From positions 2,847,001 through 2,911,000 of the forward strand of contig NZ_CP136920.1 in assembly GCF_033100135.1 (NCBI RefSeq): a stretch of DNA of 64,000 nucleotides. Reading direction: 5' to 3'. This document shows positions 1 to 64,000 of this stretch, in pieces (position 1 is the stretch's first letter; the number at the start of each line of letters is the position of its first letter). Below the pieces are notes generated by a model. The model made no database searches, was not told the DNA's origin, and was given only the letters and a program-made list of their open reading frames with translations. The DNA is from Rubellicoccus peritrichatus (GTDB lineage: Bacteria; Verrucomicrobiota; Verrucomicrobiia; Opitutales; Cerasicoccaceae). A program made the position numbers and the translations under genes.

Positions 1-1
1 T

Positions 2-139
2 TTTTTCGGCGCTGTAGCAGTTCCAATTCCTACAGGTATTCTTAAAAAGGACAACAAAGTCTCTCTCACTTTCCCTGACAGCGGCGGACGTGTCAGCACC
101 GTCGTGTTGGAGGCTGATATTCCAGTCAGTAATTTCTGA
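2..139 (+). CDS. C-terminal fragment of a probable secreted glycoside hydrolase
   Basis: An open frame enters from the left edge and ends at a TGA at 137-139, giving 45 residues. The piece is rich in beta-strand-forming residues and reads like the last strands of a carbohydrate-binding or accessory beta-sandwich. Its pattern (a 'VPIPTGILK..DN.VSL' stretch followed by a final hydrophobic strand) resembles the end of the GH86-like protein at 7731-9746 ('LPVPAEALKAGDNVVSIEL'). A related agarase-type enzyme just outside the window is therefore plausible. The likeness rests on a short stretch judged by eye; the family is an inference. Confidence 0.45.
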   Translation, partial: FFGAVAVPIPTGILKKDNKVSLTFPDSGGRVSTVVLEADIPVSNF

Positions 140-247
140 TGCAAAACGAATTCTGGTCTTACTTTACGTATTACCTGATGATGTCTGTTAACCCTAGTAG
201 GATTTGATTTTCACAAGCATGGATTCGTGTTTGGCTGCAAACGAAAC

Positions 248-820
248 TCAGCTTCCTTGAAGCATGGTTTCCAATTTGCTGTTTTTGGTCGCCTTTTCGA
301 CTCCTTTAAAAACCGTTTTGATTGAGACTTCTTCGCCCGTTTCAGGCATAAGCATTTTTGCGGTGACAATAACTTCCTGTCCTACCTGAAATGGCAAAAT
401 ATCTGTGAGGTCGATTTCATGAGTCGCAGAATCCGCATGGTCCAACCATTTCCCAAAGGGAATCCGGACAGGAGGACCCTGGGAAGAAATCAAGGTGATC
501 GGATCTTGATCACCAATCTTCATGATGGTTTCAAGGATTGTAAATTTCCCTCCCGTTCGACCATAATCGTTTCCAACAATGTACAGGCGGTAGGGAGGCC
601 CAAGTGTGCCACTACTGTCAGTCAGCATACTTCTGTCACTGGCAGTGATGTCAGAATTCGTTCCAGCTATAACCAGGCGGGTATGAAAGTCTCCGACTCG
701 TTTACTGAAGTCGCTCCCTGGCTCTTTAAACTGTCTAACATATCGTTTTGTCGTTTGCGTAGACTCTCCACACCCTGCAAGTAGGAGAAGCGCGGAAAAT
801 GCCAATACGAATTTTTTCAT
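248..820 (-). CDS. Small predicted lipoprotein of unknown function
   Basis: 190 residues from the ATG at 820. The frame is open further upstream, but this start gives a clean lipoprotein signal: a K-rich start, a hydrophobic run and the lipobox LLLLAGC with Cys at about residue 17. The mature part is mostly beta-type and includes a 'YIVGNDYGR' stretch; no family was recognised. It begins 14 bases after the stop of the serine protease gene (835-1641) and is probably co-transcribed with it, so a shared role at the envelope is possible. Function unknown. Confidence 0.7.
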   Translation of the reverse strand: MKKFVLAFSALLLLAGCGESTQTTKRYVRQFKEPGSDFSKRVGDFHTRLVIAGTNSDITASDRSMLTDSSGTLGPPYRLYIVGNDYGRTGGKFTILETIMKIGDQDPITLISSQGPPVRIPFGKWLDHADSATHEIDLTDILPFQVGQEVIVTAKMLMPETGEEVSIKTVFKGVEKATKNSKLETMLQGS

Positions 821-834
821 AGCTTTGATTTGCT

Positions 835-1641
835 CTATAGTGGGGTGGCTTCCGATTGTATCAGTTGTTGAGCAGCATCTTTCTCGATGATCCTTCGGAG
901 TGCCAAATCGGTAACAGCTGTTGCGATGGTAGAATGATACCTTGGCCAAAGGTGATCGGTTGTCCAAGCATGATTGATACCGAGGAGACGACCTTGTGAA
1001 TCGATCAAAGGCCCGCCGCTGTCGCCTTTCACCATGGGGGCGTTGTGTTCGATCTCGATAAAGGAATCAATACCCGTCTCCTGTGGTGTGATCCCGACGA
1101 CGCGCCCGGCGGAGTTTCCCCAACGGTGACCTCCCAAGATCACCATCGAATCCGGCTGAGGGAGAGCTTCTGCCAGCATGCAGAATTGTGATGGCTGGGC
1201 TTCGATATGAAGCAGCGCTACATCTGCCTTTTCCATCGTCCAGACAACCCGGGCTTTTCCGAAATAAGGATCTGCCCTGGACTTGCTAACCAGCCAAACT
1301 GGGTGCCCGCCACCAACATTGTGCGCCGCAGTCAGAAAGTAACCATCGGAAGAGATAGCAACTGCCGAGCCAAGGTTGAACTCCGTTTCAGAAGCCGAAA
1401 CACGTTTCGGTTTTAATCGCAGTCTTCCGTCCTCCGAGTAGCTGACTTCGGAAATCTCCAGCCCGATAATCACATCAGCCATCCTGGAATTTAAGAACAC
1501 ATCGACTGGTTCTCCATCTACTTCAGACACCTCCGCACGCGCCAGAGAGTTTGACTTCGCCTTAGGGCCAACCTCCGACCATGTAGCACATCCACAAAGA
1601 GAGGCTAGCACAAATGACACTTTAATAAGGAGCGATTTCAT
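835..1641 (-). CDS. Trypsin-like serine protease, predicted lipoprotein
   Basis: 268 residues. The first 18 form a lipoprotein signal ending in a Cys (LCGC). The rest is a chymotrypsin-fold peptidase of the DegP/S1C type with the full triad visible: His107 in 'TAAHNVGG', Asp140 in 'KADVALL' and Ser208 in 'GDSGGP'. There is no PDZ domain after the protease domain, so it is shorter than HtrA/DegP proteins and lacks the usual substrate-binding part. It probably acts at the membrane in the periplasm. It is the first gene of a two-gene unit with the small lipoprotein downstream. Substrate unknown. Confidence 0.85.
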   Translation of the reverse strand: MKSLLIKVSFVLASLCGCATWSEVGPKAKSNSLARAEVSEVDGEPVDVFLNSRMADVIIGLEISEVSYSEDGRLRLKPKRVSASETEFNLGSAVAISSDGYFLTAAHNVGGGHPVWLVSKSRADPYFGKARVVWTMEKADVALLHIEAQPSQFCMLAEALPQPDSMVILGGHRWGNSAGRVVGITPQETGIDSFIEIEHNAPMVKGDSGGPLIDSQGRLLGINHAWTTDHLWPRYHSTIATAVTDLALRRIIEKDAAQQLIQSEATPL

Positions 1642-1821
1642 TGATCTAGTGACTTACTGGTCTGAGCTGATACGCCATCAGAGTGGATAAGGTCTAAATC
1701 TTCCCATCCATGACCAGAATTACCTGATGATGGTGAAACGGAAGATCATTCATAAACTAAAGAAAGCTACGGTAAACTCAAGCTCGGGTCATGAATTGGA
1801 AATGATGACTTGTTCGACAAT

Positions 1822-2295
1822 TTAGTGTTTGGATCCGTCAATACTCTCCGGAACGTCTCCATAAGTTATTCCGTGCTCCAGATAAAACTTGAGTAACGTC
1901 AGCGCCTCTCCCCATCCGCCCGCACAAATCAAAGAGACTCGAATATCTTTTTCACTCCACGTATAACCACTCTCTTCCAGCTCAACTAGAGTGCCTGTGC
2001 CATGAGGGGTTAAGACGAAATTGGCAATCGTGCGATTTCCGTCCTCAGCAGTTTGCCACTCCAGACCAAATTTGCGATTATGTTCGGCATGAATGATCCG
2101 GCCATTCTGAGAGACCGTTTCTCGACCTCCGCCGAAGTTCTCCCAGTAGAAATCGTAGGACATCTCCTCCAAATGAATTGTCGCTTTAGTCGTAAACCAG
2201 TCATCCCAACCAGACCCCGTTGCAATAGCTCTGTAAACCTTATCGGGGGATGCCGCGATGAAGGTCTGATATTTGATTGAAGGTATGTGCTCCAT
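1822..2295 (-). CDS. SRPBCC / AHSA1-like domain protein
   Basis: 157 residues. The opening pattern ('F.A.PDKVYRAI..G..WDDWFTTKA') and the later 'GTGTLVELEESGY' and 'GGWGEALTLLKFYLEHG' stretches are typical of the AHSA1-like branch of the START/SRPBCC superfamily, small cytosolic proteins with a ligand cavity. No catalytic residue can be assigned. It stands alone, 180 bases from the protease pair. Such genes are often annotated as ATPase-activator-like or polyketide-cyclase-like without proven function. Confidence 0.8.
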   Translation of the reverse strand: MEHIPSIKYQTFIAASPDKVYRAIATGSGWDDWFTTKATIHLEEMSYDFYWENFGGGRETVSQNGRIIHAEHNRKFGLEWQTAEDGNRTIANFVLTPHGTGTLVELEESGYTWSEKDIRVSLICAGGWGEALTLLKFYLEHGITYGDVPESIDGSKH

Positions 2296-2356
2296 TTTTT
2301 AGCGTACGTTTGTGCGTGGCAATATTTGGGTGCTTAACGATGAGTTCAGACGCGTA

Positions 2357-2374
2357 GAGTAGCTGCAGCTACTC
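2357..2374. repeat. 18-bp perfect palindrome
   Basis: GAGTAGCTG followed directly by CAGCTACTC, with no loop. It lies between the SRPBCC gene (start 2295) and the end of the gene at 2455. As it has no loop and no T-tract it is more like a protein-binding site or cruciform than a terminator. Confidence 0.5.
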
Positions 2375-2454
2375 GAAGTTGTGTCCATCGACTGGTTCTA
2401 AGCAATAAACCATTCGTTGCAAGCAGTGGCTCTAGCGATCTCCTTACCAGGTGT

Positions 2455-3222
2455 TTAGTGAAATAAACTTTGAGGCCTTGGTATCCAGCTGTCTGAGCCA
2501 AAAAGTGTTCTGTAATATTCAAGTTCTGATTCCGTTAAAAATTCAGCTAATTCATCTTTTACCTGATTTGATACTTTCTCTCTTTCTCCTTCGCTCATTA
2601 AAAAGGGAGCGGTTTTCGCATAGGCATCATTTAAAATATTCTTAACACTTCGAATTTTCGACTCATCAATAGTGGAATTTTCAGAGAGTGCGGCTACTGC
2701 CCAGTCTGCTCTTTCAGAAGGTGAGAATTCCCAGCTGAAAAGCATCTTCCCTCGCAATTGCTCAATTCCGTGGTTAATGATTAGTGAATCATAAAGAGAC
2801 AGTATTTCTTCGTCGTTGAAAAGTTCTCCAAATCCAGCAAGGTCTTTCCTTTCGTCCATAGTCCGTGCAAGCTCAGCAGTAGCTGCGACATACTCCGCAT
2901 ATTTTTTCCCTTGTTCATGAGGTGTGCTACTTATTTCTACCATTGAGACCCCAGAGGCTTGAAATCTTGCAATCTCCGTTTTTAAGGCTTCATTCTCAGT
3001 TCGCAATCTGTTGCTCTCGGATATAGCTCTACGATAGTCTTCTAGAGCGAGAAAGGTATCGTCAGTTTTCGGAGTTACCTCTGCTTGGGAGGAATAATGG
3101 GCCTGTTCCCTCTCCAATTCGGTTTTGTCAGTCGAGATACCCACCTCCACGAGAATGGTTGTGAGCATTACTATGATTATTGCTAACAATACGCTATGAA
3201 TGTGAGTTGTCGAAATTTTCAT
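2455..3222 (-). CDS. Membrane-anchored coiled-coil protein, function unknown
   Basis: 255 residues from the ATG at 3222; a TTG six codons upstream is in frame but less likely. One hydrophobic segment at about residues 9-28 anchors the protein. It is followed by a charged stretch (about 32-92) with heptad-like spacing, probably coiled coil, and a helical C-terminal half rich in Glu, Leu and Ala with 'LTESELEYYRTLFGS' near the end. No family was recognised. The topology suggests a short cytoplasmic tail and a periplasmic helical domain. Neighbours give no clue to its role. Confidence 0.65.
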   Translation of the reverse strand: MKISTTHIHSVLLAIIIVMLTTILVEVGISTDKTELEREQAHYSSQAEVTPKTDDTFLALEDYRRAISESNRLRTENEALKTEIARFQASGVSMVEISSTPHEQGKKYAEYVAATAELARTMDERKDLAGFGELFNDEEILSLYDSLIINHGIEQLRGKMLFSWEFSPSERADWAVAALSENSTIDESKIRSVKNILNDAYAKTAPFLMSEGEREKVSNQVKDELAEFLTESELEYYRTLFGSDSWIPRPQSLFH

Positions 3223-3285
3223 ATTTTGTAGAATTTCCAAAGTGCGGCACGGCGTTAGCCGTTGCCATCATTACCTTGTTCGGCC

Positions 3286-3657
3286 TCATTGCTTTCTCAT
3301 GTGAAGCGCGATACAGTTTCCCTCTGAATCTTCGAACTCTGCGACAAGCCCATAATCTCCAGTGTCGGTCTTGGGGTAGATAAGCTTTCCACCCGCATCA
3401 ATGGCCCTTCGTATTGTGCCATCAATGTCTGAGGTTGAGAAGTAAAGCCGCGCTCCACGTCGAGAGGGCGTGTAGCTATCTCCCTTTGCCAAGGCACCTG
3501 TGGCCCCTTCTCTCATTGGCTCAGATGGAAACAGTGCCATATCGTTACCGTCGAGGCTCTTCCTTTCGAAGGTCAGACCAAACGTGCTTGAGTAAAATGC
3601 GATTGCCCGATTCATATCCTGAACAGGGATCTCGAAGTAGGATACAGGATTACTCAT
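3286..3657 (-). CDS. VOC (glyoxalase/bleomycin-resistance) family protein
   Basis: 123 residues, the usual length of a single VOC protein built from two beta-alpha-beta-beta-beta units. The N-terminus 'YFEIPVQDMNRAIAFYSSTFGL' is the classic family opening, and the second half has 'LYFSTSDIDGTIRRAIDAGGKL' followed by 'FEDSEGNCIALH'. It most resembles the 'VOC family protein' group without a defined substrate. Metal ligands cannot be assigned with confidence. The gene appears monocistronic. Confidence 0.85.
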   Translation of the reverse strand: MSNPVSYFEIPVQDMNRAIAFYSSTFGLTFERKSLDGNDMALFPSEPMREGATGALAKGDSYTPSRRGARLYFSTSDIDGTIRRAIDAGGKLIYPKTDTGDYGLVAEFEDSEGNCIALHMRKQ

Positions 3658-4100
3658 AAAGATCTTTTTGTTTAGGAATTCGTTACTTTCCTTCTGAGAG
3701 AGTAATTGAGCTATCGATTAATTTTACCATTCTCAGCTCACTCCGCCTTGTTCGCATCGATTTTGTGTTCGGTTTTGATTCTAGATAAAGGATAGCTCAA
3801 TCTGGCATTTCATTTTATTCTGCTAACAGTATTTTTTTAAGTGACGAAAACGTTGTTTAACAAAAACTGGAAATGCGAGTGTATTGAGGCATAAGCTTGT
3901 ATTTTGCAGGTAGAGAAGTTTTTAATGTGGCAGCACTTGTTGCCTCGGAGAAAGTACTTTATGGGGGACTTTCGGCAAATGTGACAAGCTTAAAATGTGT
4001 AAACTTGTTCACGTTGTATGAAAGCGGCGAGGTAGCGTAAGTGCTGAATGAATCGTTGTTTGGAGGTGAATCCAGGTCTGAGCTGAAGAACCTATAGGCT

Positions 4101-4129
4101 CAGTGTTCTCTGTGCTTCTGTGGCTAAAT
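4101..4129. repeat. Dispersed 'ctgtggctaaata' repeat copy
   Basis: The stretch reads as 'gtgttctctgtgcttctgtggctaaata' in two overlapping parts: a CT/GT-rich run and the core 'ctgtggctaaata'. It shares its core with the copies at 4376-4408 and 4437-4464 and in composition with 42675-42735. Non-coding. Confidence 0.5.
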
Positions 4130-4375
4130 AACTGTACTTGATGATAAACGTCGGTTTGTCTTCCCGCACACTAACTCACAGCTGTACTTTGCGTTGCATC
4201 CGTTCTTGTCCCATCTGATAAGACTCAATTCACCCGGTGTCTCGAGTCTGTTCTCTCACATTGCGGGACGTAAGTAGGGCTGACCTGGCAATGGATGTTT
4301 CCTTGAAGCTTTCGTTTTTTTGCTGACTCGATCGTATTTCAGAATGCTGCCAGATGAATGCCTATGGCAAATTGC

Positions 4376-4464
4376 TTTAGCCACAAAAATGCACGAGAAG
4401 CCACAATAACCAGCATAGACGGGGGCATTGAATCCATTTTGTGCCTCTTCGTGGCTAAAAGATG
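4376..4464. repeat. Inverted pair of dispersed 'tagccac/gtggcta' repeats
   Basis: The left arm (4376-4408) begins 'tttagccacaaaaatgcacg' and the right arm (4437-4464) contains 'tgcctcttcgtggctaaaa'. Read on the opposite strand, the right arm begins 'ttttagccacgaagaggcac', an imperfect match to the left arm. The pair brackets a short spacer and ends just before the stop of the XylR-like gene, so the transcript could form a long imperfect hairpin that may also act as its 3' end. Confidence 0.5.
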
Positions 4465-4472
4465 CAAGAAGC

Positions 4473-5612
4473 TTATCGCTCCTGTAGCTGCGATTGAATG
4501 CGGTACTGACTTGGCGAGAGTCCGGTCGACATTTTGAAGATGCGATTCAAATAGTTATAGGAGGAAAAGCCGCAGATCTCCGATATCTCTGTGATGGGCA
4601 GGTCGGAACTAGCGAGAAGTTTGCGGGCGTGGTTGATTCGCAACTGTCTTATATGGTCAACAATCGAGCAGCCGAAAGTAAGTCGAAACTTACGTTCTAA
4701 TGTTCGGCGAGACATGGGATTGTGCTTGATCACATCGGTGACGGATATGGGCTCGAAAGCGTGTTCGTTAAGGTAGCGCATGACTTTGGACATGCGGTCG
4801 TCGTTGACCGCCAGTGTGTCGATGGAGAGTTTTTCTATGATGCCAAGTGGTTCCAGGCGCCAGTCACGCTTTTCCAATGGTCTGCCGTGTATCATGTCGT
4901 CGAGCATTCTTGCGGCTGTACGGCCGATTTGTTTGGAGTCCATAAGGATTCCGGCCTGTGAGGGGTAGGAAGCTTCGCTCAATAGCTTGTCGTAGTTCGC
5001 CCCTAGCACGGCGATGTCATTGGGGACATTGACGTTAATTAAATTGCACGAATCGATAACAAGGTGCCCAAGGCTGGGCCCCCAGCAGAATATGCCCATC
5101 GGCTTGGGCAGTGCGGCCAACCAATCTTCGATGGAATGGTTTTTACTGAGGTCAAAGCAGTAAAGTTTACAGCCGGCGTCGTCGATCACGGATTGATAAG
5201 CCTGGTATTCGGTCTGAACAAAACCGAAACTGAGGTCGCCCACATAGCCGAAGTTATTAAAACCACGAATGCGAAACGTGTCGTAGGCGAGCTGTGCGAC
5301 AGAGACTGGTGAGCTGATTACCCGAGGGTAATCGACGCCTTCCAACTTTATCGAAGAAATGTTTACGACTGGCTTACCCAAAGATTGGAGTTGATCGGCA
5401 ACCTGCGGGCTGGACACACGTGCAATGATGCCATCGCCGCTCCAGCCTTTTGGAAGCAGAAGTGCGTCTCGGCTTGGCTGTGGTTCGAGGTGCATGTGCC
5501 AGGGCTCATTTTCTTTATTGTAGGCCAGGATGCCCTCAATCAATGAGCGGGACCAGGTGGTCATGGTATCAACCAGAATTGCTACGCGAGTGATTTTGGA
5601 GCTTGAGGGCAT
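4473..5612 (-). CDS. XylR-like regulator: LacI-type sugar-binding domain fused to AraC DNA-binding domain
   Basis: 379 residues. Residues about 8-270 form a periplasmic-binding-protein-like fold of the LacI/GalR type ('VAILVDTMTTWSRSLIEGI', 'VAVLGANYD', 'QAGILMDSKQIGRTAARML'). Residues about 280-375 carry two helix-turn-helix units of the AraC family ('SVTDVIKHNPMSRRTLERKF', 'ITEISEICGFSSYNYLNRIFK'). This order is that of E. coli XylR, a sugar-responsive activator. It is divergent from the symporter/GH86/propeller operon at 5919-10806 and most likely controls it. The inducing sugar is unknown. Confidence 0.9.
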   Translation of the reverse strand: MPSSSKITRVAILVDTMTTWSRSLIEGILAYNKENEPWHMHLEPQPSRDALLLPKGWSGDGIIARVSSPQVADQLQSLGKPVVNISSIKLEGVDYPRVISSPVSVAQLAYDTFRIRGFNNFGYVGDLSFGFVQTEYQAYQSVIDDAGCKLYCFDLSKNHSIEDWLAALPKPMGIFCWGPSLGHLVIDSCNLINVNVPNDIAVLGANYDKLLSEASYPSQAGILMDSKQIGRTAARMLDDMIHGRPLEKRDWRLEPLGIIEKLSIDTLAVNDDRMSKVMRYLNEHAFEPISVTDVIKHNPMSRRTLERKFRLTFGCSIVDHIRQLRINHARKLLASSDLPITEISEICGFSSYNYLNRIFKMSTGLSPSQYRIQSQLQER

Positions 5613-5918
5613 GGGGGCTGTTAGGTGGCTTCAAAGATAAGACCGAACTTCAAATGTGGCTGTTTGAGCCACCATATTATCGGTAAATTGATGAAAACAG
5701 ATCGAGGGCTTGATGATCATTCAGTTATTATAGCGACTTGGAGAGAGTATCGCCTATGGTAATTGGCGTAATATATATATATTATTGCGGCGGATGTATA
5801 GCGCAAAAGTGCACATATGATGCGCTAAGAGACCTAGGTGTTTGAGCCGATTTTCGCTATAAAAGGAGTGATGAATACCTTTGGGAAAATCACGAATGCT
5901 TGGAGCCAGTTCTAATCT
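5613..5918. promoter_or_regulatory. Divergent regulatory region between the XylR-like gene and the symporter operon
   Basis: A 306-bp AT-rich gap holding promoters in both directions. The clearest element is the inverted repeat at 5799-5827, listed separately. An alternating AT run lies at about 5769-5782. No hexamer pair was assigned with confidence. No Shine-Dalgarno sequence precedes the ATG at 5919. Confidence 0.6.
5799..5827. promoter_or_regulatory. Candidate operator, TAGCGCA/TGCGCTA inverted repeat
   Basis: Perfect 7-bp arms TAGCGCA (5799-5805) and TGCGCTA (5821-5827) are separated by 15 bp, with a GTGCAC palindrome (5809-5814) near the centre. It lies 91 bp upstream of the symporter start in the gap shared with the XylR-like regulator, so that regulator is the likely binder. 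Arm spacing suits a dimer on one face of the helix. Confidence 0.45.
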
Positions 5919-7673
5919 ATGAGCGGAATTGATTGGCTAGTTATCGGACTGTACTTCGTGGGACTTCTGGTCGTTGGTGCTTTGTTTGCTCGAAAAAACA
6001 CCAGCGCTTCAGAAATGTTTGTGGCTGGACGTTCCTCTCCCTGGTGGCTCTCAGGTATTTCAGCTTACATGACAATGTTCTCTGCAGGCACTTTTGTGGT
6101 CTGGGGCGGAATTACTTATGAGTTTGGAATGGTGGGGCCGGTCATTTGCTCGGTTTATGGTATCGCTGCATTCCTGGCTGGACGTTTTTTTGCCGGGCGC
6201 TGGCATGATACACGACTTTCAACTGCAGCTGAATTTGTTCAGCTTCGATTCGGCAAGGGCTCGTTTAATTTTTATACGCTTTATCGTGGGCTGTTTCTTT
6301 CAGTCCATGGCCTCTCGCTCTATGCGCTGGCAGTTATGCTCTGTCCTTTGATGCCTCTAGATGAAGGAAATTTTTTACGCGATCCGTCCACGGGAAATCT
6401 CTCGATTGATTGGGCCTGTACGATACTGGCCTTAATTGTAATTACTTATACAATGATTGGTGGTCTCTGGGCAGTGCTGATGACGGATATGCTCCAGTTT
6501 ATCGTTTTAAGTGCCTGCGTTATTGTCGTGGTTCCTCTGATCGTTAAGCTGGGCGGTAGTGCAGAACACATCGTTGCGAATTCACCCGAAGGATTTTTCC
6601 TTCCAACAGCGCCTGGTTTTTCATGGTACTTTCTTGTCGGATGGATGCTGGTAAACTGTTTTCAGCTCGGCGCAGAGTGGCATTTTATTCAACGACACCT
6701 GTGCGTGCCTACAGCCAAGGATTCACGCAAAGCGATGTATCTTTTTGGATGGCTTTACCTGATTACGCCGTTCCTCTGGATGGCGCCACCTTTGATTTTT
6801 CGGTCGATTGACGGAAGTGCAGATCCGCAGGAGTCATACATTCTGGCATGCAAGGCGGTATTGCCCGCAGGTTTGATCGGCTTGATGGTGGCGGCAATGT
6901 TTTCGGCAACGGCGAGTTCGCTTTCCAGTATTATGAACATGTTTGCGGGCGTTCTGACCGACGATGTTTATTGTAAGCGGATCCGCCCCAATGCCACTGA
7001 GGCACAGTCAGTGAAAGCAGGGCGAGTATTTACTCTGCTGATTGGCGTCTACATGCTCGCCGGCGCCTTGATTCTTCCTCGCCTGGGTAATTATCGCGAT
7101 ATCATTATCCTGATTGGTAGTTTGATTGGTTCCTCGGTTCTGTTGCCAACATTGTGGGCCTTGTTTTCCAAGCGAGTGGGGCAGGGGGTTGTCTGGTGGA
7201 CCTTATTCGGTGGCATTGGCGTGAGTCTGATTTACAAGTTTGGCTTTCAGGAAGGTGGTTGGTTCGAAGGGATACCGGCATTCGCTGGCATCATGAGTTT
7301 TGTTTCCGCCCACCATCGCGAGTGCGATCTATTGGTTGGGGTTCTGGCTCCGTTGATTATTCTTTGCATCGCAGAGTTTAGCGCAAAAGTGGAGAGCATG
7401 GAGTGGAAGCGCTTTCAAAAGGCAACTGCACGTTTACATACCGATGATTTGCCTGTTGCAATAACTTCATCCCGCTTGCCTTTACAGGTTCTGACCTGGA
7501 GCTTTGGTTTGCTCGCTGTAACCATGCTCGGATTGATTCCATTCAGCCAACAGGATTGGGCGGCATTGACGGCGATGGGATTGGTCTTATCGGCTTTGAG
7601 CGCAGGCTTTGCGTTTATCCTTGGAAAGAGTGGGGGGACTGAGTCCATTCAATCAGCGGAAGGAGAAGCCTAG
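5919..7673 (+). CDS. Sodium:solute symporter (SSS family)
   Basis: 584 residues with about 13-14 hydrophobic segments, as expected for the SSS family. Family signs are the start 'IDWLVIGLYFVGLLVVGALFARK', the 'F.AGRSSPWWLSGISAYMTMFSAGTFVVWGGITYEFG' loop after the first helix, and 'GLIGLMVAAMFSATASSLSSIMNMFAGVLTDDVY' in the middle, which carries the Ser/Thr-rich stretch near the sodium site. It sits in the inner membrane and probably imports a mono- or oligosaccharide released by the downstream enzymes. It is first in an operon with the GH86-like gene (57 bp gap) and the propeller hydrolase. Substrate not predictable. Confidence 0.9.
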   Translation: MSGIDWLVIGLYFVGLLVVGALFARKNTSASEMFVAGRSSPWWLSGISAYMTMFSAGTFVVWGGITYEFGMVGPVICSVYGIAAFLAGRFFAGRWHDTRLSTAAEFVQLRFGKGSFNFYTLYRGLFLSVHGLSLYALAVMLCPLMPLDEGNFLRDPSTGNLSIDWACTILALIVITYTMIGGLWAVLMTDMLQFIVLSACVIVVVPLIVKLGGSAEHIVANSPEGFFLPTAPGFSWYFLVGWMLVNCFQLGAEWHFIQRHLCVPTAKDSRKAMYLFGWLYLITPFLWMAPPLIFRSIDGSADPQESYILACKAVLPAGLIGLMVAAMFSATASSLSSIMNMFAGVLTDDVYCKRIRPNATEAQSVKAGRVFTLLIGVYMLAGALILPRLGNYRDIIILIGSLIGSSVLLPTLWALFSKRVGQGVVWWTLFGGIGVSLIYKFGFQEGGWFEGIPAFAGIMSFVSAHHRECDLLVGVLAPLIILCIAEFSAKVESMEWKRFQKATARLHTDDLPVAITSSRLPLQVLTWSFGLLAVTMLGLIPFSQQDWAALTAMGLVLSALSAGFAFILGKSGGTESIQSAEGEA

Positions 7674-7730
7674 ATAAGTCAGGACAACTTTCATGCGAAA
7701 CGAAAATTTATCTTAGTATTTATAAGTAAA

Positions 7731-9746
7731 ATGATGAAAATAGACTCAAAGACTCTTATTGGAACATTCGCAGCGACAGTCTGCCTGAACGCAGATGCTG
7801 GGAACGTTGAAACCGCTACGCTCAAAATTCAACCGAATGTAGAGCTGGAGTTGCGGGCAGGTCCACACGCTATCTCAGACGTGGATCGTGAACGGTATTT
7901 CCGCACCTACCATATTCCAGGAATGTTTACCGAGGAGCAGGCCGTGATTATGCAGGAGCTTGGCGTGTCGCCAGGTCGGGGCACTGGCCCTTATTTCGCG
8001 CACAGTGCCGGCGATACTGAGCGCGCAGGTTGGGATCCCGTCGTTAAAAAGCAGTTTGAGAAATACACGACCATTTATCAAAAAGCGGATGAACGCTACC
8101 CGGGGGTTATTCATGCCTTGGCTGGCGGCAACTATCCTCAATCCGAGGCGATTAAGGCGGAAGGCGATGAAGTCGAAGTCGACGCCACGATGATTGTGGA
8201 TCACAAGAACGGTGTGAAACCAGAAGATTTCGCTGCGAACGTGGATCTAATAGATCGTTGGATCTCAGCGATTAAAGAGAGTGGGGCTACGCCTCCCAAA
8301 TATTTTTCCCCGCTGAACGAACCCGATGCTGGCTGGAAGGGGTCACCTAATCCACCGGATGACCATAGCCAGTTTGCTCGACAATTGGCGTTGGCAATCC
8401 AGGATAAGCACCCTGAGGTCATGATTTCCGGCCCGAGTTCGGCCTGGGGTCACCCGAGAGCGGATTGGAAGCGTTGGACCGGCTCAGGTTGGGAGCGCCG
8501 ATTTATTGAGCAAGTCGGAGACATCGCCGGCGCTTACGATCTCCACATTTACAGCAAGGAATATTGGGCAGGGTCAGCTGAACATTCACGAAATTTTGAC
8601 CCCAAGCTGAAGCAACCGACTCCGAGCATGTATGACTCGTTTTTGAACGGCAATCTCTACGTCTGGGATTTTGGTAAGATTGATTCCTTTCTGGATCTGA
8701 TGTATGCCCATCATCAGGATACTTGGGATGAACCATCATTGCCTGTGATTATTACGGAGTTTGGGCGTCAGGGAATCACGCCGCAAAAAGGACCCTGGTT
8801 TAACGATTATGCTTACTACCTCTATGGAACGACTGTGACGCGTTTGTGGATGGCTTTCATGGACCGTCCGGAGATCGAATTGACGGTTCCATTTATTTTG
8901 CCAGTCAGCGACCCTGGTTATGCTCAGCAGCGCGGCCAGGCGTTGTTCAATCGTCCCGACTACCCTGATAGTAGTCATTTGGAGGCAACACTACTTTTGG
9001 ACTTCTATCGATTTTATCGTGGCTTTGAAGGTGTTCGTGTTCCGGCAAAATGGGAAGGTATTGATGCGGATAACCAGTTGGGTCATTTTGCTATAGCCGT
9101 ACGCCAAGGTGATGAGCTTTGGGTATTGCTACACAACGCACCCGATCGCGAACTTAAACTTAACCTTGATCTGGGATTTCCTGTAAAAGTAGGTGACGCA
9201 CGTATTGCACGTATGCGATGGGAGGGAGCTATACCAGAGGATTACACAGCTACTGAATTGAATGGCGAGTGGCGTATTGATTTTGAAGCCGAAGAGACTA
9301 TCGATCTGTCTAACTTGGTTCTGGCACCTGAAGAGACTGCTATTGTAAAGGTCAAACTGCCTGATGAATCGATTGAAGGCAAACGCATCGAGGAACGCAT
9401 TTATGCCGACAAGACGATTCAGCCACTAGGTAAAGAGCCTGTTGAGTATCACGTTGATCTGGGTACGGATCAAGTCGCCGAGGATGCAACCCTGGTGGTT
9501 AGTGTCGCGGCTCCAAAAGGTTTTAAAGCGGGAACGATTCTGTCGGCTACGATCAACGGCTACACTCAAAAGTTTGATCTCGGGATTGCCGAAGGAAGCG
9601 TTGATTTGCTGGCTCCTGTTCGTTTGCCGGTACCAGCAGAAGCGCTCAAGGCCGGTGACAATGTTGTTTCCATTGAATTAGCCGAGGGCAAGGCATGGAA
9701 TGCGAGCATTGGTTCGCTCAGAATCGACACGGTTCGTATTAACTAG
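7731..9746 (+). CDS. GH86-like endo-hydrolase (beta-agarase / beta-porphyranase type), secreted
   Basis: 671 residues (ATG at 7731, or the next codon). A probable signal peptide ends near residue 22-24. The catalytic TIM barrel covers about residues 40-450, with the clan GH-A pair visible: Glu197 in 'SPLNEPDAGW' (acid/base) and Glu343 in 'VIITEFGRQ' (nucleophile). The 'HIPGMFTEEQ...MQELGVSPGRGTGP' opening and the order of motifs fit GH86, whose characterised members cut agarose or porphyran. A C-terminal beta-sandwich region fills about 460-671. It is the second gene of the operon after the symporter, with the propeller hydrolase following after 19 bp. Agarase versus porphyranase cannot be decided from the sequence. 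Confidence 0.75.
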   Translation: MMKIDSKTLIGTFAATVCLNADAGNVETATLKIQPNVELELRAGPHAISDVDRERYFRTYHIPGMFTEEQAVIMQELGVSPGRGTGPYFAHSAGDTERAGWDPVVKKQFEKYTTIYQKADERYPGVIHALAGGNYPQSEAIKAEGDEVEVDATMIVDHKNGVKPEDFAANVDLIDRWISAIKESGATPPKYFSPLNEPDAGWKGSPNPPDDHSQFARQLALAIQDKHPEVMISGPSSAWGHPRADWKRWTGSGWERRFIEQVGDIAGAYDLHIYSKEYWAGSAEHSRNFDPKLKQPTPSMYDSFLNGNLYVWDFGKIDSFLDLMYAHHQDTWDEPSLPVIITEFGRQGITPQKGPWFNDYAYYLYGTTVTRLWMAFMDRPEIELTVPFILPVSDPGYAQQRGQALFNRPDYPDSSHLEATLLLDFYRFYRGFEGVRVPAKWEGIDADNQLGHFAIAVRQGDELWVLLHNAPDRELKLNLDLGFPVKVGDARIARMRWEGAIPEDYTATELNGEWRIDFEAEETIDLSNLVLAPEETAIVKVKLPDESIEGKRIEERIYADKTIQPLGKEPVEYHVDLGTDQVAEDATLVVSVAAPKGFKAGTILSATINGYTQKFDLGIAEGSVDLLAPVRLPVPAEALKAGDNVVSIELAEGKAWNASIGSLRIDTVRIN

Positions 9747-9765
9747 TTTATATTATTTAAAAATT

Positions 9766-10806
9766 ATGACTGAATTTGTTGACAAGTACTTATTTAAGCC
9801 GTCGTCGGAGCGGCATTTTTTCAAAATGCCAGGTTGGTTTGTCTGGTGTGGTTCGATGGTGCGCGATCCCGAGGGCTTGTATCATCTCTTCCTCTGCCGG
9901 TGGCCGGAAGAAACAAATCATGATGGATGGATCAATCGTTCTGAAGTAATTCGTGCCGAAGCATCATCACTGGAAGAGCCCTTTACCTTTAAAGAGGTTG
10001 TGATGACGCGGCGGGAAGGCGATTTCTGGGACGCCGATAATGTGCATAACGTATGCGTTCAGGAATATGACGGGCGCTATTATATGTATTATACTGGAAA
10101 TTGTGGTAATGGCGATTACTGGAGTCACCGCAACAACCAGCGAATCGGTGTCGCTGTTGCTGATAATGTAAGAGGGCCGTGGATTCGTCCTAGTCAGCCT
10201 TTATTGAAGCCCAGGCCTGGTCAATGGGATGGGCTCATGCATGCAAATCCGGTGACTACCCGTATGCCTGATGGACGTTATCTCCTCATGTTTAAAGGGG
10301 TAGCAGAAGGTGCCGAGATTCAAGGTTCGAATGTGCGCCATGGAGTGGCCTTTTCTGATACTCCCGTTGGGCCTTTCGAGATTCACCCGGATATCGTTTT
10401 CGACCTGGAAGGGGTTAGATTCCCATATGAAGATCCTGGGTTGTGGGTGGAGAATGACGTTATATATTGTTTGTTGAAAACAATGGACGGACGGTATTCA
10501 CCAACCGGCGATATGGGCATTCTTTTATTTCGATCGGTGGACGGTATTAACTGGGAGCCTGCTGAGCCTCACTTTGTGATAGACCGAAAAATTCAAATGG
10601 AAGATGGTAGCCAGCTTGAATTTGAACGGCTGGAGCGGCCTCAGATTTTTATCGATCACGACCAGAAACGTTATTTGCTGGCCGCTGTTCAACCTGGGAC
10701 AGTGGGGTTGGCACACAGCAATTCTCATATCGTTGGCCCATCCGGCCTGTCTGATAATGTACCCGTTTCCTATCACGTCCGTCTCGAGTGGACTGAGAAA
10801 CTATAG
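9766..10806 (+). CDS. Five-bladed beta-propeller glycoside hydrolase (GH43/GH117-like)
   Basis: 346 residues from the ATG at 9766; the frame is open upstream but overlaps the GH86 gene. Repeated blade motifs are visible: 'GSMVRDPEGLYHLFLCRW', 'YDGRYYMYYTGN', 'MHANPVTTRMPDGRYLLMFKG', 'YEDPGLWVENDVIYCLLK' and 'ERPQIFIDHDQKRYLLAAV'. These fit the GH43/62/32/68/117/130 fold group. Candidate carboxylates are the Asp of 'VRDPEG', the Glu/Asp of 'YEDPG' and the Glu of 'ERPQ'. No signal peptide is seen, so it likely acts inside the cell on imported oligosaccharides. A paralogue lies at 38105-39148. Exact GH family uncertain. Confidence 0.75.
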   Translation: MTEFVDKYLFKPSSERHFFKMPGWFVWCGSMVRDPEGLYHLFLCRWPEETNHDGWINRSEVIRAEASSLEEPFTFKEVVMTRREGDFWDADNVHNVCVQEYDGRYYMYYTGNCGNGDYWSHRNNQRIGVAVADNVRGPWIRPSQPLLKPRPGQWDGLMHANPVTTRMPDGRYLLMFKGVAEGAEIQGSNVRHGVAFSDTPVGPFEIHPDIVFDLEGVRFPYEDPGLWVENDVIYCLLKTMDGRYSPTGDMGILLFRSVDGINWEPAEPHFVIDRKIQMEDGSQLEFERLERPQIFIDHDQKRYLLAAVQPGTVGLAHSNSHIVGPSGLSDNVPVSYHVRLEWTEKL

Positions 10807-10868
10807 CGGTGCGATGGAAGGTAGGGCGAACCGGTTCTAAGAATCCAAGAGGATACTTTCTACGTTGT

Positions 10869-10905
10869 GTCTGCAAACCTGATTATGAATCTGAGGTTTG
10901 CAGAC
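10869..10905. terminator. Perfect 12-bp hairpin after the GH86 operon
   Basis: GTCTGCAAACCT (10869-10880) and AGGTTTGCAGAC (10894-10905) are exact complements around a 13-base loop. It lies 62 bp after the last gene of the operon. Only a weak T-run follows (GAATTTTCATT), so it may be a terminator or a transcript-stabilising stem. Confidence 0.55.
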
Positions 10906-10942
10906 TCGGCCTGAATTTTCATTAAGTCCTATTAGAAACAAA

Positions 10943-10976
10943 AAACCTCCTGCGCCGATTAGGCTGCAGGAGGTTT
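10943..10976 (-). terminator. Rho-independent terminator of the PEP-CTERM gene
   Basis: Stem AAACCTCCTGC (10943-10953) pairs with GCAGGAGGTTT (10966-10976), loop of 12. On the minus strand a T-rich run (TTTTTTGTTTC) follows, as expected for the gene ending at 11022. It may also back up the plus-strand operon. Confidence 0.8.
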
Positions 10977-11021
10977 TCGATTAAAGAAATATGAATGTTG
11001 TCTTGTTCAGTAATCCTACCC

Positions 11022-11762
11022 TCAGCACTGGCGACGGCGGATTAGTGCCATGCCGAGGAAAAGCACACCAGCGATCATTGCGTAGGTACTTGGTTCAGGA
11101 ATAACACCAATACCAACCTGTTGAATATCAACTACGTTCGAGACGCCATTTTGACTCGCTCCAAGCCGTATTGAAGCAATGGTGGAAGCATCGCCCCCAA
11201 AATCCGAAATATCCACTGCCCAGCCAAAGAGGCCGCGTGCATTCAAGGGAGTGCTACCATCGCGATTAAGATCTGCTGTTCCAAATGCGTCGGCAATTGT
11301 GAATGTAGGAATGTTTATCACGCTTCCCACTTGAACGCCCCCACTGTCAAGTGCAGTAACATCTGCGTTGTAATCGAAAAAGCCTGGTGAGGTATTCGTT
11401 GCGTTAAAAATTACGAAGAGTGTATCTGTGCCTGTGAGAGTCTGGCCAAAGCCGTATACACCGGATGTTTGTGTGCTTAGAGTTCCAGTGATTGGTGAAT
11501 TGTCAGTTATCGCCGCCTCAGTGCTAACTGGTTGGACGCCGTCGGTTCCCCAGGCAATTTGTCCCGTGCCGTTAAAGCTGGAAACGCTGAAATCGTAATT
11601 ATAAGTTCCTGATGCGGTTGTGAAAGTGTTAAGAACCACATTATCGGTCTCGGGACTACTAAAGGCAGGAGTCGACGTAATCCCGGTAATAATGGATACT
11701 TGAGCTTGTGCAATCGATGCAATGAATACTAACGCACTCGTTGAGAGAAAGATTTTATTCAT
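11022..11762 (-). CDS. PEP-CTERM sorting-domain protein
   Basis: 246 residues. A signal peptide ends at about residue 20 (SIAQA|Q). The mature part is low in Cys and rich in Ser, Thr, Asn and Gly, with beta-strand character and 'LNRDGSTPLNARGLFGWAVDISDFGG'. The C-terminus has the PEP-CTERM signal: 'VIPEPST', a hydrophobic helix and a basic tail RRRQC. Such proteins are exported and processed by an exosortase encoded elsewhere, ending up on the surface or in extracellular matrix. No enzymatic domain was recognised. Its own terminator lies downstream. Confidence 0.85.
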   Translation of the reverse strand: MNKIFLSTSALVFIASIAQAQVSIITGITSTPAFSSPETDNVVLNTFTTASGTYNYDFSVSSFNGTGQIAWGTDGVQPVSTEAAITDNSPITGTLSTQTSGVYGFGQTLTGTDTLFVIFNATNTSPGFFDYNADVTALDSGGVQVGSVINIPTFTIADAFGTADLNRDGSTPLNARGLFGWAVDISDFGGDASTIASIRLGASQNGVSNVVDIQQVGIGVIPEPSTYAMIAGVLFLGMALIRRRQC

Positions 11763-12195
11763 ATGATTTTAGGGGTTTATGGTTGAAAATCATAGAATAC
11801 CTTCGTTTCTAGAAAAAATATATGTGGATTTGCGTATTATGCATGAATTATTGCGCCAAATTACCTCTTTTGTTCCATTTGTTTTTCAGAAGCCTTTGCT
11901 GTTGATGTGAGTTAAGCTGCTGGTCTCGACGTTTTCATCCAGGAGAGAATCCTTGAGTTTACCTTTCTTTTTTTACCCTCGATAACCAGGTTGTAGCAGA
12001 AGTTGTCTTTACACGAAGATTGAGTCACTTGAAGGTTTATTTTTTGTATCGTAGCGTGCTTTTCCTTACACCTTCATTTGAGGATCGAGGGTGGATCTTT
12101 GTTGAGTATTGATAATGATAGAATAAATATCTTGCTAAAATAGCAATAAATGGGCATGGTCGCCTTTGATCTAAATCGACCCCTTTTATACATCA
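11763..12195. other. 433-bp divergent intergenic region upstream of the second symporter
   Basis: The region carries promoters for the PEP-CTERM gene (left) and the symporter (right). Its only clear element is the palindrome at 12132-12146. A TATACA stretch lies directly in front of the ATG at 12196. No open frame here looks coding. Confidence 0.6.
12132..12146. promoter_or_regulatory. Shared palindromic operator, site 1 (TTGCTAAAATAGCAA)
   Basis: TTGCTA and TAGCAA arms around AAA, 49 bp upstream of the symporter start at 12196. It is one of six copies of the consensus TTGCTATWATAGCAA in this window. Confidence 0.75.
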
Positions 12196-14187
12196 ATGAA
12201 ACTAACCCTGTTGGACTGGAGCATCGTTGGAGGTTTTCTCACCTTTTTGATCGTCATGGCTTACATGGCGCAACGCTACACGCGCAGCGTATCGGATTTC
12301 CTTGCCGCCAATCGTTCGGCGGGGCGTTACCTCCTGACGTTGGCAGATGGGATGGCTGGCCTTGGGGCAATTGCAGTCATCGCGAATTTTGAGAAATTTT
12401 ATCAGGCTGGTTTCGCGGCGAGTTGGTGGGGGTTGATGATGGCTCCGCTGGCAATGATCGCAGCACTTTCCGGGTGGGTTGCTTATCGTTATCGGGAAAC
12501 GCGAGCGATGACCATGGCACAGTTTTTCGAAATGCGGTACAGCCGCCGTTTTCGGATCTATGCAGGAATACTAGCCTGGGTGAGTGGCGTTTTAAACTAC
12601 GGAGTGTTCCCTGGCATTACCGCACTATTTCTTATTTACTTCTGTGGTCTACCGGAATCCTTTGAGATACTCGGTGTCACCTTTAGCACATTACCCTTTA
12701 TTATGGCGGTCATGCTTAGCATCGCTGCTTGTTTTACTTTGTTTGGCGGTATGATCGCGGTGATGATTACAGATTTTTTCCAGGGGCAATTTGTGAATAT
12801 TGTATTCCTTTTGATCATGGGGGTATTGCTTTGGAAGATCAGCTGGAGCGACATTATTACGACCTTGGAAGCTGCACCTAAGGGCAAGAGTCTGTTGAAT
12901 CCATTTGATCAAGGCGATATCAAGGATTTCAATTTTTGGTTTTTCGCCATATTCGGATTTAAGATATTCTACAACCGACTTGGCTGGCAGGGATCGCAGG
13001 GATACTTTTGTGCTGCAAAGTCACCACACGAACAGAAGATGGCTGGTGTATTAGCGGAATGGCGAAGTGGTTTAACTTACTTGATGTTTCTGATCATGCC
13101 AATTTGTGCTTACGTCGTCTTGCACCATGAAGGATACTCAAGTGTGGCAAATGAAGCGCAAGCGGCAATTAATCAGATTGAGGATGCACAGACGCAAAAG
13201 CAGATGCTGACACCAATGGTGATGAGCCAGATATTTCCTATTGGTTTGGTTGGTTTGTTTGCTGCGGCTATGATTGCAGCAGCAATTTCGACTGATGACA
13301 CTCAATTGCATTCGTGGGGAAGTATATTTATCCAGGATGTCGTCTTACCTTTCAGGAATAAGCCATTTACTCCAAAGCAGCAATTGGTTTTGCTGCGACT
13401 ATCTGTAATTGGTGTTGCCTTGTTTGCGTTCTTCTGGAGCTGGTTCTTTCCACTTAAGGACTATCTTTTCATGTATATGCTGTTGACCGGAACGATTTAT
13501 TTAGGTGGGTCCGGGGCCGTTATTATCGGAGGTCTATACTGGCGTCGGGCAACGACGCAAGGAGCATGGGTATCAATGACTGTTGGGCTGCTCATTGGTG
13601 CGGTAGGAATAACTTTGCAGGCGGTGTGGACCTCAGTTCCTGCCTTGGTTGAACTGACTCCAGAATTCCCGCTTAATGGGGCCTGGCTTGCGATGATTGC
13701 ATATATCTGCTCAATTATCAGCTTCGTTAGCGTTTCACTATTAACCTGTAAGCAGCCCTTTAATCTCGAGAAAATGCTGCACCGCGGAGAGTATGCATTG
13801 GCTGATTCCAGAGTCGAGGGAGATCACCGTGGCAATAGCCTCTTTGGGCGGCTTATTGGGTTCACTGATGAGTTCACACGTGGGGATCGATTCATTTATC
13901 GATTGAAATTCGGTTGGACCTTATTCTGGTTCGTATGCTTCATCATTGGCACTGTGTTCGGTTTGACAGTCGGAATATCGAATCGACTTTGGGGACAGTG
14001 GTGGTTGTTCATGGTTGTTCTAAGTGGAGTGGTTGGCACCATTACCATTGTGTGGTTTTTAATTGGAGGAACCAGGGATCTTTTTGAGCTTTTCGGAACA
14101 CTTAAGCAGGCCAGACGTGAGCCTGCTGATGATGGTTCAGTTCATGAGTTTGATGAACACCGTAATGATCATGATGTCGCTCCTTAA
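12196..14187 (+). CDS. Sodium:solute symporter (SSS family), second copy
   Basis: 663 residues, longer than the copy at 5919 because of extra C-terminal helices after about residue 560. Family signs are 'VSDFLAANRSAGRYLLTLADGMAGLGAIAVIANFEKFY' after the first helix, 'TMAQFFEMRYSRRFRIYAG' and 'PIGLVGLFAAAMIAAAISTDDTQLHSWGSIFIQDVV'. It has only low likeness to the other symporter and so probably carries a different compound. It lies 49 bp downstream of palindrome site 1, which places it in the putative regulon with the GH16 and GH110-like genes. It is followed by a convergent gene; no clear terminator is seen between them. Confidence 0.9.
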   Translation: MKLTLLDWSIVGGFLTFLIVMAYMAQRYTRSVSDFLAANRSAGRYLLTLADGMAGLGAIAVIANFEKFYQAGFAASWWGLMMAPLAMIAALSGWVAYRYRETRAMTMAQFFEMRYSRRFRIYAGILAWVSGVLNYGVFPGITALFLIYFCGLPESFEILGVTFSTLPFIMAVMLSIAACFTLFGGMIAVMITDFFQGQFVNIVFLLIMGVLLWKISWSDIITTLEAAPKGKSLLNPFDQGDIKDFNFWFFAIFGFKIFYNRLGWQGSQGYFCAAKSPHEQKMAGVLAEWRSGLTYLMFLIMPICAYVVLHHEGYSSVANEAQAAINQIEDAQTQKQMLTPMVMSQIFPIGLVGLFAAAMIAAAISTDDTQLHSWGSIFIQDVVLPFRNKPFTPKQQLVLLRLSVIGVALFAFFWSWFFPLKDYLFMYMLLTGTIYLGGSGAVIIGGLYWRRATTQGAWVSMTVGLLIGAVGITLQAVWTSVPALVELTPEFPLNGAWLAMIAYICSIISFVSVSLLTCKQPFNLEKMLHRGEYALADSRVEGDHRGNSLFGRLIGFTDEFTRGDRFIYRLKFGWTLFWFVCFIIGTVFGLTVGISNRLWGQWWLFMVVLSGVVGTITIVWFLIGGTRDLFELFGTLKQARREPADDGSVHEFDEHRNDHDVAP

Positions 14188-14371
14188 GGCATTTTGAAGC
14201 GATGAAGTGTAATGATTAAGATGGGAATTAGCCACAGACTTTGCTAACCAGGTTTGTTGGTTTGCGTAACTCATGCAGTCGGAATCATTATCAATGATTT
14301 TTGCTGATTGAAAACTATTTCCAATCAAGGTCTTGAATATGTCGTAGACTTAATTACTGCAAAGTGCGTAG

Positions 14372-16054
14372 TTAAGTATCTTCAAAGGATATCGACTGGG
14401 TAGTGGATGCGTCGATCCGGGTACGCTCTTTAATGTTGTCATAGCGATTATTCCAAATCCGAACGTCTCGCGCTGTCATTAAATGAATACCAACTTCAGA
14501 ATTGCGGAACGTGTTTTCAGTGATTTCAATATCATGGTTCAATGGCAGGTCGAAGCCGGAAGAGTGGACTCCTATGCAACCACCTGTACCGTAACGCGGA
14601 AAGAATCCACAGTTATCGAATTCACACTGTGTGATATGTATGTTAGTTGCATGGCCTCCTTCGGCATGTGTAGGCATTTCGGCACCAAGTAGAATCCCAG
14701 GATTCATGGTGTTGCGATAACGATTGTTTCTTAAGTTTAGATGATCATAGCGAGATAGATGGCCTGCGCCTGCGACATTAATAAAGTCAGAATTGACACA
14801 TGTGTATTGATCAGCTTCCCAACAACGAACAGAACATAGTGCATTTTCTCCAGCGAAGGCAGGCAATGGGCTTGTGAAACGAATCCTGTAAAGGTGTCCT
14901 CTATGTCCGATTTCAACCGGTGACTCAAGGCTTGCTGAATCTACGATGCGTGTCTCATGTGTGAGTTTATCGTAGAATTCGATGAGACTTCCTGCTGAAA
15001 TTGGTGAGTAAGTATACTTACAGAAGAAGACAGCTTCGTTGGGATTGATTATCTGATGGAGATGAAGCCAGTTACTGTGCATGTTCTGGCCATCCATGCG
15101 AACGCCTCTAACATGAAGATCATCAACGTTGATCTGGCCACCGCATTTGAATATTTTCCATGCGTCACGTGGTCCGGTAAAAAGGCGATTTCCGTCAGGG
15201 CTGAAGTGCACTGATTTTGCAGTTATGTTTCGGCAGCTTTCAGTCAGCAGGCAAAATCCATTGCTATTGTAAGTGCGCAAGTTTTGTAATCGTAGATTGT
15301 CGCAATGTCCTATGTATATTTGAAAGTCTGTTTTAGCGCCCTGGTGCCATGATAGCAGTTCGCCACAGTTCACCATTGCGCTCATTCTTGTATTGCTGAT
15401 TTGCAGACGATTATTGCCAATCGATTTCCAATTGGTTCCTGCGCCTTGGCCATATGTTATGCTTTCGCCATTTAAGCAATCTCCATCAGGATTGAAGCGG
15501 TTTACACAGTAGGCTCCCATACCATCCCATATCGGGCAATCAGGCAGCACTTCGACGATAACGTTTTCCGCTGATTGGTCTATCACTAGGCCAGCAGAGG
15601 AGAAAGCTGGTTCACGAGTAAAAGCGAGGTTCTCTACAGTTAGCTCCGGGCTGTTTTCGCACCACAGAATTGATGGAAGGAAATCGTCGTTTTCTTGGTC
15701 ATTCCATCCTACTAGTGTCGTCGAAGGTTGGCCTGCTTGATCAACGGTTCCACATAATGTTAATGAGGGTATGTGGCTAATCAGAATATGGCATTCCTTC
15801 TGCCGTTCGATGTTCTTGCTTCCAGCATCGTGAACTATGCCATCAGTAGCATGATTTATGTGGCTTTTAAGATAATACCTACCTGCTTCAAACTGCAATC
15901 TTTGGATTCCTAAACGTTTGGCTTCAAGGACAGCCTGTCGGATACCATGAGCAGAATCTGAATCTCCAGGTCGTGTGTAATCACTTATGTTAATGCACCC
16001 TGATGCAATAGGTGAGACGGCGTCAGGGTCCCTTTTTTGTTGTACTATCTCCAT
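14372..16054 (-). CDS. GH110-like right-handed beta-helix protein without signal peptide
   Basis: 560 residues. The start has no signal peptide, so it should be cytoplasmic. Parallel beta-helix repeats run through most of the chain ('LRLQNLRTYNSNGFCLLTES', 'INVDDLHVRGVRMDGQNMHS', 'LNLRNNRYRNTMNPGILLGAE', 'IHITQCEFDNCGFFPRYG', 'IEITENTFRNSEVGIHL'). The order - a 'D.QN.H' segment, then a short strand-rich insert ('LIEFYDKLT'), then 'NN.(F/Y)R......GIL' and 'CEFDNCG' - matches GH110 alpha-1,3-galactosidases. The exported paralogue is at 26549-28618. Palindrome site 2 lies 39 bp upstream. A function on imported galacto-oligosaccharides is inferred. Confidence 0.65.
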   Translation of the reverse strand: MEIVQQKRDPDAVSPIASGCINISDYTRPGDSDSAHGIRQAVLEAKRLGIQRLQFEAGRYYLKSHINHATDGIVHDAGSKNIERQKECHILISHIPSLTLCGTVDQAGQPSTTLVGWNDQENDDFLPSILWCENSPELTVENLAFTREPAFSSAGLVIDQSAENVIVEVLPDCPIWDGMGAYCVNRFNPDGDCLNGESITYGQGAGTNWKSIGNNRLQISNTRMSAMVNCGELLSWHQGAKTDFQIYIGHCDNLRLQNLRTYNSNGFCLLTESCRNITAKSVHFSPDGNRLFTGPRDAWKIFKCGGQINVDDLHVRGVRMDGQNMHSNWLHLHQIINPNEAVFFCKYTYSPISAGSLIEFYDKLTHETRIVDSASLESPVEIGHRGHLYRIRFTSPLPAFAGENALCSVRCWEADQYTCVNSDFINVAGAGHLSRYDHLNLRNNRYRNTMNPGILLGAEMPTHAEGGHATNIHITQCEFDNCGFFPRYGTGGCIGVHSSGFDLPLNHDIEITENTFRNSEVGIHLMTARDVRIWNNRYDNIKERTRIDASTTQSISFEDT

Positions 16055-16355
16055 TTATATAGGATGTATTTTATTTATCTTAGAATTATTAAATTGCTCT
16101 AATAGCAAAAAGTCAAATAGCAAATGCCTGAGTCCACTAAATCAAAGTGCAAGGCTGATCGTGAGCCTGCTGCCATTATTTGGCTCAGATTACTGAGTTT
16201 AGTCCGTTACCCAGTTGTTGAAATCGATGCAGCAGGTTTTAGACGAGCAGTACTGAGGCTCATGCTGCATCTTCTAGTTCAGATACTCAGTTCAGTAGCT
16301 TGATTAGTGCTCCTGTGATCTATTTCGTCTTGGGAAATACGAATAGTCTGAAAGG
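16055..16355. other. Intergenic region between the IclR-family gene and the GH110-like gene
   Basis: About 300 bp without a coding frame. It contains palindrome site 2 (16094-16108) and an extra half-site ATAGCAA at 16117-16123, 15 bp away in the same orientation as the half-site ATAGCAA of site 2. The remainder shows no clear structure. Confidence 0.6.
16094..16108. promoter_or_regulatory. Shared palindromic operator, site 2 (TTGCTCTAATAGCAA)
   Basis: One base departs from perfect symmetry. It lies 39 bp upstream of the GH110-like gene starting at 16054 (minus strand). A further half-site ATAGCAA occurs at 16117-16123, so two dimers might bind side by side. Confidence 0.75.
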
Positions 16356-17075
16356 CTATGCTTCTACAGAATCAAGTTTGCTTAAGATTTCTTCTTTGCA
16401 CTGGAGTAGGCGAGGCAGATACTTAGAGACCGTTTTAGGAGAAACTTTCGGTGAGCTAAAGCCGACGGCCGCAAGAAAATTAGTCTCGATACTGATTGCG
16501 AGTGTGTTGTCGTGTAACGCATATCCGCGCTCACGTACTTCAGAAAGCTTTTCCAGTAAATGTTTGGTGGAATCGAACTTCGGAATCTCACGGTCTACAT
16601 AAAGTTCTTCCACTGCCTCATTTGGGAGTAATGCTAATAATGCAACACCAAGACCGGATACCGTTGCAGGCCAGACATCCAAGCTACTGATGGCGCTTGT
16701 AAGTGGCTGGTTTGGGTGTGCGTGATACAAGTATGATACGGACCGATTCCATAGTAGTCCCATGGCTGTGATCATATTAAGGTCACTGTGTAATGCGGCC
16801 ATTGGTTCGATCGCTTTATAAAAGCCCGATGCATGCATCGTTTGTGTCGCCAAAACAGGCACGGCTGGCCCTGGAGCGTATTTACGCTTTTCAGTCCAGC
16901 GCAACATACCCGATGCGGCTAAAGTCCTGAGTATGCGATGAACTCGTGTAGTCTCCAGACCCAGTTCCGCCGCTACCTGGGCAACACCAACAGGCTCTGA
17001 TCGACTCAGTACTTCCTGTAGACAGCGAATGCCATCAATTAAACTTTTATTGGGTTGTTTGGGTAGAGCTACCAT
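16356..17075 (-). CDS. IclR-family transcriptional regulator
   Basis: 239 residues, the usual size for the family. Residues about 8-68 form a winged helix-turn-helix ('SLIDGIRCLQEVLSRSEPVGVAQVAAELGLETTRVHRILRTLAASGML'). The remainder is the ligand-binding domain ('YSPG'-like 'YAPGPAVPVLA', 'LPNEAVEELYVDREIPKFDSTKHLLEKLSEVRERGYALHDN', and 'AISIETNFLAAVGFSSPK' near the end). IclR proteins bind 12-15 bp palindromes as dimers and often repress catabolic genes until a small-molecule effector is present. It sits inside the cluster of six identical-type palindromes and is the best candidate to bind them. No copy of the palindrome lies in front of its own gene. Confidence 0.9.
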   Translation of the reverse strand: MVALPKQPNKSLIDGIRCLQEVLSRSEPVGVAQVAAELGLETTRVHRILRTLAASGMLRWTEKRKYAPGPAVPVLATQTMHASGFYKAIEPMAALHSDLNMITAMGLLWNRSVSYLYHAHPNQPLTSAISSLDVWPATVSGLGVALLALLPNEAVEELYVDREIPKFDSTKHLLEKLSEVRERGYALHDNTLAISIETNFLAAVGFSSPKVSPKTVSKYLPRLLQCKEEILSKLDSVEA

Positions 17076-17216
17076 TTATCGGGATTCATTTATAACAATT
17101 TTTTTGAGAATTCCAGCATCAACCTGTGTTTCTTTTTCAATATGGATTCTGCTGAATTCTAGATCTTGATATGAAAGATATGAGTATACTTTTATGAATC
17201 GGAAATGATAATCAAA

Positions 17217-17241
17217 AAAGCCGTCCAATCAGGACGGCTTT
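17217..17241. terminator. Rho-independent terminator of the PEP-CTERM gene at 17261-18130
   Basis: AAAGCCGTCC (17217-17226) and GGACGGCTTT (17232-17241) form a perfect 10-bp stem with a 5-base loop. On the minus strand a T-run follows (complement of the A-run at 17214-17219). It lies 20 bp after the stop codon. Confidence 0.85.
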
Positions 17242-17260
17242 GTGGATGCTTTTCAAAATA

Positions 17261-18130
17261 TTAGCGACGGCGATGGCGTAAGGTGGCTAACCCTAATACG
17301 ATGCCTCCCAGGAGAAATGCCATAGTGGAAGGTTCAGGAATTGTTGATCCTGTTACTTGAAAATATGCATCTGAATCATTGCTGAAAAGTAGGTTATCAA
17401 TAAAAGCGTTGTTGTTTCCTCCAACGGTGAGACGCGTCAGTCCGGGAGTTACCGTGCTGGCGATCGCTGCGCCTGCTATATCTGCTGCTCCTAGTGCATC
17501 GACATCGGGGTTTGCCCAGATGTCGATCACGTTTGAATCGAAATCCAAACGTGCGAGTATAAGGTTATCGCTGTCTGCGGTGATCACGCTGCTTACGGAT
17601 GTAACGGCTCCCCCCATGCCGTTACCGGAATAGTATAAGTTACCATCAGAACCACCACCGACGAGCATGGTATTGCCAAGAGATATGTTTGTGCTGGAGT
17701 TGTTAAAAGAAACCGCAGCAAGCGATCCGTTTGCTCCGGTAGGATTGTTTATCAAAAATGAAATCCATGCAATGCCACTATCGACTGTAGCTTCAAGATC
17801 ACGACCAACAGCGCGACTATTAGTTCCTGTAAATGGTGTTGCGGTCGAGAGCTCTAGCTCTACCTTACGAGGACCTGAACCGGTGCTTTGTGGGCGGTTA
17901 TAATTCGTCCCAGCCGGTGCTGATAGATCGTCAGACACGACATCAACAAGTGTAGTTGAACCACTGTTCCAGACACTACCTCCAGCAAAACCAGTCCCAG
18001 TGGTATTCGCTGGAGCAGTGTTGAGGGTAGTGGGGACACTTGGAACGCTATTAAAATCTGCGACCGTTGTGAAACCAAATCCAGTACTTGTGGAGACTAG
18101 AATGGTGAGGAGTGTTGTGGGGATTTTCAT
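17261..18130 (-). CDS. PEP-CTERM protein with probable LamG-like beta-sandwich
   Basis: 289 residues. A signal peptide of about 19 residues is followed by a Ser/Thr/Asn-rich beta domain. The segment 'VDSGIAWISFLINNPTGANGSLAAVSFNNSSTNISLGN...DNLILARLDFDSNVIDIWANPD' is typical of concanavalin-like/LamG folds found in PEP-CTERM proteins. The C-terminus is 'IPEPSTMAFLLGGIVLGLATLRHRRR', the full sorting signal with basic tail. It is probably a surface or matrix protein, perhaps carbohydrate-binding. It lies downstream of the sulfatase on the same strand, with a 91-bp gap, and has its own terminator. Confidence 0.85.
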   Translation of the reverse strand: MKIPTTLLTILVSTSTGFGFTTVADFNSVPSVPTTLNTAPANTTGTGFAGGSVWNSGSTTLVDVVSDDLSAPAGTNYNRPQSTGSGPRKVELELSTATPFTGTNSRAVGRDLEATVDSGIAWISFLINNPTGANGSLAAVSFNNSSTNISLGNTMLVGGGSDGNLYYSGNGMGGAVTSVSSVITADSDNLILARLDFDSNVIDIWANPDVDALGAADIAGAAIASTVTPGLTRLTVGGNNNAFIDNLLFSNDSDAYFQVTGSTIPEPSTMAFLLGGIVLGLATLRHRRR

Positions 18131-18221
18131 TGTTAGATTATTGGATTGTGATTTGTTTCTAATTGAAGGTGAGTGGGAGTGAATGAAATCTGCTTAGATT
18201 GTTCACGATTTTAGTTTCATA

Positions 18222-19631
18222 TTAATTTACATTGTCAGTGAGGTGAATTGGCAGAGATGACAGCTCTTCAGGGGGCAGGGCATACTTACGCTCATAATCT
18301 TTATTCCACCACCAGAGCGGCTGCATAGCATTCGCTTCCCATGCTAAGAGCATTGTGCGCATAGTATCAACCTTATTGGGATTCTGTTTAGCTAAGTTTT
18401 TCTTTTCGCAAGGATCAGATTCAATGTGGAAAAGCGACTCGCTGCCTTCCCAGTTTATATATTTCCAACCCCTATGTAATAATGCTTTACGTCCCTTATA
18501 TCCATTGAAACGCCAGGCGAGTGTGGCATGCGGATCTCCTACACGATCGCCTCGCAAATATGGCATCAGGTCACGCCCTTCCAGTTCCCAATCCGGACTA
18601 AGTGATCCGCCCGCCATGCGGATAAAGGTAGGCAATAGGTCAAAAGATGAAGTGACTCCATCAAAATCTACTCCTTTGGGTATACCTCCTGATGGCCAGC
18701 TAACTAGCATGGGAACTCGTACGCCACCTTCAAACATTGAACTTTTATGCCCGCGTAGTGGAAGGTTGCTGGAGTGGTTTGATCTGCCTGCGCCGCCGTT
18801 ATCGTTTAAGAAAATGACCATTGTATTGTCCAGCTCGCCTCTGGCTTTCAAAAGCTCCAGTATGCGTCCTACTTCACGATCCATGGCCAAGGTCATGGCA
18901 GCGTTGATTTTACGCTCTTCACTTTCAAATTCTACATGATCGAGCGCATGTATGTCTTCCTCCTTGGCGTCCATTGGGCTGTGTGGAGCAGTAAAAGACA
19001 AATACATGAAGAATGGTTTATTCGGATCCTGATCGAAGTGGTCGTTTAGGAATTCAATGGCTTTATCACCAAATAAATCCGTTACATAAAGGCCTGCTTC
19101 CTCCTGGAACCGTTGACCATTCTCAACCAAAGCTTTGCCAAGTGAAGGGTTCTTAATTTTGTGGTAACTGCGTGCGCCTTCTAGAATTCCAAAAAAACGG
19201 TCGAAGCCGCGGTTTTGCGGTTGATATGGCTCAGGTATGCCAAGGTGCCATTTTCCTATCATATATGTTCCATAACCTAGCTCTTGAAGGTATTCGGGCA
19301 TGAGTTTAATGTCCAGTGGTAGTCCCATCGGATGTGGGTTGGGTAGATTGTTACCATGCCCAAAGAATTGTTGGTACTTTCCAGATAGCAAACCTGCTCT
19401 TGATGGGCTGCAGACCGGGCCAGATACATAGGCTCGGGTAAAGCGTACCCCGGTGTTTGCAATAGAATCTAAGTGCGGTGTTTGATGTGTTGGGCTGCCT
19501 TGAAAACCAAAATCTGCATATCCAGCATCGTCTGAAAAAAGTAAAAGTATATTGGGCTGATTGGCAACGGTGCTTGCATGGCATAGCGCTCCCAATAGTA
19601 GCAAAAGATATGGTTTGAATCCGAAACTCAT
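18222..19631 (-). CDS. Formylglycine-dependent sulfatase (S1 family), secreted
   Basis: 469 residues with a signal peptide of about 19-23 residues. The active-site signature is C-S-P-S-R at residues 74-78; Cys74 would become formylglycine through an FGE enzyme. Metal-site motifs are also present: 'LLLFSDDAGYADFGFQG' near the start, 'MIGKWHLG' and 'FLNDNGG'. The length fits S1 polysaccharide sulfatases, which remove sulfate esters from algal galactans, fucans or glycosaminoglycans. It follows the pseudopilin-like gene (135 bp gap) on the same strand and may be transcribed with it. The S1 subfamily and sulfate position cannot be told from the sequence alone. Confidence 0.92.
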   Translation of the reverse strand: MSFGFKPYLLLLLGALCHASTVANQPNILLLFSDDAGYADFGFQGSPTHQTPHLDSIANTGVRFTRAYVSGPVCSPSRAGLLSGKYQQFFGHGNNLPNPHPMGLPLDIKLMPEYLQELGYGTYMIGKWHLGIPEPYQPQNRGFDRFFGILEGARSYHKIKNPSLGKALVENGQRFQEEAGLYVTDLFGDKAIEFLNDHFDQDPNKPFFMYLSFTAPHSPMDAKEEDIHALDHVEFESEERKINAAMTLAMDREVGRILELLKARGELDNTMVIFLNDNGGAGRSNHSSNLPLRGHKSSMFEGGVRVPMLVSWPSGGIPKGVDFDGVTSSFDLLPTFIRMAGGSLSPDWELEGRDLMPYLRGDRVGDPHATLAWRFNGYKGRKALLHRGWKYINWEGSESLFHIESDPCEKKNLAKQNPNKVDTMRTMLLAWEANAMQPLWWWNKDYERKYALPPEELSSLPIHLTDNVN

Positions 19632-19766
19632 GAAGTGTGTTTTAAGCTAACGAAATGATGCTCAGTTAAAGGCAATTACTATCAGGATTTGTTTTTTTTA
19701 GGTAAATGATATGGTCTTTGACAATTATTTTGATTTTATGTGCGATGATATGGCGAATTAGTGATT

Positions 19767-20450
19767 CTAGTTGGTGTGTTGCTTGCGTTTACCTATCCAG
19801 AATTCGCTATCCTTGTCTTGGACACGCGGTTCATCTGGTTGGACTGCTTCCACATGTCCATCGAGGAAAACAACGTTTAAATGCCCATGGCGGTCCAAGG
19901 CCTTGGCTTGCGATGACCACATTGTTTGAGACATGTTACTAGTCGTATAAGTATCTGAGAAAAAAGCTGTCTTTGACGGATCTTCGATGAGGGTGACCGG
20001 CAGATTCCATTTGTTTGCTTCTGTTTCGCCGTTGCTTGTTTCGATGAAGTCTAGTTCAGCAATTCTGTTATTGATCGCATAGCTGCGGGAATTAACAACT
20101 GTGGTGTCCATGGATGGACAGTAAAATACAGTATTTATTAAGCCTTCGGGAAAGGGCTGACCACCAACGATCTTTGGGATGTCCTCTGCTTTTTCGGGAT
20201 AAATATATGGAAAGAGAACATTGATATATTGATAATCAAGTTGTGGAAGTGCAGAATTGTTCTCTTGAATATAGTTTAAGGAAGCATTGCCAATTTGGCG
20301 AAGGTTAGACGCACATTTAGTGTTATGCGCCGCCTCTTTTACATTTGCAATTACAGGCAGGAGTATGGCTGTGAGAACGCCCACAATCGCGATTGTGGTT
20401 AGTAACTCAACAAGGGTAAATCCTCTATTATATATCAATCTATGGGGCAT
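19767..20450 (-). CDS. Type II secretion pseudopilin-like protein (prepilin N-terminus, H-X9-DG C-terminus)
   Basis: 227 residues from the ATG at 20450. A longer frame is open to 20522, but the chosen start places a basic leader directly before the prepilin site 'NRGFTLVELLTTIAIVGVLTAILLPV', where prepilin peptidase cuts after Gly. A 'CASNLRQIG' stretch follows, and the end has 'HGHLNVVFLDGHVEAV', the H-X9-DG type motif common in DUF1559-like proteins of Planctomycetes and Verrucomicrobia. It is inner-membrane anchored until processed. Palindrome site 3 lies 40 bp upstream, so the gene belongs with the polysaccharide genes; it may serve in surface binding or secretion. Confidence 0.85.
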   Translation of the reverse strand: MPHRLIYNRGFTLVELLTTIAIVGVLTAILLPVIANVKEAAHNTKCASNLRQIGNASLNYIQENNSALPQLDYQYINVLFPYIYPEKAEDIPKIVGGQPFPEGLINTVFYCPSMDTTVVNSRSYAINNRIAELDFIETSNGETEANKWNLPVTLIEDPSKTAFFSDTYTTSNMSQTMWSSQAKALDRHGHLNVVFLDGHVEAVQPDEPRVQDKDSEFWIGKRKQHTN

Positions 20451-20490
20451 CGGTGAAGTATTGTCGCGATGAGGCTGGAAGTTTTGTGCA

Positions 20491-20505
20491 TTGCTATAAT
20501 AGCAT
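20491..20505. promoter_or_regulatory. Shared palindromic operator, site 3 (TTGCTATAATAGCAT)
   Basis: It differs from perfect symmetry only at its last base. It is 40 bp upstream of the pseudopilin-like gene (minus strand), and its core TATAAT could itself be a -10 box. It also lies 213 bp from the GH16 start on the other side. Confidence 0.7.
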
Positions 20506-20665
20506 AATTTTGGAAATGTCAATCATTCTTTTCGGTATTCATGCATTATGTCAGGCACGCGTGCGTTCCTAAAGAATGGCCAACCATAATCTAAATTTAT
20601 CGCCTGAAGTTTACTGTCATACTGTGGATCTTATTAAAATTTTAGCTGTTGTGAAAATAAAAATC

Positions 20666-20680
20666 TTGCTTTTATAGCAA
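20666..20680. promoter_or_regulatory. Shared palindromic operator, site 4 (TTGCTTTTATAGCAA)
   Basis: Identical to site 5. It lies 23 bp upstream of the GH16 lipoprotein start at 20704. The bases around it (aatc before, aat after) are also kept at site 5. Confidence 0.75.
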
Positions 20681-20703
20681 TATTTAGATGATTTTTGTTC
20701 TTC

Positions 20704-22452
20704 ATGAAATCCTTCGCCCCATTTATTTATCACTATCTCAGACCGCTCAGCATTGTTTTCGGATCCTTCATCTTTCTATCTGTTGCTTGTGGAAAGGTGG
20801 AAACACCGGCCATGGTAGGACAATTACATACGGATCAAGCATTCGACCTTGAGGAAATGCAATCAATCCAACCAATGATTAACCCCACAGGTGAAGAACT
20901 CGTACTTGTTTTTGAAGATGATTTTGAAGGCGATCAACTTGATTGGAATGTCTGGAAATCGCGTGAATATGGTGAAACTGGTATTAAAAACGATACCCTT
21001 CGTGGGCCTGACAATATTGAAGTTCGAGATGGAAATTTACTCCTTCATGTCCGTAAGGAAGAACGCGAGCACAGAGGCAAGACTTCAAAGTGGACTGCAG
21101 GTTACGTCTATATGCAAGAGCCACTAGAGATTAATAGTTATCTCGAAGCGCGCTTTAAATCAGGTAATGCTTCCGGCGTAAATAATGCATTCTGGCTGGC
21201 TTGGGCTGATTTGACAGATATCAGCGAGGTGCGCAATAAGTACGAGATTGATATCGTCGAGTGTCGCCGCTACGGCTCAGAAGATAACCTTGGGCGTGCT
21301 AATATTGCCTGGCACGACTGGAAAGGATATCGGTATATTAAAACAGAAGATGGTAAGCATAGTCACATCGCACAAGGAATGAACTTTCCACATGTTTGGG
21401 ATGAGTATCATGTCTGGGGATTATGGTTCGGAGAGAATGAGATCATATATACATTCGATGGTAAAGAAGTCTGGCGTGGCAAGACTCATTACAAGTATGT
21501 TGATCAATGGTGGACTGGTGTTGGAAAGCTTGATAAATGGTTTTCTGATTATGAGAAAGAGGCCTATGGGCGGCATGGACAGGATGACTGGGTGTACCGT
21601 GCCGGCTATAATGGTGATTTAGTGAAAGTGATTTTTAGTAATCTGCCATGGGGTAGCTCCTGGACGCCACTCACAGATGAGGCCGATGGCGACGTTATGT
21701 CAATTGACTACCTTCGAATTTACCGTCCCCTTCGTGTTCTGAATCGTGAACCTTTAGAGGTCATTAGTTTTCAAGATCAGAATAGAGTAAAAATTGATGG
21801 TGAATCCGCTTCAGTTCCAAATGATAGGTTATTTCTGGCACCTTCGACTAAGGTGAAATTTGACCTCGAAGTTCCTGTTGCGATTGAAGGAGACAAGCCA
21901 CATTATTTTAGTTTGGTGGTTAGGAAAGATTCGGCAACTGACCTGTCTATCAACTTTTTTAATCCGATGGGCTCAACAAGTCTGGCTACAAGGATTGATA
22001 TTGATAATGATATGGCCGTTGGATTCCGTGATAAGTCAGTTGAATGGGAGCATAAGGGAGATGTCTTTAAAAAAATGGCGTCAACGAAAACAGCATTTCC
22101 GGCTATCGAACAAGAGGTGCCTTTCTTTTCCGATGAAGAAGATATCTTATTAGTGATTCGTGTTACTCCCGGTGAGTCAAATGGTCGCGACGCAGTGAGT
22201 ATGACGGCATTTATGTTGCCATTGGTTGAAGAACCGAAAGAGCCGTATTTTTACGCAAACATTGATTCCAAAGGAAACACAAGTATGACCAATGGTTGGT
22301 CGATTAACCAAAAATTGCGGAGTAAAGCTTACTTGTCTTCGGTATCGGTAACCAACGGTGGTCCGGGAGATCTGATTCTGGGTGCATTTAGATCTGGCAG
22401 TAGCTTTAGGAGTGTGCTGCCCGAAATAGTCCAGCAGTCGCTAACCAACTAA
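20704..22452 (+). CDS. GH16-family endo-hydrolase, outer lipoprotein (paralogue A)
   Basis: 582 residues from the ATG at 20704. A TTG three codons earlier is open, but the ATG start is conserved in paralogue B. The lipobox LSVAC gives Cys29. The GH16 jelly-roll domain covers about residues 62-345 and carries the catalytic motif E-I-D-I-V-E (Glu181 nucleophile, Asp183, Glu186 acid/base), the six-residue ExDxxE form found in agarases, porphyranases, kappa-carrageenases and laminarinases. A C-terminal region of about 230 residues of unknown fold follows and is shared with paralogue B. It probably cuts the polymer at the cell surface. Palindrome site 4 lies 23 bp upstream. Confidence 0.88.
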   Translation: MKSFAPFIYHYLRPLSIVFGSFIFLSVACGKVETPAMVGQLHTDQAFDLEEMQSIQPMINPTGEELVLVFEDDFEGDQLDWNVWKSREYGETGIKNDTLRGPDNIEVRDGNLLLHVRKEEREHRGKTSKWTAGYVYMQEPLEINSYLEARFKSGNASGVNNAFWLAWADLTDISEVRNKYEIDIVECRRYGSEDNLGRANIAWHDWKGYRYIKTEDGKHSHIAQGMNFPHVWDEYHVWGLWFGENEIIYTFDGKEVWRGKTHYKYVDQWWTGVGKLDKWFSDYEKEAYGRHGQDDWVYRAGYNGDLVKVIFSNLPWGSSWTPLTDEADGDVMSIDYLRIYRPLRVLNREPLEVISFQDQNRVKIDGESASVPNDRLFLAPSTKVKFDLEVPVAIEGDKPHYFSLVVRKDSATDLSINFFNPMGSTSLATRIDIDNDMAVGFRDKSVEWEHKGDVFKKMASTKTAFPAIEQEVPFFSDEEDILLVIRVTPGESNGRDAVSMTAFMLPLVEEPKEPYFYANIDSKGNTSMTNGWSINQKLRSKAYLSSVSVTNGGPGDLILGAFRSGSSFRSVLPEIVQQSLTN

Positions 22453-22576
22453 TAGCGACAGCCATTTAATACAATAAAGACTTAGGAATACGGAATTCGG
22501 CTCCGTAGTTAAATGAGTGTAGAATCTGCTCTATGGAGTTAGCTTTTCCGCCGTAAAAGCGGACGATAGAATTAAT

Positions 22577-23866
22577 ATGAGTGTAACATTTAAAATCGGG
22601 ATTTGTGGTGCAGGACAATTTGCACAGTGCTTCATTCCACTGTTTAAGATGCATCCTGGGGTTAGCGACGTGGTGCTATGTGATGTCGATGCTGCGCGAT
22701 GCAAGTCATCTGCATGCAAGCATGGAATTCAAAGTATGGTCGAAAAATTTGACGACTTATTGAACAGTGATATCGACGCTGTTGCCATCTTTACACCTAG
22801 ACATGACCATGCGGAGTTCTCCATAAAAGCCTTGAAGGCAGGCAAGCATGTCTATTGCGCCGTACCTGCGGCACAAACGATTGATGAGCTTCAAGCTTTG
22901 ATTAATGCTGTCAATGAAACCGGTCTGATCTACATGATGGGTGAAACCAGTTATTATTATCCAGCATCTATCTACTGTCGTCACCGTTATAAGGCAGGTC
23001 ATCTTGGTGATTTTGTTTATGGTGAAGGTGAATATTTACACGATATGGCCCATGGTTTTTATAGCGCATATCGTCATAATGGTGGAACTGAATGGAAAAA
23101 GCGCGCAGGATTCCCCCCAATGCTATATCCAACACACTCGACGAGTATGTTAGTATCAGTTACGGGAGCTTCATTAAGTCGAGTGTCCTGCCTCGGATAT
23201 CGAGATAAACATGCTGATGGGATTTTTCAGAAAAATGCTAACTACTGGGATAACGAATTCAGCAATGAAACAGCCCTCTTTCGTACAACTAACGGTGGTA
23301 TGTTTCGAGTAAATGAATTTCGTCGAATTGGAATAGGAGCAGGCAACTCTGTTCGTACCAGTATCTTTGGTACTTACGGTAGTTTTGAGCAACAGTCTGA
23401 TTCGCATATATGGTCTGATATCAACAAGAAGCTCTATTCCCTAAATGAGCTACTCGACTGTGATTGCCACGATAAGGGAACTGTCGAAGATGGTATCCAG
23501 TCTGATTTTTTTACTGGAACAGCCATCGTTCATCCTACGGATCGACTCCCCGACTCGTTCAAAGGATTACGAAATGGCCATTATGGCTCACATCATTTTT
23601 TAGTAGATGATTTTGTTAGGAGCTTACAGACTGGATATCTGCCTCCGAATCATGTCTGGGCTGCTGCCAAGTACACTATCCCCGGAATAATAGCGCATCA
23701 ATCGGCGCTGAAGGAAGGTGAACTTATTGATATTCCTGAACTCGGAGAGCCACCGGCACAAGCAGAGTATTTGGAGAAAACGCTGCAAACTATATCTGAA
23801 GCTGGACAAAAACATATCGATTCAACTGCACCCGACCTTACAGCAGTTGATATGGGTGAAGGTTAA
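22577..23866 (+). CDS. Gfo/Idh/MocA-family oxidoreductase with altered EKP motif
   Basis: 429 residues, no signal peptide. The N-terminal Rossmann fold has 'IGICGAGQFA' (residues 7-16) and 'DIDAVAIFTPRHDHAEFSIKALKAGKHVYC'. The motif that is normally E-K-P here reads A-V-P (residues 95-97), so the usual catalytic Lys and preceding Glu are missing. The C-terminal domain (about 125-380) includes 'YHEGEY'-like 'YGEGEYLHDM' and 'YPTHSTSMLVSVTGASLSRVSCLGY', as in the family. It lies between two GH16 paralogues on the same strand, 124 bp after the first. It has no palindrome of its own and is probably read with paralogue A. It may work on a released sugar, or be a non-canonical member. Confidence 0.88.
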   Translation: MSVTFKIGICGAGQFAQCFIPLFKMHPGVSDVVLCDVDAARCKSSACKHGIQSMVEKFDDLLNSDIDAVAIFTPRHDHAEFSIKALKAGKHVYCAVPAAQTIDELQALINAVNETGLIYMMGETSYYYPASIYCRHRYKAGHLGDFVYGEGEYLHDMAHGFYSAYRHNGGTEWKKRAGFPPMLYPTHSTSMLVSVTGASLSRVSCLGYRDKHADGIFQKNANYWDNEFSNETALFRTTNGGMFRVNEFRRIGIGAGNSVRTSIFGTYGSFEQQSDSHIWSDINKKLYSLNELLDCDCHDKGTVEDGIQSDFFTGTAIVHPTDRLPDSFKGLRNGHYGSHHFLVDDFVRSLQTGYLPPNHVWAAAKYTIPGIIAHQSALKEGELIDIPELGEPPAQAEYLEKTLQTISEAGQKHIDSTAPDLTAVDMGEG

Positions 23867-24014
23867 TAGAGTAAATTTATCGATTCATTTTATGATTTTA
23901 AGTATATCCTTTATCTCTAAATAGGTTAAGTAAATTTTAGCTGACTCATTCACGCTATCTACTATTTGCTTGCTCCTAATCATAGGTCAGAGATCAGGTT
24001 TTAATTTTTAAATC

Positions 24015-24029
24015 TTGCTTTTATAGCAA
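24015..24029. promoter_or_regulatory. Shared palindromic operator, site 5 (TTGCTTTTATAGCAA)
   Basis: Identical to site 4 and in the same position relative to the conserved ATG (22 bp upstream of 24052). An ATG at 24034 lies only 4 bp after it, which argues that 24052 is the true start. Confidence 0.75.
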
Positions 24030-24051
24030 TTTAATGATGGCTTTGTTTTTC

Positions 24052-25779
24052 ATGAAACCCTTTATCCTATTGTTTTCTCATTGCTATCGATTGCTCGGCA
24101 TTGCTGTTCTCTTATTTTGTTTTGGCTGCGAGGATATGAAAACACCGGCAGTGGTAGAGCAGTTGCATCCTAAGGTAGAATTGGATGGCAATGAACCACT
24201 CTCGGCTCAGCCAATGATAAACCCTACAAATGAAGAACTCGTGCTGGTGTTTGAGGATGATTTCAATGGTGATCAACTTGATTTGGATGTGTGGAAGTCA
24301 CGTGAGTATGGTGAAGCCGGGATTAAGCACGATACACTGCGCGGCCCGGATAATCTTGAAGTCCGGGATGGTAATTTACTCCTTCATGTTCGTAAGGAAG
24401 AACGCGAGCACAAGGGCCAAAAAGCGAACTGGACTGCGGGCTACGTCTACATGCAAGAGCCACTCCCGCTTAACAGTTATGTCGAGGCTCGTTTTCGACC
24501 AGGTAATGCCTCAGGCGTGAATAACGCATTCTGGCTGGCCTGTGTGAATGATCCCGAGCGGACCAATGTCAGTAATAAGTACGAGATTGATATTGTGGAA
24601 ACGCGTCGTGATGTTTCCAAAGATAATGTTGGACGTGCTCATCTTGCCTGGCATGATTGGAAGGGATATCAATACATTTTTACTGAAGACGGAAAGCATG
24701 GCCATATTGCTCAGGGGACGAACTTTTATCATCCTTGGGGGGAGTATGATGTCTGGGGACTTTGGTATGGTGAAAATGAGATTATTTATACCTTCAATGG
24801 CAAGGAAGTTTGGCGAGGCCGGACTCATCATGAGTATATTGACCAATGGTGGACTGGTGTCGGCAAGTTTGACAAATGGCACCCTGATTATGAGAAGGAA
24901 GCCTATGGGCGGCATGGACAGGATGATTGGTCGTATCGCGCAGGTTACAATGGCGACCGGGCTAAAGTGATTTTTAGTAATATTCCATGGGGAAGCCCAT
25001 GGACGCCGTTAACGGATGAAGCGGACGGCGATGTGATGGCGATTGACTATCTAAGAATTTATCGTCCTCGCCGTTTGTTAAATGACGAACCATCAGAGGT
25101 GATTGTCTCTACAGATGAAGATCATGTTCAGATTCAAGGTGATGCCAGCCAATTTTCTAGAGATTTCGTGACGCTTGGAGGATCGTCTTCCATTGAATTC
25201 GATCTGGCTAATCCGATTGCGATAGAACGCGATTTTCCGTATTACTTCAGCCTGGAAGTAAAAAAAGACTCCCTCACAGATTTCTCGATACAGTTCTTTA
25301 ATCTTTTGGGTGCAACGACACTCTCAGCTCGTGTAGACGCTGAAAATGATCTTGCCATTGGATTGCGGGATAAGCCTTCTGATTGGCATCATAAAAGTGC
25401 GATTTTCGAAAAGATGGCATCAACTAAAACTGCCTTTCCTTCGTCGCAGAGCGAAACACCGTTTTTCATGACTGGTGAAGATACTCTACTGGTGATACGT
25501 GTTACTCCAGGTGATCGTAATGGACGCGACGCCGTAAGCATGATGGCTTTCTCACTGCCCTTGGATGAGGATATAGACGAACCCTATTTTTACGCGAATA
25601 TCGATTCCCATGGAAACACTAACGTGACTAATGGTTGGGCGATTAACCACAAGGCACGCAGCAAAGCTTACCTGGCTTCTGTATCTCTTACCAATAGTGG
25701 CCCTGGTGAACTTAGTTTAGGAGCATTTCGTTCGGGCAACACTTTCAAGAGTGTACTGCCTGATATATCTTCGAACTGA
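24052..25779 (+). CDS. GH16-family endo-hydrolase, outer lipoprotein (paralogue B)
   Basis: 575 residues from the ATG at 24052; ATG codons at 24034 and 24037 are in frame but nearly touch the operator, and the 24052 start aligns with paralogue A. The lipobox CFGC gives Cys26. The catalytic motif is E-I-D-I-V-E at residues 178-183. Long stretches match paralogue A almost exactly ('EELVLVFEDDF', 'WTAGYVYMQEP', 'GNASGVNNAFWLA', 'AYGRHGQDDW'), while the loop after the catalytic motif differs (Thr-Arg-Arg-Asp in place of Cys-Arg-Arg-Tyr), so specificity may differ. The roughly 230-residue C-terminal region is also shared. A small secreted protein gene follows after 34 bp. Confidence 0.88.
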   Translation: MKPFILLFSHCYRLLGIAVLLFCFGCEDMKTPAVVEQLHPKVELDGNEPLSAQPMINPTNEELVLVFEDDFNGDQLDLDVWKSREYGEAGIKHDTLRGPDNLEVRDGNLLLHVRKEEREHKGQKANWTAGYVYMQEPLPLNSYVEARFRPGNASGVNNAFWLACVNDPERTNVSNKYEIDIVETRRDVSKDNVGRAHLAWHDWKGYQYIFTEDGKHGHIAQGTNFYHPWGEYDVWGLWYGENEIIYTFNGKEVWRGRTHHEYIDQWWTGVGKFDKWHPDYEKEAYGRHGQDDWSYRAGYNGDRAKVIFSNIPWGSPWTPLTDEADGDVMAIDYLRIYRPRRLLNDEPSEVIVSTDEDHVQIQGDASQFSRDFVTLGGSSSIEFDLANPIAIERDFPYYFSLEVKKDSLTDFSIQFFNLLGATTLSARVDAENDLAIGLRDKPSDWHHKSAIFEKMASTKTAFPSSQSETPFFMTGEDTLLVIRVTPGDRNGRDAVSMMAFSLPLDEDIDEPYFYANIDSHGNTNVTNGWAINHKARSKAYLASVSLTNSGPGELSLGAFRSGNTFKSVLPDISSN

Positions 25780-25813
25780 ATAACTCCTGGATTCCTTTTA
25801 GATTACTAATAAT

Positions 25814-26494
25814 ATGATTAAACTTTCATTAAATTTCGCTATCTTTGCTATTGCATTGATTCCCTGCCTTTCGAGCGCAATTACCTTAAATACTCCGGCT
25901 GATTTAATTAATGAATTTCCTCGGATGGCTCGAGTTGATCAATTCGTGCAAGCGAATATTGCCGGCGATGAATGTCTCGTTTTTCAGGGAGTCAATACTG
26001 TGGTTGCTCGGGCAAACACACCTTTACGAAATGAGAAACGAGTAACTACCTCGATTGACTTTTCACTTACACAAGGTGCGAATTCCGTCGGTCTCATGAT
26101 AACCGGCTTTGGCGGTGATACGCAATCTGCTGTGGCCTTGGTTAATACTTACCCAAAAGGAGCACCACGCTTGACATTGTATTTTGGCACTCAGCCAAAT
26201 GTGTCGCTACCTGAAAATGCCATTACTATACGCAATTTAGATCTAGAGTACGGTATGTGGCATCGTTTGACTTTGGTCTACATGAACGGAGGTATTTATG
26301 CCCGCGTTATCAGTTTGCCGAAAAATGCCAGACAAGATAATTCCGCGACATTGCCGATATTGGAACTTTCGCTCCCTGAGGCGCCAACTGAAGATTGGGA
26401 GCCTGCCAACGTCGCATTACGCTTTTATCGTGCCACTCAGAATATTAAGGACCAGGTAGCTGTGAGAAGTGTGTCGTTTAATGAGAAACAATAG
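25814..26494 (+). CDS. Secreted protein of unknown function in the GH16 operon
   Basis: 226 residues. A signal peptide ends near residue 22 (LSSA|I). The mature part is beta-rich, with 'KRVTTSIDFSLTQGANSVGLMITGFGGD' and 'LEYGMWHRLTLVYMNGGIYARVISLPK', a pattern like a jelly-roll (LamG-type) fold, but no family was recognised with certainty. It starts 34 bp after the stop of GH16 paralogue B and ends before a strong terminator, so the two are probably one transcript. It may be an accessory carbohydrate-binding protein. Confidence 0.7.
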   Translation: MIKLSLNFAIFAIALIPCLSSAITLNTPADLINEFPRMARVDQFVQANIAGDECLVFQGVNTVVARANTPLRNEKRVTTSIDFSLTQGANSVGLMITGFGGDTQSAVALVNTYPKGAPRLTLYFGTQPNVSLPENAITIRNLDLEYGMWHRLTLVYMNGGIYARVISLPKNARQDNSATLPILELSLPEAPTEDWEPANVALRFYRATQNIKDQVAVRSVSFNEKQ

Positions 26495-26500
26495 TGCACA

Positions 26501-26536
26501 ACTCAGGCTTAGTCGTTTTTGCACCTAAGCCTGAGT
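26501..26536. terminator. Bidirectional terminator between convergent genes
   Basis: ACTCAGGCTTAG (26501-26512) pairs perfectly with CTAAGCCTGAGT (26525-26536), 12-bp stem and 12-base loop. It sits between the convergent stops at 26494 (plus) and 26549 (minus). Confidence 0.85.
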
Positions 26537-26548
26537 GTTTACGATTCC

Positions 26549-28618
26549 TTAGTTTTGGACGAACCTAACTGCGTCTGCTCTTAATAAGCCACTTTGGCCT
26601 TGATTGGTAATCTTATACGATACTTGTCCGGTGTAGGGATACGTGCCCAAATAGCGCCAACCGCTGCCTCCGGTTGTATAGTTAACATTATGTTGAGCTG
26701 TTGTGTTGTCACTTTCCACTGAGATTAGTGCATTTGAATCCGAGCTCGAGTGTTGAACCACATAGATGTAAACATCGTAGTTGGATGATTTCGGAGCGAT
26801 GAAATTCCATTCCGCTTGTGCGCCATTCCATCCGGCGTAGCGAGTACTTGACCCATTGTATCCGGTTAGCGAGCTATCATTGAATGAACCAGAGACTTCG
26901 GAGTATGTCTCGTCATTATTGCTATTGTCAATGATGACAGTATTACCGGTAACACTTAATCCAGTGGCACTGCTTGACTCAAAGCGCATGCCTTTGTAGA
27001 CGTTTTCAAAGGTGTTTCCAGATAGGTTAATGCCATGGACATCTGCAACATAGATTGACGGAATTGTTGAATCGTAGAGTTGATTTGAGAATTGGTTGTT
27101 TGAGATCACTGCATTACGAAGCTTATCCTCTGTTGCAACATTATGGGCATTGTAAAGGATGATACTTCCGGCTGGTTGGCCCCATTTGGCAAACCAGCCA
27201 CAGCTATCAAAACTTGAATCAAGAATTTGTATATTGTTTCCTGTAACACCTTCTGCCGCATGTGCACCCATATGGATTGCTTCAAACATAATTTTACGGT
27301 GCGTTGTGTTCTGGACCGTAATGTCATTGGTAAGAAGGATCATCGACGCACCGGCGATGTTCTCAAAGTTACTGTTGGTTATACTGACAGAGCTTGGAGC
27401 TAGTCCGCCAACGCGCAGATTGGTTCCTGTTTGAGCAAAACTGGGTGGAGCTGCGGTGAGTGTGACCGCATAGTAGCTTTCGTCATTGACCATGTTATAT
27501 TGACTGGCTGAACTGACTGTTCTATCGAACCACTGCCCGTTTGAATTAACGAATGTCAGTGTACTCCCGGCAGCAATCGGCTGGCTGTATGTGTTCAGCT
27601 CCACTGCCATGTTGAGACTGTTTGAGCCAGTTAAACCTAGGACTCTAGCATAAGGGCCACGCACGACCAGACCGTCCCAGCGAACACCTGTAATATCAAG
27701 CCCCGATGCTGTCACTGTTCCCGTGCTTCGCAGGATGTGAATGCCGTCTCGTGGTCCCACTGCCAATTGATTGCCATCCGGGCGCATGACAATGTCTTTC
27801 ACAGTAATATCCGATGATGCAGTAACCATCATTGCCATATTTACTGCATTGCGAATGATTAGGTTTTCAAAAGTAACTCCATCGCTTTTGGTTGCTTGTA
27901 TCTGGTGTTTTCCATCCCAGCCGTAATGCCATGACATGTATTCACCAACTTCGATATCATTATAAAAATTGAGCCCTGATGTATTGTTCAAATCCATGAT
28001 GCGGTTTGTTGAATCATGGATGGTCCAGTTGCCTGGGGAAGTGACGTAGCTCAGGCTTTCAACACCTTCCTTCAGATCGAGTGTATCTGGCATCCAGGCA
28101 TTGGCGGAGTAGCACGGCATTCCGGCGTCCATTGGTAAGTCATCAAAAATAGCTACCCGTACGCCTTGGGTTCCATTTGAGAGCGTATATTTTTCTGTGA
28201 TTTCACCGGCACTGCAAAGGTGTGGCGTATTATCAATGATAAAGTTCTTGAGTGTGATATTCGTGCTATTGAAGATGTAGGCAGTGCGGGGAGGACTGGC
28301 CATCGATTCTACTGTCAGATGACGTTTTAAAATCGTTTTCGGCTCACCGGTTGGCGATGTTGCTCCCTGTAGTACGATATTTGATTTACTGCTGATTTTA
28401 ATAAAGCGATCAAGCTCAGGAGAGGGATTAATTAAATCATAAACACCTTCTTCAAAGATGATCGTACTATTGGGATTATTAGCAATAGCAGTATTGATTT
28501 GTGCAGTGTCATCGGCATCATCATTTGCATCGGCATTGTAATCAGATACATATACGATGTTAGCCTGAGCAAGGTTGCATGTAAGTACGATCAATAAGAC
28601 AAGTATATAGTTCTTCAT
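26549..28618 (-). CDS. Secreted GH110-like beta-helix protein with golvesin-like C-terminal domain
   Basis: 689 residues. A signal peptide ends near residue 19 (LAQA|N). Beta-helix repeats cover about residues 25-560 with the same order of motifs as the cytosolic paralogue at 14372 ('MRPDGNQLAVGPRDG', 'ITGVRWDGLVV', 'NSNFENIAGASMILL', 'IQILDSSFDSCGWFAKWG'), matching the GH110 alpha-1,3-galactosidase layout. The final 130 residues ('VIIDNSN...YSEVSGSF', 'AGWNGAQAEWNFIAPKSSNYDVYIYV', 'GWRYLGTYPYTGQVSYKI', 'LRADAVRFV') fit the golvesin/xanthan-lyase C-terminal beta-sandwich, probably sugar-binding. Palindrome site 6 lies about 98 bp upstream. Confidence 0.7.
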   Translation of the reverse strand: MKNYILVLLIVLTCNLAQANIVYVSDYNADANDDADDTAQINTAIANNPNSTIIFEEGVYDLINPSPELDRFIKISSKSNIVLQGATSPTGEPKTILKRHLTVESMASPPRTAYIFNSTNITLKNFIIDNTPHLCSAGEITEKYTLSNGTQGVRVAIFDDLPMDAGMPCYSANAWMPDTLDLKEGVESLSYVTSPGNWTIHDSTNRIMDLNNTSGLNFYNDIEVGEYMSWHYGWDGKHQIQATKSDGVTFENLIIRNAVNMAMMVTASSDITVKDIVMRPDGNQLAVGPRDGIHILRSTGTVTASGLDITGVRWDGLVVRGPYARVLGLTGSNSLNMAVELNTYSQPIAAGSTLTFVNSNGQWFDRTVSSASQYNMVNDESYYAVTLTAAPPSFAQTGTNLRVGGLAPSSVSITNSNFENIAGASMILLTNDITVQNTTHRKIMFEAIHMGAHAAEGVTGNNIQILDSSFDSCGWFAKWGQPAGSIILYNAHNVATEDKLRNAVISNNQFSNQLYDSTIPSIYVADVHGINLSGNTFENVYKGMRFESSSATGLSVTGNTVIIDNSNNDETYSEVSGSFNDSSLTGYNGSSTRYAGWNGAQAEWNFIAPKSSNYDVYIYVVQHSSSDSNALISVESDNTTAQHNVNYTTGGSGWRYLGTYPYTGQVSYKITNQGQSGLLRADAVRFVQN

Positions 28619-28716
28619 TGCTTTGGGGTAGGGGAATTAGGTGCAACTGGTGCACGATTATAAGTAGAATAATCGAATAATGCATACATGATGCAGAATT
28701 GATTCGATCATTTAAA

Positions 28717-28731
28717 TTGCTATTATAGAAA
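28717..28731. promoter_or_regulatory. Shared palindromic operator, site 6 (TTGCTATTATAGAAA)
   Basis: The most degenerate of the six: the right arm reads TAGAAA instead of TAGCAA. It lies 98 bp upstream of the exported GH110-like gene (minus strand). Confidence 0.6.
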
Positions 28732-28749
28732 TATTGTAATTTCAAGCTT

Positions 28750-28771
28750 TAAATGATACAAATATCATTTA
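28750..28771. promoter_or_regulatory. Second inverted repeat in the divergent region (TAAATGATA/TATCATTTA)
   Basis: Perfect 9-bp arms TAAATGATA (28750-28758) and TATCATTTA (28763-28771) around CAAA. It differs from the six-site palindrome and may be the target of another regulator, for instance the AraC-type protein encoded next to it. Confidence 0.45.
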
Positions 28772-29003
28772 GCAGATATATCACTTTTATGGGCATGGTA
28801 TACTTTGCCTGTATATACTCGATTATCACTGGAGTCTCAGGCTCCACTATGAGTCCGAAATGTTTGATATCTTGTATGAGGGCTGGTTTCGGTTGAATTT
28901 CTATGGGTTATGGTCAGCTTATCTTCAATTCTTGCTTGCACTCTCATCGTTGCTGTAGCGTTTCGGCTGGAAAAAGTGAATCAATGGAACCAATATTGTT
29001 ACA

Positions 29004-29858
29004 ATGATTACAGAATCGACTGACAAGATGTTTGAAATTCATATTGAAGATCTTTCTTCATGGAACAAACGACCGCATAAGCACAATTTCTTCGAGATTG
29101 TGTATGTTGAGAAAGGTTCAGGTTTTCAGTGTATCAACCAGCACGAGTTTCCCTATCATGAAGGTAATATCTTTTTGCTGCCGCCTATGGACTGCCATTC
29201 ATTCAAGATCTTAGAGCCATCAAGGTTTTATTTTATCCGATTTACGGATAACTACTTTTTAGGAGAAAACGGTCTTACTGACTACAATGCATGGTTTGAT
29301 CGCATTGCATATATTTTGGCCAACTACAATAAGGTTCCGGGCGACATTATTGCTTCGGAAAGTGATCGGAATTTTATCATCAACAACATAAAATCCATCC
29401 ATCAGGAGTATCTGTCATCGGACGGTTATTCGCAGCCTATTATTACCGGAATCATTGCTTCGATTCTCAACATCCTGGCCAGAAGTATCGAGAAGAAGTA
29501 TGTCGATCAGGCGAATGAAATCGAAAACCGTTTTGGAGAAATCTTAAGATACATTAATACCAATATCACCAGTAAAAAGGAGTTAGGAGTGCCAGCCCTC
29601 GCCGCAAAGTTTGGAATATCCAAATCGTACTTCTCTGAGTACTTCCGCAAGCAAGCGGGTATTAGCCTGGCAGATTACATCATGGAGTCGAAACTCCGGA
29701 TCGTGGAGACGAAGATTTTACATACTGATCTGCCTTTAAAAGAAATTGCTTACCAGCTCAACTTTTCGGATAGTAGCCACCTTGCTAGATCATTTAAGAA
29801 AGCCTATGGAATGACGACTGGTGAGTTTAAGAGCCAGGGAAAGGTCTGTTGCAACTAA
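29004..29858 (+). CDS. AraC-family regulator with cupin sensor domain
   Basis: 284 residues. The N-terminal cupin (about 10-95) shows '[44 protein letters not shown]', a typical sugar-sensing AraC_binding domain with paired His residues. The C-terminal 100 residues carry two helix-turn-helix units ('[22 protein letters not shown]', '[31 protein letters not shown]'). It is divergent from the exported GH110-like gene and has the amidase gene 23 bp downstream, so it may control either or both. Effector unknown. Confidence 0.9.
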
Positions 29859-29881
29859 CTAGTTTTTATCTGATATCATTT

Positions 29882-31300
29882 ATGAGTCTTACATTAGGAA
29901 ACTCGGAAAACCTCTCAGTTTATTCGTCTGCCACTCAAATTGCTGAAGCGATTAAGACGGGACAAACGACATCCGAAGCCATTACTTTGGCCTGTTTACG
30001 ACGTATCGGTGAGGTGAATGAAAAGATTAACGCCGTATTTCAATTGCAAACGGAAGCAGCATTGGAACAAGCGAAGCAGGCGGATACGGACCTTGCTAGA
30101 GGGATCTTTTACGGTCCACTTCACGGTTTGCCCATGACGACAAAGGATTCTTTCGATACGGCAGGAGTTGTTAGCACAGCCGGAACGCTTGGGCGGAAAA
30201 ATTATATTCCTTCAAAGGACGCTACCATTGTTGAGCGACTGAAATCAGCTGGTGCGATTTTGCTCGGGAAGACCAATACGCCAGAGCTGACTCTGGCGGG
30301 CCATACGGATAATCTCGTTTATGGCTGGACCAGTAATCCCTATGCTTTGGATCGTTCGCCTGGTGCCAGCAGTGGCGGTGCGGCGGCGATTGTCAGTGCA
30401 GGAGGGGCGGCGTTTGATATCGGCACCGATACTGGAGGAAGCATTCGTTTGCCCTCTCATTACTGCGGTCTATGCGGCATCAAACCAACATCAGGCAGGG
30501 TGGCACGCACCGGGCACATCATTTCCTATGATTCGTATGACCAGTTCCTCACCACCATTGGCCCCATCGCGAGATATGTTGAAGATTTGAAAACGATTTT
30601 GCCCATTATCTCCGGGCCCGACGGGATTGATCCTTATGTTTATGACATACCGATTGGCTTCAGCGAGGAGACGAAGCTTGAGGACCTGAAGTTTTGTTTC
30701 TTTACGGATAACGACTTTCTCACCCCATGTGCTGAAGTGGTTCGGACGGTTAAAGATGTCGCCCGCGAATTGGAGAAAACCGGTGCAGTAATCGAGGCCT
30801 TTTGTCCTGAGGTTTTGCAGGAGACTTTGGATATGTGGCTGGCAGTTATTACCGCTGACGGAGGCTACACGAAGAAAAAGATATTGGCGGATTCAGGCAC
30901 GGAGCAAACCTCCAAGCACCTGAAATGGCTGAGCGAGTTATCTATGGATGAGGGAATTGGAAAGTTTCCTCAAAAAGATTTTGCCGACATGTTTGAGCGA
31001 TGGGCACATTATCAAAGCCGGGTGACATCTGCGTTTTTTAATTTCGATATCATCGTGTGCCCCGTTTCTGCTGTGCCAGCACCCAAGGCTGATTATGAAA
31101 GTATATTCGAAGTCGTTTCCTATGTCGGGGCGTTTAACTTAACGGGCTGGCCTGCTGTAACCGTGCCTGCGGGAATGACAAAAGAAGGGCTGCCAATTGG
31201 AGTTCAAATCGTAGGAAAGCCCTGGGAGGAAGCCAAGATCCTCGCCGTCGCCGAATACATCGAAAAACTTTTCGGCGGATACAAGCCTCCAGCAATTTGA
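29882..31300 (+). CDS. Amidase-signature family hydrolase
   Basis: 472 residues from the ATG at 29882; a TTG at 29849 that overlaps the AraC gene is in frame but unlikely. The Ser-cisSer-Lys triad is visible: Lys88 in 'PMTTKDS', Ser163 in 'PGASSGGAA' and Ser187 in 'DTGGSIRLP'. The family includes GatA-like amidotransferase subunits and many amide hydrolases; without gatB/gatC neighbours a role as a free amidase is more likely. It has no signal peptide and lies 23 bp downstream of an AraC-type regulator, probably as one transcript. Natural substrate unknown; an amide-bearing sugar is only a guess. Confidence 0.88.
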   Translation: MSLTLGNSENLSVYSSATQIAEAIKTGQTTSEAITLACLRRIGEVNEKINAVFQLQTEAALEQAKQADTDLARGIFYGPLHGLPMTTKDSFDTAGVVSTAGTLGRKNYIPSKDATIVERLKSAGAILLGKTNTPELTLAGHTDNLVYGWTSNPYALDRSPGASSGGAAAIVSAGGAAFDIGTDTGGSIRLPSHYCGLCGIKPTSGRVARTGHIISYDSYDQFLTTIGPIARYVEDLKTILPIISGPDGIDPYVYDIPIGFSEETKLEDLKFCFFTDNDFLTPCAEVVRTVKDVARELEKTGAVIEAFCPEVLQETLDMWLAVITADGGYTKKKILADSGTEQTSKHLKWLSELSMDEGIGKFPQKDFADMFERWAHYQSRVTSAFFNFDIIVCPVSAVPAPKADYESIFEVVSYVGAFNLTGWPAVTVPAGMTKEGLPIGVQIVGKPWEEAKILAVAEYIEKLFGGYKPPAI

Positions 31301-31454
31301 TTTGGAAATCGGCCGGCTGGCAATCAATGACACTTCATGTGGTTCCTCGCTCAACCATCGGCTAATGGCCATGAAGCATCCGGCTTCATCGGAACACTTG
31401 AAGAGCGCTTTGATACATTTCTGGATGTCCGTCTGCCCTGGTAATAAATATAAG

Positions 31455-33941
31455 CTAAACTTGAATTCTCTTTACCGGCACAACACCCGATGCGACTTCG
31501 AGAAATGGTTTTCCATTTCTAATGCCGGCTTGGCCATAGCCATTCTCAGTACATAAAAATGTACTATAATCCTCGTTGCCATCTTGCTTCAAGTAAAGCA
31601 CCTGCTCCACGGCGTCATAACGCGCACCGGAGAATGCCTGAAAGAGGCTGTAACTCGACATTGCTCGCGCGTACCAATGTCCACATTCATATTCATCAAA
31701 AGGATTCCGAACGCGCCCGTCATAACGACTTCGAACCGCCCGCACAATTTCCACACCCTTTTCCCGCTCTCCCATCATGATCAAATGGCTGGCGACTTGA
31801 TATTCAATACCCGTCCAGACTTCCTCGGAATAGACAAACGGCAAAGTTAATCGGTCACCATGTGGCCAGGAGCAAAGCAGTAACCCTGCTTCATCGTTCA
31901 GGGCATAGGTCGGCCGCTGGGGGTTGGCATGATTATGCAGACTTTTTCGAAAATTGTACCTGTAAACGGCATTCAGATGACTCCTCACTTTTGCCTGATC
32001 GAGAATCTCGCCCACGCCACAAACTTCCGCCATCCACTGGCCAAGAACACCGTCCGACAAACAGCCATTCCCATACTGATATTTTGGCCCCTCCTTCTCA
32101 AGCAACTTACGTGATTCCGGGGAACGGTAGCTTTTCACGCCACCTGGCGTAGCTGCATCTGCCGGCGATGACGCCTTCAGACCCTCCCATTGGATCTTCT
32201 GAATGAAATACTCACCATTGAATAATTCTCCCTCCATGAACGTCCGCCCGGCTTCGTAGAGACTCTGATAAGCGCTGCTATCTTCGCCAAGTGCCTCCGC
32301 CATGATGGCCGCAGCTTTGAGTGCGCCCAGGTAGAATGAAGTGCACATGCCGTCGGCACCCCAGAATTCGATGTCATAGGTATTGTGGTGCGGCTCGATT
32401 AACGTGCCGTTACGATCGGGATCCCAAGTATCGATACAGTATTGCAGACTGCTTTGAACCTTGGGCCAAATAGCGCGTAGCCAATCCGTGTCGCCGCTGA
32501 TTTTCCAATCACGGTGGATCTTCATGATGCCACCCAATTGTCCATCGGCCGCGGCATGATGATCATGCGTAACCTCTCCAATAGGCATGGAGGCACGAAA
32601 GTTCTGATGCCCTTTATCATCTTGAGAGTCGTAAAATTCAGATTGTCGTAGAGTGCGCTCAAGATCGGGAAAAAGATGCGGCATCGCCTGGGCATAATTC
32701 CAGACATGTGTGCAAGTTCCCGAGCAGCAGCCGAAATCATCGAAACAACCTTCCCAGGCCCAGATGCGACCGTCATTCTGCCTCAAAACAGTCGGACTCT
32801 TCAGGATCGATAAATTCGCAGTGATCGCCTCCAAAACCTCCGGTGGCAAAGTGCTTGAGTAGAGGCAATTCGCAAAGTCATTGGATGCTATTTGCAAGCT
32901 GTCATATTTCTCCAGCCAAGAACCAAGCAGCTCATCGATACCCTTAAATTTCTGAGCATACCACGGTTGATATTCCTCACCTTGCCGTGCATCAGGCAGA
33001 CCACTGCTCAGATCGCTCTTTGGCACATACCAAGCCAGACGAAGTCGTACTGTGTGGCTTTCACCAGGCTCTAATTTAAAGGGAATGGCCAACGAACCGC
33101 CGTTACTCGAACCAGCATCGTCATCCACGGCTTCATGCGCAGGCAGTTCGCCATTTTCAATTTCCTTCCAAAGGACACTCATCGCATCAAACCAGCCACC
33201 ACGAAACCAACGACTATTCACTACCGCTGGCTGATCAGCTGCGACCGCAAAGGCCCCCTCGCGGTATGTGCAGTCACCAGCATCTGACTGATATAAAACG
33301 AAACCGTTTTCGACCGGCCTAACGCCATCATCAACTTCTTGCTTTTCATTGGATCCGCATCCACAGCCTTCCGATTTCTTTTCGACCTTCATGAAGTTAT
33401 CAGCTGCATGATAAAAGACCGCTTCTACGGATTCTTTTGAACGATTATGGAATGTGTATTCCACTCCTGCGACCGGCAGCGATGAATCATCAGATTGTCC
33501 AGGAACAAAAGGGCTCCATGCCCTCACTTGCACACCAACTGGCATTTCGGGGTCACTGAGGTCAACCGTTGCAAATGGAAAGCGCGCAGCAAATGAACAC
33601 TCCTGAAAATACGGGAGGCCATAAATCGTTCCTGGCCCACCGTTTGCAGAACTGCATGGCTTATCTTTCGTAAACTTGTTCCATGGGAACATGATCTTCC
33701 AATCCGGAGTACGCCCTTGGAGAATACGCGCCTTCTTTTGATCACCTTGCTTAACATTGAGTGCGCTGAACATAATGCGCTGATTAAAGACTTCAGGCCG
33801 GTGACGCAGAGATATATTTGAGAAAGAAGCGTTGCCATCGAGGCAGATCATTCCAGCCCCGATTCCACCTAGTGGGAAGGCTACACGATCAAGCTGTTTA
33901 CCTTCATAGATATTGTTATAAAGTCTTGTTTCAGTATTCAT
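31455..33941 (-). CDS. GH116-like (GBA2-type, DUF608) glycoside hydrolase
   Basis: 828 residues, no signal peptide. The N-terminal beta domain starts 'VAFPLGGIGAGMICLDGNASFSNISLRHRPE', the GBA2_N hallmark. The C-terminal (alpha/alpha)6 barrel has 'GTCTHVWNYAQAMPHLFPDLERTLR', 'NTYDIEFWGADGMCTSFYLGAL' and 'YEVWTGIEYQVASHLI', as in GH116 beta-glucosidases, beta-xylosidases and bacterial non-lysosomal glucosylceramidase homologues. A Cys-rich insertion, 'SEGCGCGSNEK', occurs at about residues 184-194. The gene is divergent from the AraC-type regulator at 34056, which probably controls it. Cytosolic action on an imported beta-linked oligosaccharide is inferred. Confidence 0.85.
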   Translation of the reverse strand: MNTETRLYNNIYEGKQLDRVAFPLGGIGAGMICLDGNASFSNISLRHRPEVFNQRIMFSALNVKQGDQKKARILQGRTPDWKIMFPWNKFTKDKPCSSANGGPGTIYGLPYFQECSFAARFPFATVDLSDPEMPVGVQVRAWSPFVPGQSDDSSLPVAGVEYTFHNRSKESVEAVFYHAADNFMKVEKKSEGCGCGSNEKQEVDDGVRPVENGFVLYQSDAGDCTYREGAFAVAADQPAVVNSRWFRGGWFDAMSVLWKEIENGELPAHEAVDDDAGSSNGGSLAIPFKLEPGESHTVRLRLAWYVPKSDLSSGLPDARQGEEYQPWYAQKFKGIDELLGSWLEKYDSLQIASNDFANCLYSSTLPPEVLEAITANLSILKSPTVLRQNDGRIWAWEGCFDDFGCCSGTCTHVWNYAQAMPHLFPDLERTLRQSEFYDSQDDKGHQNFRASMPIGEVTHDHHAAADGQLGGIMKIHRDWKISGDTDWLRAIWPKVQSSLQYCIDTWDPDRNGTLIEPHHNTYDIEFWGADGMCTSFYLGALKAAAIMAEALGEDSSAYQSLYEAGRTFMEGELFNGEYFIQKIQWEGLKASSPADAATPGGVKSYRSPESRKLLEKEGPKYQYGNGCLSDGVLGQWMAEVCGVGEILDQAKVRSHLNAVYRYNFRKSLHNHANPQRPTYALNDEAGLLLCSWPHGDRLTLPFVYSEEVWTGIEYQVASHLIMMGEREKGVEIVRAVRSRYDGRVRNPFDEYECGHWYARAMSSYSLFQAFSGARYDAVEQVLYLKQDGNEDYSTFLCTENGYGQAGIRNGKPFLEVASGVVPVKRIQV

Positions 33942-33983
33942 TGGATTAGGAAATTAGAGTACCCTTAACGGTAAAGCACCTTT

Positions 33984-34021
33984 GATTATTTACGGATTAT
34001 CTCATATCTTTAGGTTGATTA
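33984..34021. promoter_or_regulatory. Helically phased GATTA direct repeats in the GH116/AraC gap
   Basis: GATTA occurs at 33984, 33995 and 34017, spaced by 11 and 22 bp, so all lie on one face of the helix. Phased direct repeats are the usual form of AraC-family targets. The element is in the 114-bp divergent gap. Five-base repeats are short, so chance cannot be ruled out. Confidence 0.35.
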
Positions 34022-34055
34022 AAATGCAGATTTTCGCATAATAGTTTGCACTTAT

Positions 34056-34880
34056 ATGGCCATCATCAATAGAAGTCACTTTGTCAACATGAGCCGTTAT
34101 CTTCGACTCGAGGTGAATCATGCGGTCTCTGGCACGCAAGTCTGGCAAGGAAGAAACATGCTCGAAGAGAATCGAATCTTTGGGATACGCGAGTCAGGCA
34201 GAAAAAGTGGTTACATCCTATGCCACGATACTGGTCAGAAATTTAAAATGCGTACAGGCCATCTCTATTTTATGCCTTCCAAAGCGGACCTTGAATTCGA
34301 ATTCAATGATGATCTCTTCTTTTCCGCCATACACTTCAATATCATACTATTCGATGGTTTCGATCTCTTCTCCAGCATTCAAGAAATCTCTCAATTTCAT
34401 GACCAAAGGCGATACAATGAAAGGCTGCAGAAAGCAATCGAAGGAGAGCCCAACCTGCAGAATATCGGTAAGATCAAGGGAATTGCATTCGAGCTTATCA
34501 GTGAGTTCTGCCCGTTGACATTACAAGACCTGAGGCGGTTGGAGATGATTCGAAGCAAGTATGAAAAACTCTTTGGCTACATTTATAAGCACGGGAATGC
34601 AGCAACCACGGTTGACGAGTTGTCAGGAGTATCTGGCATGACCAGAGATAATCTCTCCCGTTCCTTCTCCCGGGACATTGGCACGCCCCTGAAGACCTGG
34701 CTGAACAAAGAATTATTCAGAAAGGCAGAGCAACTACTATTACAGAGCAATGAAAGCTCCAGAAGCGTCGCCGATAAACTAAACTTCAGTAGTGAGTATT
34801 ATTTCTCTCGTTTTTTTAAAAAACATAGCGGCATCCCTCCGGGAGAATACCAAAAAAGGCGTATCTCATTACTACTTTAG
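34056..34880 (+). CDS. AraC-family transcriptional regulator
   Basis: 274 residues. The N-terminal half is a poorly conserved sensor domain ('ENRIFGIRESGRKSGYILCHDTGQKFKMRTGHLYFMPSKADLEFEF' is cupin-like). The C-terminal 95 residues contain the two AraC helix-turn-helix units ('TVDELSGVSGMTRDNLSRSFSRDIGTPLKTWL', 'SRSVADKLNFSSEYYFSRFFKKHSGIPPGEYQKRR'). It is divergent from the GH116-like gene with 114 bp between the starts, a layout typical of a local activator. Effector unknown. Confidence 0.88.
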   Translation: MAIINRSHFVNMSRYLRLEVNHAVSGTQVWQGRNMLEENRIFGIRESGRKSGYILCHDTGQKFKMRTGHLYFMPSKADLEFEFNDDLFFSAIHFNIILFDGFDLFSSIQEISQFHDQRRYNERLQKAIEGEPNLQNIGKIKGIAFELISEFCPLTLQDLRRLEMIRSKYEKLFGYIYKHGNAATTVDELSGVSGMTRDNLSRSFSRDIGTPLKTWLNKELFRKAEQLLLQSNESSRSVADKLNFSSEYYFSRFFKKHSGIPPGEYQKRRISLLL

Positions 34881-35039
34881 AAGTTTTCAGGTCTGATTGC
34901 ATAGATACACGAAATGATTCAGGTCATAGCAGCAGTATGTAGGAACGCATTTTAGGTTCAAAAGGTGTTTAAAGTGCTCTAGGCACTCGTTGTTCTAAAT
35001 TCATTGCTTACAATCTGGCTTAGGTCCAAACTTGCCTTA

Positions 35040-36395
35040 ATGAGCAGTAAGCCCAGTGTCCTGTTTGTTTCTTTGAGTGGTGTGCGCATTAAGAATCGCA
35101 GGCTGCTTGAGGCAGGAATGACGCTCCCTGGGTTTGTTGAAAGGAGCCAGGTGATTGCAAGTCTGCCGAATCTGGCTTTACTGACCCTTGCTGCTTACAC
35201 GCCCGAGCATTGGGAGGTTCATTACCTGGACTTAGATGGTATCAATGATGATCTCATTGAGCAAATTGTCTTGCAGGACTACAGCCTGATCGCGATTTCG
35301 TTTTTAACTGCTCGTGCGTATGATTGCTATGCATTTGCTGATATTTTGCGCGAGCAGGAGCAGGTGGTTGTATTGGGCGGGCTGCATGTCAGTGCCATGC
35401 CGGATGAAGCTCAATTGCATGCGTCAGCGATAGTCGTTGGGGAAGGGGAACCGGTTTGGGAAAACTTGTTGAAGGATTTTCAAGCAAATCAGTTGAAGGA
35501 GCGTTATGCGTCTAGCAGAAGTGATATTCCAGGTTTTTCGAATGGCCCGATTCCTCGTTATGACCTGCTTAATATTGAGCAATACAATCGAATTACTTTA
35601 CAGACAACCAGAGGTTGTCCGTTGAGTTGCTTTTTCTGTGGGGCGAGTCACACGATTTCACCAGTCAGGAGGAAAGCAATATCACAAGTTCGCCGTGAGC
35701 TTGAAGCGATTCTCGAACTCTGGCCCAAACCATTTATCGAATTGGCGGATGATAATACCTTTGTCAATAAGTCGTGGGGGAAGGAACTGTTGCGTCTATT
35801 TGCAGAGTACCCAATCCGTTGGTTTACGGAAACAGATTTATCGATTGGGGCTGACCGGGAGATGCTCAACCTATTGGCAAAAAGCAACTGTGCGCAGGTG
35901 TTGATTGGTTTGGAATCTCCAAGCTCATCTACGCTTGGTGGGATGGATCCAGGAAAGTGGAAGGCCAGGACTCAGAACAAAGCTACGGATTACATCAAGC
36001 GCATTCAAGACCACGGCATTAGTGTGAATGGTTGCTTTATTCTGGGAAGTGATGAGGATGGCCCAGAGTGTTTTGAAAGAACAGCTGAAACCATTGATGC
36101 GCTTGAATTGGCCGAGGCACAGATTACCCTCTTAACCGCATTTCCGGGAACTCAACTGTACTCTCGGTTGAAGTCTGAAAATCGATTGATCTCGGATCAT
36201 TTTTGGGATGCCTGTACTCTGTTTGATGTGACCTTTGAACCGCTACAAATGACTCGATTTGAATTGGAGGAGGGATTTTATCAATTGATGCAGGAAGTTT
36301 ACAACAGCGAACGAGTCAGGAATCGAAAAGCTCACTTTAATGCTTGTACGAAAATTCGCCGCAAATCCAGAAACGCCACAGTGTCATCTTTATGA
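35040..36395 (+). CDS. B12-binding radical SAM protein
   Basis: 451 residues from the ATG at 35040. The N-terminal part (about 1-150) is a cobalamin-binding-like domain ('YSLIAISFLTARAYDCYAFADILREQEQVVVLGGLHVSAMPDEA', 'VVGEGEPVWENLL'). The radical SAM core follows with the 4Fe-4S motif CPLSCFFC (Cys193, Cys197, Cys200) and 'LTAFPGTQLYSRLK' near the end of the barrel. This layout is shared by methyltransferases and by enzymes of lipid, hopanoid or bacteriochlorophyll modification. The downstream membrane protein overlaps it by 4 bases, so a membrane-linked substrate is possible. Reaction unknown. Confidence 0.85.
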   Translation: MSSKPSVLFVSLSGVRIKNRRLLEAGMTLPGFVERSQVIASLPNLALLTLAAYTPEHWEVHYLDLDGINDDLIEQIVLQDYSLIAISFLTARAYDCYAFADILREQEQVVVLGGLHVSAMPDEAQLHASAIVVGEGEPVWENLLKDFQANQLKERYASSRSDIPGFSNGPIPRYDLLNIEQYNRITLQTTRGCPLSCFFCGASHTISPVRRKAISQVRRELEAILELWPKPFIELADDNTFVNKSWGKELLRLFAEYPIRWFTETDLSIGADREMLNLLAKSNCAQVLIGLESPSSSTLGGMDPGKWKARTQNKATDYIKRIQDHGISVNGCFILGSDEDGPECFERTAETIDALELAEAQITLLTAFPGTQLYSRLKSENRLISDHFWDACTLFDVTFEPLQMTRFELEEGFYQLMQEVYNSERVRNRKAHFNACTKIRRKSRNATVSSL

Positions 36396-37093
36396 TCCAA
36401 TTTATCTTCCGTTATCTTACCTTTCAATCAACGACTGAGGAATTAAATCAGCTTGACCGTAAGCACCTGATCGTTGGTTTGATCGGGGTTTGGATTGTTG
36501 GGATTGGGCGTTATTGGGATCATCCAAGCGCTAGTGTGGCCCAGTACCTCGGTCTTGGTTCAGTGATTTATGTCTTTTGCCTGGCCTTGGTCTTTTGGAT
36601 CATCATCAAGCCGTTGAGAGTTCCTCAATGTACTTATATTAATTTACTTTCGTTGATCTGCTTAACCTCTTTCCCAGCCATACTTTATGCGATACCGGTG
36701 GAGCGTTTTACTTCGATTAGTACGGCGATATCGCTCAACGTCTGGTTTTTGGCCATTGTCGCACTCTGGCGGGTTTCGTTGATGTTCGTGTATGTGAGAC
36801 GTGCTTACCAAGTTAGTTACTGGTTATGTATACTGATTCTTTTGCTGCCCATTATGGGTATTGTTGCCTCTTTACTTATACTTAATTTAGAGCAGGCAGT
36901 TTTTGAGATAATGGGTGGTTTGCGAGAGTCGGAGCCGGAACAAACGTCTAACGATGGTGCTTATGCAGTTGTGTTTTTGTTAGCAGCGCTTTCCTACATG
37001 GGCTTTATTCCGATTCTGATTTGTTACCTTATTACTATGGTCTTTCGTTGGCAGGATCGAGAATCTGTTTTCAAGAAAGACAAGATAACCTAA
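36392..37093 (+). CDS. Multi-pass membrane protein of unknown function
   Basis: 233 residues from the ATG at 36392. That start overlaps the radical SAM stop as ATGA, a sign of translational coupling; the frame is open upstream inside the previous gene. About six hydrophobic segments are visible. Motifs such as 'WFLAIVALWRVSLMFVYVRRAYQVSYWLC' resemble Yip1-like or related small membrane proteins, but no family is certain. Its coupling to the radical SAM gene suggests joint function at the inner membrane. Confidence 0.7.
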   Translation: MIQFIFRYLTFQSTTEELNQLDRKHLIVGLIGVWIVGIGRYWDHPSASVAQYLGLGSVIYVFCLALVFWIIIKPLRVPQCTYINLLSLICLTSFPAILYAIPVERFTSISTAISLNVWFLAIVALWRVSLMFVYVRRAYQVSYWLCILILLLPIMGIVASLLILNLEQAVFEIMGGLRESEPEQTSNDGAYAVVFLLAALSYMGFIPILICYLITMVFRWQDRESVFKKDKIT

Positions 37094-37166
37094 CCTGCTG
37101 ATGAATTGCAGTTATGTGGCAAACGAGCTTCACCTTTTGAGTGTATCGGAATTGGTTAGTATCTAT

Positions 37167-38054
37167 TTACTGCGGAACCAGCCAACGGAGGATTTTGGGT
37201 CCCCAGATTTCAACTGTAAAGAAATAGGTGCCCAATAGAACAAAAGCGACTGAGGTGAACAGGATGACAGTGGCGACTTTTTGTGCGCTGCTACTTCGAA
37301 AGATCGCGATGCGACCCAGAATGATTTCCACGACAATTAGATTTGGGATATAAAACCAGAAATCCATAAAGTAATCGAACCAGCCACGGAAATCGCTGGT
37401 ATGGCCGAGACGGCCCATGAAGAGAAACCAAAAGCCGTAATACATACGATAAAGCCAGGAACCGATAGCTAGTGCGAAAAGTCGAAGAGCCCATGCCCGG
37501 TGTTGCGAAAAGCGTTTAGCCATGGCGTGGCGGATGGTTTCTACGACAGCAATGAGCATGCAAAGGCCGTAACCTGCGAAGCCTATATCCATAACCAGCC
37601 CGCCCGCCGTTCCGCTGATGAAAATGAAAGTGAGTCCTCCAATAGCGGTTATTAGACAGGCGAGGGCATAAATACGGCCAGTCACCCGATGAAACTTCGG
37701 GAAGCGGACTCGTATGCTGTTGATGATTTGAATACAGCCGAGAATCAATATGATGCCGCCGCCAATAAAATGAATCCCCATGCCAACGGTTGCGGCAGGT
37801 TGCTTTGAATTGTAGAGGTCTGGCAAAAACTCATTCCACTGTGTGATATCTCCGTCTAGCCAGTTAGCTACGTAGAAGGCCAGTATGTAGGCACCAAAAA
37901 GTATCGTGCTCATCCATATGGCTGCCACCATGGCCTTGCCAGCGGCAGCGAGAGCCGCACTAGTGGTAGGTACCAGCTCGACGGTGGTTTCATCACTGTT
38001 TGTCGTTTTAGTCAAAGTAATGGAATAGATACCGGTTCTGAGAGAACTCAGCAA
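37167..38054 (-). CDS. DUF2306-like membrane protein
   Basis: Up to 295 residues with a TTG start at 38054; an ATG at 37931 would give 254 residues starting right at the first membrane helix, so the true start is unsure. Seven or so membrane segments follow. The block 'GMGIHFIGGGIILILGCIQIINSIRVRFPKFHRVTGRIYALACLI' and 'RFSQHRAWALRLFALAIGSWLYRMYYGFWF' are the conserved His- and Arg-containing parts of DUF2306. The spaced His residues in helices suggest possible heme binding, unproven. It overlaps no other gene and is divergent from the propeller hydrolase gene. Confidence 0.75.
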   Translation of the reverse strand: MLSSLRTGIYSITLTKTTNSDETTVELVPTTSAALAAAGKAMVAAIWMSTILFGAYILAFYVANWLDGDITQWNEFLPDLYNSKQPAATVGMGIHFIGGGIILILGCIQIINSIRVRFPKFHRVTGRIYALACLITAIGGLTFIFISGTAGGLVMDIGFAGYGLCMLIAVVETIRHAMAKRFSQHRAWALRLFALAIGSWLYRMYYGFWFLFMGRLGHTSDFRGWFDYFMDFWFYIPNLIVVEIILGRIAIFRSSSAQKVATVILFTSVAFVLLGTYFFTVEIWGPKILRWLVPQ

Positions 38055-38104
38055 AATGTTTTAATGCATTGACTCTTGAACGTGTAAAGTCACCAATTAA
38101 CTTT

Positions 38105-39148
38105 ATGCAAAATCAAGCACTCAACCCTGATATTGAAAAGAATCTTTCCAGCTTTGCTAAGCGACTGCAAGGAGTGGGGCGTATTCTCGAAGATCCGGAT
38201 AATAATGTCTGGGGCTGTTCGCCGATCTATGATGAGGATGGCAATGTTCATGTCTTTTATTCCAAGTGGGTGAACGAGTCGGCACACGAGGGGTGGTTGA
38301 CATGCAGTCAGATTGGACATGCCATTGCCTCACACCCAGAGGGGCCTTATGAAGTTCAAGACACTGCTCTCATTGGCCGTGGAGGGGATTATTGGGATAG
38401 CATGACCATTCACAATCCGACCATCCACAAGATCGGAGATCTATATTATCTGTTTTATATGGGCAACTCGGATGGCACTGTTGCGACCAAGCGTGTTGGG
38501 GTGGCCGTATCGGACTCGCTCTACGGCCCATGGGAGCGCTTTGATGCCCCATTGATTGATGTCGGATCAGATGAAGATGATGCTTGGGATAGCCTCGTCA
38601 CTTCCAATCCAGCTTTTCTACTGACTCCAGATGGTGAATCGCGCCTATATTACAAGGGCTGGAATCTTAAGGACTGGCAGTCTGATTTGGGGGAAGGATT
38701 TTCACCACGAGCCACGGGTAAGGGGCCGTGCGCGAATCGGGCCTATGGCTTAGCGACGGCAAAGCTACCCACTGGTCCTTACACCAAGTATGAAGGGAAT
38801 CCGATTATTAACATGCGAACGAGGCTTCCTGATGCACAGACTGAGGACGCCTACATCTGGCAGGAGGATGGTTTATACAAAGTGATTCTGCGTGACATGG
38901 GATTTTACAACCACGAGTATGGTCTCTATCTTGAGTCGGAGGATGGGCTTAACTGGAATCAGCATCCACAAATCGGTTATCTCAATTCACAGGTGTATCT
39001 TCCTGAGCCACCCAATGGCCTTGGTCGGGAAGGGCGCTTTGAACGTCCGCAGCTTTTGATGAAAGATGGTAAGCCAGAGTATCTGTTCTGTGCGATTGTT
39101 GGTGGTAAATACAACACTTCCTCCGGGGCTGTTCTCAAAATTACCTGA
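38105..39148 (+). CDS. Five-bladed beta-propeller glycoside hydrolase (GH43/GH117-like), second copy
   Basis: 347 residues from the ATG at 38105. It shares fold and motif order with the protein at 9766-10806: 'WGCSPIYDEDGNVHVFYSKW', 'GGDYWDSMTIHNPTIHKIGDLYYLFYMGN', 'TSNPAFLLTPDGESRLYYKGW', 'AQTEDAYIWQEDGLYKVILRDM' and 'FERPQLLMKDGKPEYLFCAI'. The last block (ERPQ) is common to both. No signal peptide, so it is probably cytosolic. Unlike the first copy it is not in an operon with a transporter. Exact family and sugar specificity cannot be given. Confidence 0.75.
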   Translation: MQNQALNPDIEKNLSSFAKRLQGVGRILEDPDNNVWGCSPIYDEDGNVHVFYSKWVNESAHEGWLTCSQIGHAIASHPEGPYEVQDTALIGRGGDYWDSMTIHNPTIHKIGDLYYLFYMGNSDGTVATKRVGVAVSDSLYGPWERFDAPLIDVGSDEDDAWDSLVTSNPAFLLTPDGESRLYYKGWNLKDWQSDLGEGFSPRATGKGPCANRAYGLATAKLPTGPYTKYEGNPIINMRTRLPDAQTEDAYIWQEDGLYKVILRDMGFYNHEYGLYLESEDGLNWNQHPQIGYLNSQVYLPEPPNGLGREGRFERPQLLMKDGKPEYLFCAIVGGKYNTSSGAVLKIT

Positions 39149-39249
39149 AGCCCGGGGAAATTCTTTTAACAGAAGGGATTTCTTATGATGACCATGTTGC
39201 ATGGCTGGGCGGTGATTGTTTACAAAATTGCCGCACTATATGTTGCAAT

Positions 39250-40668
39250 TTATCGAATGGGAATGCGTATCACAAAACAGGCACCAGGCTCAGAGTTTTT
39301 GACGACTTTAATGTTTCCACCATGTTGTTCAACAATCGCCTTGCTTATCGCAAGGCCGAGGCCGGTACCATTTTGACTGCGTGAGTCATCTGTTTGGTAG
39401 AAGCGTTCAAAGATGCGTTCACTTTCTGCATTTGGAATACCTGGCCCCTCATCCTGGATTTGGATTATTGCGTAGTCTTTTTCTTCAAAAAGATTTAGTT
39501 TTATAACAGAGTTTTCAGGGCTGTGGTGAATGGCATTGCCCAAAACATTAATGATGACTTGCTGCAGTTTGGCTCCATCGACTTTGATGGTAATGGATTC
39601 ACACTGAGCCTGGATGCTGATACTTTTGGCATTCGCAGCTGTCTCCAGGATTATTATGGATTCTTCTGCCAGTGCTTTAAGATCTTTGGTGGAGAGCTCA
39701 AGTTCCGACTCACCAGCATCAATGCGTGCAAGTTGCATCAGCGCATCGACCAAGCTGCGCATATGCTGAACGGATATATGGCATACTTTCAGGCGTTCTA
39801 TGTACTCTTTTTTGCTACGATCTTTGCGCAAGCCTGACTGAATTTCAGTTAGCATGACTGCCAGTGGTGTGCATAACTCATGTGATGCATCTGCTGTGAA
39901 ACGGATTTGGTTCTGCAGTGATTTACTCAGTCGTCCGAAAGTGTGATTCAATGTATGGACGAGACTTCGTAGTTCGGTATTCGCTTTGTCTATATTGATA
40001 CGCTGGTCAAGGTCACCATTGGCAATGTTTTCGGCGGTCTCACTGATTTTATTTAGAGGTTTTAGCGACAAGTTAACCAGCATCCAGCCGATTACCCATG
40101 ACACGATCACAATCGCAAGCCCGCTTCCCCAGCTCCATAGAAGATAGGTGTGAAATACTTTGTCTATATTGCTTAAAGAAGTGCCAACCAAACCGAGATA
40201 GCCACTTGGATGGACCAGAATCATTTCGCGATTGCCATTATTGAAGCGAAAGTGCCAGCCACGCTCGAATTCTCCGGGATACTTGAGGGATTCCGGTATT
40301 TCTTCTGACTGATTCGTGAGTGCTCCGTTATCATCCCAGACTGCATAGTAATAGTCTTCCAGTTGGTTAAGGCCTTCTATCGGAGCAGGTGATCGGCGAT
40401 GCGGCCTGTCATTTGAGCTGAAGTTACGTGATCGGCGTCGCTCACTGCCTGCATCCGAAAACCTGAATTGATTGGCTGCAAGACCTCTTCGCATCAGTGG
40501 GAAGTAAAATTGTATGGTCGTGGGAGCTACGCCCATCAATTGCTGATCTGTCATTTTCAGCAAGGCGTCCTTCTCGTGGACTGAGTTCATCGTTAGCAAT
40601 ACAATCACAGCAAGAGTGAGCACAATCCCGTGCCACATTTGCAGCTGCCAACGTAAAGACTTCAACAT
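39250..40668 (-). CDS. Sensor histidine kinase of the OmpR/EnvZ class
   Basis: 472 residues. The layout is: membrane helix at about 13-30, a periplasmic sensor region (about 31-172) with an Arg/Ser-rich patch around 75-93, a second helix (about 173-198), a HAMP domain ('SLKPLNKISETAENIANGDLDQRI'), the phosphoacceptor box 'FTADASHELCTPLAVML' with His263, and the ATPase domain ending with 'DEGPGIP' and 'GTGLGLAISKAIVEQHGG'. Its start lies 3 bp after the response regulator stop, so the two are co-transcribed. The stimulus is unknown; no clear ligand fold is seen in the sensor region. Confidence 0.93.
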   Translation of the reverse strand: MLKSLRWQLQMWHGIVLTLAVIVLLTMNSVHEKDALLKMTDQQLMGVAPTTIQFYFPLMRRGLAANQFRFSDAGSERRRSRNFSSNDRPHRRSPAPIEGLNQLEDYYYAVWDDNGALTNQSEEIPESLKYPGEFERGWHFRFNNGNREMILVHPSGYLGLVGTSLSNIDKVFHTYLLWSWGSGLAIVIVSWVIGWMLVNLSLKPLNKISETAENIANGDLDQRINIDKANTELRSLVHTLNHTFGRLSKSLQNQIRFTADASHELCTPLAVMLTEIQSGLRKDRSKKEYIERLKVCHISVQHMRSLVDALMQLARIDAGESELELSTKDLKALAEESIIILETAANAKSISIQAQCESITIKVDGAKLQQVIINVLGNAIHHSPENSVIKLNLFEEKDYAIIQIQDEGPGIPNAESERIFERFYQTDDSRSQNGTGLGLAISKAIVEQHGGNIKVVKNSEPGACFVIRIPIR

Positions 40669-40671
40669 CGT

Positions 40672-41325
40672 CTAGGGATTAATTTTGTAGCCTTGTCCAT
40701 GCACATTCTCAATCAAATCTTTACCGAGTTTCTTTCTTAGGCTGTACATGTGGACAGCTATGGCATTCGACGCAACGCCATCATCGTTATCAATATAATT
40801 ATCGTTCAGGAATTCATTCGTGACAATCCTGCCGTTACGATTGGATAAGGAAATCAGGATGTCGAACTCCTTCCGGGTAAGCTTTACGACTGATCCAGCC
40901 TTTGACACCGTACGCGAGATCGTATCGACCTCTACATCCTGAAATGAAATGATATTGGTAGGTCGCCCTTTGGAGCGTCGAATCAGCGAGCGTAGTCTGG
41001 CAAGTAATTCACCAAGGTCGAAGGGCTTAACCATATAATCATCTGCACCAAGATTCAGGCTGTTGATGCGTGCTTTGACACCATGCTCCGATGAGATAAT
41101 CAGCACAGGTGTGTCCTTTTCACCACGTAGTTTTTGGAGTAATTGATGCCCATTGAGCTTGGGCAGCATCAGATCCAGAATGATACAGTCATAATCCCAG
41201 TTGGCAGCCTTATAGAGTCCTTCCTCTCCATCATGCGTGATGTCGACTGTATAATCTTCCTCTTTCAGCTCACGGGCCAGGCTGTTTGCCATTAAGGGGT
41301 TATCTTCAATTATCAATATGCGCAT
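40672..41325 (-). CDS. OmpR/PhoB-type response regulator
   Basis: 217 residues from the ATG at 41325 (the frame is open ten codons further). The receiver domain (1-115) begins 'MRILIIEDNPLMANSL', has the phosphoacceptor Asp51 in 'DCIILDLMLPK' and 'LGADDYMVKPFDLGELLARL' with the conserved Lys. The C-terminal winged helix domain has 'LTRKEFDILISLSNRNGRIVTNEFLNDNYID' and ends 'ENVHGQGYKI'. It is encoded directly before its kinase and should form a pair with it. Target genes unknown. Confidence 0.94.
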   Translation of the reverse strand: MRILIIEDNPLMANSLARELKEEDYTVDITHDGEEGLYKAANWDYDCIILDLMLPKLNGHQLLQKLRGEKDTPVLIISSEHGVKARINSLNLGADDYMVKPFDLGELLARLRSLIRRSKGRPTNIISFQDVEVDTISRTVSKAGSVVKLTRKEFDILISLSNRNGRIVTNEFLNDNYIDNDDGVASNAIAVHMYSLRKKLGKDLIENVHGQGYKINP

Positions 41326-41497
41326 TTGCTTTTGAACAGTTTGGATCAAGTGCATCTATAACAGAATTGCGCAGGCCTGTTCACGGCAAAATTCATACTT
41401 CCTTCATGGTTTCTTAATATTCAGGCTGGATGATTAAAGTCCGAGGGCCATCGATAAACCTTCCTGACAAGTGAGAGAGGGGGTATCGATGGTCTAC

Positions 41498-41517
41498 GAG
41501 GGGCCTTTGGGCCCCTC
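41498..41517. terminator. GC-rich hairpin, probable terminator
   Basis: GAGGGGCC (41498-41505) and GGCCCCTC (41510-41517) with loop TTTG. ATTTT follows on the plus strand, so the T-tract is in plus orientation, while the gene that ends nearby (41572) is on the minus strand. Orientation is therefore ambiguous. Confidence 0.6.
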
Positions 41518-41571
41518 ATTTTAAAGATAAGGGAGAAGCGACGCTGATTCGTCGCGGTAAAGGGCCAAAGG

Positions 41572-42528
41572 CTAAAGGGTGCCGCGCCCTTTGCGCCTCA
41601 TCAGTGTCAATCCGAGTCCCAGGCCGCCCAAAATCGCGGCGTAGACGGAAGGTTCAGGAATGGGCGCGAGGCTGGAGACTCGGAAGCCGGCGTTGCTGCC
41701 CGATGCACTCGGACTGATGTTACTACTCAACGCGGCCGACAGGTTGCCATTGCTGGTATTTATGAACGAGCCCCCACGCGTGATGCGTCTACTGCCATTA
41801 ATCGTATCACTCCATTCCAAGACGTTGCCGGCCTGGTCGAAGGTGCCGTAGTAGCTGACTGAGCCACTGTAGGTGCCCACAGCCGTCACATTGCCATCGC
41901 TGTTGCCCCAGTTGGCATCCGCCGTCGTGATACTGTTGCTCTGCGTCGGGTAGTTCCAGTAGCCGTCGCCATCGGCACCGGTGGGCGAACCCGCGTAGTA
42001 AGCTGCCTTAAACCACTCGTTTTGACTGGCAATCGCCACCCCACCATTTGCCCACGCCGTCGCGTCGCGGGTTATCGTGTTGTTCGCTATGCCAGTGTCA
42101 GTCAGTACGTAAACACCCGTCTCCGTATCTCCGGAAGTCAGCCAGTTCGTAAACCGCGCCGCATCCCAAAACGAAACAAAGTTCACCGGGTTGTTCTCGC
42201 GGCCGTTGATCGTACTGTAGGTATAGCTACCACTCGTTCCGCTACGGTTGATCCCGCCGAAGCTGCCAGCCATGCTCGTGCTGTAGAGCCCGTTGCTATC
42301 GGTCGCCGCCGTGGCGTTCAGGAAGGCCGTGTATTGCGCATTGGTCACCTCGTAGGTGCCAATGTAGTATTCGTAGCTAACCCCGCCGAAGCCTCTGGAG
42401 CCGTTCGGGTTGCCCGCATCTCCCACGTAAACCGTGTTAATGTTGATGACGCCGTAAGAGAGAGAAGCGGCAAGAAGCCCAGCCGTGAGGAATGCCAGGG
42501 GTTTGAGTTTCATGTGTTTAAGTTTCAT
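41572..42528 (-). CDS. FGE/SUMF1-like PEP-CTERM protein lacking cysteine
   Basis: 318 residues from the ATG at 42528; ATG codons at 42534 and 42513 are also in frame. A signal peptide ends at about residue 26. The body is an FGE-sulfatase (SUMF1) domain: 'YYIGTYEVTNAQYTAFLNA', 'NPVNFVSFWDAARFTNWL', 'ASQNEWFKAAYY', 'GNVLEWSD', 'RITRGGSF' and 'NAGFRVSS'. There is no Cys anywhere, so it cannot catalyse formylglycine formation by the known Cys/copper mechanism. It ends with 'IPEPSVYAAILGGLGLGLTLMRRKG', the PEP-CTERM signal. A structural or binding role at the surface is likely, as for other C-type-lectin-fold relatives. Confidence 0.88.
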   Translation of the reverse strand: MKLKHMKLKPLAFLTAGLLAASLSYGVININTVYVGDAGNPNGSRGFGGVSYEYYIGTYEVTNAQYTAFLNATAATDSNGLYSTSMAGSFGGINRSGTSGSYTYSTINGRENNPVNFVSFWDAARFTNWLTSGDTETGVYVLTDTGIANNTITRDATAWANGGVAIASQNEWFKAAYYAGSPTGADGDGYWNYPTQSNSITTADANWGNSDGNVTAVGTYSGSVSYYGTFDQAGNVLEWSDTINGSRRITRGGSFINTSNGNLSAALSSNISPSASGSNAGFRVSSLAPIPEPSVYAAILGGLGLGLTLMRRKGRGTL

Positions 42529-42869
42529 GAGCATATTCAAATTTTGCCTAAAATAGCATAGCATCCCTGAACGATAGATGAACTTACCCCCTTTTTTTAG
42601 GGCACTTGAAAGGTGGCACTTCAAAGGGACAGGCAAAAAATAAATAATATTTGACCGCCAAAAGGCTTGTTTTTTCTTTCGCAAAGACGCCGAGGCGCAA
42701 AGAGATGCTAACCACAGAATCATAAAAAGCACTGAAGCAGTCCGCTCCTTTGGCTTGGTTTCAATCACTTGAATTATGCAACAAGTGCGTAATCTAGGGG
42801 GCTAGGAGGGAATATTTGCAGGAAAAGGGGTATCTAACTACATTCCCACTTTAAATATCCTAGGATCCA
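42529..42869. other. 341-bp divergent intergenic region with a dispersed repeat copy
   Basis: The gap between two PEP-CTERM genes contains the purine-rich repeat stretch at about 42675-42735 and otherwise no clear coding or RNA structure. Promoters for both genes must lie here. Confidence 0.6.
42675..42735. repeat. Dispersed 'gcaaagacgccgaggcgcaaag' type repeat copy
   Basis: The stretch has 'cgcaaagacg', 'aggcgcaaagaga' and 'aaccacagaa' in a row, then an imperfect continuation. It has the style of the CDS-free 'accacgaag/cgcaaag' repeats known in many environmental genomes. It is related in composition, less in exact sequence, to the copies at 4101-4464. Confidence 0.45.
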
Positions 42870-43529
42870 ATGAAATTCATTTGTTGCTTAACATTTTTTG
42901 GAGCTTCACTCCTTTCCACCTCTGCGGCAGTTTTTAGTTATCAGGCTATCCTGACCCCAGAAGCGGTTGTTCCGGGAAGCCCGACTGATGATCCAGCTGG
43001 TATATCCACTGCCTCTGGCTTGGCGCAATTGACCCTGACAACTGGCGGTGTTGGTGGCCCGACTTTAAGTTACTCGCTCACTTTGACTGGCCTTGATGTT
43101 TCCGAAACGATTCCCCGTCCAACCTTGACTGGCCCGGATGATTTGGTACGTGCCGTACACATCCATTTTGGTGCTGTCGGCGTCAATGATGTTCATGGGC
43201 TCAATGTCTATGGCTTTCCCCGGGAAGATGATGCAGACCTTGTTGTCAATAGTTCGACTTCCACCGTCAGTGGCTTGTGGGATGATTCGGATGCTAATTT
43301 TGGTTCGGATGGTATTCGGGGAGCTGGTGACAGTGTCGCCTTGAGCGATGCGCTCACTGCATTGCAGGCTGGGGAGCTTTATTTTCAGGTTCACACCTTT
43401 GGCTTCCGGCAAGGCGAAATCCGTGGCCAAATCACCCAAGTTCCTGAACCCGCTCAATTAGCCTTGGTTGTAGGTTGCATCTTTTTTGTCGTCGTGGTCT
43501 ACGCTCGAAGAAGCAAACACCGCTTTTAG
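42870..43529 (+). CDS. CHRD-domain PEP-CTERM protein
   Basis: 219 residues. A signal peptide of about 19 residues is followed by a CHRD domain (about 22-188), recognised from 'ASGLAQLTLTT', 'LVRAVHIHFGAVGVNDV' and 'GELYFQVHTFGFRQGEIRGQI', the 'H.H' and 'GEIRGQ' marks of the family. The C-terminus 'VPEPAQLALVVGCIFFVVVVYARRSK' is a PEP-CTERM sorting signal. CHRD domains occur in chordin and many bacterial exported proteins and have no defined enzymatic activity. It is divergent from the FGE-like PEP-CTERM gene. Confidence 0.88.
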   Translation: MKFICCLTFFGASLLSTSAAVFSYQAILTPEAVVPGSPTDDPAGISTASGLAQLTLTTGGVGGPTLSYSLTLTGLDVSETIPRPTLTGPDDLVRAVHIHFGAVGVNDVHGLNVYGFPREDDADLVVNSSTSTVSGLWDDSDANFGSDGIRGAGDSVALSDALTALQAGELYFQVHTFGFRQGEIRGQITQVPEPAQLALVVGCIFFVVVVYARRSKHRF

Positions 43530-43596
43530 TGCTAAGAAAGCCATGATGTGAGCGAGCAGCTCCAGCCTGAAGCAGAGCAGTGGCTTATCAGCCACT

Positions 43597-44580
43597 TTAC
43601 TGATGTTCTGCCCGGTATGTCTGCGGAGTCATTCCAAAGTGTTTTTTGAAGCGGTTGGCGAAATACTGGCTGGAGTTAAAGCCTGTTTCAAAGGCAACTT
43701 GTGTCACCGAACGATCCGGATCTGCTGTGAGTAGCTTGCTGGCGTGAAAGAGGCGGATAAGATTCAGTTGCTCTGATGGAGTGCTGTTGAATATTTCCCG
43801 GCAAGAGGTTGTCAGGTAGCTTTTTCCAACACGGCAGGCGTGCGCCATGGTGTCCACAGTCCAGGGGTCTGCGGCCTTTTCAATGCTGGCTTCCAGCCCC
43901 TGAAAGAATTGACGAATTGTTTGGTTGAAACCTTGAGGATCTTTTCCAGCTTGTTCGATGCCCTCGGAGAGCCGCTGCGCGACAGAGAGCAGGAGGTAGT
44001 TAATTGCATTGGCAAGATAGGCAGTGGCAAGCGGGCCATCGTCAGTGATTTTCTCAAAAGTGTGCTGCATGAAGCCTTTGAGCTGGCTGCCTTTATCTAC
44101 GAGATGGCAGCACTGGTTCTGACGAAAAATACGCAGCAGTTCGCGCCGTGAATGTGCATCGGGGCCGACCCATTTGGGGAATTCCCATTGAGTTCGTGCA
44201 TCACTTGATTCAACATCCAGAATAATCCAAAAGAGCTTGCAGGCTTCGATATTCGGGTTGCCCAGGCTGTGTCGTTGCCACGGGCGCGTGATGGTAATGT
44301 CGCCTGCATGGAGCAACCATTCTCCGGTATCAGTTGAGAAACTCGTTTGACCGCTCAACAGGTAACAAATTTCGATGCCTTCATTTCGGTGCATTGGCAA
44401 GCCCCAGCTTTGCGGGCCGACTGCATCCCAGTAGCCAATGGTGCGGAGCCCCGGGAGCTTGTCATCAGACAAATGTTTCCCCGGGTACTGCCCACGGCTG
44501 TGGGCGACGAGACTCACTTCACCACGCTTCACAGCTGCAGTCAGGGGAGAGCAGTCATCGCTTTTGAAGGCTTTTCTCAT
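43597..44580 (-). CDS. AraC-family regulator with cupin domain
   Basis: 327 residues. A cupin sensor lies at about residues 55-115 ('HRNEGIEICYLLSGQTSFSTDTGEWLLHAGDITITRPWQRHSLG'). The C-terminal 100 residues have both helix-turn-helix units ('TVDTMAHACRVGKSYLTTSCREIF', 'VTQVAFETGFNSSQYFANRFKKHFGMTPQTYR'). It is divergent from the isomerase/Gfo-Idh/ThuA operon at 44655-48441, with 74 bp between the starts, and most likely controls it in response to a sugar. Confidence 0.9.
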   Translation of the reverse strand: MRKAFKSDDCSPLTAAVKRGEVSLVAHSRGQYPGKHLSDDKLPGLRTIGYWDAVGPQSWGLPMHRNEGIEICYLLSGQTSFSTDTGEWLLHAGDITITRPWQRHSLGNPNIEACKLFWIILDVESSDARTQWEFPKWVGPDAHSRRELLRIFRQNQCCHLVDKGSQLKGFMQHTFEKITDDGPLATAYLANAINYLLLSVAQRLSEGIEQAGKDPQGFNQTIRQFFQGLEASIEKAADPWTVDTMAHACRVGKSYLTTSCREIFNSTPSEQLNLIRLFHASKLLTADPDRSVTQVAFETGFNSSQYFANRFKKHFGMTPQTYRAEHQ

Positions 44581-44642
44581 AACTCAGGGATGTGTAAAAT
44601 ATTCCACGATCTATTCTGAACGTCAAGGCGGATGGACTGTGT

Positions 44643-44648
44643 TATACT
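44643..44648 (+). promoter_or_regulatory. TATACT -10-like box six bases before the isomerase start
   Basis: TATACT ends at 44648 and the ATG begins at 44655. Transcription would start at or near the ATG, which implies a leaderless message. No good -35 hexamer is seen at the usual distance. Confidence 0.4.
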
Positions 44649-44654
44649 TTGAGC

Positions 44655-45500
44655 ATGATACAAATTGGATGTTTTGCCCTGATACAACCCTTTACGACTC
44701 TGGATTCCCAGTTCAAAGCGATCCGGGAGATGGGTATCGATTATGCCGATCTTACTGATAGTCATGATGGTGCAATTCTGGGTGGTGAGTTTGGTTTTAC
44801 TGCAGCGGCCAGTCTCGATGCGCATCCATCCCGCATTCGTGAAATGGTGAAAGCGCAGAACATTCAACTCACTTCGGTTTGCGCGCATGCGAATTTGTTG
44901 GATCCGGTAGGTCCTGATACTTATTCGACGAATCAAATCATTAAAGCAATCCGTCTCGCACGTGATCTTGGAGTCAAACAGGTGATCACAACCGAGGGCG
45001 ATCCGAAGACTGCCTTTGGCGAGTCGTTGAGTTATGACGAGCGCATCTTCAGTATCGCTGAAAAACTGTATTGGCCGGTTCGCTGGGCAGAGGAATTGGG
45101 AGTCGAACTCCTGATTGAACCACATGGGATTGTGACAGACGATATCGATGCGACAGAAGAGCTGCTGGAGCGTATCGGCCATAAGGATACGGTTGGGCTC
45201 AATCTCGACACAGGCAACCTATGGCTTGGTGGCGGTGACAACTTTAAATATATCGAACGCTTTGGTTCACGTATCAAGCATGTGCATTGGAAAGATCTTG
45301 GAGCAGGATGGGAGCCCAAACGTGGCCAACAATATGGCTGTGGGATGGGTGATATCCCATTGGGCGATGGTGTTATTGGTCTCAACGAAATCGCAGGCGA
45401 ACTGCAGCGTATCGGATTTGACGGTCCAACGACCTTGGAAGTGTTTGGCGAAGACACGGTTAAAACTTCAGCCGAGCGGTTACGTAACTGGTTTGCTTAA
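44655..45500 (+). CDS. Sugar phosphate isomerase/epimerase-like TIM barrel protein
   Basis: 281 residues from the ATG at 44655 (a TTG two codons earlier is in frame). Motifs of the xylose isomerase-like AP-endonuclease-2 fold are clear: '[11 protein letters not shown]', 'ITTEGDPK', 'VELLIEPHG', '[16 protein letters not shown]', 'IKHVHWKDL', and 'TTLEVFGED'. Metal-binding Glu, Asp and His residues sit in these strands. It is the first gene of an operon with a Gfo/Idh oxidoreductase (41 bp) and a ThuA fusion (2 bp). It probably rearranges a keto- or aldo-sugar made by the oxidoreductase. Substrate unknown. Confidence 0.88.
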
Positions 45501-45541
45501 ATAATTACAAAACTTTTAAATTAATAATTAGTGCTAGTATC

Positions 45542-46873
45542 ATGAAAACAGAATTCAATCGCAGAAAATTTATAAAAACCTCACTCAGTGCTGGAGCCTT
45601 GGTTGGCTTCCCCACCATTATCCCTTCAAGTGCACTGGGTAAAGATGGTGCAGTTGCCCCCAGCAATCGCGTCAATGTTGGGGTGCTTTCTTGCGGCGCG
45701 CGGTCTGCGGCAGCTGGTGCTTACAACCATTATGGCAAATCTCAATTGGTAGCTGTTTGTGATCCTGTATTGGAGCGACGCCTTGAGAAAGCAGAAGCTT
45801 GGGGTGTTAGCGATCATTATAATGATTTTCGTGATGTTCTGGCCCGTAGTGATGTTGATGCCGTGCATATCTCGACCAGCGATCACTGGCATGTGCCGAT
45901 GTCTTTGGCAGCTGCGCGAGCTGGGAAGGATATCTATTGTGAAAAGCCGTTAGGTTTGACCATTGAAGAGAACCTTGCCTCACGGGCTATTGTGGATGAG
46001 TATGACCGTGTTTTTCAATATGGGACGCAGCAACGCTCTCAGGCTTCATGCCGTATGGGTATTGAGTTAGTGTTGAATGGGCACATAGGTGATGTGCAGG
46101 AAGTTTATGTCTGGGCACCGCAGGGGGCTTCCGGCGGATCGGCAACACCGGTTTTGCCAGTGCCTGAAGGTTTTGATTACGACCTGTGGCTTGGGCCTGC
46201 ACCCGAAGCTCCCTTTTGCTATGATCGTTGCCTGAACAGGGGTGCCAAAGCGATTTGGTTTGATTACGATTACGCTATTGGGTTTGTTGCCGGTTGGGGA
46301 GCTCATCCTATGGATCAATTGCAATGGTGGGCCGATAATACTGGCATGGGTATTCCATATGAATACAAGGCCACAGGAACAATCCCAACTAAAGGGCTTT
46401 TTAATACTTTGGTACACTGGGATTTAGAAGCTGTTTATAAGGATGGCACACCGCTTCGTTTCATGGATAGCAAAACGGCTGCACAGTGGCTGGAAAAGAA
46501 TCCGATTCCCGGGCTGAAGTATCAGGGCAATTGCACCGTGTTCAAGGGGACCAAGGGTTGGGTTGCGGTATCTCGTGGTCTGCTTCAGGCATCTTCAGAG
46601 GAGCTTCGACGCAAGGCAAAAGACCCAGGACCGATTCGTCTGGAGGAAAGTCGCAATCATCAACACAACTTCATCGATCATATACTTGCGCGGACTCAAC
46701 CGGTTTCACCTCTGGACTCTGCGATTGAGTCGGATATCATTTGCCATATGACCGATTTATGTGCTCGCACAAACGAGACATTGCAGTGGGACCCTAAAGA
46801 AGAAACCGTGGTTGGCAGTGCAGATGCGGTTAGTCGAATGAGTCGTCCGATGCGTGCTCCATGGACGCTATAA
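45542..46873 (+). CDS. Exported Gfo/Idh/MocA-family oxidoreductase (Tat signal)
   Basis: 443 residues. The N-terminus has a twin-arginine motif, '[18 protein letters not shown]', so the folded protein with its cofactor probably goes to the periplasm by Tat. The Rossmann fold follows ('[19 protein letters not shown]') with '[38 protein letters not shown]', including the normal catalytic E-K-P. The C-terminal domain has '[10 protein letters not shown]' and '[12 protein letters not shown]', typical of this exported branch. It precedes the ThuA fusion by 2 bp. Oxidation of a sugar hydroxyl, giving a keto-glycoside, is the likely role. Confidence 0.92.
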
Positions 46874-46875
46874 GT

Positions 46876-48441
46876 ATGAAACGAACAGGCATTTTATTGA
46901 TTGTATTGATGGCAATGTCATCCTTGTTCGCTCACAAAGCTAAAGTGCTCATCTTGACCGGGGCTAATAACCACAACTGGAGTGCCACCACACCGGTGCT
47001 GAAAAATATTCTGGAAGCCTCGGATCGCTTCGATGTGGATGTTGTCACAGAACCTGAAGAGCTTACGAAGTATCGTCTTTCTGGTTATGATGTATTGCTG
47101 AGTAATTGGAATGCTTTTGGAAAAGAAAAACCAGCACCATGGTCGAAATCTCTACAGGATGCTTATGTTGAATTCGTTCGTAACGGGGGCGGGCATGTTG
47201 TGGTGCATGCGGGCTCTTCTTCTTTTTACGATTGGGATGACTATCATACCATCAGTAATGCGACGTGGAAGGGCAAAACCGGGCATAAGGAAATCCACGA
47301 ATTTGAGGTTCGAATGACAGATGCTGAGCATCCCGTTACACAGGGGTTGGATACATTTAAAACGACTGATGAGCTTTGGTTTCGTCCATTTGTTCAGCCA
47401 GGTGCCGAGGTGTTGGCCGAATCGTTTTCAAAGACCACTGGGGATTGGGAGCCTACGGCTTTGGTTAGCGAGTTTGGCAAAGGACGTTGTTTTACATTAC
47501 TCCTGGGGCATGATGCGAATAGCATGCAGTCGGACGTTTTCAAAAACCTTTTAATACGTGGTACTGAGTGGGCGTCAGGAGGAAAGGAAGAGATTCAGGA
47601 GACAGCGGATTCTATTTCTATGATTTGGGATGGCAGTCCACTTTGGACGTTCAACCATAGTGCAGAAGAGGGGAAGCCATACTTTCATCCCCTTGCGACA
47701 ACGAAGGGAACTGTTTTTTCTGACCTGCGCCCCGACGACCATCCATGGCATCGTGCGCTTTGGTTTTCTTGGAAGTTCATCAACGGCGTAAACTATTGGG
47801 AAGAGAATCGAGAGACTGGAAAGTCTGAAGGCCAGACCATGCTACTGGACATTGACCGCACCGTCTTACCAGACAAAGCGGTTCAAGTTAAGATGGAATT
47901 GGCTTATGCTCCCGCTGCAACTGGGGAAAGAGTTCTTGAAGAAAGCCGGACGGTTCTCATTTCTCCACCTGATGCTTCCGGAGCTTACCGCATTGATTGG
48001 TCATCCGAATTTCGAGCATTGGATCATGACGTCATACTTGATCGGACACCACTTCCGGAAGAGCCGGATGGAAAAACATGGGGTGGCTATGCCGGTTATT
48101 CGATGCGGATGAATTCGGGAGTTTTCGGTGGTACATATCTCAATAGCGAAGGCCTTGCGGGAGCTGACACAAATCATCAGCCTGCGCGGTGGGCCAGTTA
48201 TACGGCTCCCAATGATGGCAGTATTTTATTTTTAGACCACCCTGAGAATCTGAACCATCCGGCCAAGTGGTATGTTGCGCCAGGCATGGGCTATTTCAGC
48301 CCTGCGGTTATTCATGATGCCAGGCATACGATCAAGGCTGGCGAGACACTCGAATTGCACTATCGATTGATCATTAATCCTGGTGCAGTCGACACAGCGT
48401 ATGCGGAAGCAGAGTGGAGCGAGTGGATTAAGACAGATTGA
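46876..48441 (+). CDS. ThuA-like domain fused to DUF6807 (PmoA-like) domain, exported
   Basis: 521 residues from the ATG at 46876, 2 bp after the previous stop. A signal peptide ends at about residue 19. The ThuA-like glutamine-amidotransferase-like domain covers about 20-240 ('KVLILTGANNHNWSATTPVLKNIL', 'GGGHVVVHAGSSSFYDW', 'GRCFTLLLGHD'). A DUF6807 domain follows (about 255-520), recognised from 'HPLATTKGTVFSDLRPDDHPWHRALWFSWKFINGVNYWEE' and 'GMGYFSPAVIHD'. DUF6807 is sometimes listed as PmoA-like, but a role in methane oxidation is unlikely here. Both domains commonly occur in sugar-catabolic operons with Gfo/Idh proteins, consistent with this context. Confidence 0.88.
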   Translation: MKRTGILLIVLMAMSSLFAHKAKVLILTGANNHNWSATTPVLKNILEASDRFDVDVVTEPEELTKYRLSGYDVLLSNWNAFGKEKPAPWSKSLQDAYVEFVRNGGGHVVVHAGSSSFYDWDDYHTISNATWKGKTGHKEIHEFEVRMTDAEHPVTQGLDTFKTTDELWFRPFVQPGAEVLAESFSKTTGDWEPTALVSEFGKGRCFTLLLGHDANSMQSDVFKNLLIRGTEWASGGKEEIQETADSISMIWDGSPLWTFNHSAEEGKPYFHPLATTKGTVFSDLRPDDHPWHRALWFSWKFINGVNYWEENRETGKSEGQTMLLDIDRTVLPDKAVQVKMELAYAPAATGERVLEESRTVLISPPDASGAYRIDWSSEFRALDHDVILDRTPLPEEPDGKTWGGYAGYSMRMNSGVFGGTYLNSEGLAGADTNHQPARWASYTAPNDGSILFLDHPENLNHPAKWYVAPGMGYFSPAVIHDARHTIKAGETLELHYRLIINPGAVDTAYAEAEWSEWIKTD

Positions 48442-48533
48442 GTCTCAAATGAATAGATTCTCCGCAAAGGCTTTGTATGCAGGTTAGTCTTTTCAAATGA
48501 GTGGACTTGGATTAGATACGATGGCCATTTCTT

Positions 48534-49475
48534 ATGAATCGCATCGACCGTCTAACCGCCATGATACTGATGTTGCAGAGCCAGCGAGTGGTAACTGCTG
48601 AAAAGATCTCATCGCATTTTGAGATCAGTGTGCGTACGGTCTATCGTGATATTTCGGCCCTGGGTGAGGCAGGTGTGCCGATCGTTGCTGAAGCCGGAGT
48701 CGGGTATAGTTTGATGCGTGGCTATAATGTGCCTCCGATCATGTTTACCGAGGCTGAAGTCGCGGCGCTATTTATGAGCGGTGAGATTACAGAACAGTTT
48801 GGTGACGATTCCTTGAAGAAAAGCCTTGCCGGGGCATTGCTTAAAGTCCGAGCTGCGCTGCCGGATGGACATAAGAATTACCTGAGTAAACTGGACAATA
48901 GCATGGAGGTCTGGAATGGCCCAAATGAGATGCAGAGCAATCACTCTCTTATGCCCGTCCAGGAAGCCGTGGTCCGGCGAAAGTGCATCGCGATTCATTA
49001 TGATGCGGGCGGTCGTGGCGAAGTGACAGAGCGAACGGTTGAGGCTCTTGGTCTGACATTTTACGGCAGGCAGTGGCATTTGATTGCCTGGTGTCGTCTT
49101 CGTAAGGCGATTCGAGATTTTCGATTGGACCGGATGGAGAAATGGGAGGTGTTGGAAGAGACGTTTTCCGGGCATGAAGACTTTTCTCTTGGTGATTTTC
49201 TAAAGGATGCAATTGAGGAGAGTGCGCTTATTTCGTTTCAGGTTGAATGTGAGTGCTGGGCGCTTGAACGCATCTTGAACGATATGCCGTGCAAGAACGT
49301 ATCACATCATGAACTTCCCAATGGCCGCTTTCTTGTTGAAGCAAAGGCTTATTCGTTGGAATGGGTTGCGAAGTGGCTGATTGGAATGAGGTCTTTTGTT
49401 ACCGCACGTAGTCCGCAGGAATTACAGGATCTCATACGAGCTGAAGCTGAGGAAATTTTGCGATGCTACGCATAA
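48534..49475 (+). CDS. YafY-type regulator (HTH_11 and WYL domain)
   Basis: 313 residues. Residues 1-62 are a DeoR/HTH_11-type winged helix ('IDRLTAMILMLQSQRVVTAEKISSHFEISVRTVYRDISALGEAGVPI'). The WYL domain spans about 140-220 ('RKCIAIHYDAGGRGEVTERTVEALGLTFYGRQWHLIAWCRLRKAIRDFRLDRM'), followed by a WCX-type C-terminus. WYL regulators bind nucleic acid or nucleotide ligands. The VOC gene starts 109 bp downstream on the same strand, and YafY-type regulators often sit next to VOC or SRPBCC genes that they control. Confidence 0.92.
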   Translation: MNRIDRLTAMILMLQSQRVVTAEKISSHFEISVRTVYRDISALGEAGVPIVAEAGVGYSLMRGYNVPPIMFTEAEVAALFMSGEITEQFGDDSLKKSLAGALLKVRAALPDGHKNYLSKLDNSMEVWNGPNEMQSNHSLMPVQEAVVRRKCIAIHYDAGGRGEVTERTVEALGLTFYGRQWHLIAWCRLRKAIRDFRLDRMEKWEVLEETFSGHEDFSLGDFLKDAIEESALISFQVECECWALERILNDMPCKNVSHHELPNGRFLVEAKAYSLEWVAKWLIGMRSFVTARSPQELQDLIRAEAEEILRCYA

Positions 49476-49584
49476 ACTCCTTAGATTGAAATGCTCCTGA
49501 CATAGGGTTGTCAGTGTGCCATGATATAACCTTGTTGATTCGCCGGGATTACCCCGCCGATTAACTCAATCACCATACTAAATT

Positions 49585-49992
49585 ATGAGCACTGAAACAA
49601 CTCAAGAACATGATACAACTCCAGGTGTAATGGCCTGGAACGAACTGGTCACACGCGACAAAGGCACAAGTGTGGATTTCTATTCAAAACTCTTTGGCTG
49701 GACGACGGAAGATATGGAATTGCCGGGTGGGAACACCTATACGATGTTCAAAGTGGGCGACCGTCCTGTTGCTGGATGCGTCGTGCCGCCTGGAGACGAA
49801 GAGGCACCTCAAATGTGGCTGAGCTATGTCAATGTAGCAGACATCGACGAATCAGTAAAAGCAGCCAAGTCGCTTGGAGGAGCAATTGTCAAAGAACGTG
49901 TCGATATACCAATGGGTAGTTTCGCAATCGTTGCTGATCCACAAGGTGGGATCTTTGCATTTTGGCAGCCTTCCGATGATTGCGCCTCTTAG
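49585..49992 (+). CDS. VOC (glyoxalase-fold) family protein
   Basis: 135 residues. Typical features are 'GVMAWNELVTRDKGTSVDFYSKLFGWTTEDMELPGGNTYTMFKVGDRPVAGCV' and 'WLSYVNVADIDESVKAAKSLGGAIVKE', with a closing 'FAIVADPQGGIFAFWQP'. These are the marks of the 27-kDa-antigen-like VOC group. Substrate and metal use unknown. It follows a WYL regulator and ends at a strong terminator. Confidence 0.88.
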   Translation: MSTETTQEHDTTPGVMAWNELVTRDKGTSVDFYSKLFGWTTEDMELPGGNTYTMFKVGDRPVAGCVVPPGDEEAPQMWLSYVNVADIDESVKAAKSLGGAIVKERVDIPMGSFAIVADPQGGIFAFWQPSDDCAS

Positions 49993-50012
49993 GAGTAAGA
50001 ATTTATAAATCA

Positions 50013-50044
50013 CTCGGGCTGTGAGTGCTTTGCCACAGCTCGAG
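50013..50044. terminator. Bidirectional terminator between VOC and Gfo/Idh genes
   Basis: CTCGGGCTGTG (50013-50023) pairs with CACAGCTCGAG (50034-50044), one G-T pair, 10-base loop, followed by TTTTAC. It separates convergent genes ending at 49992 and 50073. Confidence 0.8.
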
Positions 50045-50072
50045 TTTTACTCTAACTGGTTAAAGCTTATTT

Positions 50073-51440
50073 CTATCCATTCATTGTCCAACCATTGCGA
50101 TAGGGTTTAGTTAGAAATTGGTTGGCATCTTGTGCATTACTCACGACTCCTTGCTGACCGTTGTACTCAAGTCTTCCATCATGGTTGAGTTCCTTATTGG
50201 CGCGGAAGGCAACTAGCCCAAGGCACATCGTTTCAATCATATTAGCACTGTATTCGAAGTTACAGGCAGTATCAGCTGGTTTGCCATTCTTGCAGGCATC
50301 TGCCCATTGCTTGGCGAAATTACCTAAATTTGGAATGAGCTCTTCTTTGGTGCGAGGCTTGAAATGAGTCATATTACCTTTATCACCATTGGGAATAATC
50401 AGGCGGCGTCCAAAGTCAGAAACAATCGATCCCCTGTCTCCCTTGAATACTGCACCGTGGTCTATTTTACTTAAGTCGACCCAATTAGAAGGAGATTTAG
50501 GCATTGCGCCACCCTGAAACCAGGTAACGCGTATCTTATCACGCCAATTGTTGGCCGGGAAAATAAAGCTGGATGTCAGCTCGACTGGAGTCACATCCGG
50601 ATTATAAATTTCAGGAGAGCTAGATTCGATACTACTTGGCAAATCGGCATCCAGTACGTTCCAGACTAGATCCATTGTGTGGCTGCCCATGTCGCCCATT
50701 TGACCGATTCCAAAGTCCCAGTACATATTCCAATTGAGACAATTGGCACCTGGTCTTCCGGAAAAATATCCTGGATTGTAGGGATGATGCGGTGATGGGC
50801 CCAGCCAAAGATCGTAGTCCAATGTTGACGGTATTGGTTGTACTTTGGGCAGATAAGCATCGCGTCGTATTTGGCGAGAGCCCCAAGTATAAACTTCTTT
50901 TAACTCGCCAATAGCGCCATCTCGAACCAACTCTTTCAGACGGTTGAAGTTTGGGTTGGAATGGCGCTGCATACCTACCTGAGTCGCAAGTTTATCTTTG
51001 CGCCCCATATAGTTTGCACGGACAGTGCGCGCCTCATCAACAGTAATAGCTAGAGGTTTTTCCATGTATACATGGAGATCACGATTCAAAGCCCAATTAG
51101 CAATGAAAGCATGAGTAAAGTCAGTCGTGCAACATAAGATAGCGTCAAGGCCTGGATGATCCAGGCATTTGCGCCAATCTTTATAAACTTTTGCGTTAGG
51201 AAATTCTTTGACTGCGCGTGTTAGGTTCAGCTCATTGACGTCACACAGTGCAACCAGGTTCTCTTGCGCGAGTATTTTGTAATGTGCCCCTGCTCGGCCG
51301 CCTGCGCCGATCAATGCAATGTTCAAGCGGTTGTTTGGACTACTGCTGCCAAAGAGTGTTCCAGATGGAAGAATCATGAAGCTGCTTCCGGCAACGAGCC
51401 CTTTACGAATGAAATCACGGCGTTGAATTTTCTCTTTCAT
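50073..51440 (-). CDS. Exported Gfo/Idh/MocA-family oxidoreductase (Tat signal), second operon
   Basis: 455 residues. The signal '[20 protein letters not shown]' contains twin arginines. The Rossmann fold starts '[15 protein letters not shown]', and the catalytic E-K-P is intact in '[17 protein letters not shown]'. The C-terminal domain has '[18 protein letters not shown]', '[20 protein letters not shown]' and 'NAGNF'-type tail as in exported oxidoreductases of this group. It is the last gene of the operon 54677-50073, 20 bp after the ThuA gene. It probably oxidises the ring of a glycoside in the periplasm. Confidence 0.92.
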
Positions 51441-51460
51441 GGGTATGGATTGTATTGGAA

Positions 51461-52243
51461 TTAACTCCCTGATTTTAGGTTTTCTGCGACTGGTCTGCCC
51501 GTTGCCCAGAGGAATCCGCGGGTGATCATTTCCATGTAGTTTTTATCGAGCATGGTTTCATTGTGATGTCCGATTGTGGTGGCAAAAACACGCGTTTCAT
51601 TCGGGCCGTAATTGTTGACCCAGATATTACTGTGTGATTCTCCGTTCTTTTTGGAAATGGACTCTGCCAGTGTCGTCATCGTGGGATATTCTTTTTCAAC
51701 AAAGTAGAGTTCGCCATTGGGGGTCGTCCAATTACTCATGCCTTCCATGATTTCATGTCCAGGCTCCGTGATTTTCACTTCGAAAGGATGCTTGGGGCCA
51801 TGCCCGGGAGAGTGCGCACCACAGAATTTCCACCAGTCTTCTTTAGCCGGTCCTGTGCGATAGCTGTGCATAGAACAGTGAATCAGGACAGCTGGCACAC
51901 CATCTAGGTGAGGTTTGAGTATGCCTTGAACGTAGTCCTCATCGTCAATGTCGGCAAAGCATTCGTTGTGAACTACAACATCGTAGCCTTTCGCCCAATC
52001 CGGATTCTTATAAAACTCCAGAAGTATATCGCCCTTCTTAGTGCGCTGGTGTAAAATCGTCCATGCGACTTTTTCTTTCGAATAGTTGTCAATGGCCATT
52101 GGGATGATATCTCTTTGGGTATCGTAATCATGGCAACAGCCTCCTGTAATCAATAGTGCTTTGATCGGGGCAGCGTTTAGGCTCAACTCCGTGAAGAAGA
52201 TGAAAGCACTCCAAACAAGGTGTTTTATTAATGAAGTACCCAT
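51461..52243 (-). CDS. ThuA-like domain protein, secreted
   Basis: 260 residues from the ATG at 52243 (a TTG one codon earlier is in frame). A signal peptide ends near residue 24. ThuA-like motifs are '[24 protein letters not shown]', '[42 protein letters not shown]' and '[14 protein letters not shown]'. ThuA proteins are part of 3-keto-disaccharide catabolism in Agrobacterium/Sinorhizobium trehalose use. It lies 7 bp after the DUF1080-ThuA fusion and 20 bp before the Gfo/Idh gene, so all are probably co-translated. Confidence 0.88.
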
Positions 52244-52250
52244 CAATTGA

Positions 52251-53786
52251 TCAGTTTGTTTTTTGATCTGGTTTAGGATAGTCCTGATTCAATTCCATAT
52301 CTCTTTCGCTGGGAGTACGTGAATTGACGCCTGACTCGGGGACTTCTGCCTGAGCTGTCCAAACCAATGCATTGAGGACAAGCTTTCGGAAGTCGTCGTT
52401 TTTCCAGTTCTGGTGGAAATGACCTCCGGTAAAGCCGAAACCGCGTCCACCTTCAGGGCGATCATAGGCCCATGCTACCACCTGGGGGATGCCTGCTTCC
52501 ACTTCGGCCATGACTGCAGGGTTACTGCCACGATCCTTATCCTTTGATCGGCTGGTCAAGCTTCGCAGAGGAGGGAGGGCGGTGAGTATCGGGGTGACGT
52601 TTTCCATGTCAGGTTGAAACCGCATGTGGTAATACCATTCGTCGCGAATAGAGAAAGGCTTCACGCCGTTGGTAATAGGATGGTCCGGGAAGAACTCAAA
52701 CTCTGCTGTCCAATGAGGATTGACTGACCATCCGATTTCGAAATACCCACCGATCCAATCCAGAAATTGTGGACCGAGATCTTCCGGGACAACTTCAACT
52801 GCGAAGTGCAGGCAGGATACTCCGATGCCTGAGTCCACCAGCATTTGTATTCTCTCCTGATGTTTGTTGGCGATATGGCCTTTGAGACCGTCACAGTACA
52901 TGACAATCGCATCGGGTTTTTCATACCCGATCCATGGTTCTGGCCATGTCCCTTCGGTCGTGACTTGTGCGATTACATCCAGACCGCTTTCATTCAGACT
53001 ACGTGCCAGCAGATGGCACCCTGCCTTGTGCTCGTGTGCATTATAGCCATGACTCTTTTTTCCTGCCAGAAAGAGAATTTCCTTTTTCGCTTCGGGCTCA
53101 AGAGTGCGTAGCATGATGTTGCGAAAGCGTACTTCCATTGGTGGGCCAGCGTGAAGTTGCAACGCGATCACTCCATTTTTCAGTCGATCCTTTTCTGATT
53201 CGGAGAACTCAGCAGTGATCACTCCGTTGATCATTTGAATGCACTGGTTGCCTCGGGCAATGATATGATAGGTGTCCCAGCCATCCTTATTTATATGAGA
53301 TAAAATCTCTTCGCCATCGCCTAGTTGAGCAGCAACCTGTCGGTCTTTTTCTGTGGCTCCAACGACTGTTTTTTCTCCACGTTTGGCGAGCAGATTTTTA
53401 TACTTCTCACCATAGGCAGCTCCCGTCCATTTATTGTCGGCTGACAAGTCTGCCTGATACCCACCAACGACCCATGGTTTTCCTTCAATTGGAAAACTGC
53501 GATATTGAATACCGCTGTTGTGGTTACTTATTTTAAAATCAACCTTGAGTTCAAAGTCGGCTGGTTCGGCACCTTCCCAAATCAGGAATGTATTTTCTTT
53601 AGTTGGGTTCTTTGCAGTGGTTTGACCAACAATGGCGCCGTCTTCAACTCGCCAGAACCTTGGGTCGCCCGTCCATCCGTTTAGCGACTTTCCATCAAAG
53701 ATAGAGACAAAGTCTGTTGAAGCTTGTATTGCAACTGAGCAACTAAGCACCACGTTGATGTAGAATATTGTATGAAAGGGCTTCAT
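52251..53786 (-). CDS. DUF1080 (3-keto-disaccharide hydrolase) domain fused to ThuA-like domain, secreted
   Basis: 511 residues. A signal peptide ends near residue 22. The first domain (about 25-228) is DUF1080/PF06439: '[32 protein letters not shown]', '[22 protein letters not shown]' and '[25 protein letters not shown]'. A ThuA-like domain follows (about 233-480): '[25 protein letters not shown]', '[13 protein letters not shown]' and '[15 protein letters not shown]'. DUF1080 enzymes act on 3-keto-glycosides, so this protein likely joins two steps after oxidation by the Gfo/Idh protein of the operon. It is 39 bp after the isomerase gene. Confidence 0.9.
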
Positions 53787-53825
53787 GCGGACGTATCCTT
53801 GTGTCGAAATATTATTAATGTAAAG

Positions 53826-54677
53826 TTACAGCATGTAGGCCTTGTCTTTTAGAAAAGCCAGACCTTCAGTGGCGAAGTGCTTTGGACTGTCATAAAGTGG
53901 GCGCCAGATCGAAGCTGCCTTGGCGATAGTTTCATTTCCAGAAGCGAAGCTCTCAATCACAATATCACCATCGTAATTGATTTCCCGTAAGGCAGAAAAG
54001 ATGCTATTCCAATCGACTTGATCATTGCCGAGCAGACCACGATGACTGGCACTGGCATGGACATGGCCAATATGGCCGTCCGCCTTGATGATTGCTGAGG
54101 CTGAATCATCTTCTTCGATGTTCATATGAAATGTATCGACGTGTATTTTTAGCGCAGGGCTATCAACACGATTAATGAGATCGATTGCCTGATCGATTGT
54201 GTTGATACAATCAGTTTCGAATCGATTTAAAGGTTCAACTGCCAGGATGATTCCAGTTGCTTCAGCTCTTTTGCAGATTGGTCTTAGGGCGGATACTATT
54301 CGATCAATTTGCTGTTCACGTTCTTCCGTGGTGTGATAATTGGCACGTCCCGTCTCTGAGTAGAACGGACCGCAAATAACATTCGATTCCAGCTGATCTG
54401 CTAATTCAATCAGCTCATGAAGGTATTTGACTGTGTTTGAACGGGCTTCCTCAGATCCTCTTAGATCTCGACCGGGGCCAAATGCCCCACATACGATTGG
54501 GCTCGATAATTCTGAGTCCTTTAGCGCAGGCAGTATTTTGGACGGTGTAACTCTCGATGTATCAACAACTGCCAATTCAATAACTTCGGCCCCGTAAGAC
54601 TTGAATTCTTGAATCAAATGAATGTCGGTGTCGGTGAAACCGGAATTGGATAGAAAGGTGTTAAGACCAAAGCGCAT
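53826..54677 (-). CDS. Sugar phosphate isomerase/epimerase-like TIM barrel protein, second operon
   Basis: 283 residues from the ATG at 54677; the frame is open for 51 codons upstream, but that part overlaps the regulator and has no family likeness. Motifs are 'MRFGLNTFLSNSGFTDTDIHLIQEFKSYGAEVIELA', 'VICGPFYSETGR', 'GIILAVEPLNRFETDCINTIDQAIDLINRVDSPALKIHVDTFHMNIEE', and 'IGHVHASASHRGLLGNDQVDW', with 'IVIESFASGN' near the end. These match D-psicose/tagatose 3-epimerase-like proteins, metal-dependent enzymes. It heads an operon of four genes. A role in converting keto-sugars is likely. Confidence 0.9.
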   Translation of the reverse strand: MRFGLNTFLSNSGFTDTDIHLIQEFKSYGAEVIELAVVDTSRVTPSKILPALKDSELSSPIVCGAFGPGRDLRGSEEARSNTVKYLHELIELADQLESNVICGPFYSETGRANYHTTEEREQQIDRIVSALRPICKRAEATGIILAVEPLNRFETDCINTIDQAIDLINRVDSPALKIHVDTFHMNIEEDDSASAIIKADGHIGHVHASASHRGLLGNDQVDWNSIFSALREINYDGDIVIESFASGNETIAKAASIWRPLYDSPKHFATEGLAFLKDKAYML

Positions 54678-54687
54678 AGGTGGGGAA

Positions 54688-54717
54688 ATGTATAAACAAC
54701 GAAATGACTTTATACAT
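54688..54717. promoter_or_regulatory. Candidate operator, ATGTATAAA/TTTATACAT inverted repeat
   Basis: Perfect 9-bp arms (54688-54696 and 54709-54717) separated by 12 bp, 10 bp upstream of the isomerase ATG. A third copy of TGTATAAA lies at 54766-54773, directly before the regulator gene. The divergent PAS-AraC protein is the likely binder, able to act on both promoters. Confidence 0.55.
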
Positions 54718-54743
54718 ACTAGCAAATTTATGCATTGATAGGC

Positions 54744-54773
54744 TTGGAAATATTCCGCATTTTTGTGTATAAA
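54744..54773 (+). promoter_or_regulatory. Promoter of the PAS-AraC regulator gene, probably leaderless
   Basis: TTGGAA (54744-54749) and TATAAA (54768-54773) are separated by 18 bp. The TATAAA is part of the repeat TGTATAAA. The ATG begins at 54780, six bases after the -10 box, so the message would have no leader. Confidence 0.45.
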
Positions 54774-54779
54774 ATCGGC

Positions 54780-55535
54780 ATGAGCAACGAAATGGACTTT
54801 TCGGATTCTTTTTGGGAAAAACGTAGACAATTGGACCCATCCAGTATTCTTGCCCTCTTTTCAGCCTTGGGGGATGTCTATTTTTTCATGAAGGATACGG
54901 AGGGGCGTTTCATCGGCGCAAATGAACTACAGCTGGAAAAGCTGGGGCTTGAGTCCGAACAGGATGTTATTGGTAAGACCGATTTTGATTTCTTTCCAAG
55001 TTACATGATTGCTCATTATGCCAAGGACGACGCACATGTCATCAAAACAGGAAACCCAATTCTTCGGCGAGTTGAGTTGGTTGCCAATCCTGATGGTTCG
55101 GTTTCCTGGCACATAACCAGTAAATTCCCTCTCTACGATAGTTGTCAGAAGTGTGTTGGGATTATTGGGGTTATGCGGGACTTTGATCGGAGTAATAATG
55201 CCTGGCAGCCTTATCGGCGGATGAATGCAGTGGTTGATTATATTAGCGATCATTATGCTGAAGCGATTGAAATTGTTGATCTTGCCAATATTGCCAGCTT
55301 ATCAGTCAGTCAGTTTGAACGCCGTTTTCGGACTGTTTTTCAGCAGACGCCATCTCGTTTTCTTATTCGCTATCGTCTAACCCGCGCCAGCCAGATACTG
55401 ATGCAAAGTGAAGATACACTCAGTTGCATTGCTCAAGAGGTTGGCTTCTACGATCACAGTCACTTTTCACGCGAATTCCAAAAACTGTTTGGTATGGCTC
55501 CGAGTCGTTACCGGAAGGCACATAGAGCAAGGTAG
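54780..55535 (+). CDS. PAS-domain AraC-family regulator
   Basis: 251 residues from the ATG at 54780; an in-frame upstream extension covers promoter elements and is not used. The N-terminal part (about 20-135) is a PAS domain ('DVYFFMKDTEGRFIGANELQLEKLGLESEQDVIGKTDFDFFP', 'FPLYDSCQKCVGIIGVMRDF'). The C-terminal 100 residues carry the AraC domain ('VDLANIASLSVSQFERRFRTVFQQTPSRFL', 'LSCIAQEVGFYDHSHFSREFQKLFGMAPSRYRK'). A PAS sensor with an AraC output is less common than a cupin. It is divergent from the isomerase/DUF1080/ThuA/Gfo-Idh operon and should regulate it. Confidence 0.9.
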   Translation: MSNEMDFSDSFWEKRRQLDPSSILALFSALGDVYFFMKDTEGRFIGANELQLEKLGLESEQDVIGKTDFDFFPSYMIAHYAKDDAHVIKTGNPILRRVELVANPDGSVSWHITSKFPLYDSCQKCVGIIGVMRDFDRSNNAWQPYRRMNAVVDYISDHYAEAIEIVDLANIASLSVSQFERRFRTVFQQTPSRFLIRYRLTRASQILMQSEDTLSCIAQEVGFYDHSHFSREFQKLFGMAPSRYRKAHRAR

Positions 55536-55563
55536 GGATTACCTGCTTACGGTAGAAATTGAA

Positions 55564-56262
55564 TCACTCGCCAAGTGATTCCAGTGCCGAGCGCGCTGCG
55601 TTTTCTTCGGCCTCTTTCTTAGAGCGACCAACTCCGTTACCGGAGACGCTTCCGTCAACCAGTACTACAACAGCAAAAGATTTTTGATGGTCCGGGCCGT
55701 TCTCCTCAATCACACGGTACTCCGGAGGATTTTCCGGATCTCGGGCTTGAGCCCATTCCTGCAAGCGCCCTTTGGGGTTATCATTGGCCAGTGCCTGTTT
55801 CACTGCTTCATTGAAGTCTCCATAGGCATTGAGGAGAAAGTTTCTTGCTGCATCCAGGCCACCGTCCAGGTAGAGCGCTCCAATAACCGCCTCACAGGCG
55901 TCTTCCTGGGCTGAGATCAAGTTGCGGCCGCCTGACTGAGCTTCAGAAGCACCAAGGCGGATGCATTGATCGATGCCTGCTTCGCGAGCGAGTTTGGCCA
56001 GAACAGAGCCTTTGGCCAGTGCAGCCCGTGCCTTTGCCATCATGCCTTCGCGTTCGTCCGGGTAGAGATGGTAGAGCTTCTCAGCCAAAACTAGGGCGAG
56101 GACCGAATCACCCAGGAATTCCAGCCGCTGATAATTGTCCGATCCTTCTTTATCATTATCCAGAGACCACGATGGATGTGTCAGCGCGCATTCCAGAAGC
56201 GATGGGTCTTTGAACTGGTGGCCAAGTGATTCTTCGAGTATTTCAGCAGTGTCCGTGTCCAT
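55564..56262 (-). CDS. rnc: Ribonuclease III
   Basis: 232 residues, the normal size. The RNase III signature 'RLEFLGDSVLALVLAEKLY' (residues 47-65) includes the metal-binding Glu and Asp, and 'EDACEAVIGALYLDGG' (about 117) carries the second acidic set. A double-stranded RNA-binding domain follows (about 155-230: 'NPKGRLQEWAQARDPENPPEYRVIEENGPDHQKSFAVVVLVDG'). It cuts double-stranded RNA in rRNA and mRNA processing. It starts 9 bp after the ParA ATPase gene and is probably co-transcribed with it. Confidence 0.96.
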   Translation of the reverse strand: MDTDTAEILEESLGHQFKDPSLLECALTHPSWSLDNDKEGSDNYQRLEFLGDSVLALVLAEKLYHLYPDEREGMMAKARAALAKGSVLAKLAREAGIDQCIRLGASEAQSGGRNLISAQEDACEAVIGALYLDGGLDAARNFLLNAYGDFNEAVKQALANDNPKGRLQEWAQARDPENPPEYRVIEENGPDHQKSFAVVVLVDGSVSGNGVGRSKKEAEENAARSALESLGE

Positions 56263-56271
56263 TGGGAGAGG

Positions 56272-57054
56272 TTATTTTTTTAGTGCAAACCGCTTGATCG
56301 CCTCTTTGGCAAGATTATCGTAAGCAACAGAACCGGCGCTTGAAGCATCATATTCGAAAATGCTTTGGCCGAAACTCGGGGCTTCACTGAGGCGAATGGA
56401 GCGGGGGATAACTGATTTGAAAATTAATTCAGGGAAATGCTGCTGGACTTCCTGCACGACTTGCCGGGAAAGATTGGTTCGCATATCGAACATCGTCATC
56501 AGGATTCCGCCGACTGACAGATTGTCATTGACCCCTGCATCGCGCAATTGGTCGACCACACTGAGGATTTGACCAAGTCCTTCCATGGCCAGGTACTCGC
56601 ATTGTAAGGCGACCAACAGATAATCGGCGGCGGCAAGGCTGTTCATTGAAATCATGCCCAGGGCAGGAGGGCAGTCGAGAATCACAGCTTGTAAATGATC
56701 GTCATTGCGAATCGGCTCCAGGGCGCGGCGCAATTGCACGAGATAATCCTTCTTCTGGCCAAGCTCAATCTCGATCGCGGCGAGGTCGACCTCAGATGGA
56801 ATCAGCCAGAGATTCTTGTGGCGGGTCTCCACGACCTTTTCGACGGCATCGTCATCACCATGAAGACACCCATAAAGGCTCCCACCTGGGGATTTCTCAT
56901 GGCCCAGGCCGCTGGTGGCGTTGGCTTGCGGGTCCAGATCGACCATTAGCGTTCTGACGCCCTTGCGGGCCAGCCCTACGGCAAGATTAATTGCAGTGGT
57001 CGTCTTACCGACGCCTCCTTTTTGATTCGCGATCGTGAAAACCTTAGCTGGCAT
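56272..57054 (-). CDS. parA: ParA/Soj-family chromosome partitioning ATPase
   Basis: 260 residues. The deviant Walker A motif '[16 protein letters not shown]' is at residues 9-24, followed by '[13 protein letters not shown]' and '[25 protein letters not shown]'. The tail '[37 protein letters not shown]' is typical of Soj/ParA. It works with a ParB protein to segregate the chromosome; no parB lies directly beside it in this window. The 9-bp gap to rnc suggests one transcript. Confidence 0.92.
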
Positions 57055-57104
57055 AATAAAGTCGCTAAGGTCATCATTTCACGGATTCGCCGTCAAGCTG
57101 GCAA

Positions 57105-58841
57105 TCAGGGTCGCTGCAACGTATTGGCGAGGATATACCACTTGGGGCGTTTCCAGCTTTCACGGAAATCTTCCAGTTTTCCTTCCACAGCAGTGTTGCG
57201 TGCTTCGTCACTGTCGAGAAAGAGCACCAAGTCCAGTTGTTGCTCAGGCGATCCATACTCCTCGTCAAACTTTTGAGCAATACGATTGGGGGGCAACAAG
57301 TTCCGTCCATTCATGATGATTGTCTCCAGAGTCATGCCATCGGCTCCATCATATGCCTTATAAATTACCTCCGAACAAACCAGGGCGTTATCGGTGGCAA
57401 ATTCGAAGTCATAATCGTAAGGCTTTCCATAGTGGGCCATGGCTTTGAGGATGGCCTCGAATTTTTGTTCCTTGGTAACACGTGGTCTTAAGACACACAA
57501 GGCATCGGCATGCGCACTTTCTTCCAGCGTGTTAAGCACGACCCCAGGTTTTATTGCTTCCAGAATGCAGTAGTTATCGCCTGCGGCATCGGGCTTCTGC
57601 ATGACGGCATAGACTTCGGGATACTCCTGAAGAATTAGCTCACTTGGTGATTTTCCGTCGGGCAGTTTGATGTCAGAAAAATATGTATCCATTGTCTTCA
57701 GGTCGCCAATGTAAAATGCGGCATGCGGCCAGAAACCAGGAATGCCGATATTGGTGGCATACCAGTTGCGGCGCTCGAGGAGGATGTCACCGGGTGAAAA
57801 CTTTTCGCGATGCTTTTGGATTGTCTCGCGGTCGATGAGGTTGTCCCGATTGGTTAAGCGGATGTCAGCCAGCGTAAGAGCGACAGATTTCTGCAAAGGT
57901 ATCCAAGCCTTGAAGGCTGACTTTTCAAAGAAGTCCAAAGGGTTATCGACGAAGCGATAGGGTTCGTTGAGTAGTGCTGTTTGAACATGCTCAACAGCTG
58001 AACCAAGTTCCTGTTTGGCGTCATCATACCCAGCGATGTCTTCCTCTATCAGTTCGTAATAATTACGCCCGGCATGAAAGCGTAAAAGTGTATGAAGATG
58101 TGTGGTGTGCTGATTCAGCTGGTAGTAAGTGTTGGCGGGGATACCTCTCGTCGTATCAGCTTCATTGAGTACCGATTCAAAATAGGCGTTGTTATCGACC
58201 AGTTGAGAGAGAAAAAGAATTCCTCGGTATTGTGCCACATAAGCGCCGTAAGCCAGGGCAAAGCTTTTGGCATGTAACTCAGGATCTCCGATTTGCAGAA
58301 AGCCTTTGTATTTTTCCTTGAGAATATCGAACTCAAAAGTGCTCTTCACAAAGTCGGCCCAGTGGACTTTGACTGCTTCCAGTTCATCCGGTTGGATTGT
58401 GGATATGTCTTTTGTGAATAGTGCGGATTTACTTAACTCCTGATATGCCGATTTGAGGTTTTCATTTAGCATCAGCACGGTTTGCAAGTCATCGGCTATA
58501 TGCTGATGAAGCTCTTCTTCGCTGAGTTTCGTCAAAGGTGATGTTTCAAGAGGCACCAGTACCCACAACAAATACGCAAAGGCAAAGGCCGCCACGCCAT
58601 AGAGTATCTTAAGGAGTTTACCTGAAAGCAGTGAGCTCAGGGCTGCTTTGGAACGTGAGACGATGGTTGTTTTTCGTCGTAGCGCATAGATGAAAATACC
58701 AACGCTTATTGCGTAAATGATGACAGCCCATAAGCGGTAATATGGATAGCCCAGGCGCAGACACAAAACCATGAATGCAACAAACGCCAAAAGGTAGCTC
58801 AGCCCAAATAGCTTTGAGCGCATGAATAGAAATGGTTTCAT
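57105..58841 (-). CDS. Membrane-anchored YiiX/YebB-like NlpC/P60-type cysteine hydrolase
   Basis: 578 residues. Three N-terminal hydrophobic segments (about 12-32, 36-54, 78-97) anchor it. A helical middle region (about 100-330) of unknown fold follows. The C-terminal domain (about 345-530) is a circularly permuted NlpC/P60 fold: 'FSPGDILLERRNWYATN', His373 in 'WPHAAFYIGD' and Cys489 in 'ALVCSEVIYKAYDG' are the likely catalytic pair. Such enzymes act on lipid or peptide bonds; the substrate is unknown. It is the last gene of the PSD1/DUF1501/cytochrome operon, 15 bp after the cytochrome gene. Confidence 0.82.
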   Translation of the reverse strand: MKPFLFMRSKLFGLSYLLAFVAFMVLCLRLGYPYYRLWAVIIYAISVGIFIYALRRKTTIVSRSKAALSSLLSGKLLKILYGVAAFAFAYLLWVLVPLETSPLTKLSEEELHQHIADDLQTVLMLNENLKSAYQELSKSALFTKDISTIQPDELEAVKVHWADFVKSTFEFDILKEKYKGFLQIGDPELHAKSFALAYGAYVAQYRGILFLSQLVDNNAYFESVLNEADTTRGIPANTYYQLNQHTTHLHTLLRFHAGRNYYELIEEDIAGYDDAKQELGSAVEHVQTALLNEPYRFVDNPLDFFEKSAFKAWIPLQKSVALTLADIRLTNRDNLIDRETIQKHREKFSPGDILLERRNWYATNIGIPGFWPHAAFYIGDLKTMDTYFSDIKLPDGKSPSELILQEYPEVYAVMQKPDAAGDNYCILEAIKPGVVLNTLEESAHADALCVLRPRVTKEQKFEAILKAMAHYGKPYDYDFEFATDNALVCSEVIYKAYDGADGMTLETIIMNGRNLLPPNRIAQKFDEEYGSPEQQLDLVLFLDSDEARNTAVEGKLEDFRESWKRPKWYILANTLQRP

Positions 58842-58856
58842 TAAATTGGGATGTGC

Positions 58857-60299
58857 TTATTGCCTGTGAATGACCTCCAGATAACTATTGTTGCTTTTTA
58901 AAGATTCTATGCCTTCGGGGGTTACTTTTGTATCAGTCAGAAAAACTTGCTCCAGGCTAGGATATTGGGCAATGGCTTTGATGCCTTGATCGCTGATATT
59001 CGTATTATAGAGGTTCAGATAAGTGAGCTCGGGCAGGCGGATTAATTGCTGCAAGTTAGCATCACTGACGTTGGTACCATCGAGATGAAGGCGTTGTAGT
59101 TTTGGAAACTGCTGCAATTCTTGAAAGAAACTCTCAGGGAGTTTGAGATGACTGCAATCGAGCCACTTGAGGTTGTTGCCCAGTGGTTTGAGTGCCATGA
59201 GGGCTTGATCCAGCTCTGCAATATTGACGACTCCCAGGTCCACCCTGACACTGTTATCGCCCCAGGCATTGTATTCTGCTTTGGCACCAGTCTCGTTTAT
59301 CTTTTCGATCAGTGCATTGGTTGCCGCACTACCGATTTCAACATAGCTGGTCGGAGCGGCATCAATTTCCTCTTGAGTTGGCCAGTAGGCGCCGGATGCA
59401 ATCCATTGACGAACTTTTGTGATGTCTTGGGGCGAAACACGCATTTTATTTTCTGGAGGCATGACGTCGTCATCATCAACCGGAAGCGACATGCGATAAA
59501 GGAGTTCACTGTGATCCGGGTCGCCGGGGACAATCGCGATTTGCCTGCTTTTGCCACCGTCGTAAATCGTGCCCTTCTCGTCGAGTCGATAACTGCCTTT
59601 TTGTTTGGTCGCTCCGTGACATTCGAAGCAGTTGCGCTCAAGGACCATATGGGCTGCATTAAAGAGGGCGATGCGATCAACAGGTGGATCATTAGCCGCG
59701 ACAGCTTCCATGACTTCAACATCCATCATGCCAGCGTGTGGATCCGCTGAGGGCGCCGTGTTAGTCGCTTTTTTCTGAGTAGCTTTGGTTTGCTGCTTTG
59801 GCCTAGAAATTTCTGTGCTTTTATCCTTCGAAGGCTCTTCGGTGTTAGTTGTTACAATCCGTGGTGTTTTTTCCTCAAACGGCTTGGTGATGAACCCTTT
59901 GCCATGGGTCATTTCGCCTCCGTAGTGGCCTGTGATGAACATTGCTACGGTGGTGAATATAAGTGAAGCGATGTAAATATAGAGAGTTTCGAATTTGTGT
60001 AGTTTGCGGTCTACCCAATAGAGCATGTAAGTGACCAACAGACTGCCGCCAAAAATGAATCCCCAAAGCTCATGGTTTTCGACTTCATCGCCAAATTGTC
60101 CATAGTCTTCATAAGCCAGACCAAGCACGATTGTGATGGCGGTCGTTAGAATCAGTAGTAGATAAAGCAGGCCAACGACTCGTTTTTTGTCATCACTCCT
60201 GAAGAATATCTCAACGAACAGTATCGCAAAAAGGACACCAATAGGCAGGTGGAGGAACAGGATATGAAGCGGCCCGAAAGGAAGCAGAAAGTCTGGCAT
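58857..60299 (-). CDS. DUF2231-like membrane domain - cytochrome c - leucine-rich repeat protein
   Basis: 480 residues in three parts. Residues 1-130 hold four membrane segments of the DUF2231 type ('GPLHILFLHLPIGVLFAILFVEIF'). A Lys/Thr/Ala/Pro-rich linker (about 140-190) leads to a PSCyt1-like cytochrome c with one heme site, C-F-E-C-H at 224-228, and 'MPPENKMRVSPQDITKVRQWIASGAYWP' carrying the Met ligand region. The C-terminal 110 residues are leucine-rich repeats ('FPKLQRLHLDGTNVSDANLQQLIRLPELTYLNLYNTNISDQGIKAIAQYPSLEQVF'). It lies 12 bp after DUF1501 and is probably periplasm-facing. A role in electron transfer and protein docking is inferred. Confidence 0.88.
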   Translation of the reverse strand: MPDFLLPFGPLHILFLHLPIGVLFAILFVEIFFRSDDKKRVVGLLYLLLILTTAITIVLGLAYEDYGQFGDEVENHELWGFIFGGSLLVTYMLYWVDRKLHKFETLYIYIASLIFTTVAMFITGHYGGEMTHGKGFITKPFEEKTPRIVTTNTEEPSKDKSTEISRPKQQTKATQKKATNTAPSADPHAGMMDVEVMEAVAANDPPVDRIALFNAAHMVLERNCFECHGATKQKGSYRLDEKGTIYDGGKSRQIAIVPGDPDHSELLYRMSLPVDDDDVMPPENKMRVSPQDITKVRQWIASGAYWPTQEEIDAAPTSYVEIGSAATNALIEKINETGAKAEYNAWGDNSVRVDLGVVNIAELDQALMALKPLGNNLKWLDCSHLKLPESFFQELQQFPKLQRLHLDGTNVSDANLQQLIRLPELTYLNLYNTNISDQGIKAIAQYPSLEQVFLTDTKVTPEGIESLKSNNSYLEVIHRQ

Positions 60300-60311
60300 A
60301 TAACTGAAGCT

Positions 60312-61595
60312 TTAAAAAAGCGCCGTAATCGGTTGGCCTTTATCTGCAACCCGGAAAGGACGACCACTTGGCGAGTAGACAACCTTATCGATTGGCAGGC
60401 CAAGGGCGTATGCTATTGTCGCATTAAAGTCCGGAACGGTAACGCTGTTTTCTGCAACTGAGTCGCCACGTTCGTCAGTAGCGCCATAAACTTGTCCACC
60501 TTGAATACCGCCACCAGCCAGCACGCAGGAGAAGGCTTTCGGGTGATGGTTTCGGCCTGCGTTGCCATCCAGGATCGGTGAGCGTCCGAACTCAGTACCA
60601 ATCACAACGAGTGTTTCTTCCAGCAAGCCTCGGTAATACAAATCATCGAGAAGGGCAGATACCGTCTGGTCGAGGGGATTTGTCAGCTCAGTGAGTTTCT
60701 CATGATTGTCATTGTGGGTATCCCAACCACCATGGGTTACTTCGACAAAACGAACTCCATGTTCGACGAGACGGCGAGCCAGGAGGCAGCCTTTGCCAAA
60801 ATTGGAATTCCCATAACTTTGCCGTACGCTTTGCGGTTCTTTGTTGAGATCGAAGGCTTCCAGATCGCTGCTCTTCATCAGCTTAATTGCTTCTGCATAA
60901 ACATCACCGTAGGCGTTTACTTTTTTTGATGGATACTTCTTGTGGAAGGACAGGTCCATCATTTGAGCGATTTGAAGCCGCTCTTCCATCTCGATTTCAT
61001 CAATGCTGTGATGACGTTTCACATAAGGTAACCCTTTGTCTGGGCTCCCCAAGTGAAGCGGTTCGAATTTCGAATCAAGAAAACCTGCTCCGCCGGGAGC
61101 ATTGTTACTACCACCAATGCGGATGTTTCCGGGCAGGGTGGAGTTTGTCTTGCCTGACATGCTGTTGAGCCATGCACCGAGTCCGGGGTGACGAATTGTT
61201 CCGCGTTTTGCATAACCTGTATGCATGAAGTAAGTTCCCGGCTCGTGCGCACCCTGTGTGGATGTCATCGAGCGGATCAACGCGAGTTTGTCCATGCGTT
61301 GGGCCAGCCCAGGCAGATACTCTGATACTTGAATGCCAGGGACGTTTGTGCCGATTGCTTCAACGGGACCTTGATCTTCCCAATCTGGTTTGGGGTCAAA
61401 GGTGTCGATGTGGCTCATGCCGCCACTGAGATAAATGTAGATGACGCTTTTGGCGGTAGGCATGGGGCCTGTCGGAGAGGCCCATAGATTGTTTCCCAAA
61501 GTGGAAGAAAGTCCTACACCGAGAAATGCTTTCGCGGAGTATTGCATGAACTTGCGTCGCGAAAGTTCGTCCAGTTTTTTTAGTTCGTCATACAT
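60312..61595 (-). CDS. DUF1501 protein (Tat-exported, sulfatase-fold-like)
   Basis: 427 residues. A twin-arginine signal, 'SRRKFMQYSAKAFLGVGLS', starts the protein. DUF1501 marks are 'SVIYIYLSGGMSHIDTFDPKPD', 'LALIRSMTSTQGAHEPGTYFMHTGY', 'GVRFVEVTHGGWDTHNDNHEKL' and 'TEFGRSPILDGNAGRNHHPKAFSCVLAGGGI'. The family belongs to the alkaline phosphatase/sulfatase superfamily by fold and nearly always pairs with PSD1 proteins in Planctomycetes and Verrucomicrobia. It starts 22 bp after the PSD1 gene. Activity is not established. Confidence 0.93.
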   Translation of the reverse strand: MYDELKKLDELSRRKFMQYSAKAFLGVGLSSTLGNNLWASPTGPMPTAKSVIYIYLSGGMSHIDTFDPKPDWEDQGPVEAIGTNVPGIQVSEYLPGLAQRMDKLALIRSMTSTQGAHEPGTYFMHTGYAKRGTIRHPGLGAWLNSMSGKTNSTLPGNIRIGGSNNAPGGAGFLDSKFEPLHLGSPDKGLPYVKRHHSIDEIEMEERLQIAQMMDLSFHKKYPSKKVNAYGDVYAEAIKLMKSSDLEAFDLNKEPQSVRQSYGNSNFGKGCLLARRLVEHGVRFVEVTHGGWDTHNDNHEKLTELTNPLDQTVSALLDDLYYRGLLEETLVVIGTEFGRSPILDGNAGRNHHPKAFSCVLAGGGIQGGQVYGATDERGDSVAENSVTVPDFNATIAYALGLPIDKVVYSPSGRPFRVADKGQPITALF

Positions 61596-61617
61596 TGTCT
61601 GAAAATAAGTTTTGGGG

Positions 61618-63924
61618 TTACTGGATGAAAAGAAATTGTTGCGTATTCATCATGGCCCAGATGATGCGTTGGCGCGCTTTTTCCGGGTTCTCTTTGAAGT
61701 AGGGTAGAAGGGCATCCTGCTCTGCCTGGGTCGGCTTGCGTGAAAGGAATCCGATGTAGAGTGTTTCAAGTTTCTCTTCCGGAGTTTTGGCCCACCGTGC
61801 TTCCAAAACGGGCGCAGAACGTTCTGCCATAAGGACATTTGTCTGGGCAGAATTCATGAGGAAGAGGGCTTGGATCACATTGCTGCTGCTGTCAGCATTC
61901 TCAATGAGCTGGCGGTCGGATTGACCAAACACTTCGAGGAGATGGCCGTTTCGTTGAGGGGATTGCAGCTCGGAGGCACGACGGACATTTTTTAGCATTC
62001 TATCAGCATGCTTGTTCTTTTTGCCTTCTGGTGCTGGAGTCATGCTTGCCATCATAGACATCATGCCCATTTCGTGTTGTTCTCTCTCGGCATCTGATTC
62101 AGGATTGAAAATCTGTCTCCACTCCTTGTTGAGCTTGTTCATGGTATCTCTAGCTTCTTTGAGTTGAGGGGTGCCTTTATAGGATGGCTCATTACGCATT
62201 TTATAGAATTTGGCACGGGCGTCATTGAGCTTTTGTTCAAGAACTGCGGCCTCGTCCATATACTCAATCAATTCTGTTTTGGATAATTCTTCCATGTAGG
62301 TAAGGGCAGGAGGGACTTTGCCGCTTGCATATGTGTGGTTTCCATTTCTGGCCGAGTAGTTTTCTTGTAGGATGAGGTCGATATCCGGAGTGATCAGGGT
62401 GGCGATGGAGTCCCAGATCTGCTCTGCTGACATGCGTTGGAACACTGGTCCCTCCAAGTGATAATCATCGGCAAGGTCCGGATTGTCGATGACCGCTTCG
62501 CGTTGGAAATACTTGGTATTGTAGATCACCCGGAGGTATTGCTTCATATCGTAGTCGAGATCCTGCATCAGTTCCTGCAAATAGGTCATCAGCTCGGGAA
62601 TGTCAGCTTCAGATGCTTCGGTCAGATTATCAACCGGCTCGATCAAGCCTTTGCCCATTGCCTGTTTCCACATCCGGTTTGCGATCACGAGTGTGAATCG
62701 CTCATTGTTTTTTCCAACCATCCAATTGGCGTAGCTCTGAACACGGGATTCCGAATCTTTGATTTTCCCATCTGCCAGGTCGCCAAATAAGATTTTGGGT
62801 TCTACGACTTCCTTGGGGGCTCCATTGTCATACTGGTAGTCATGGGGTAACTTTAGATCACGATTACTATGTGATACGCCCCATCGTAATGGCTCAAACA
62901 AAAGCCGGGCAGACCTGGCGGGCGATGGAACATTTCCTTTCAGCTTTTTGCCATTATTTTGCTGATTTGTCCTTCTGTTTATTTGCTTCAGGAGATTACT
63001 GATTTCCGGATATTCCTTCTGGAAGTTGATATTCGTTTGTAGACCGTAGGTGAAAGCCGAGTGCTCGTAAAAGTCCTTTTGTGTCCAAACGTCGGTTGGG
63101 TGGTCATGGCATTGGGCACACTGCAGCTGGGTTCCCAGAAAAATCTGCGTGGTCATCGCCATGTTATCCAACGGCATTCCAAAGTCTCTCAGGTAATAAG
63201 CAGTCGCCGGGTTTTCCCATGGATAGCCTTCGGCAGTGATCAGACTTTTGACAAAGTCATCATAGGGGACGTTTTCGCGGATTTGTTCTTTGATCCATGG
63301 CACGTAGTAAACACCGCCATAGCGGCTGCCTTGATTACCAGTCGTTTTCGCCCGAAGCACATCGGCCCAGAGATTGAAGTTGTGGCTGACATATCCGGGT
63401 GAATCGAGAAGTGTGTCAATAAGTGTGACTCGCTTGTTGGGAGCATTGTCATTCAAGAAATGAACGGCTTCCGCGTGGGTAGGGATACGCCCAATGATTT
63501 TTAGATAAGCTCTTCGTAGAAAAGTGGCATCATCAATTCTGGCTGCTGGTTTGACGCCCTGTTCTTTCCAGTATTTTGCCAGGATGTCATCAATCCGCTT
63601 GCTGGCCTTCTTGTGGTCAGGTGACTTTATGACTGGAGTGACGGTTGGTTGGTCAAACCCCGTATATTCGTTTAAATTGAGCCGCCCTGACTTTTTTTCA
63701 TTCAGGATAAAGTTACGGTCTTTGATTGAAAATCCCGACAAGGGCAGGGTAAAGGCTCTGCCATCTGAGGTTCGCTTAAAAGTAACTTGGTCATCCATGA
63801 TCGAGTGCAACTCGGCATCAATGGTTCGACCTTGGATATCCGTGAAAATGCGTGCTGTTACGCTTGGGGCTATGGTCATCGCAAGCAGGGCCAGGGCTGC
63901 AATGCGGGAAATAGTCTTTCTCAT
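61618..63924 (-). CDS. PSD1-type protein (SHD1, DUF1549 and DUF1553 domains), secreted
   Basis: 768 residues. A signal peptide ends near residue 24. A short SHD1-like domain follows (about 25-75: 'IFTDIQGRTIDAELHSIMDDQVTFKRTSDGRAFTLPLSGF'). DUF1549 (about 105-330) includes 'FLRRAYLKIIGRIPTHAEAVHFL' and the heme-type motif C-A-Q-C-H in 'LGTQLQCAQCHDHPTDVW'. DUF1553 (about 380-760) has 'RFTLVIANRMWKQAMGKGLIEPVDNL' and 'FLSRKPTQAEQDALLPYF'. Such proteins occur in large numbers in Planctomycetes and Verrucomicrobia with DUF1501 partners, and may act on polysaccharides; no activity is proven. It heads a four-gene operon. Confidence 0.93.
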   Translation of the reverse strand: MRKTISRIAALALLAMTIAPSVTARIFTDIQGRTIDAELHSIMDDQVTFKRTSDGRAFTLPLSGFSIKDRNFILNEKKSGRLNLNEYTGFDQPTVTPVIKSPDHKKASKRIDDILAKYWKEQGVKPAARIDDATFLRRAYLKIIGRIPTHAEAVHFLNDNAPNKRVTLIDTLLDSPGYVSHNFNLWADVLRAKTTGNQGSRYGGVYYVPWIKEQIRENVPYDDFVKSLITAEGYPWENPATAYYLRDFGMPLDNMAMTTQIFLGTQLQCAQCHDHPTDVWTQKDFYEHSAFTYGLQTNINFQKEYPEISNLLKQINRRTNQQNNGKKLKGNVPSPARSARLLFEPLRWGVSHSNRDLKLPHDYQYDNGAPKEVVEPKILFGDLADGKIKDSESRVQSYANWMVGKNNERFTLVIANRMWKQAMGKGLIEPVDNLTEASEADIPELMTYLQELMQDLDYDMKQYLRVIYNTKYFQREAVIDNPDLADDYHLEGPVFQRMSAEQIWDSIATLITPDIDLILQENYSARNGNHTYASGKVPPALTYMEELSKTELIEYMDEAAVLEQKLNDARAKFYKMRNEPSYKGTPQLKEARDTMNKLNKEWRQIFNPESDAEREQHEMGMMSMMASMTPAPEGKKNKHADRMLKNVRRASELQSPQRNGHLLEVFGQSDRQLIENADSSSNVIQALFLMNSAQTNVLMAERSAPVLEARWAKTPEEKLETLYIGFLSRKPTQAEQDALLPYFKENPEKARQRIIWAMMNTQQFLFIQ

Positions 63925-64000
63925 TTTTCTAATTTCTATCTCCTGTTATGGGTAAAATACTGGGGGGCTGCCAACGGAATGAAATACGGTATATTAAATG

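Follow-up and report, generated by a model that had tools for sequence, protein, structure and literature searches.

A gene in the window (the whole stretch of 64,000 nucleotides of Rubellicoccus peritrichatus DNA that we analysed) encodes a Gfo/Idh/MocA protein, P0001, that reads A-V-P in the place of the E-K-P motif. This raises the question of whether the replacement is a private mutation or a sequencing error, the mark of a dead enzyme or the sign of a different chemistry. The gene and the motif are as follows.

22577..23866, + strand: P0001, Gfo/Idh/MocA protein of the A-V-P clade; intact ORF with an ATG start, 429 amino acids
22859..22867, + strand: A-V-P in the E-K-P place, codons 95-97 of P0001; from the ORF translation and the homologue rows

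P0001 is an intact Gfo/Idh/MocA protein without the motif lysine

Codons 91-97 of P0001 are CAT GTC TAT TGC GCC GTA CCT and translate to H-V-Y-C-A-V-P. The other two Gfo genes of the window keep E-K-P, reading D-I-Y-C-E-K-P (45542-46873, + strand) and H-V-Y-M-E-K-P (50073-51440, - strand). This difference, reported in the initial annotation, was thus confirmed both from the codons and from the alignment. P0001 belongs to the Gfo/Idh/MocA superfamily, as PF01408 matched its residues 5-122 with 70.2 bits against the Pfam cut-off of 24. The host genome (one contig of 5,798,774 bases) has 46 PF01408 hits. The lysine is present at the motif in 40 of these and absent in three, and three partial matches (L242, L243 and L245) lie outside this count; five own-genome loci had no aligned ORF in the motif reading. 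The hits devoid of the lysine are P0001, L009 (E-A-R) and L244 (T-A-N), the last one being under the Pfam cut-off. As the Rossmann domain lies at the very start of the protein, P0001 probably stays in the cytoplasm, and its substrates would be sugars that have been imported. No signal peptide was seen by eye.

The missing lysine is shared by a large clade

Searched against 387 same-phylum genomes, P0001 matched in 87 of them, the host counted, with E values of 1e-30 or lower. From the 122 other places listed, 69 rows (the best 37 and a spread) were taken for the motif counts. Genome contigs were also scanned with an alignment of the clade, and the best 80 of 576 confirmed candidates were kept. 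The phylum rows comprise 64 A-V-P, 4 T-V-P and 1 S-V-P, and the best 80 of the 576 scan candidates comprise 73 A-V-P, 4 E-V-T, 2 S-V-P and 1 E-V-P. In all 149 rows, therefore, A-V-P occurs 137 times, T-V-P and E-V-T four times each, S-V-P three times and E-V-P once, and lysine never. Two pairs of rows are identical between the two sets (L048 = L167 and L088 = L181, Lentisphaerae/Lentisphaeria records); merging them leaves 147 distinct rows, 135 of them A-V-P. At 90% identity the 149 rows fall into 124 groups. A stop codon lies within L051 and L186, and some rows end at contig ends; L051 was omitted from alignments A1 and A2, and L186 together with 18 more of the 80 from A3.

Counted by hand, 40 of the 80 scan loci belong to Actinobacteria (among them Arthrobacter, Streptomyces and Clavibacter), and the rest are from Clostridia, Lentisphaerae, Victivallales, Armatimonadetes, Chloroflexi, Gemmatimonadetes, Latescibacteria, Planctomycetota, Acidobacteria and Opitutae. 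Judged from these alignments, the missing lysine is a trait of a large and old clade that extends across many bacterial phyla. The initial annotation had proposed to look among homologues for a clade that conserves A-V-P, and the 137 rows provide one. It had also named close homologues with an intact E-K-P as the evidence that would speak against it; we looked for these among the 149 rows and found 0; the closest homologue is only 58% identical. A private mutation or a sequencing error was rejected on the same counts.

Neither the same-phylum genomes nor the contig scan yielded a homologue above 58% identity, and four genomes of the same family gave no match at E 1e-30. The gene therefore looks accessory in its lineage.

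The K-D-H triad is broken and the GH109 catalytic residues are kept

GH109 enzymes are NAD+-dependent alpha-N-acetylgalactosaminidases. In the alignments with both solved GH109 proteins, 2ixa and 6t2b, Val occupies the place of the lysine (E-V-S and E-V-P). Passages of PMC7535918 and PMC5969746 describe the catalytic K-D-H triad of the Gfo/Idh/MocA proteins as the Lys of E-K-P and the Asp-His pair of D-x-x-x-H. P0001 does not fit this definition, having A-V-P, Leu183 for the Asp, and only His187 of the triad retained. At position 183 the 149 rows have Leu 47, His 30, Phe 23 and Tyr 20 times, and Asp only once. According to passages of PMC10755693, the residues proposed for the GH109 enzyme AmGH109A (6t2b) are His404 as base/acid at C3, Tyr226 for proton transfer at C2, and His259 at the glycosidic bond. 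In our alignment His404 lies in G-H-G-G, Tyr226 in A-Y-I-H and His259 in Y-P-T-H, and in the profile alignment they fall on His335, Tyr153 and His187 of P0001, respectively. This correspondence was counted along the profile alignment with one offset of 25, and comes from the alignment, not from superposed coordinates. The matching stretches of P0001 are given below.

23024..23044, + strand: E-G-E-Y-L-H-D, residues 150-156, in which Tyr153 corresponds to AmGH109A Tyr226; from the alignment with 6t2b and 2ixa
23126..23137, + strand: Y-P-T-H, residues 184-187, in which His187 corresponds to AmGH109A His259; from the profile alignment
23579..23581, + strand: His335, within N-G-H-Y-G-S-H, corresponding to AmGH109A His404; from the profile alignment

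Val96, Glu123, Tyr184 and His187 are kept in all 149 rows, Gly11 in 148, an acidic residue at position 36 in 147, and His335 in 146, with gaps in the other three. Tyr153 and His155 are kept in 145 rows each (Tyr153 being His in the four T-V-P rows) and Asp156 in 144; the scan patterns lay within residues 86-94 and 148-156, so that the conservation of Tyr153, His155 and Asp156 is partly built in for the 80 scan rows, and the 69 phylum rows were found independently of these patterns.

The K-D-H triad has lost two of its three residues, yet other residues are fixed across phyla; the comparison indicates that P0001 has a different active site and not a decayed one. Loss of the triad Lys and Asp could also be expected of a catalytically dead protein that senses NAD(H) or a sugar, the regulatory pseudo-enzyme of the initial annotation, and passages of PMC7535918 report that the K93A change in RgNanOx abolishes both activity and NAD+ binding. 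Such a protein is hard to reconcile with the retention of Gly11, the acidic residue at 36, Glu123, Tyr153, His187 and His335 across many phyla at the above counts, or with the GH109 enzymes, which by the alignment work with Val in the lysine place (activity according to passages of PMC10755693). We consider this alternative very improbable.

P0001 lies beside GH109, outside it

In a search with P0001 alone against the PDB sequences, DgpA was the best match (E 2.4e-16), and GH109 2ixa was found at 2.9e-9. With a profile of 32 clade members the best match was the GH109 enzyme NagA (2ixa; E 7.7e-32), over positions 2-379 of 382. PmdC (2.1e-30) and DgpA (6.1e-30) ranked second and third, each over part of the profile, and GH109 6t2b followed them over the full length (E 1.6e-27). 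The GH109_C domain (PF21252) had no match in P0001 even at E 10. Some of its A-V-P relatives pass the cut-off of this domain, L087 for example with 35.5 bits against 27. A GH109_C search matched in 78 of 194 same-phylum genomes, and all 20 of the proteins read from it are devoid of the lysine (E-V-P, E-V-G or E-I-G).

We constructed a quick IQ-TREE tree of 83 rows with SH-aLRT as the only support and few outgroup families; besides P0001, it held 30 of the 69 phylum rows, 25 of the 80 scan rows, 13 of the 20 GH109 proteins and 14 of 41 own-genome proteins. One branch (SH-aLRT 99) separates 69 rows (53 A/T/S-V-P rows including P0001, 13 GH109 rows and three E-V-T/E-V-P rows) from the 14 host Gfo proteins, 13 of which carry the lysine. 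The 13 GH109 rows form a clade of their own (100), and the 53-row set with P0001 forms a separate one (98), placing P0001 outside GH109; the three E-V-T/E-V-P rows stand apart from both. P0001 pairs with L113 of Phytoactinopolyspora endophytica (95). The program warned of 13 long end branches; the 12 that it named all belong to host Gfo proteins, and the branching order among these is unreliable. In the most economical reading of the sampled rows (A-V-P clade, GH109 and host Gfo proteins), the lysine would have been lost once, before the split of GH109 and the A-V-P clade, and the Glu would have changed to Ala (or Thr, Ser) in the A-V-P clade only.

P0001 and GH109 (2ixa NagA, 6t2b AmGH109A) share the Gfo fold, Val in the lysine place, the Y-P-T-H, Y-x-H and G-H-x-G motifs that carry the three catalytic residues, a Glu at the place of Glu123, and a hydrophobic residue where the D-x-x-x-H enzymes have Asp. 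They differ in the motif Glu, which is Ala in P0001, in their tree clades and in PF21252. Moreover, P0001 has N-E-F-R-R in place of the 2ixa stretch that holds Tyr307, which we take to be an active-site residue. By its sequence, P0001 is thus a Gfo/Idh/MocA protein with the GH109 residue set that stands beside GH109; we did not file it in GH109 because of the missing GH109_C match and its position outside the GH109 clade. In L009 (4947074-4947424 of the host contig), another host Gfo protein devoid of the lysine (E-A-R), the remaining motif stretches did not align with those of GH109.

The predicted fold does not separate glycosidase from dehydrogenase

An AlphaFold2 model of P0001 from 62 sequences had a mean pLDDT of 92.3 and a pTM of 0.92. 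Foldseek with this model gave levoglucosan dehydrogenase first and 2ixa 27th. In VIA-align 2 the Z scores were 36.1 for the dehydrogenase 5uhw (337 residues), 35.1 for levoglucosan dehydrogenase (336) and 35.0 for GH188 (337), and 32.4 and 32.3 for GH109 6t2b and 2ixa, with 365 residues each, the longest alignments among the 50 entries listed. The modelled fold alone does not decide between a glycosidase and a dehydrogenase, so the residues have to carry the argument. The K-D-H sugar dehydrogenases (levoglucosan, 6a3j; scyllo-inositol, 5yab) resemble P0001 in the Rossmann domain, the fold (Z 35.1 and 33.9) and the triad His, but have the triad Lys and Asp, both of which are absent from P0001.

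GH188 comprises NAD+-dependent sulfoquinovosidases with the Gfo fold, and its member ArSqgA (8qc5) was the GH188 structure aligned above. Passages of PMC10755693 state that His193 and His321 of ArSqgA match His259 and His404 of AmGH109A, and that Lys107 and His193 act on the C3-OH and Glu189 on the C4-OH. The two histidines probably correspond to His187 and His335 of P0001, and Lys107, by its position, is probably the lysine of E-K-P. P0001, which shares 15% identity with ArSqgA, has Val96 and Leu183 at the motif places that, judged from the motifs, probably correspond to Lys107 and Glu189. As GH188, an NAD+-dependent glycosidase family, has Lys107 on the C3-OH, loss of the lysine alone does not mean a glycosidase.

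Part of the window looks like a red-algal galactan cluster

The initial annotation had placed the gene between two GH16 genes. The position was confirmed; the GH16 call itself is weak. The surrounding genes are listed below.

5919..7673, + strand: sodium:solute symporter, possible importer (NCBIfam)
7731..9746, + strand: possible glycoside hydrolase, weak match to 5ta1 (PDB, E 8e-4)
9700..10806, + strand: GH117-like protein, nearest to 3,6-anhydro-alpha-L-galactosidases (PDB 4ak6, E 1.2e-14); Pfam GH43
12196..14187, + strand: sodium:solute symporter, possible importer (Pfam, NCBIfam)
18222..19631, - strand: S1 sulfatase, nearest solved protein exo-4S-kappa-carrageenan sulfatase 6prm (E 7.7e-102; Pfam, PDB)
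20695..22452, + strand: GH16-like protein (carrageenase/laminarinase-like), the neighbour upstream of P0001 and by eye a lipoprotein; weak matches
24034..25779, + strand: the other GH16-like protein, a paralogue of the 20695-22452 protein and likewise by eye a lipoprotein; weak matches

The 3,6-anhydro-alpha-L-galactosidases related to the 9700-10806 protein are presumably GH117, and 5ta1 presumably GH86. Pfam gave nothing on the two GH16-like proteins at E 0.001. Their PDB matches were GH16 laminarinases and carrageenases (E 6e-5 to 4e-4), and the NCBIfam kappa-carrageenase model, whose cut-off is 350 bits, matched at E 5.6e-8 and 2.8e-9 with 32 and 37 bits. Both proteins contain E-I-D-I-V-E, which we take to be the GH16-type catalytic motif, and on these sequences the two paralogues may represent a new GH16-type group.

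From its gene content, the region of 5919-19631 and 20695-25779 looks like a cluster for red-algal sulfated galactan. The nearness of a sulfatase is by itself a weak sign in a host with 52 PF00884 hits. A terminator search of the gaps that separate P0001 from the GH16-like genes gave 0, against 4.9 in shuffled sequences, which is uninformative. Two minus-strand proteins related to each other were also observed at 26549-28618 and 14372-16054, one having a beta-helix match and the other a Golvesin_C domain.

Transporters, GH36 and sulfatases accompany the homologues

We examined 100 homologue loci, searching for neighbours at E 1e-10 and 40% of the query; these loci are not independent, as some overlap (L167 and L197 are on one contig) and those from Micrococcaceae and Streptomyces are near relatives. 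A homologue of a sugar ABC binding protein was present at 27 loci, all of them among the 40 actinobacterial ones counted by hand, two ABC permeases at 33 and 32 loci, and a LacI regulator at 24. A GH36 query matched at 16 of the 100 loci. Thirteen of these matches, all actinobacterial, have 43% identity or above and include the locus that supplied the query; the other three are weaker (22-30%). Pfam GH36 (Melibiase) was found in the three GH36 loci scanned (E 3.4e-113 or better), and a Melibiase domain adjoins the same-phylum homologue L193 (E 1e-28). As the arrangements in Arthrobacter, Kocuria and Phycicoccus differ in order and strand, the association of these genes has been kept through rearrangement, although most of the genomes are close kin.

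Among 88 neighbours of 15 loci, Pfam recorded AraC-type regulators five times, DUF4838 four times and GH123 three times (within the 25 of 103 families listed), and among 86 neighbours of 18 loci SBP_bac_1 six times and LacI five times (within the 25 of 121 families listed). Gene calls in the high-GC loci were greedy and partly spurious, and the surroundings of L113 were called by codon-position GC. In this locus, a sulfatase ORF begins two bases after the Gfo ORF; its nearest solved relatives are the GalNAc-6-sulfate sulfatase 6ust (E 4.7e-164) and the kappa-carrageenan sulfatase 9fo1 (6.6e-135). Relatives of the window sulfatase occur at four of the 100 loci (L112, L113, L176 and L199), and those of the AraC-type regulator at five. 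The GH16-like, GH117/43-like, symporter (12196-14187), GH116, amidase and 226-aa genes of the window had no homologues in the 100 loci, which makes the carrageenan setting a peculiarity of this window among them. A partner gene common to all the homologue loci was not found. Galacto-configured sugars are the established substrates of GH109, GH36 and these sulfatases, and this company suggests that the substrate of P0001 would be galacto-configured as well.

These neighbourhoods also bear on whether P0001 could be a sugar (galactoside) dehydrogenase or epimerase, which would oxidise C3 or another carbon with exchangeable NAD(P), use His335 and His187 for the Lys, and leave the cleavage to another enzyme. 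The presence of GH36 in the same cluster at the 13 actinobacterial loci fits this alternative, as do the zinc-dehydrogenase domains of three among the 86 scanned neighbours and the sequence and fold searches with P0001 alone, both of which put plain dehydrogenases first. However, the GH109 residues are kept and the Lys and Asp lost, which is the GH109 pattern, and a separate eliminase does not recur: AP_endonuc_2 occurs in 2 of the 86 neighbours and in at least one of the 88 (L194), where it is not among the 25 families listed. Furthermore, the annotated cluster of Kitasatospora fiedleri runs permease, permease, binding protein, Gfo, and has no annotated glycosidase within 9 kb of the Gfo gene in a gene table that is incomplete. 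We regard a dehydrogenase or epimerase as somewhat unlikely.

An NAD+-retaining glycosidase is the preferred reading

With moderate confidence, we favour P0001 as an oxidoreductive glycosidase of the cytoplasm that retains its NAD+ and is a relative of GH109 standing outside that family. The analysis itself established the motif and how well it is conserved, the matching of residues along the profile, the fold and the tree; retention of the cofactor and the catalytic cycle are inferred, as is a galacto-configured substrate, the last from the neighbouring genes. The absence of the lysine from all 149 rows and from the 20 GH109_C proteins, GH109 as the best profile match, the GH109_C match of relatives such as L087, the kept Tyr/His/His, the side of the tree shared with GH109, the longest structural alignments and the sugar ABC transporter beside the actinobacterial genes count for this reading; the dehydrogenases that P0001 alone finds first in sequence and fold searches, the lack of a GH109_C match, the T-V-P rows with His for Tyr153, the lysine of GH188 and the GH36 gene already in the Micrococcaceae cluster count against it. 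Of the different chemistries suggested initially, it is the NAD-retaining glycosidase-like role that gains indirect support, from a lysine loss common to GH109 together with the kept Tyr/His/His.

In the proposed cycle, bound NAD+ would first oxidise the sugar at C3 by taking a hydride; the C2 proton would be removed and the aglycone then eliminated. Water would add, and the same NAD cofactor would reduce C3 again, giving net hydrolysis. His335 would act at C3 and Tyr153 at C2, and the glycosidic oxygen would be served by His187. Such a cycle would make no use of the Lys and Asp found in the classical K-D-H triad. The substrate may be an imported mono- or oligosaccharide left by GH16 and sulfatase action on a red-algal galactan. 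Passages of PMC10755693 state that NAD+-dependent glycosidases can cut both alpha and beta links.

The first half of this cycle would be shared by a lyase, another of the initial suggestions, that ends at the elimination step and passes an unsaturated or anhydro keto-sugar on to other enzymes of the cluster. Anhydro sugars do occur in red-algal galactans, and GH127 (PF07944) had no match in the host genome (3 of 14 control genomes were positive), which would agree with a lyase; the GH129 search was positive in no control genome, so its absence from the host is uninformative. On the other hand, hydration and reduction should need only residues that are already kept, and 3,6-anhydro-galactose lacks the free 3-OH that would be oxidised. 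A lyase is, in our view, very improbable. For want of that 3-OH on the substrate, P0001 as a 3,6-anhydro-galactosidase was also disfavoured.

A characterised member of the clade was not found, and the NCBIfam models matched by P0001 fell far under their cut-offs (best 70.8 bits against 355). Literature on the A-V-P clade was not recognised from titles and abstract beginnings, the family name being searchable only as separate words, and the passages of PMC5969746, PMC7535918, PMC6262041 and PMC5698469 mention no Gfo protein in a carrageenan cluster. Two plasmid records match the clade, one under a generic name and one carrying no annotation. The present label in Kitasatospora fiedleri, 'Gfo/Idh/MocA family oxidoreductase', suggests a dehydrogenase; if the glycosidase reading is true, many such genes would be glycosidases missed by present annotation. 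Tentatively, the A-V-P clade could even be a new glycoside hydrolase family, of cytoplasmic NAD+-dependent galactosidases in many phyla that work by transient oxidation of C3 with neither the Lys nor the Glu of E-K-P, and that here finish fragments of sulfated red-algal galactan after the sulfatase and GH16.

The clade also provides a natural test of the roles of the two E-K-P residues, the loss of Lys being common to GH109 and that of Glu being particular to the clade. The lysine-less E-V-T/E-V-P proteins (L186 and L188-L191; Limnochordia, Chloroflexota and Armatimonadota) keep Tyr153 and His187. In the T-V-P members L105, L108, L109 and L110, Tyr153 is replaced by His and His155 by Gln, substitutions that may mark another activity.
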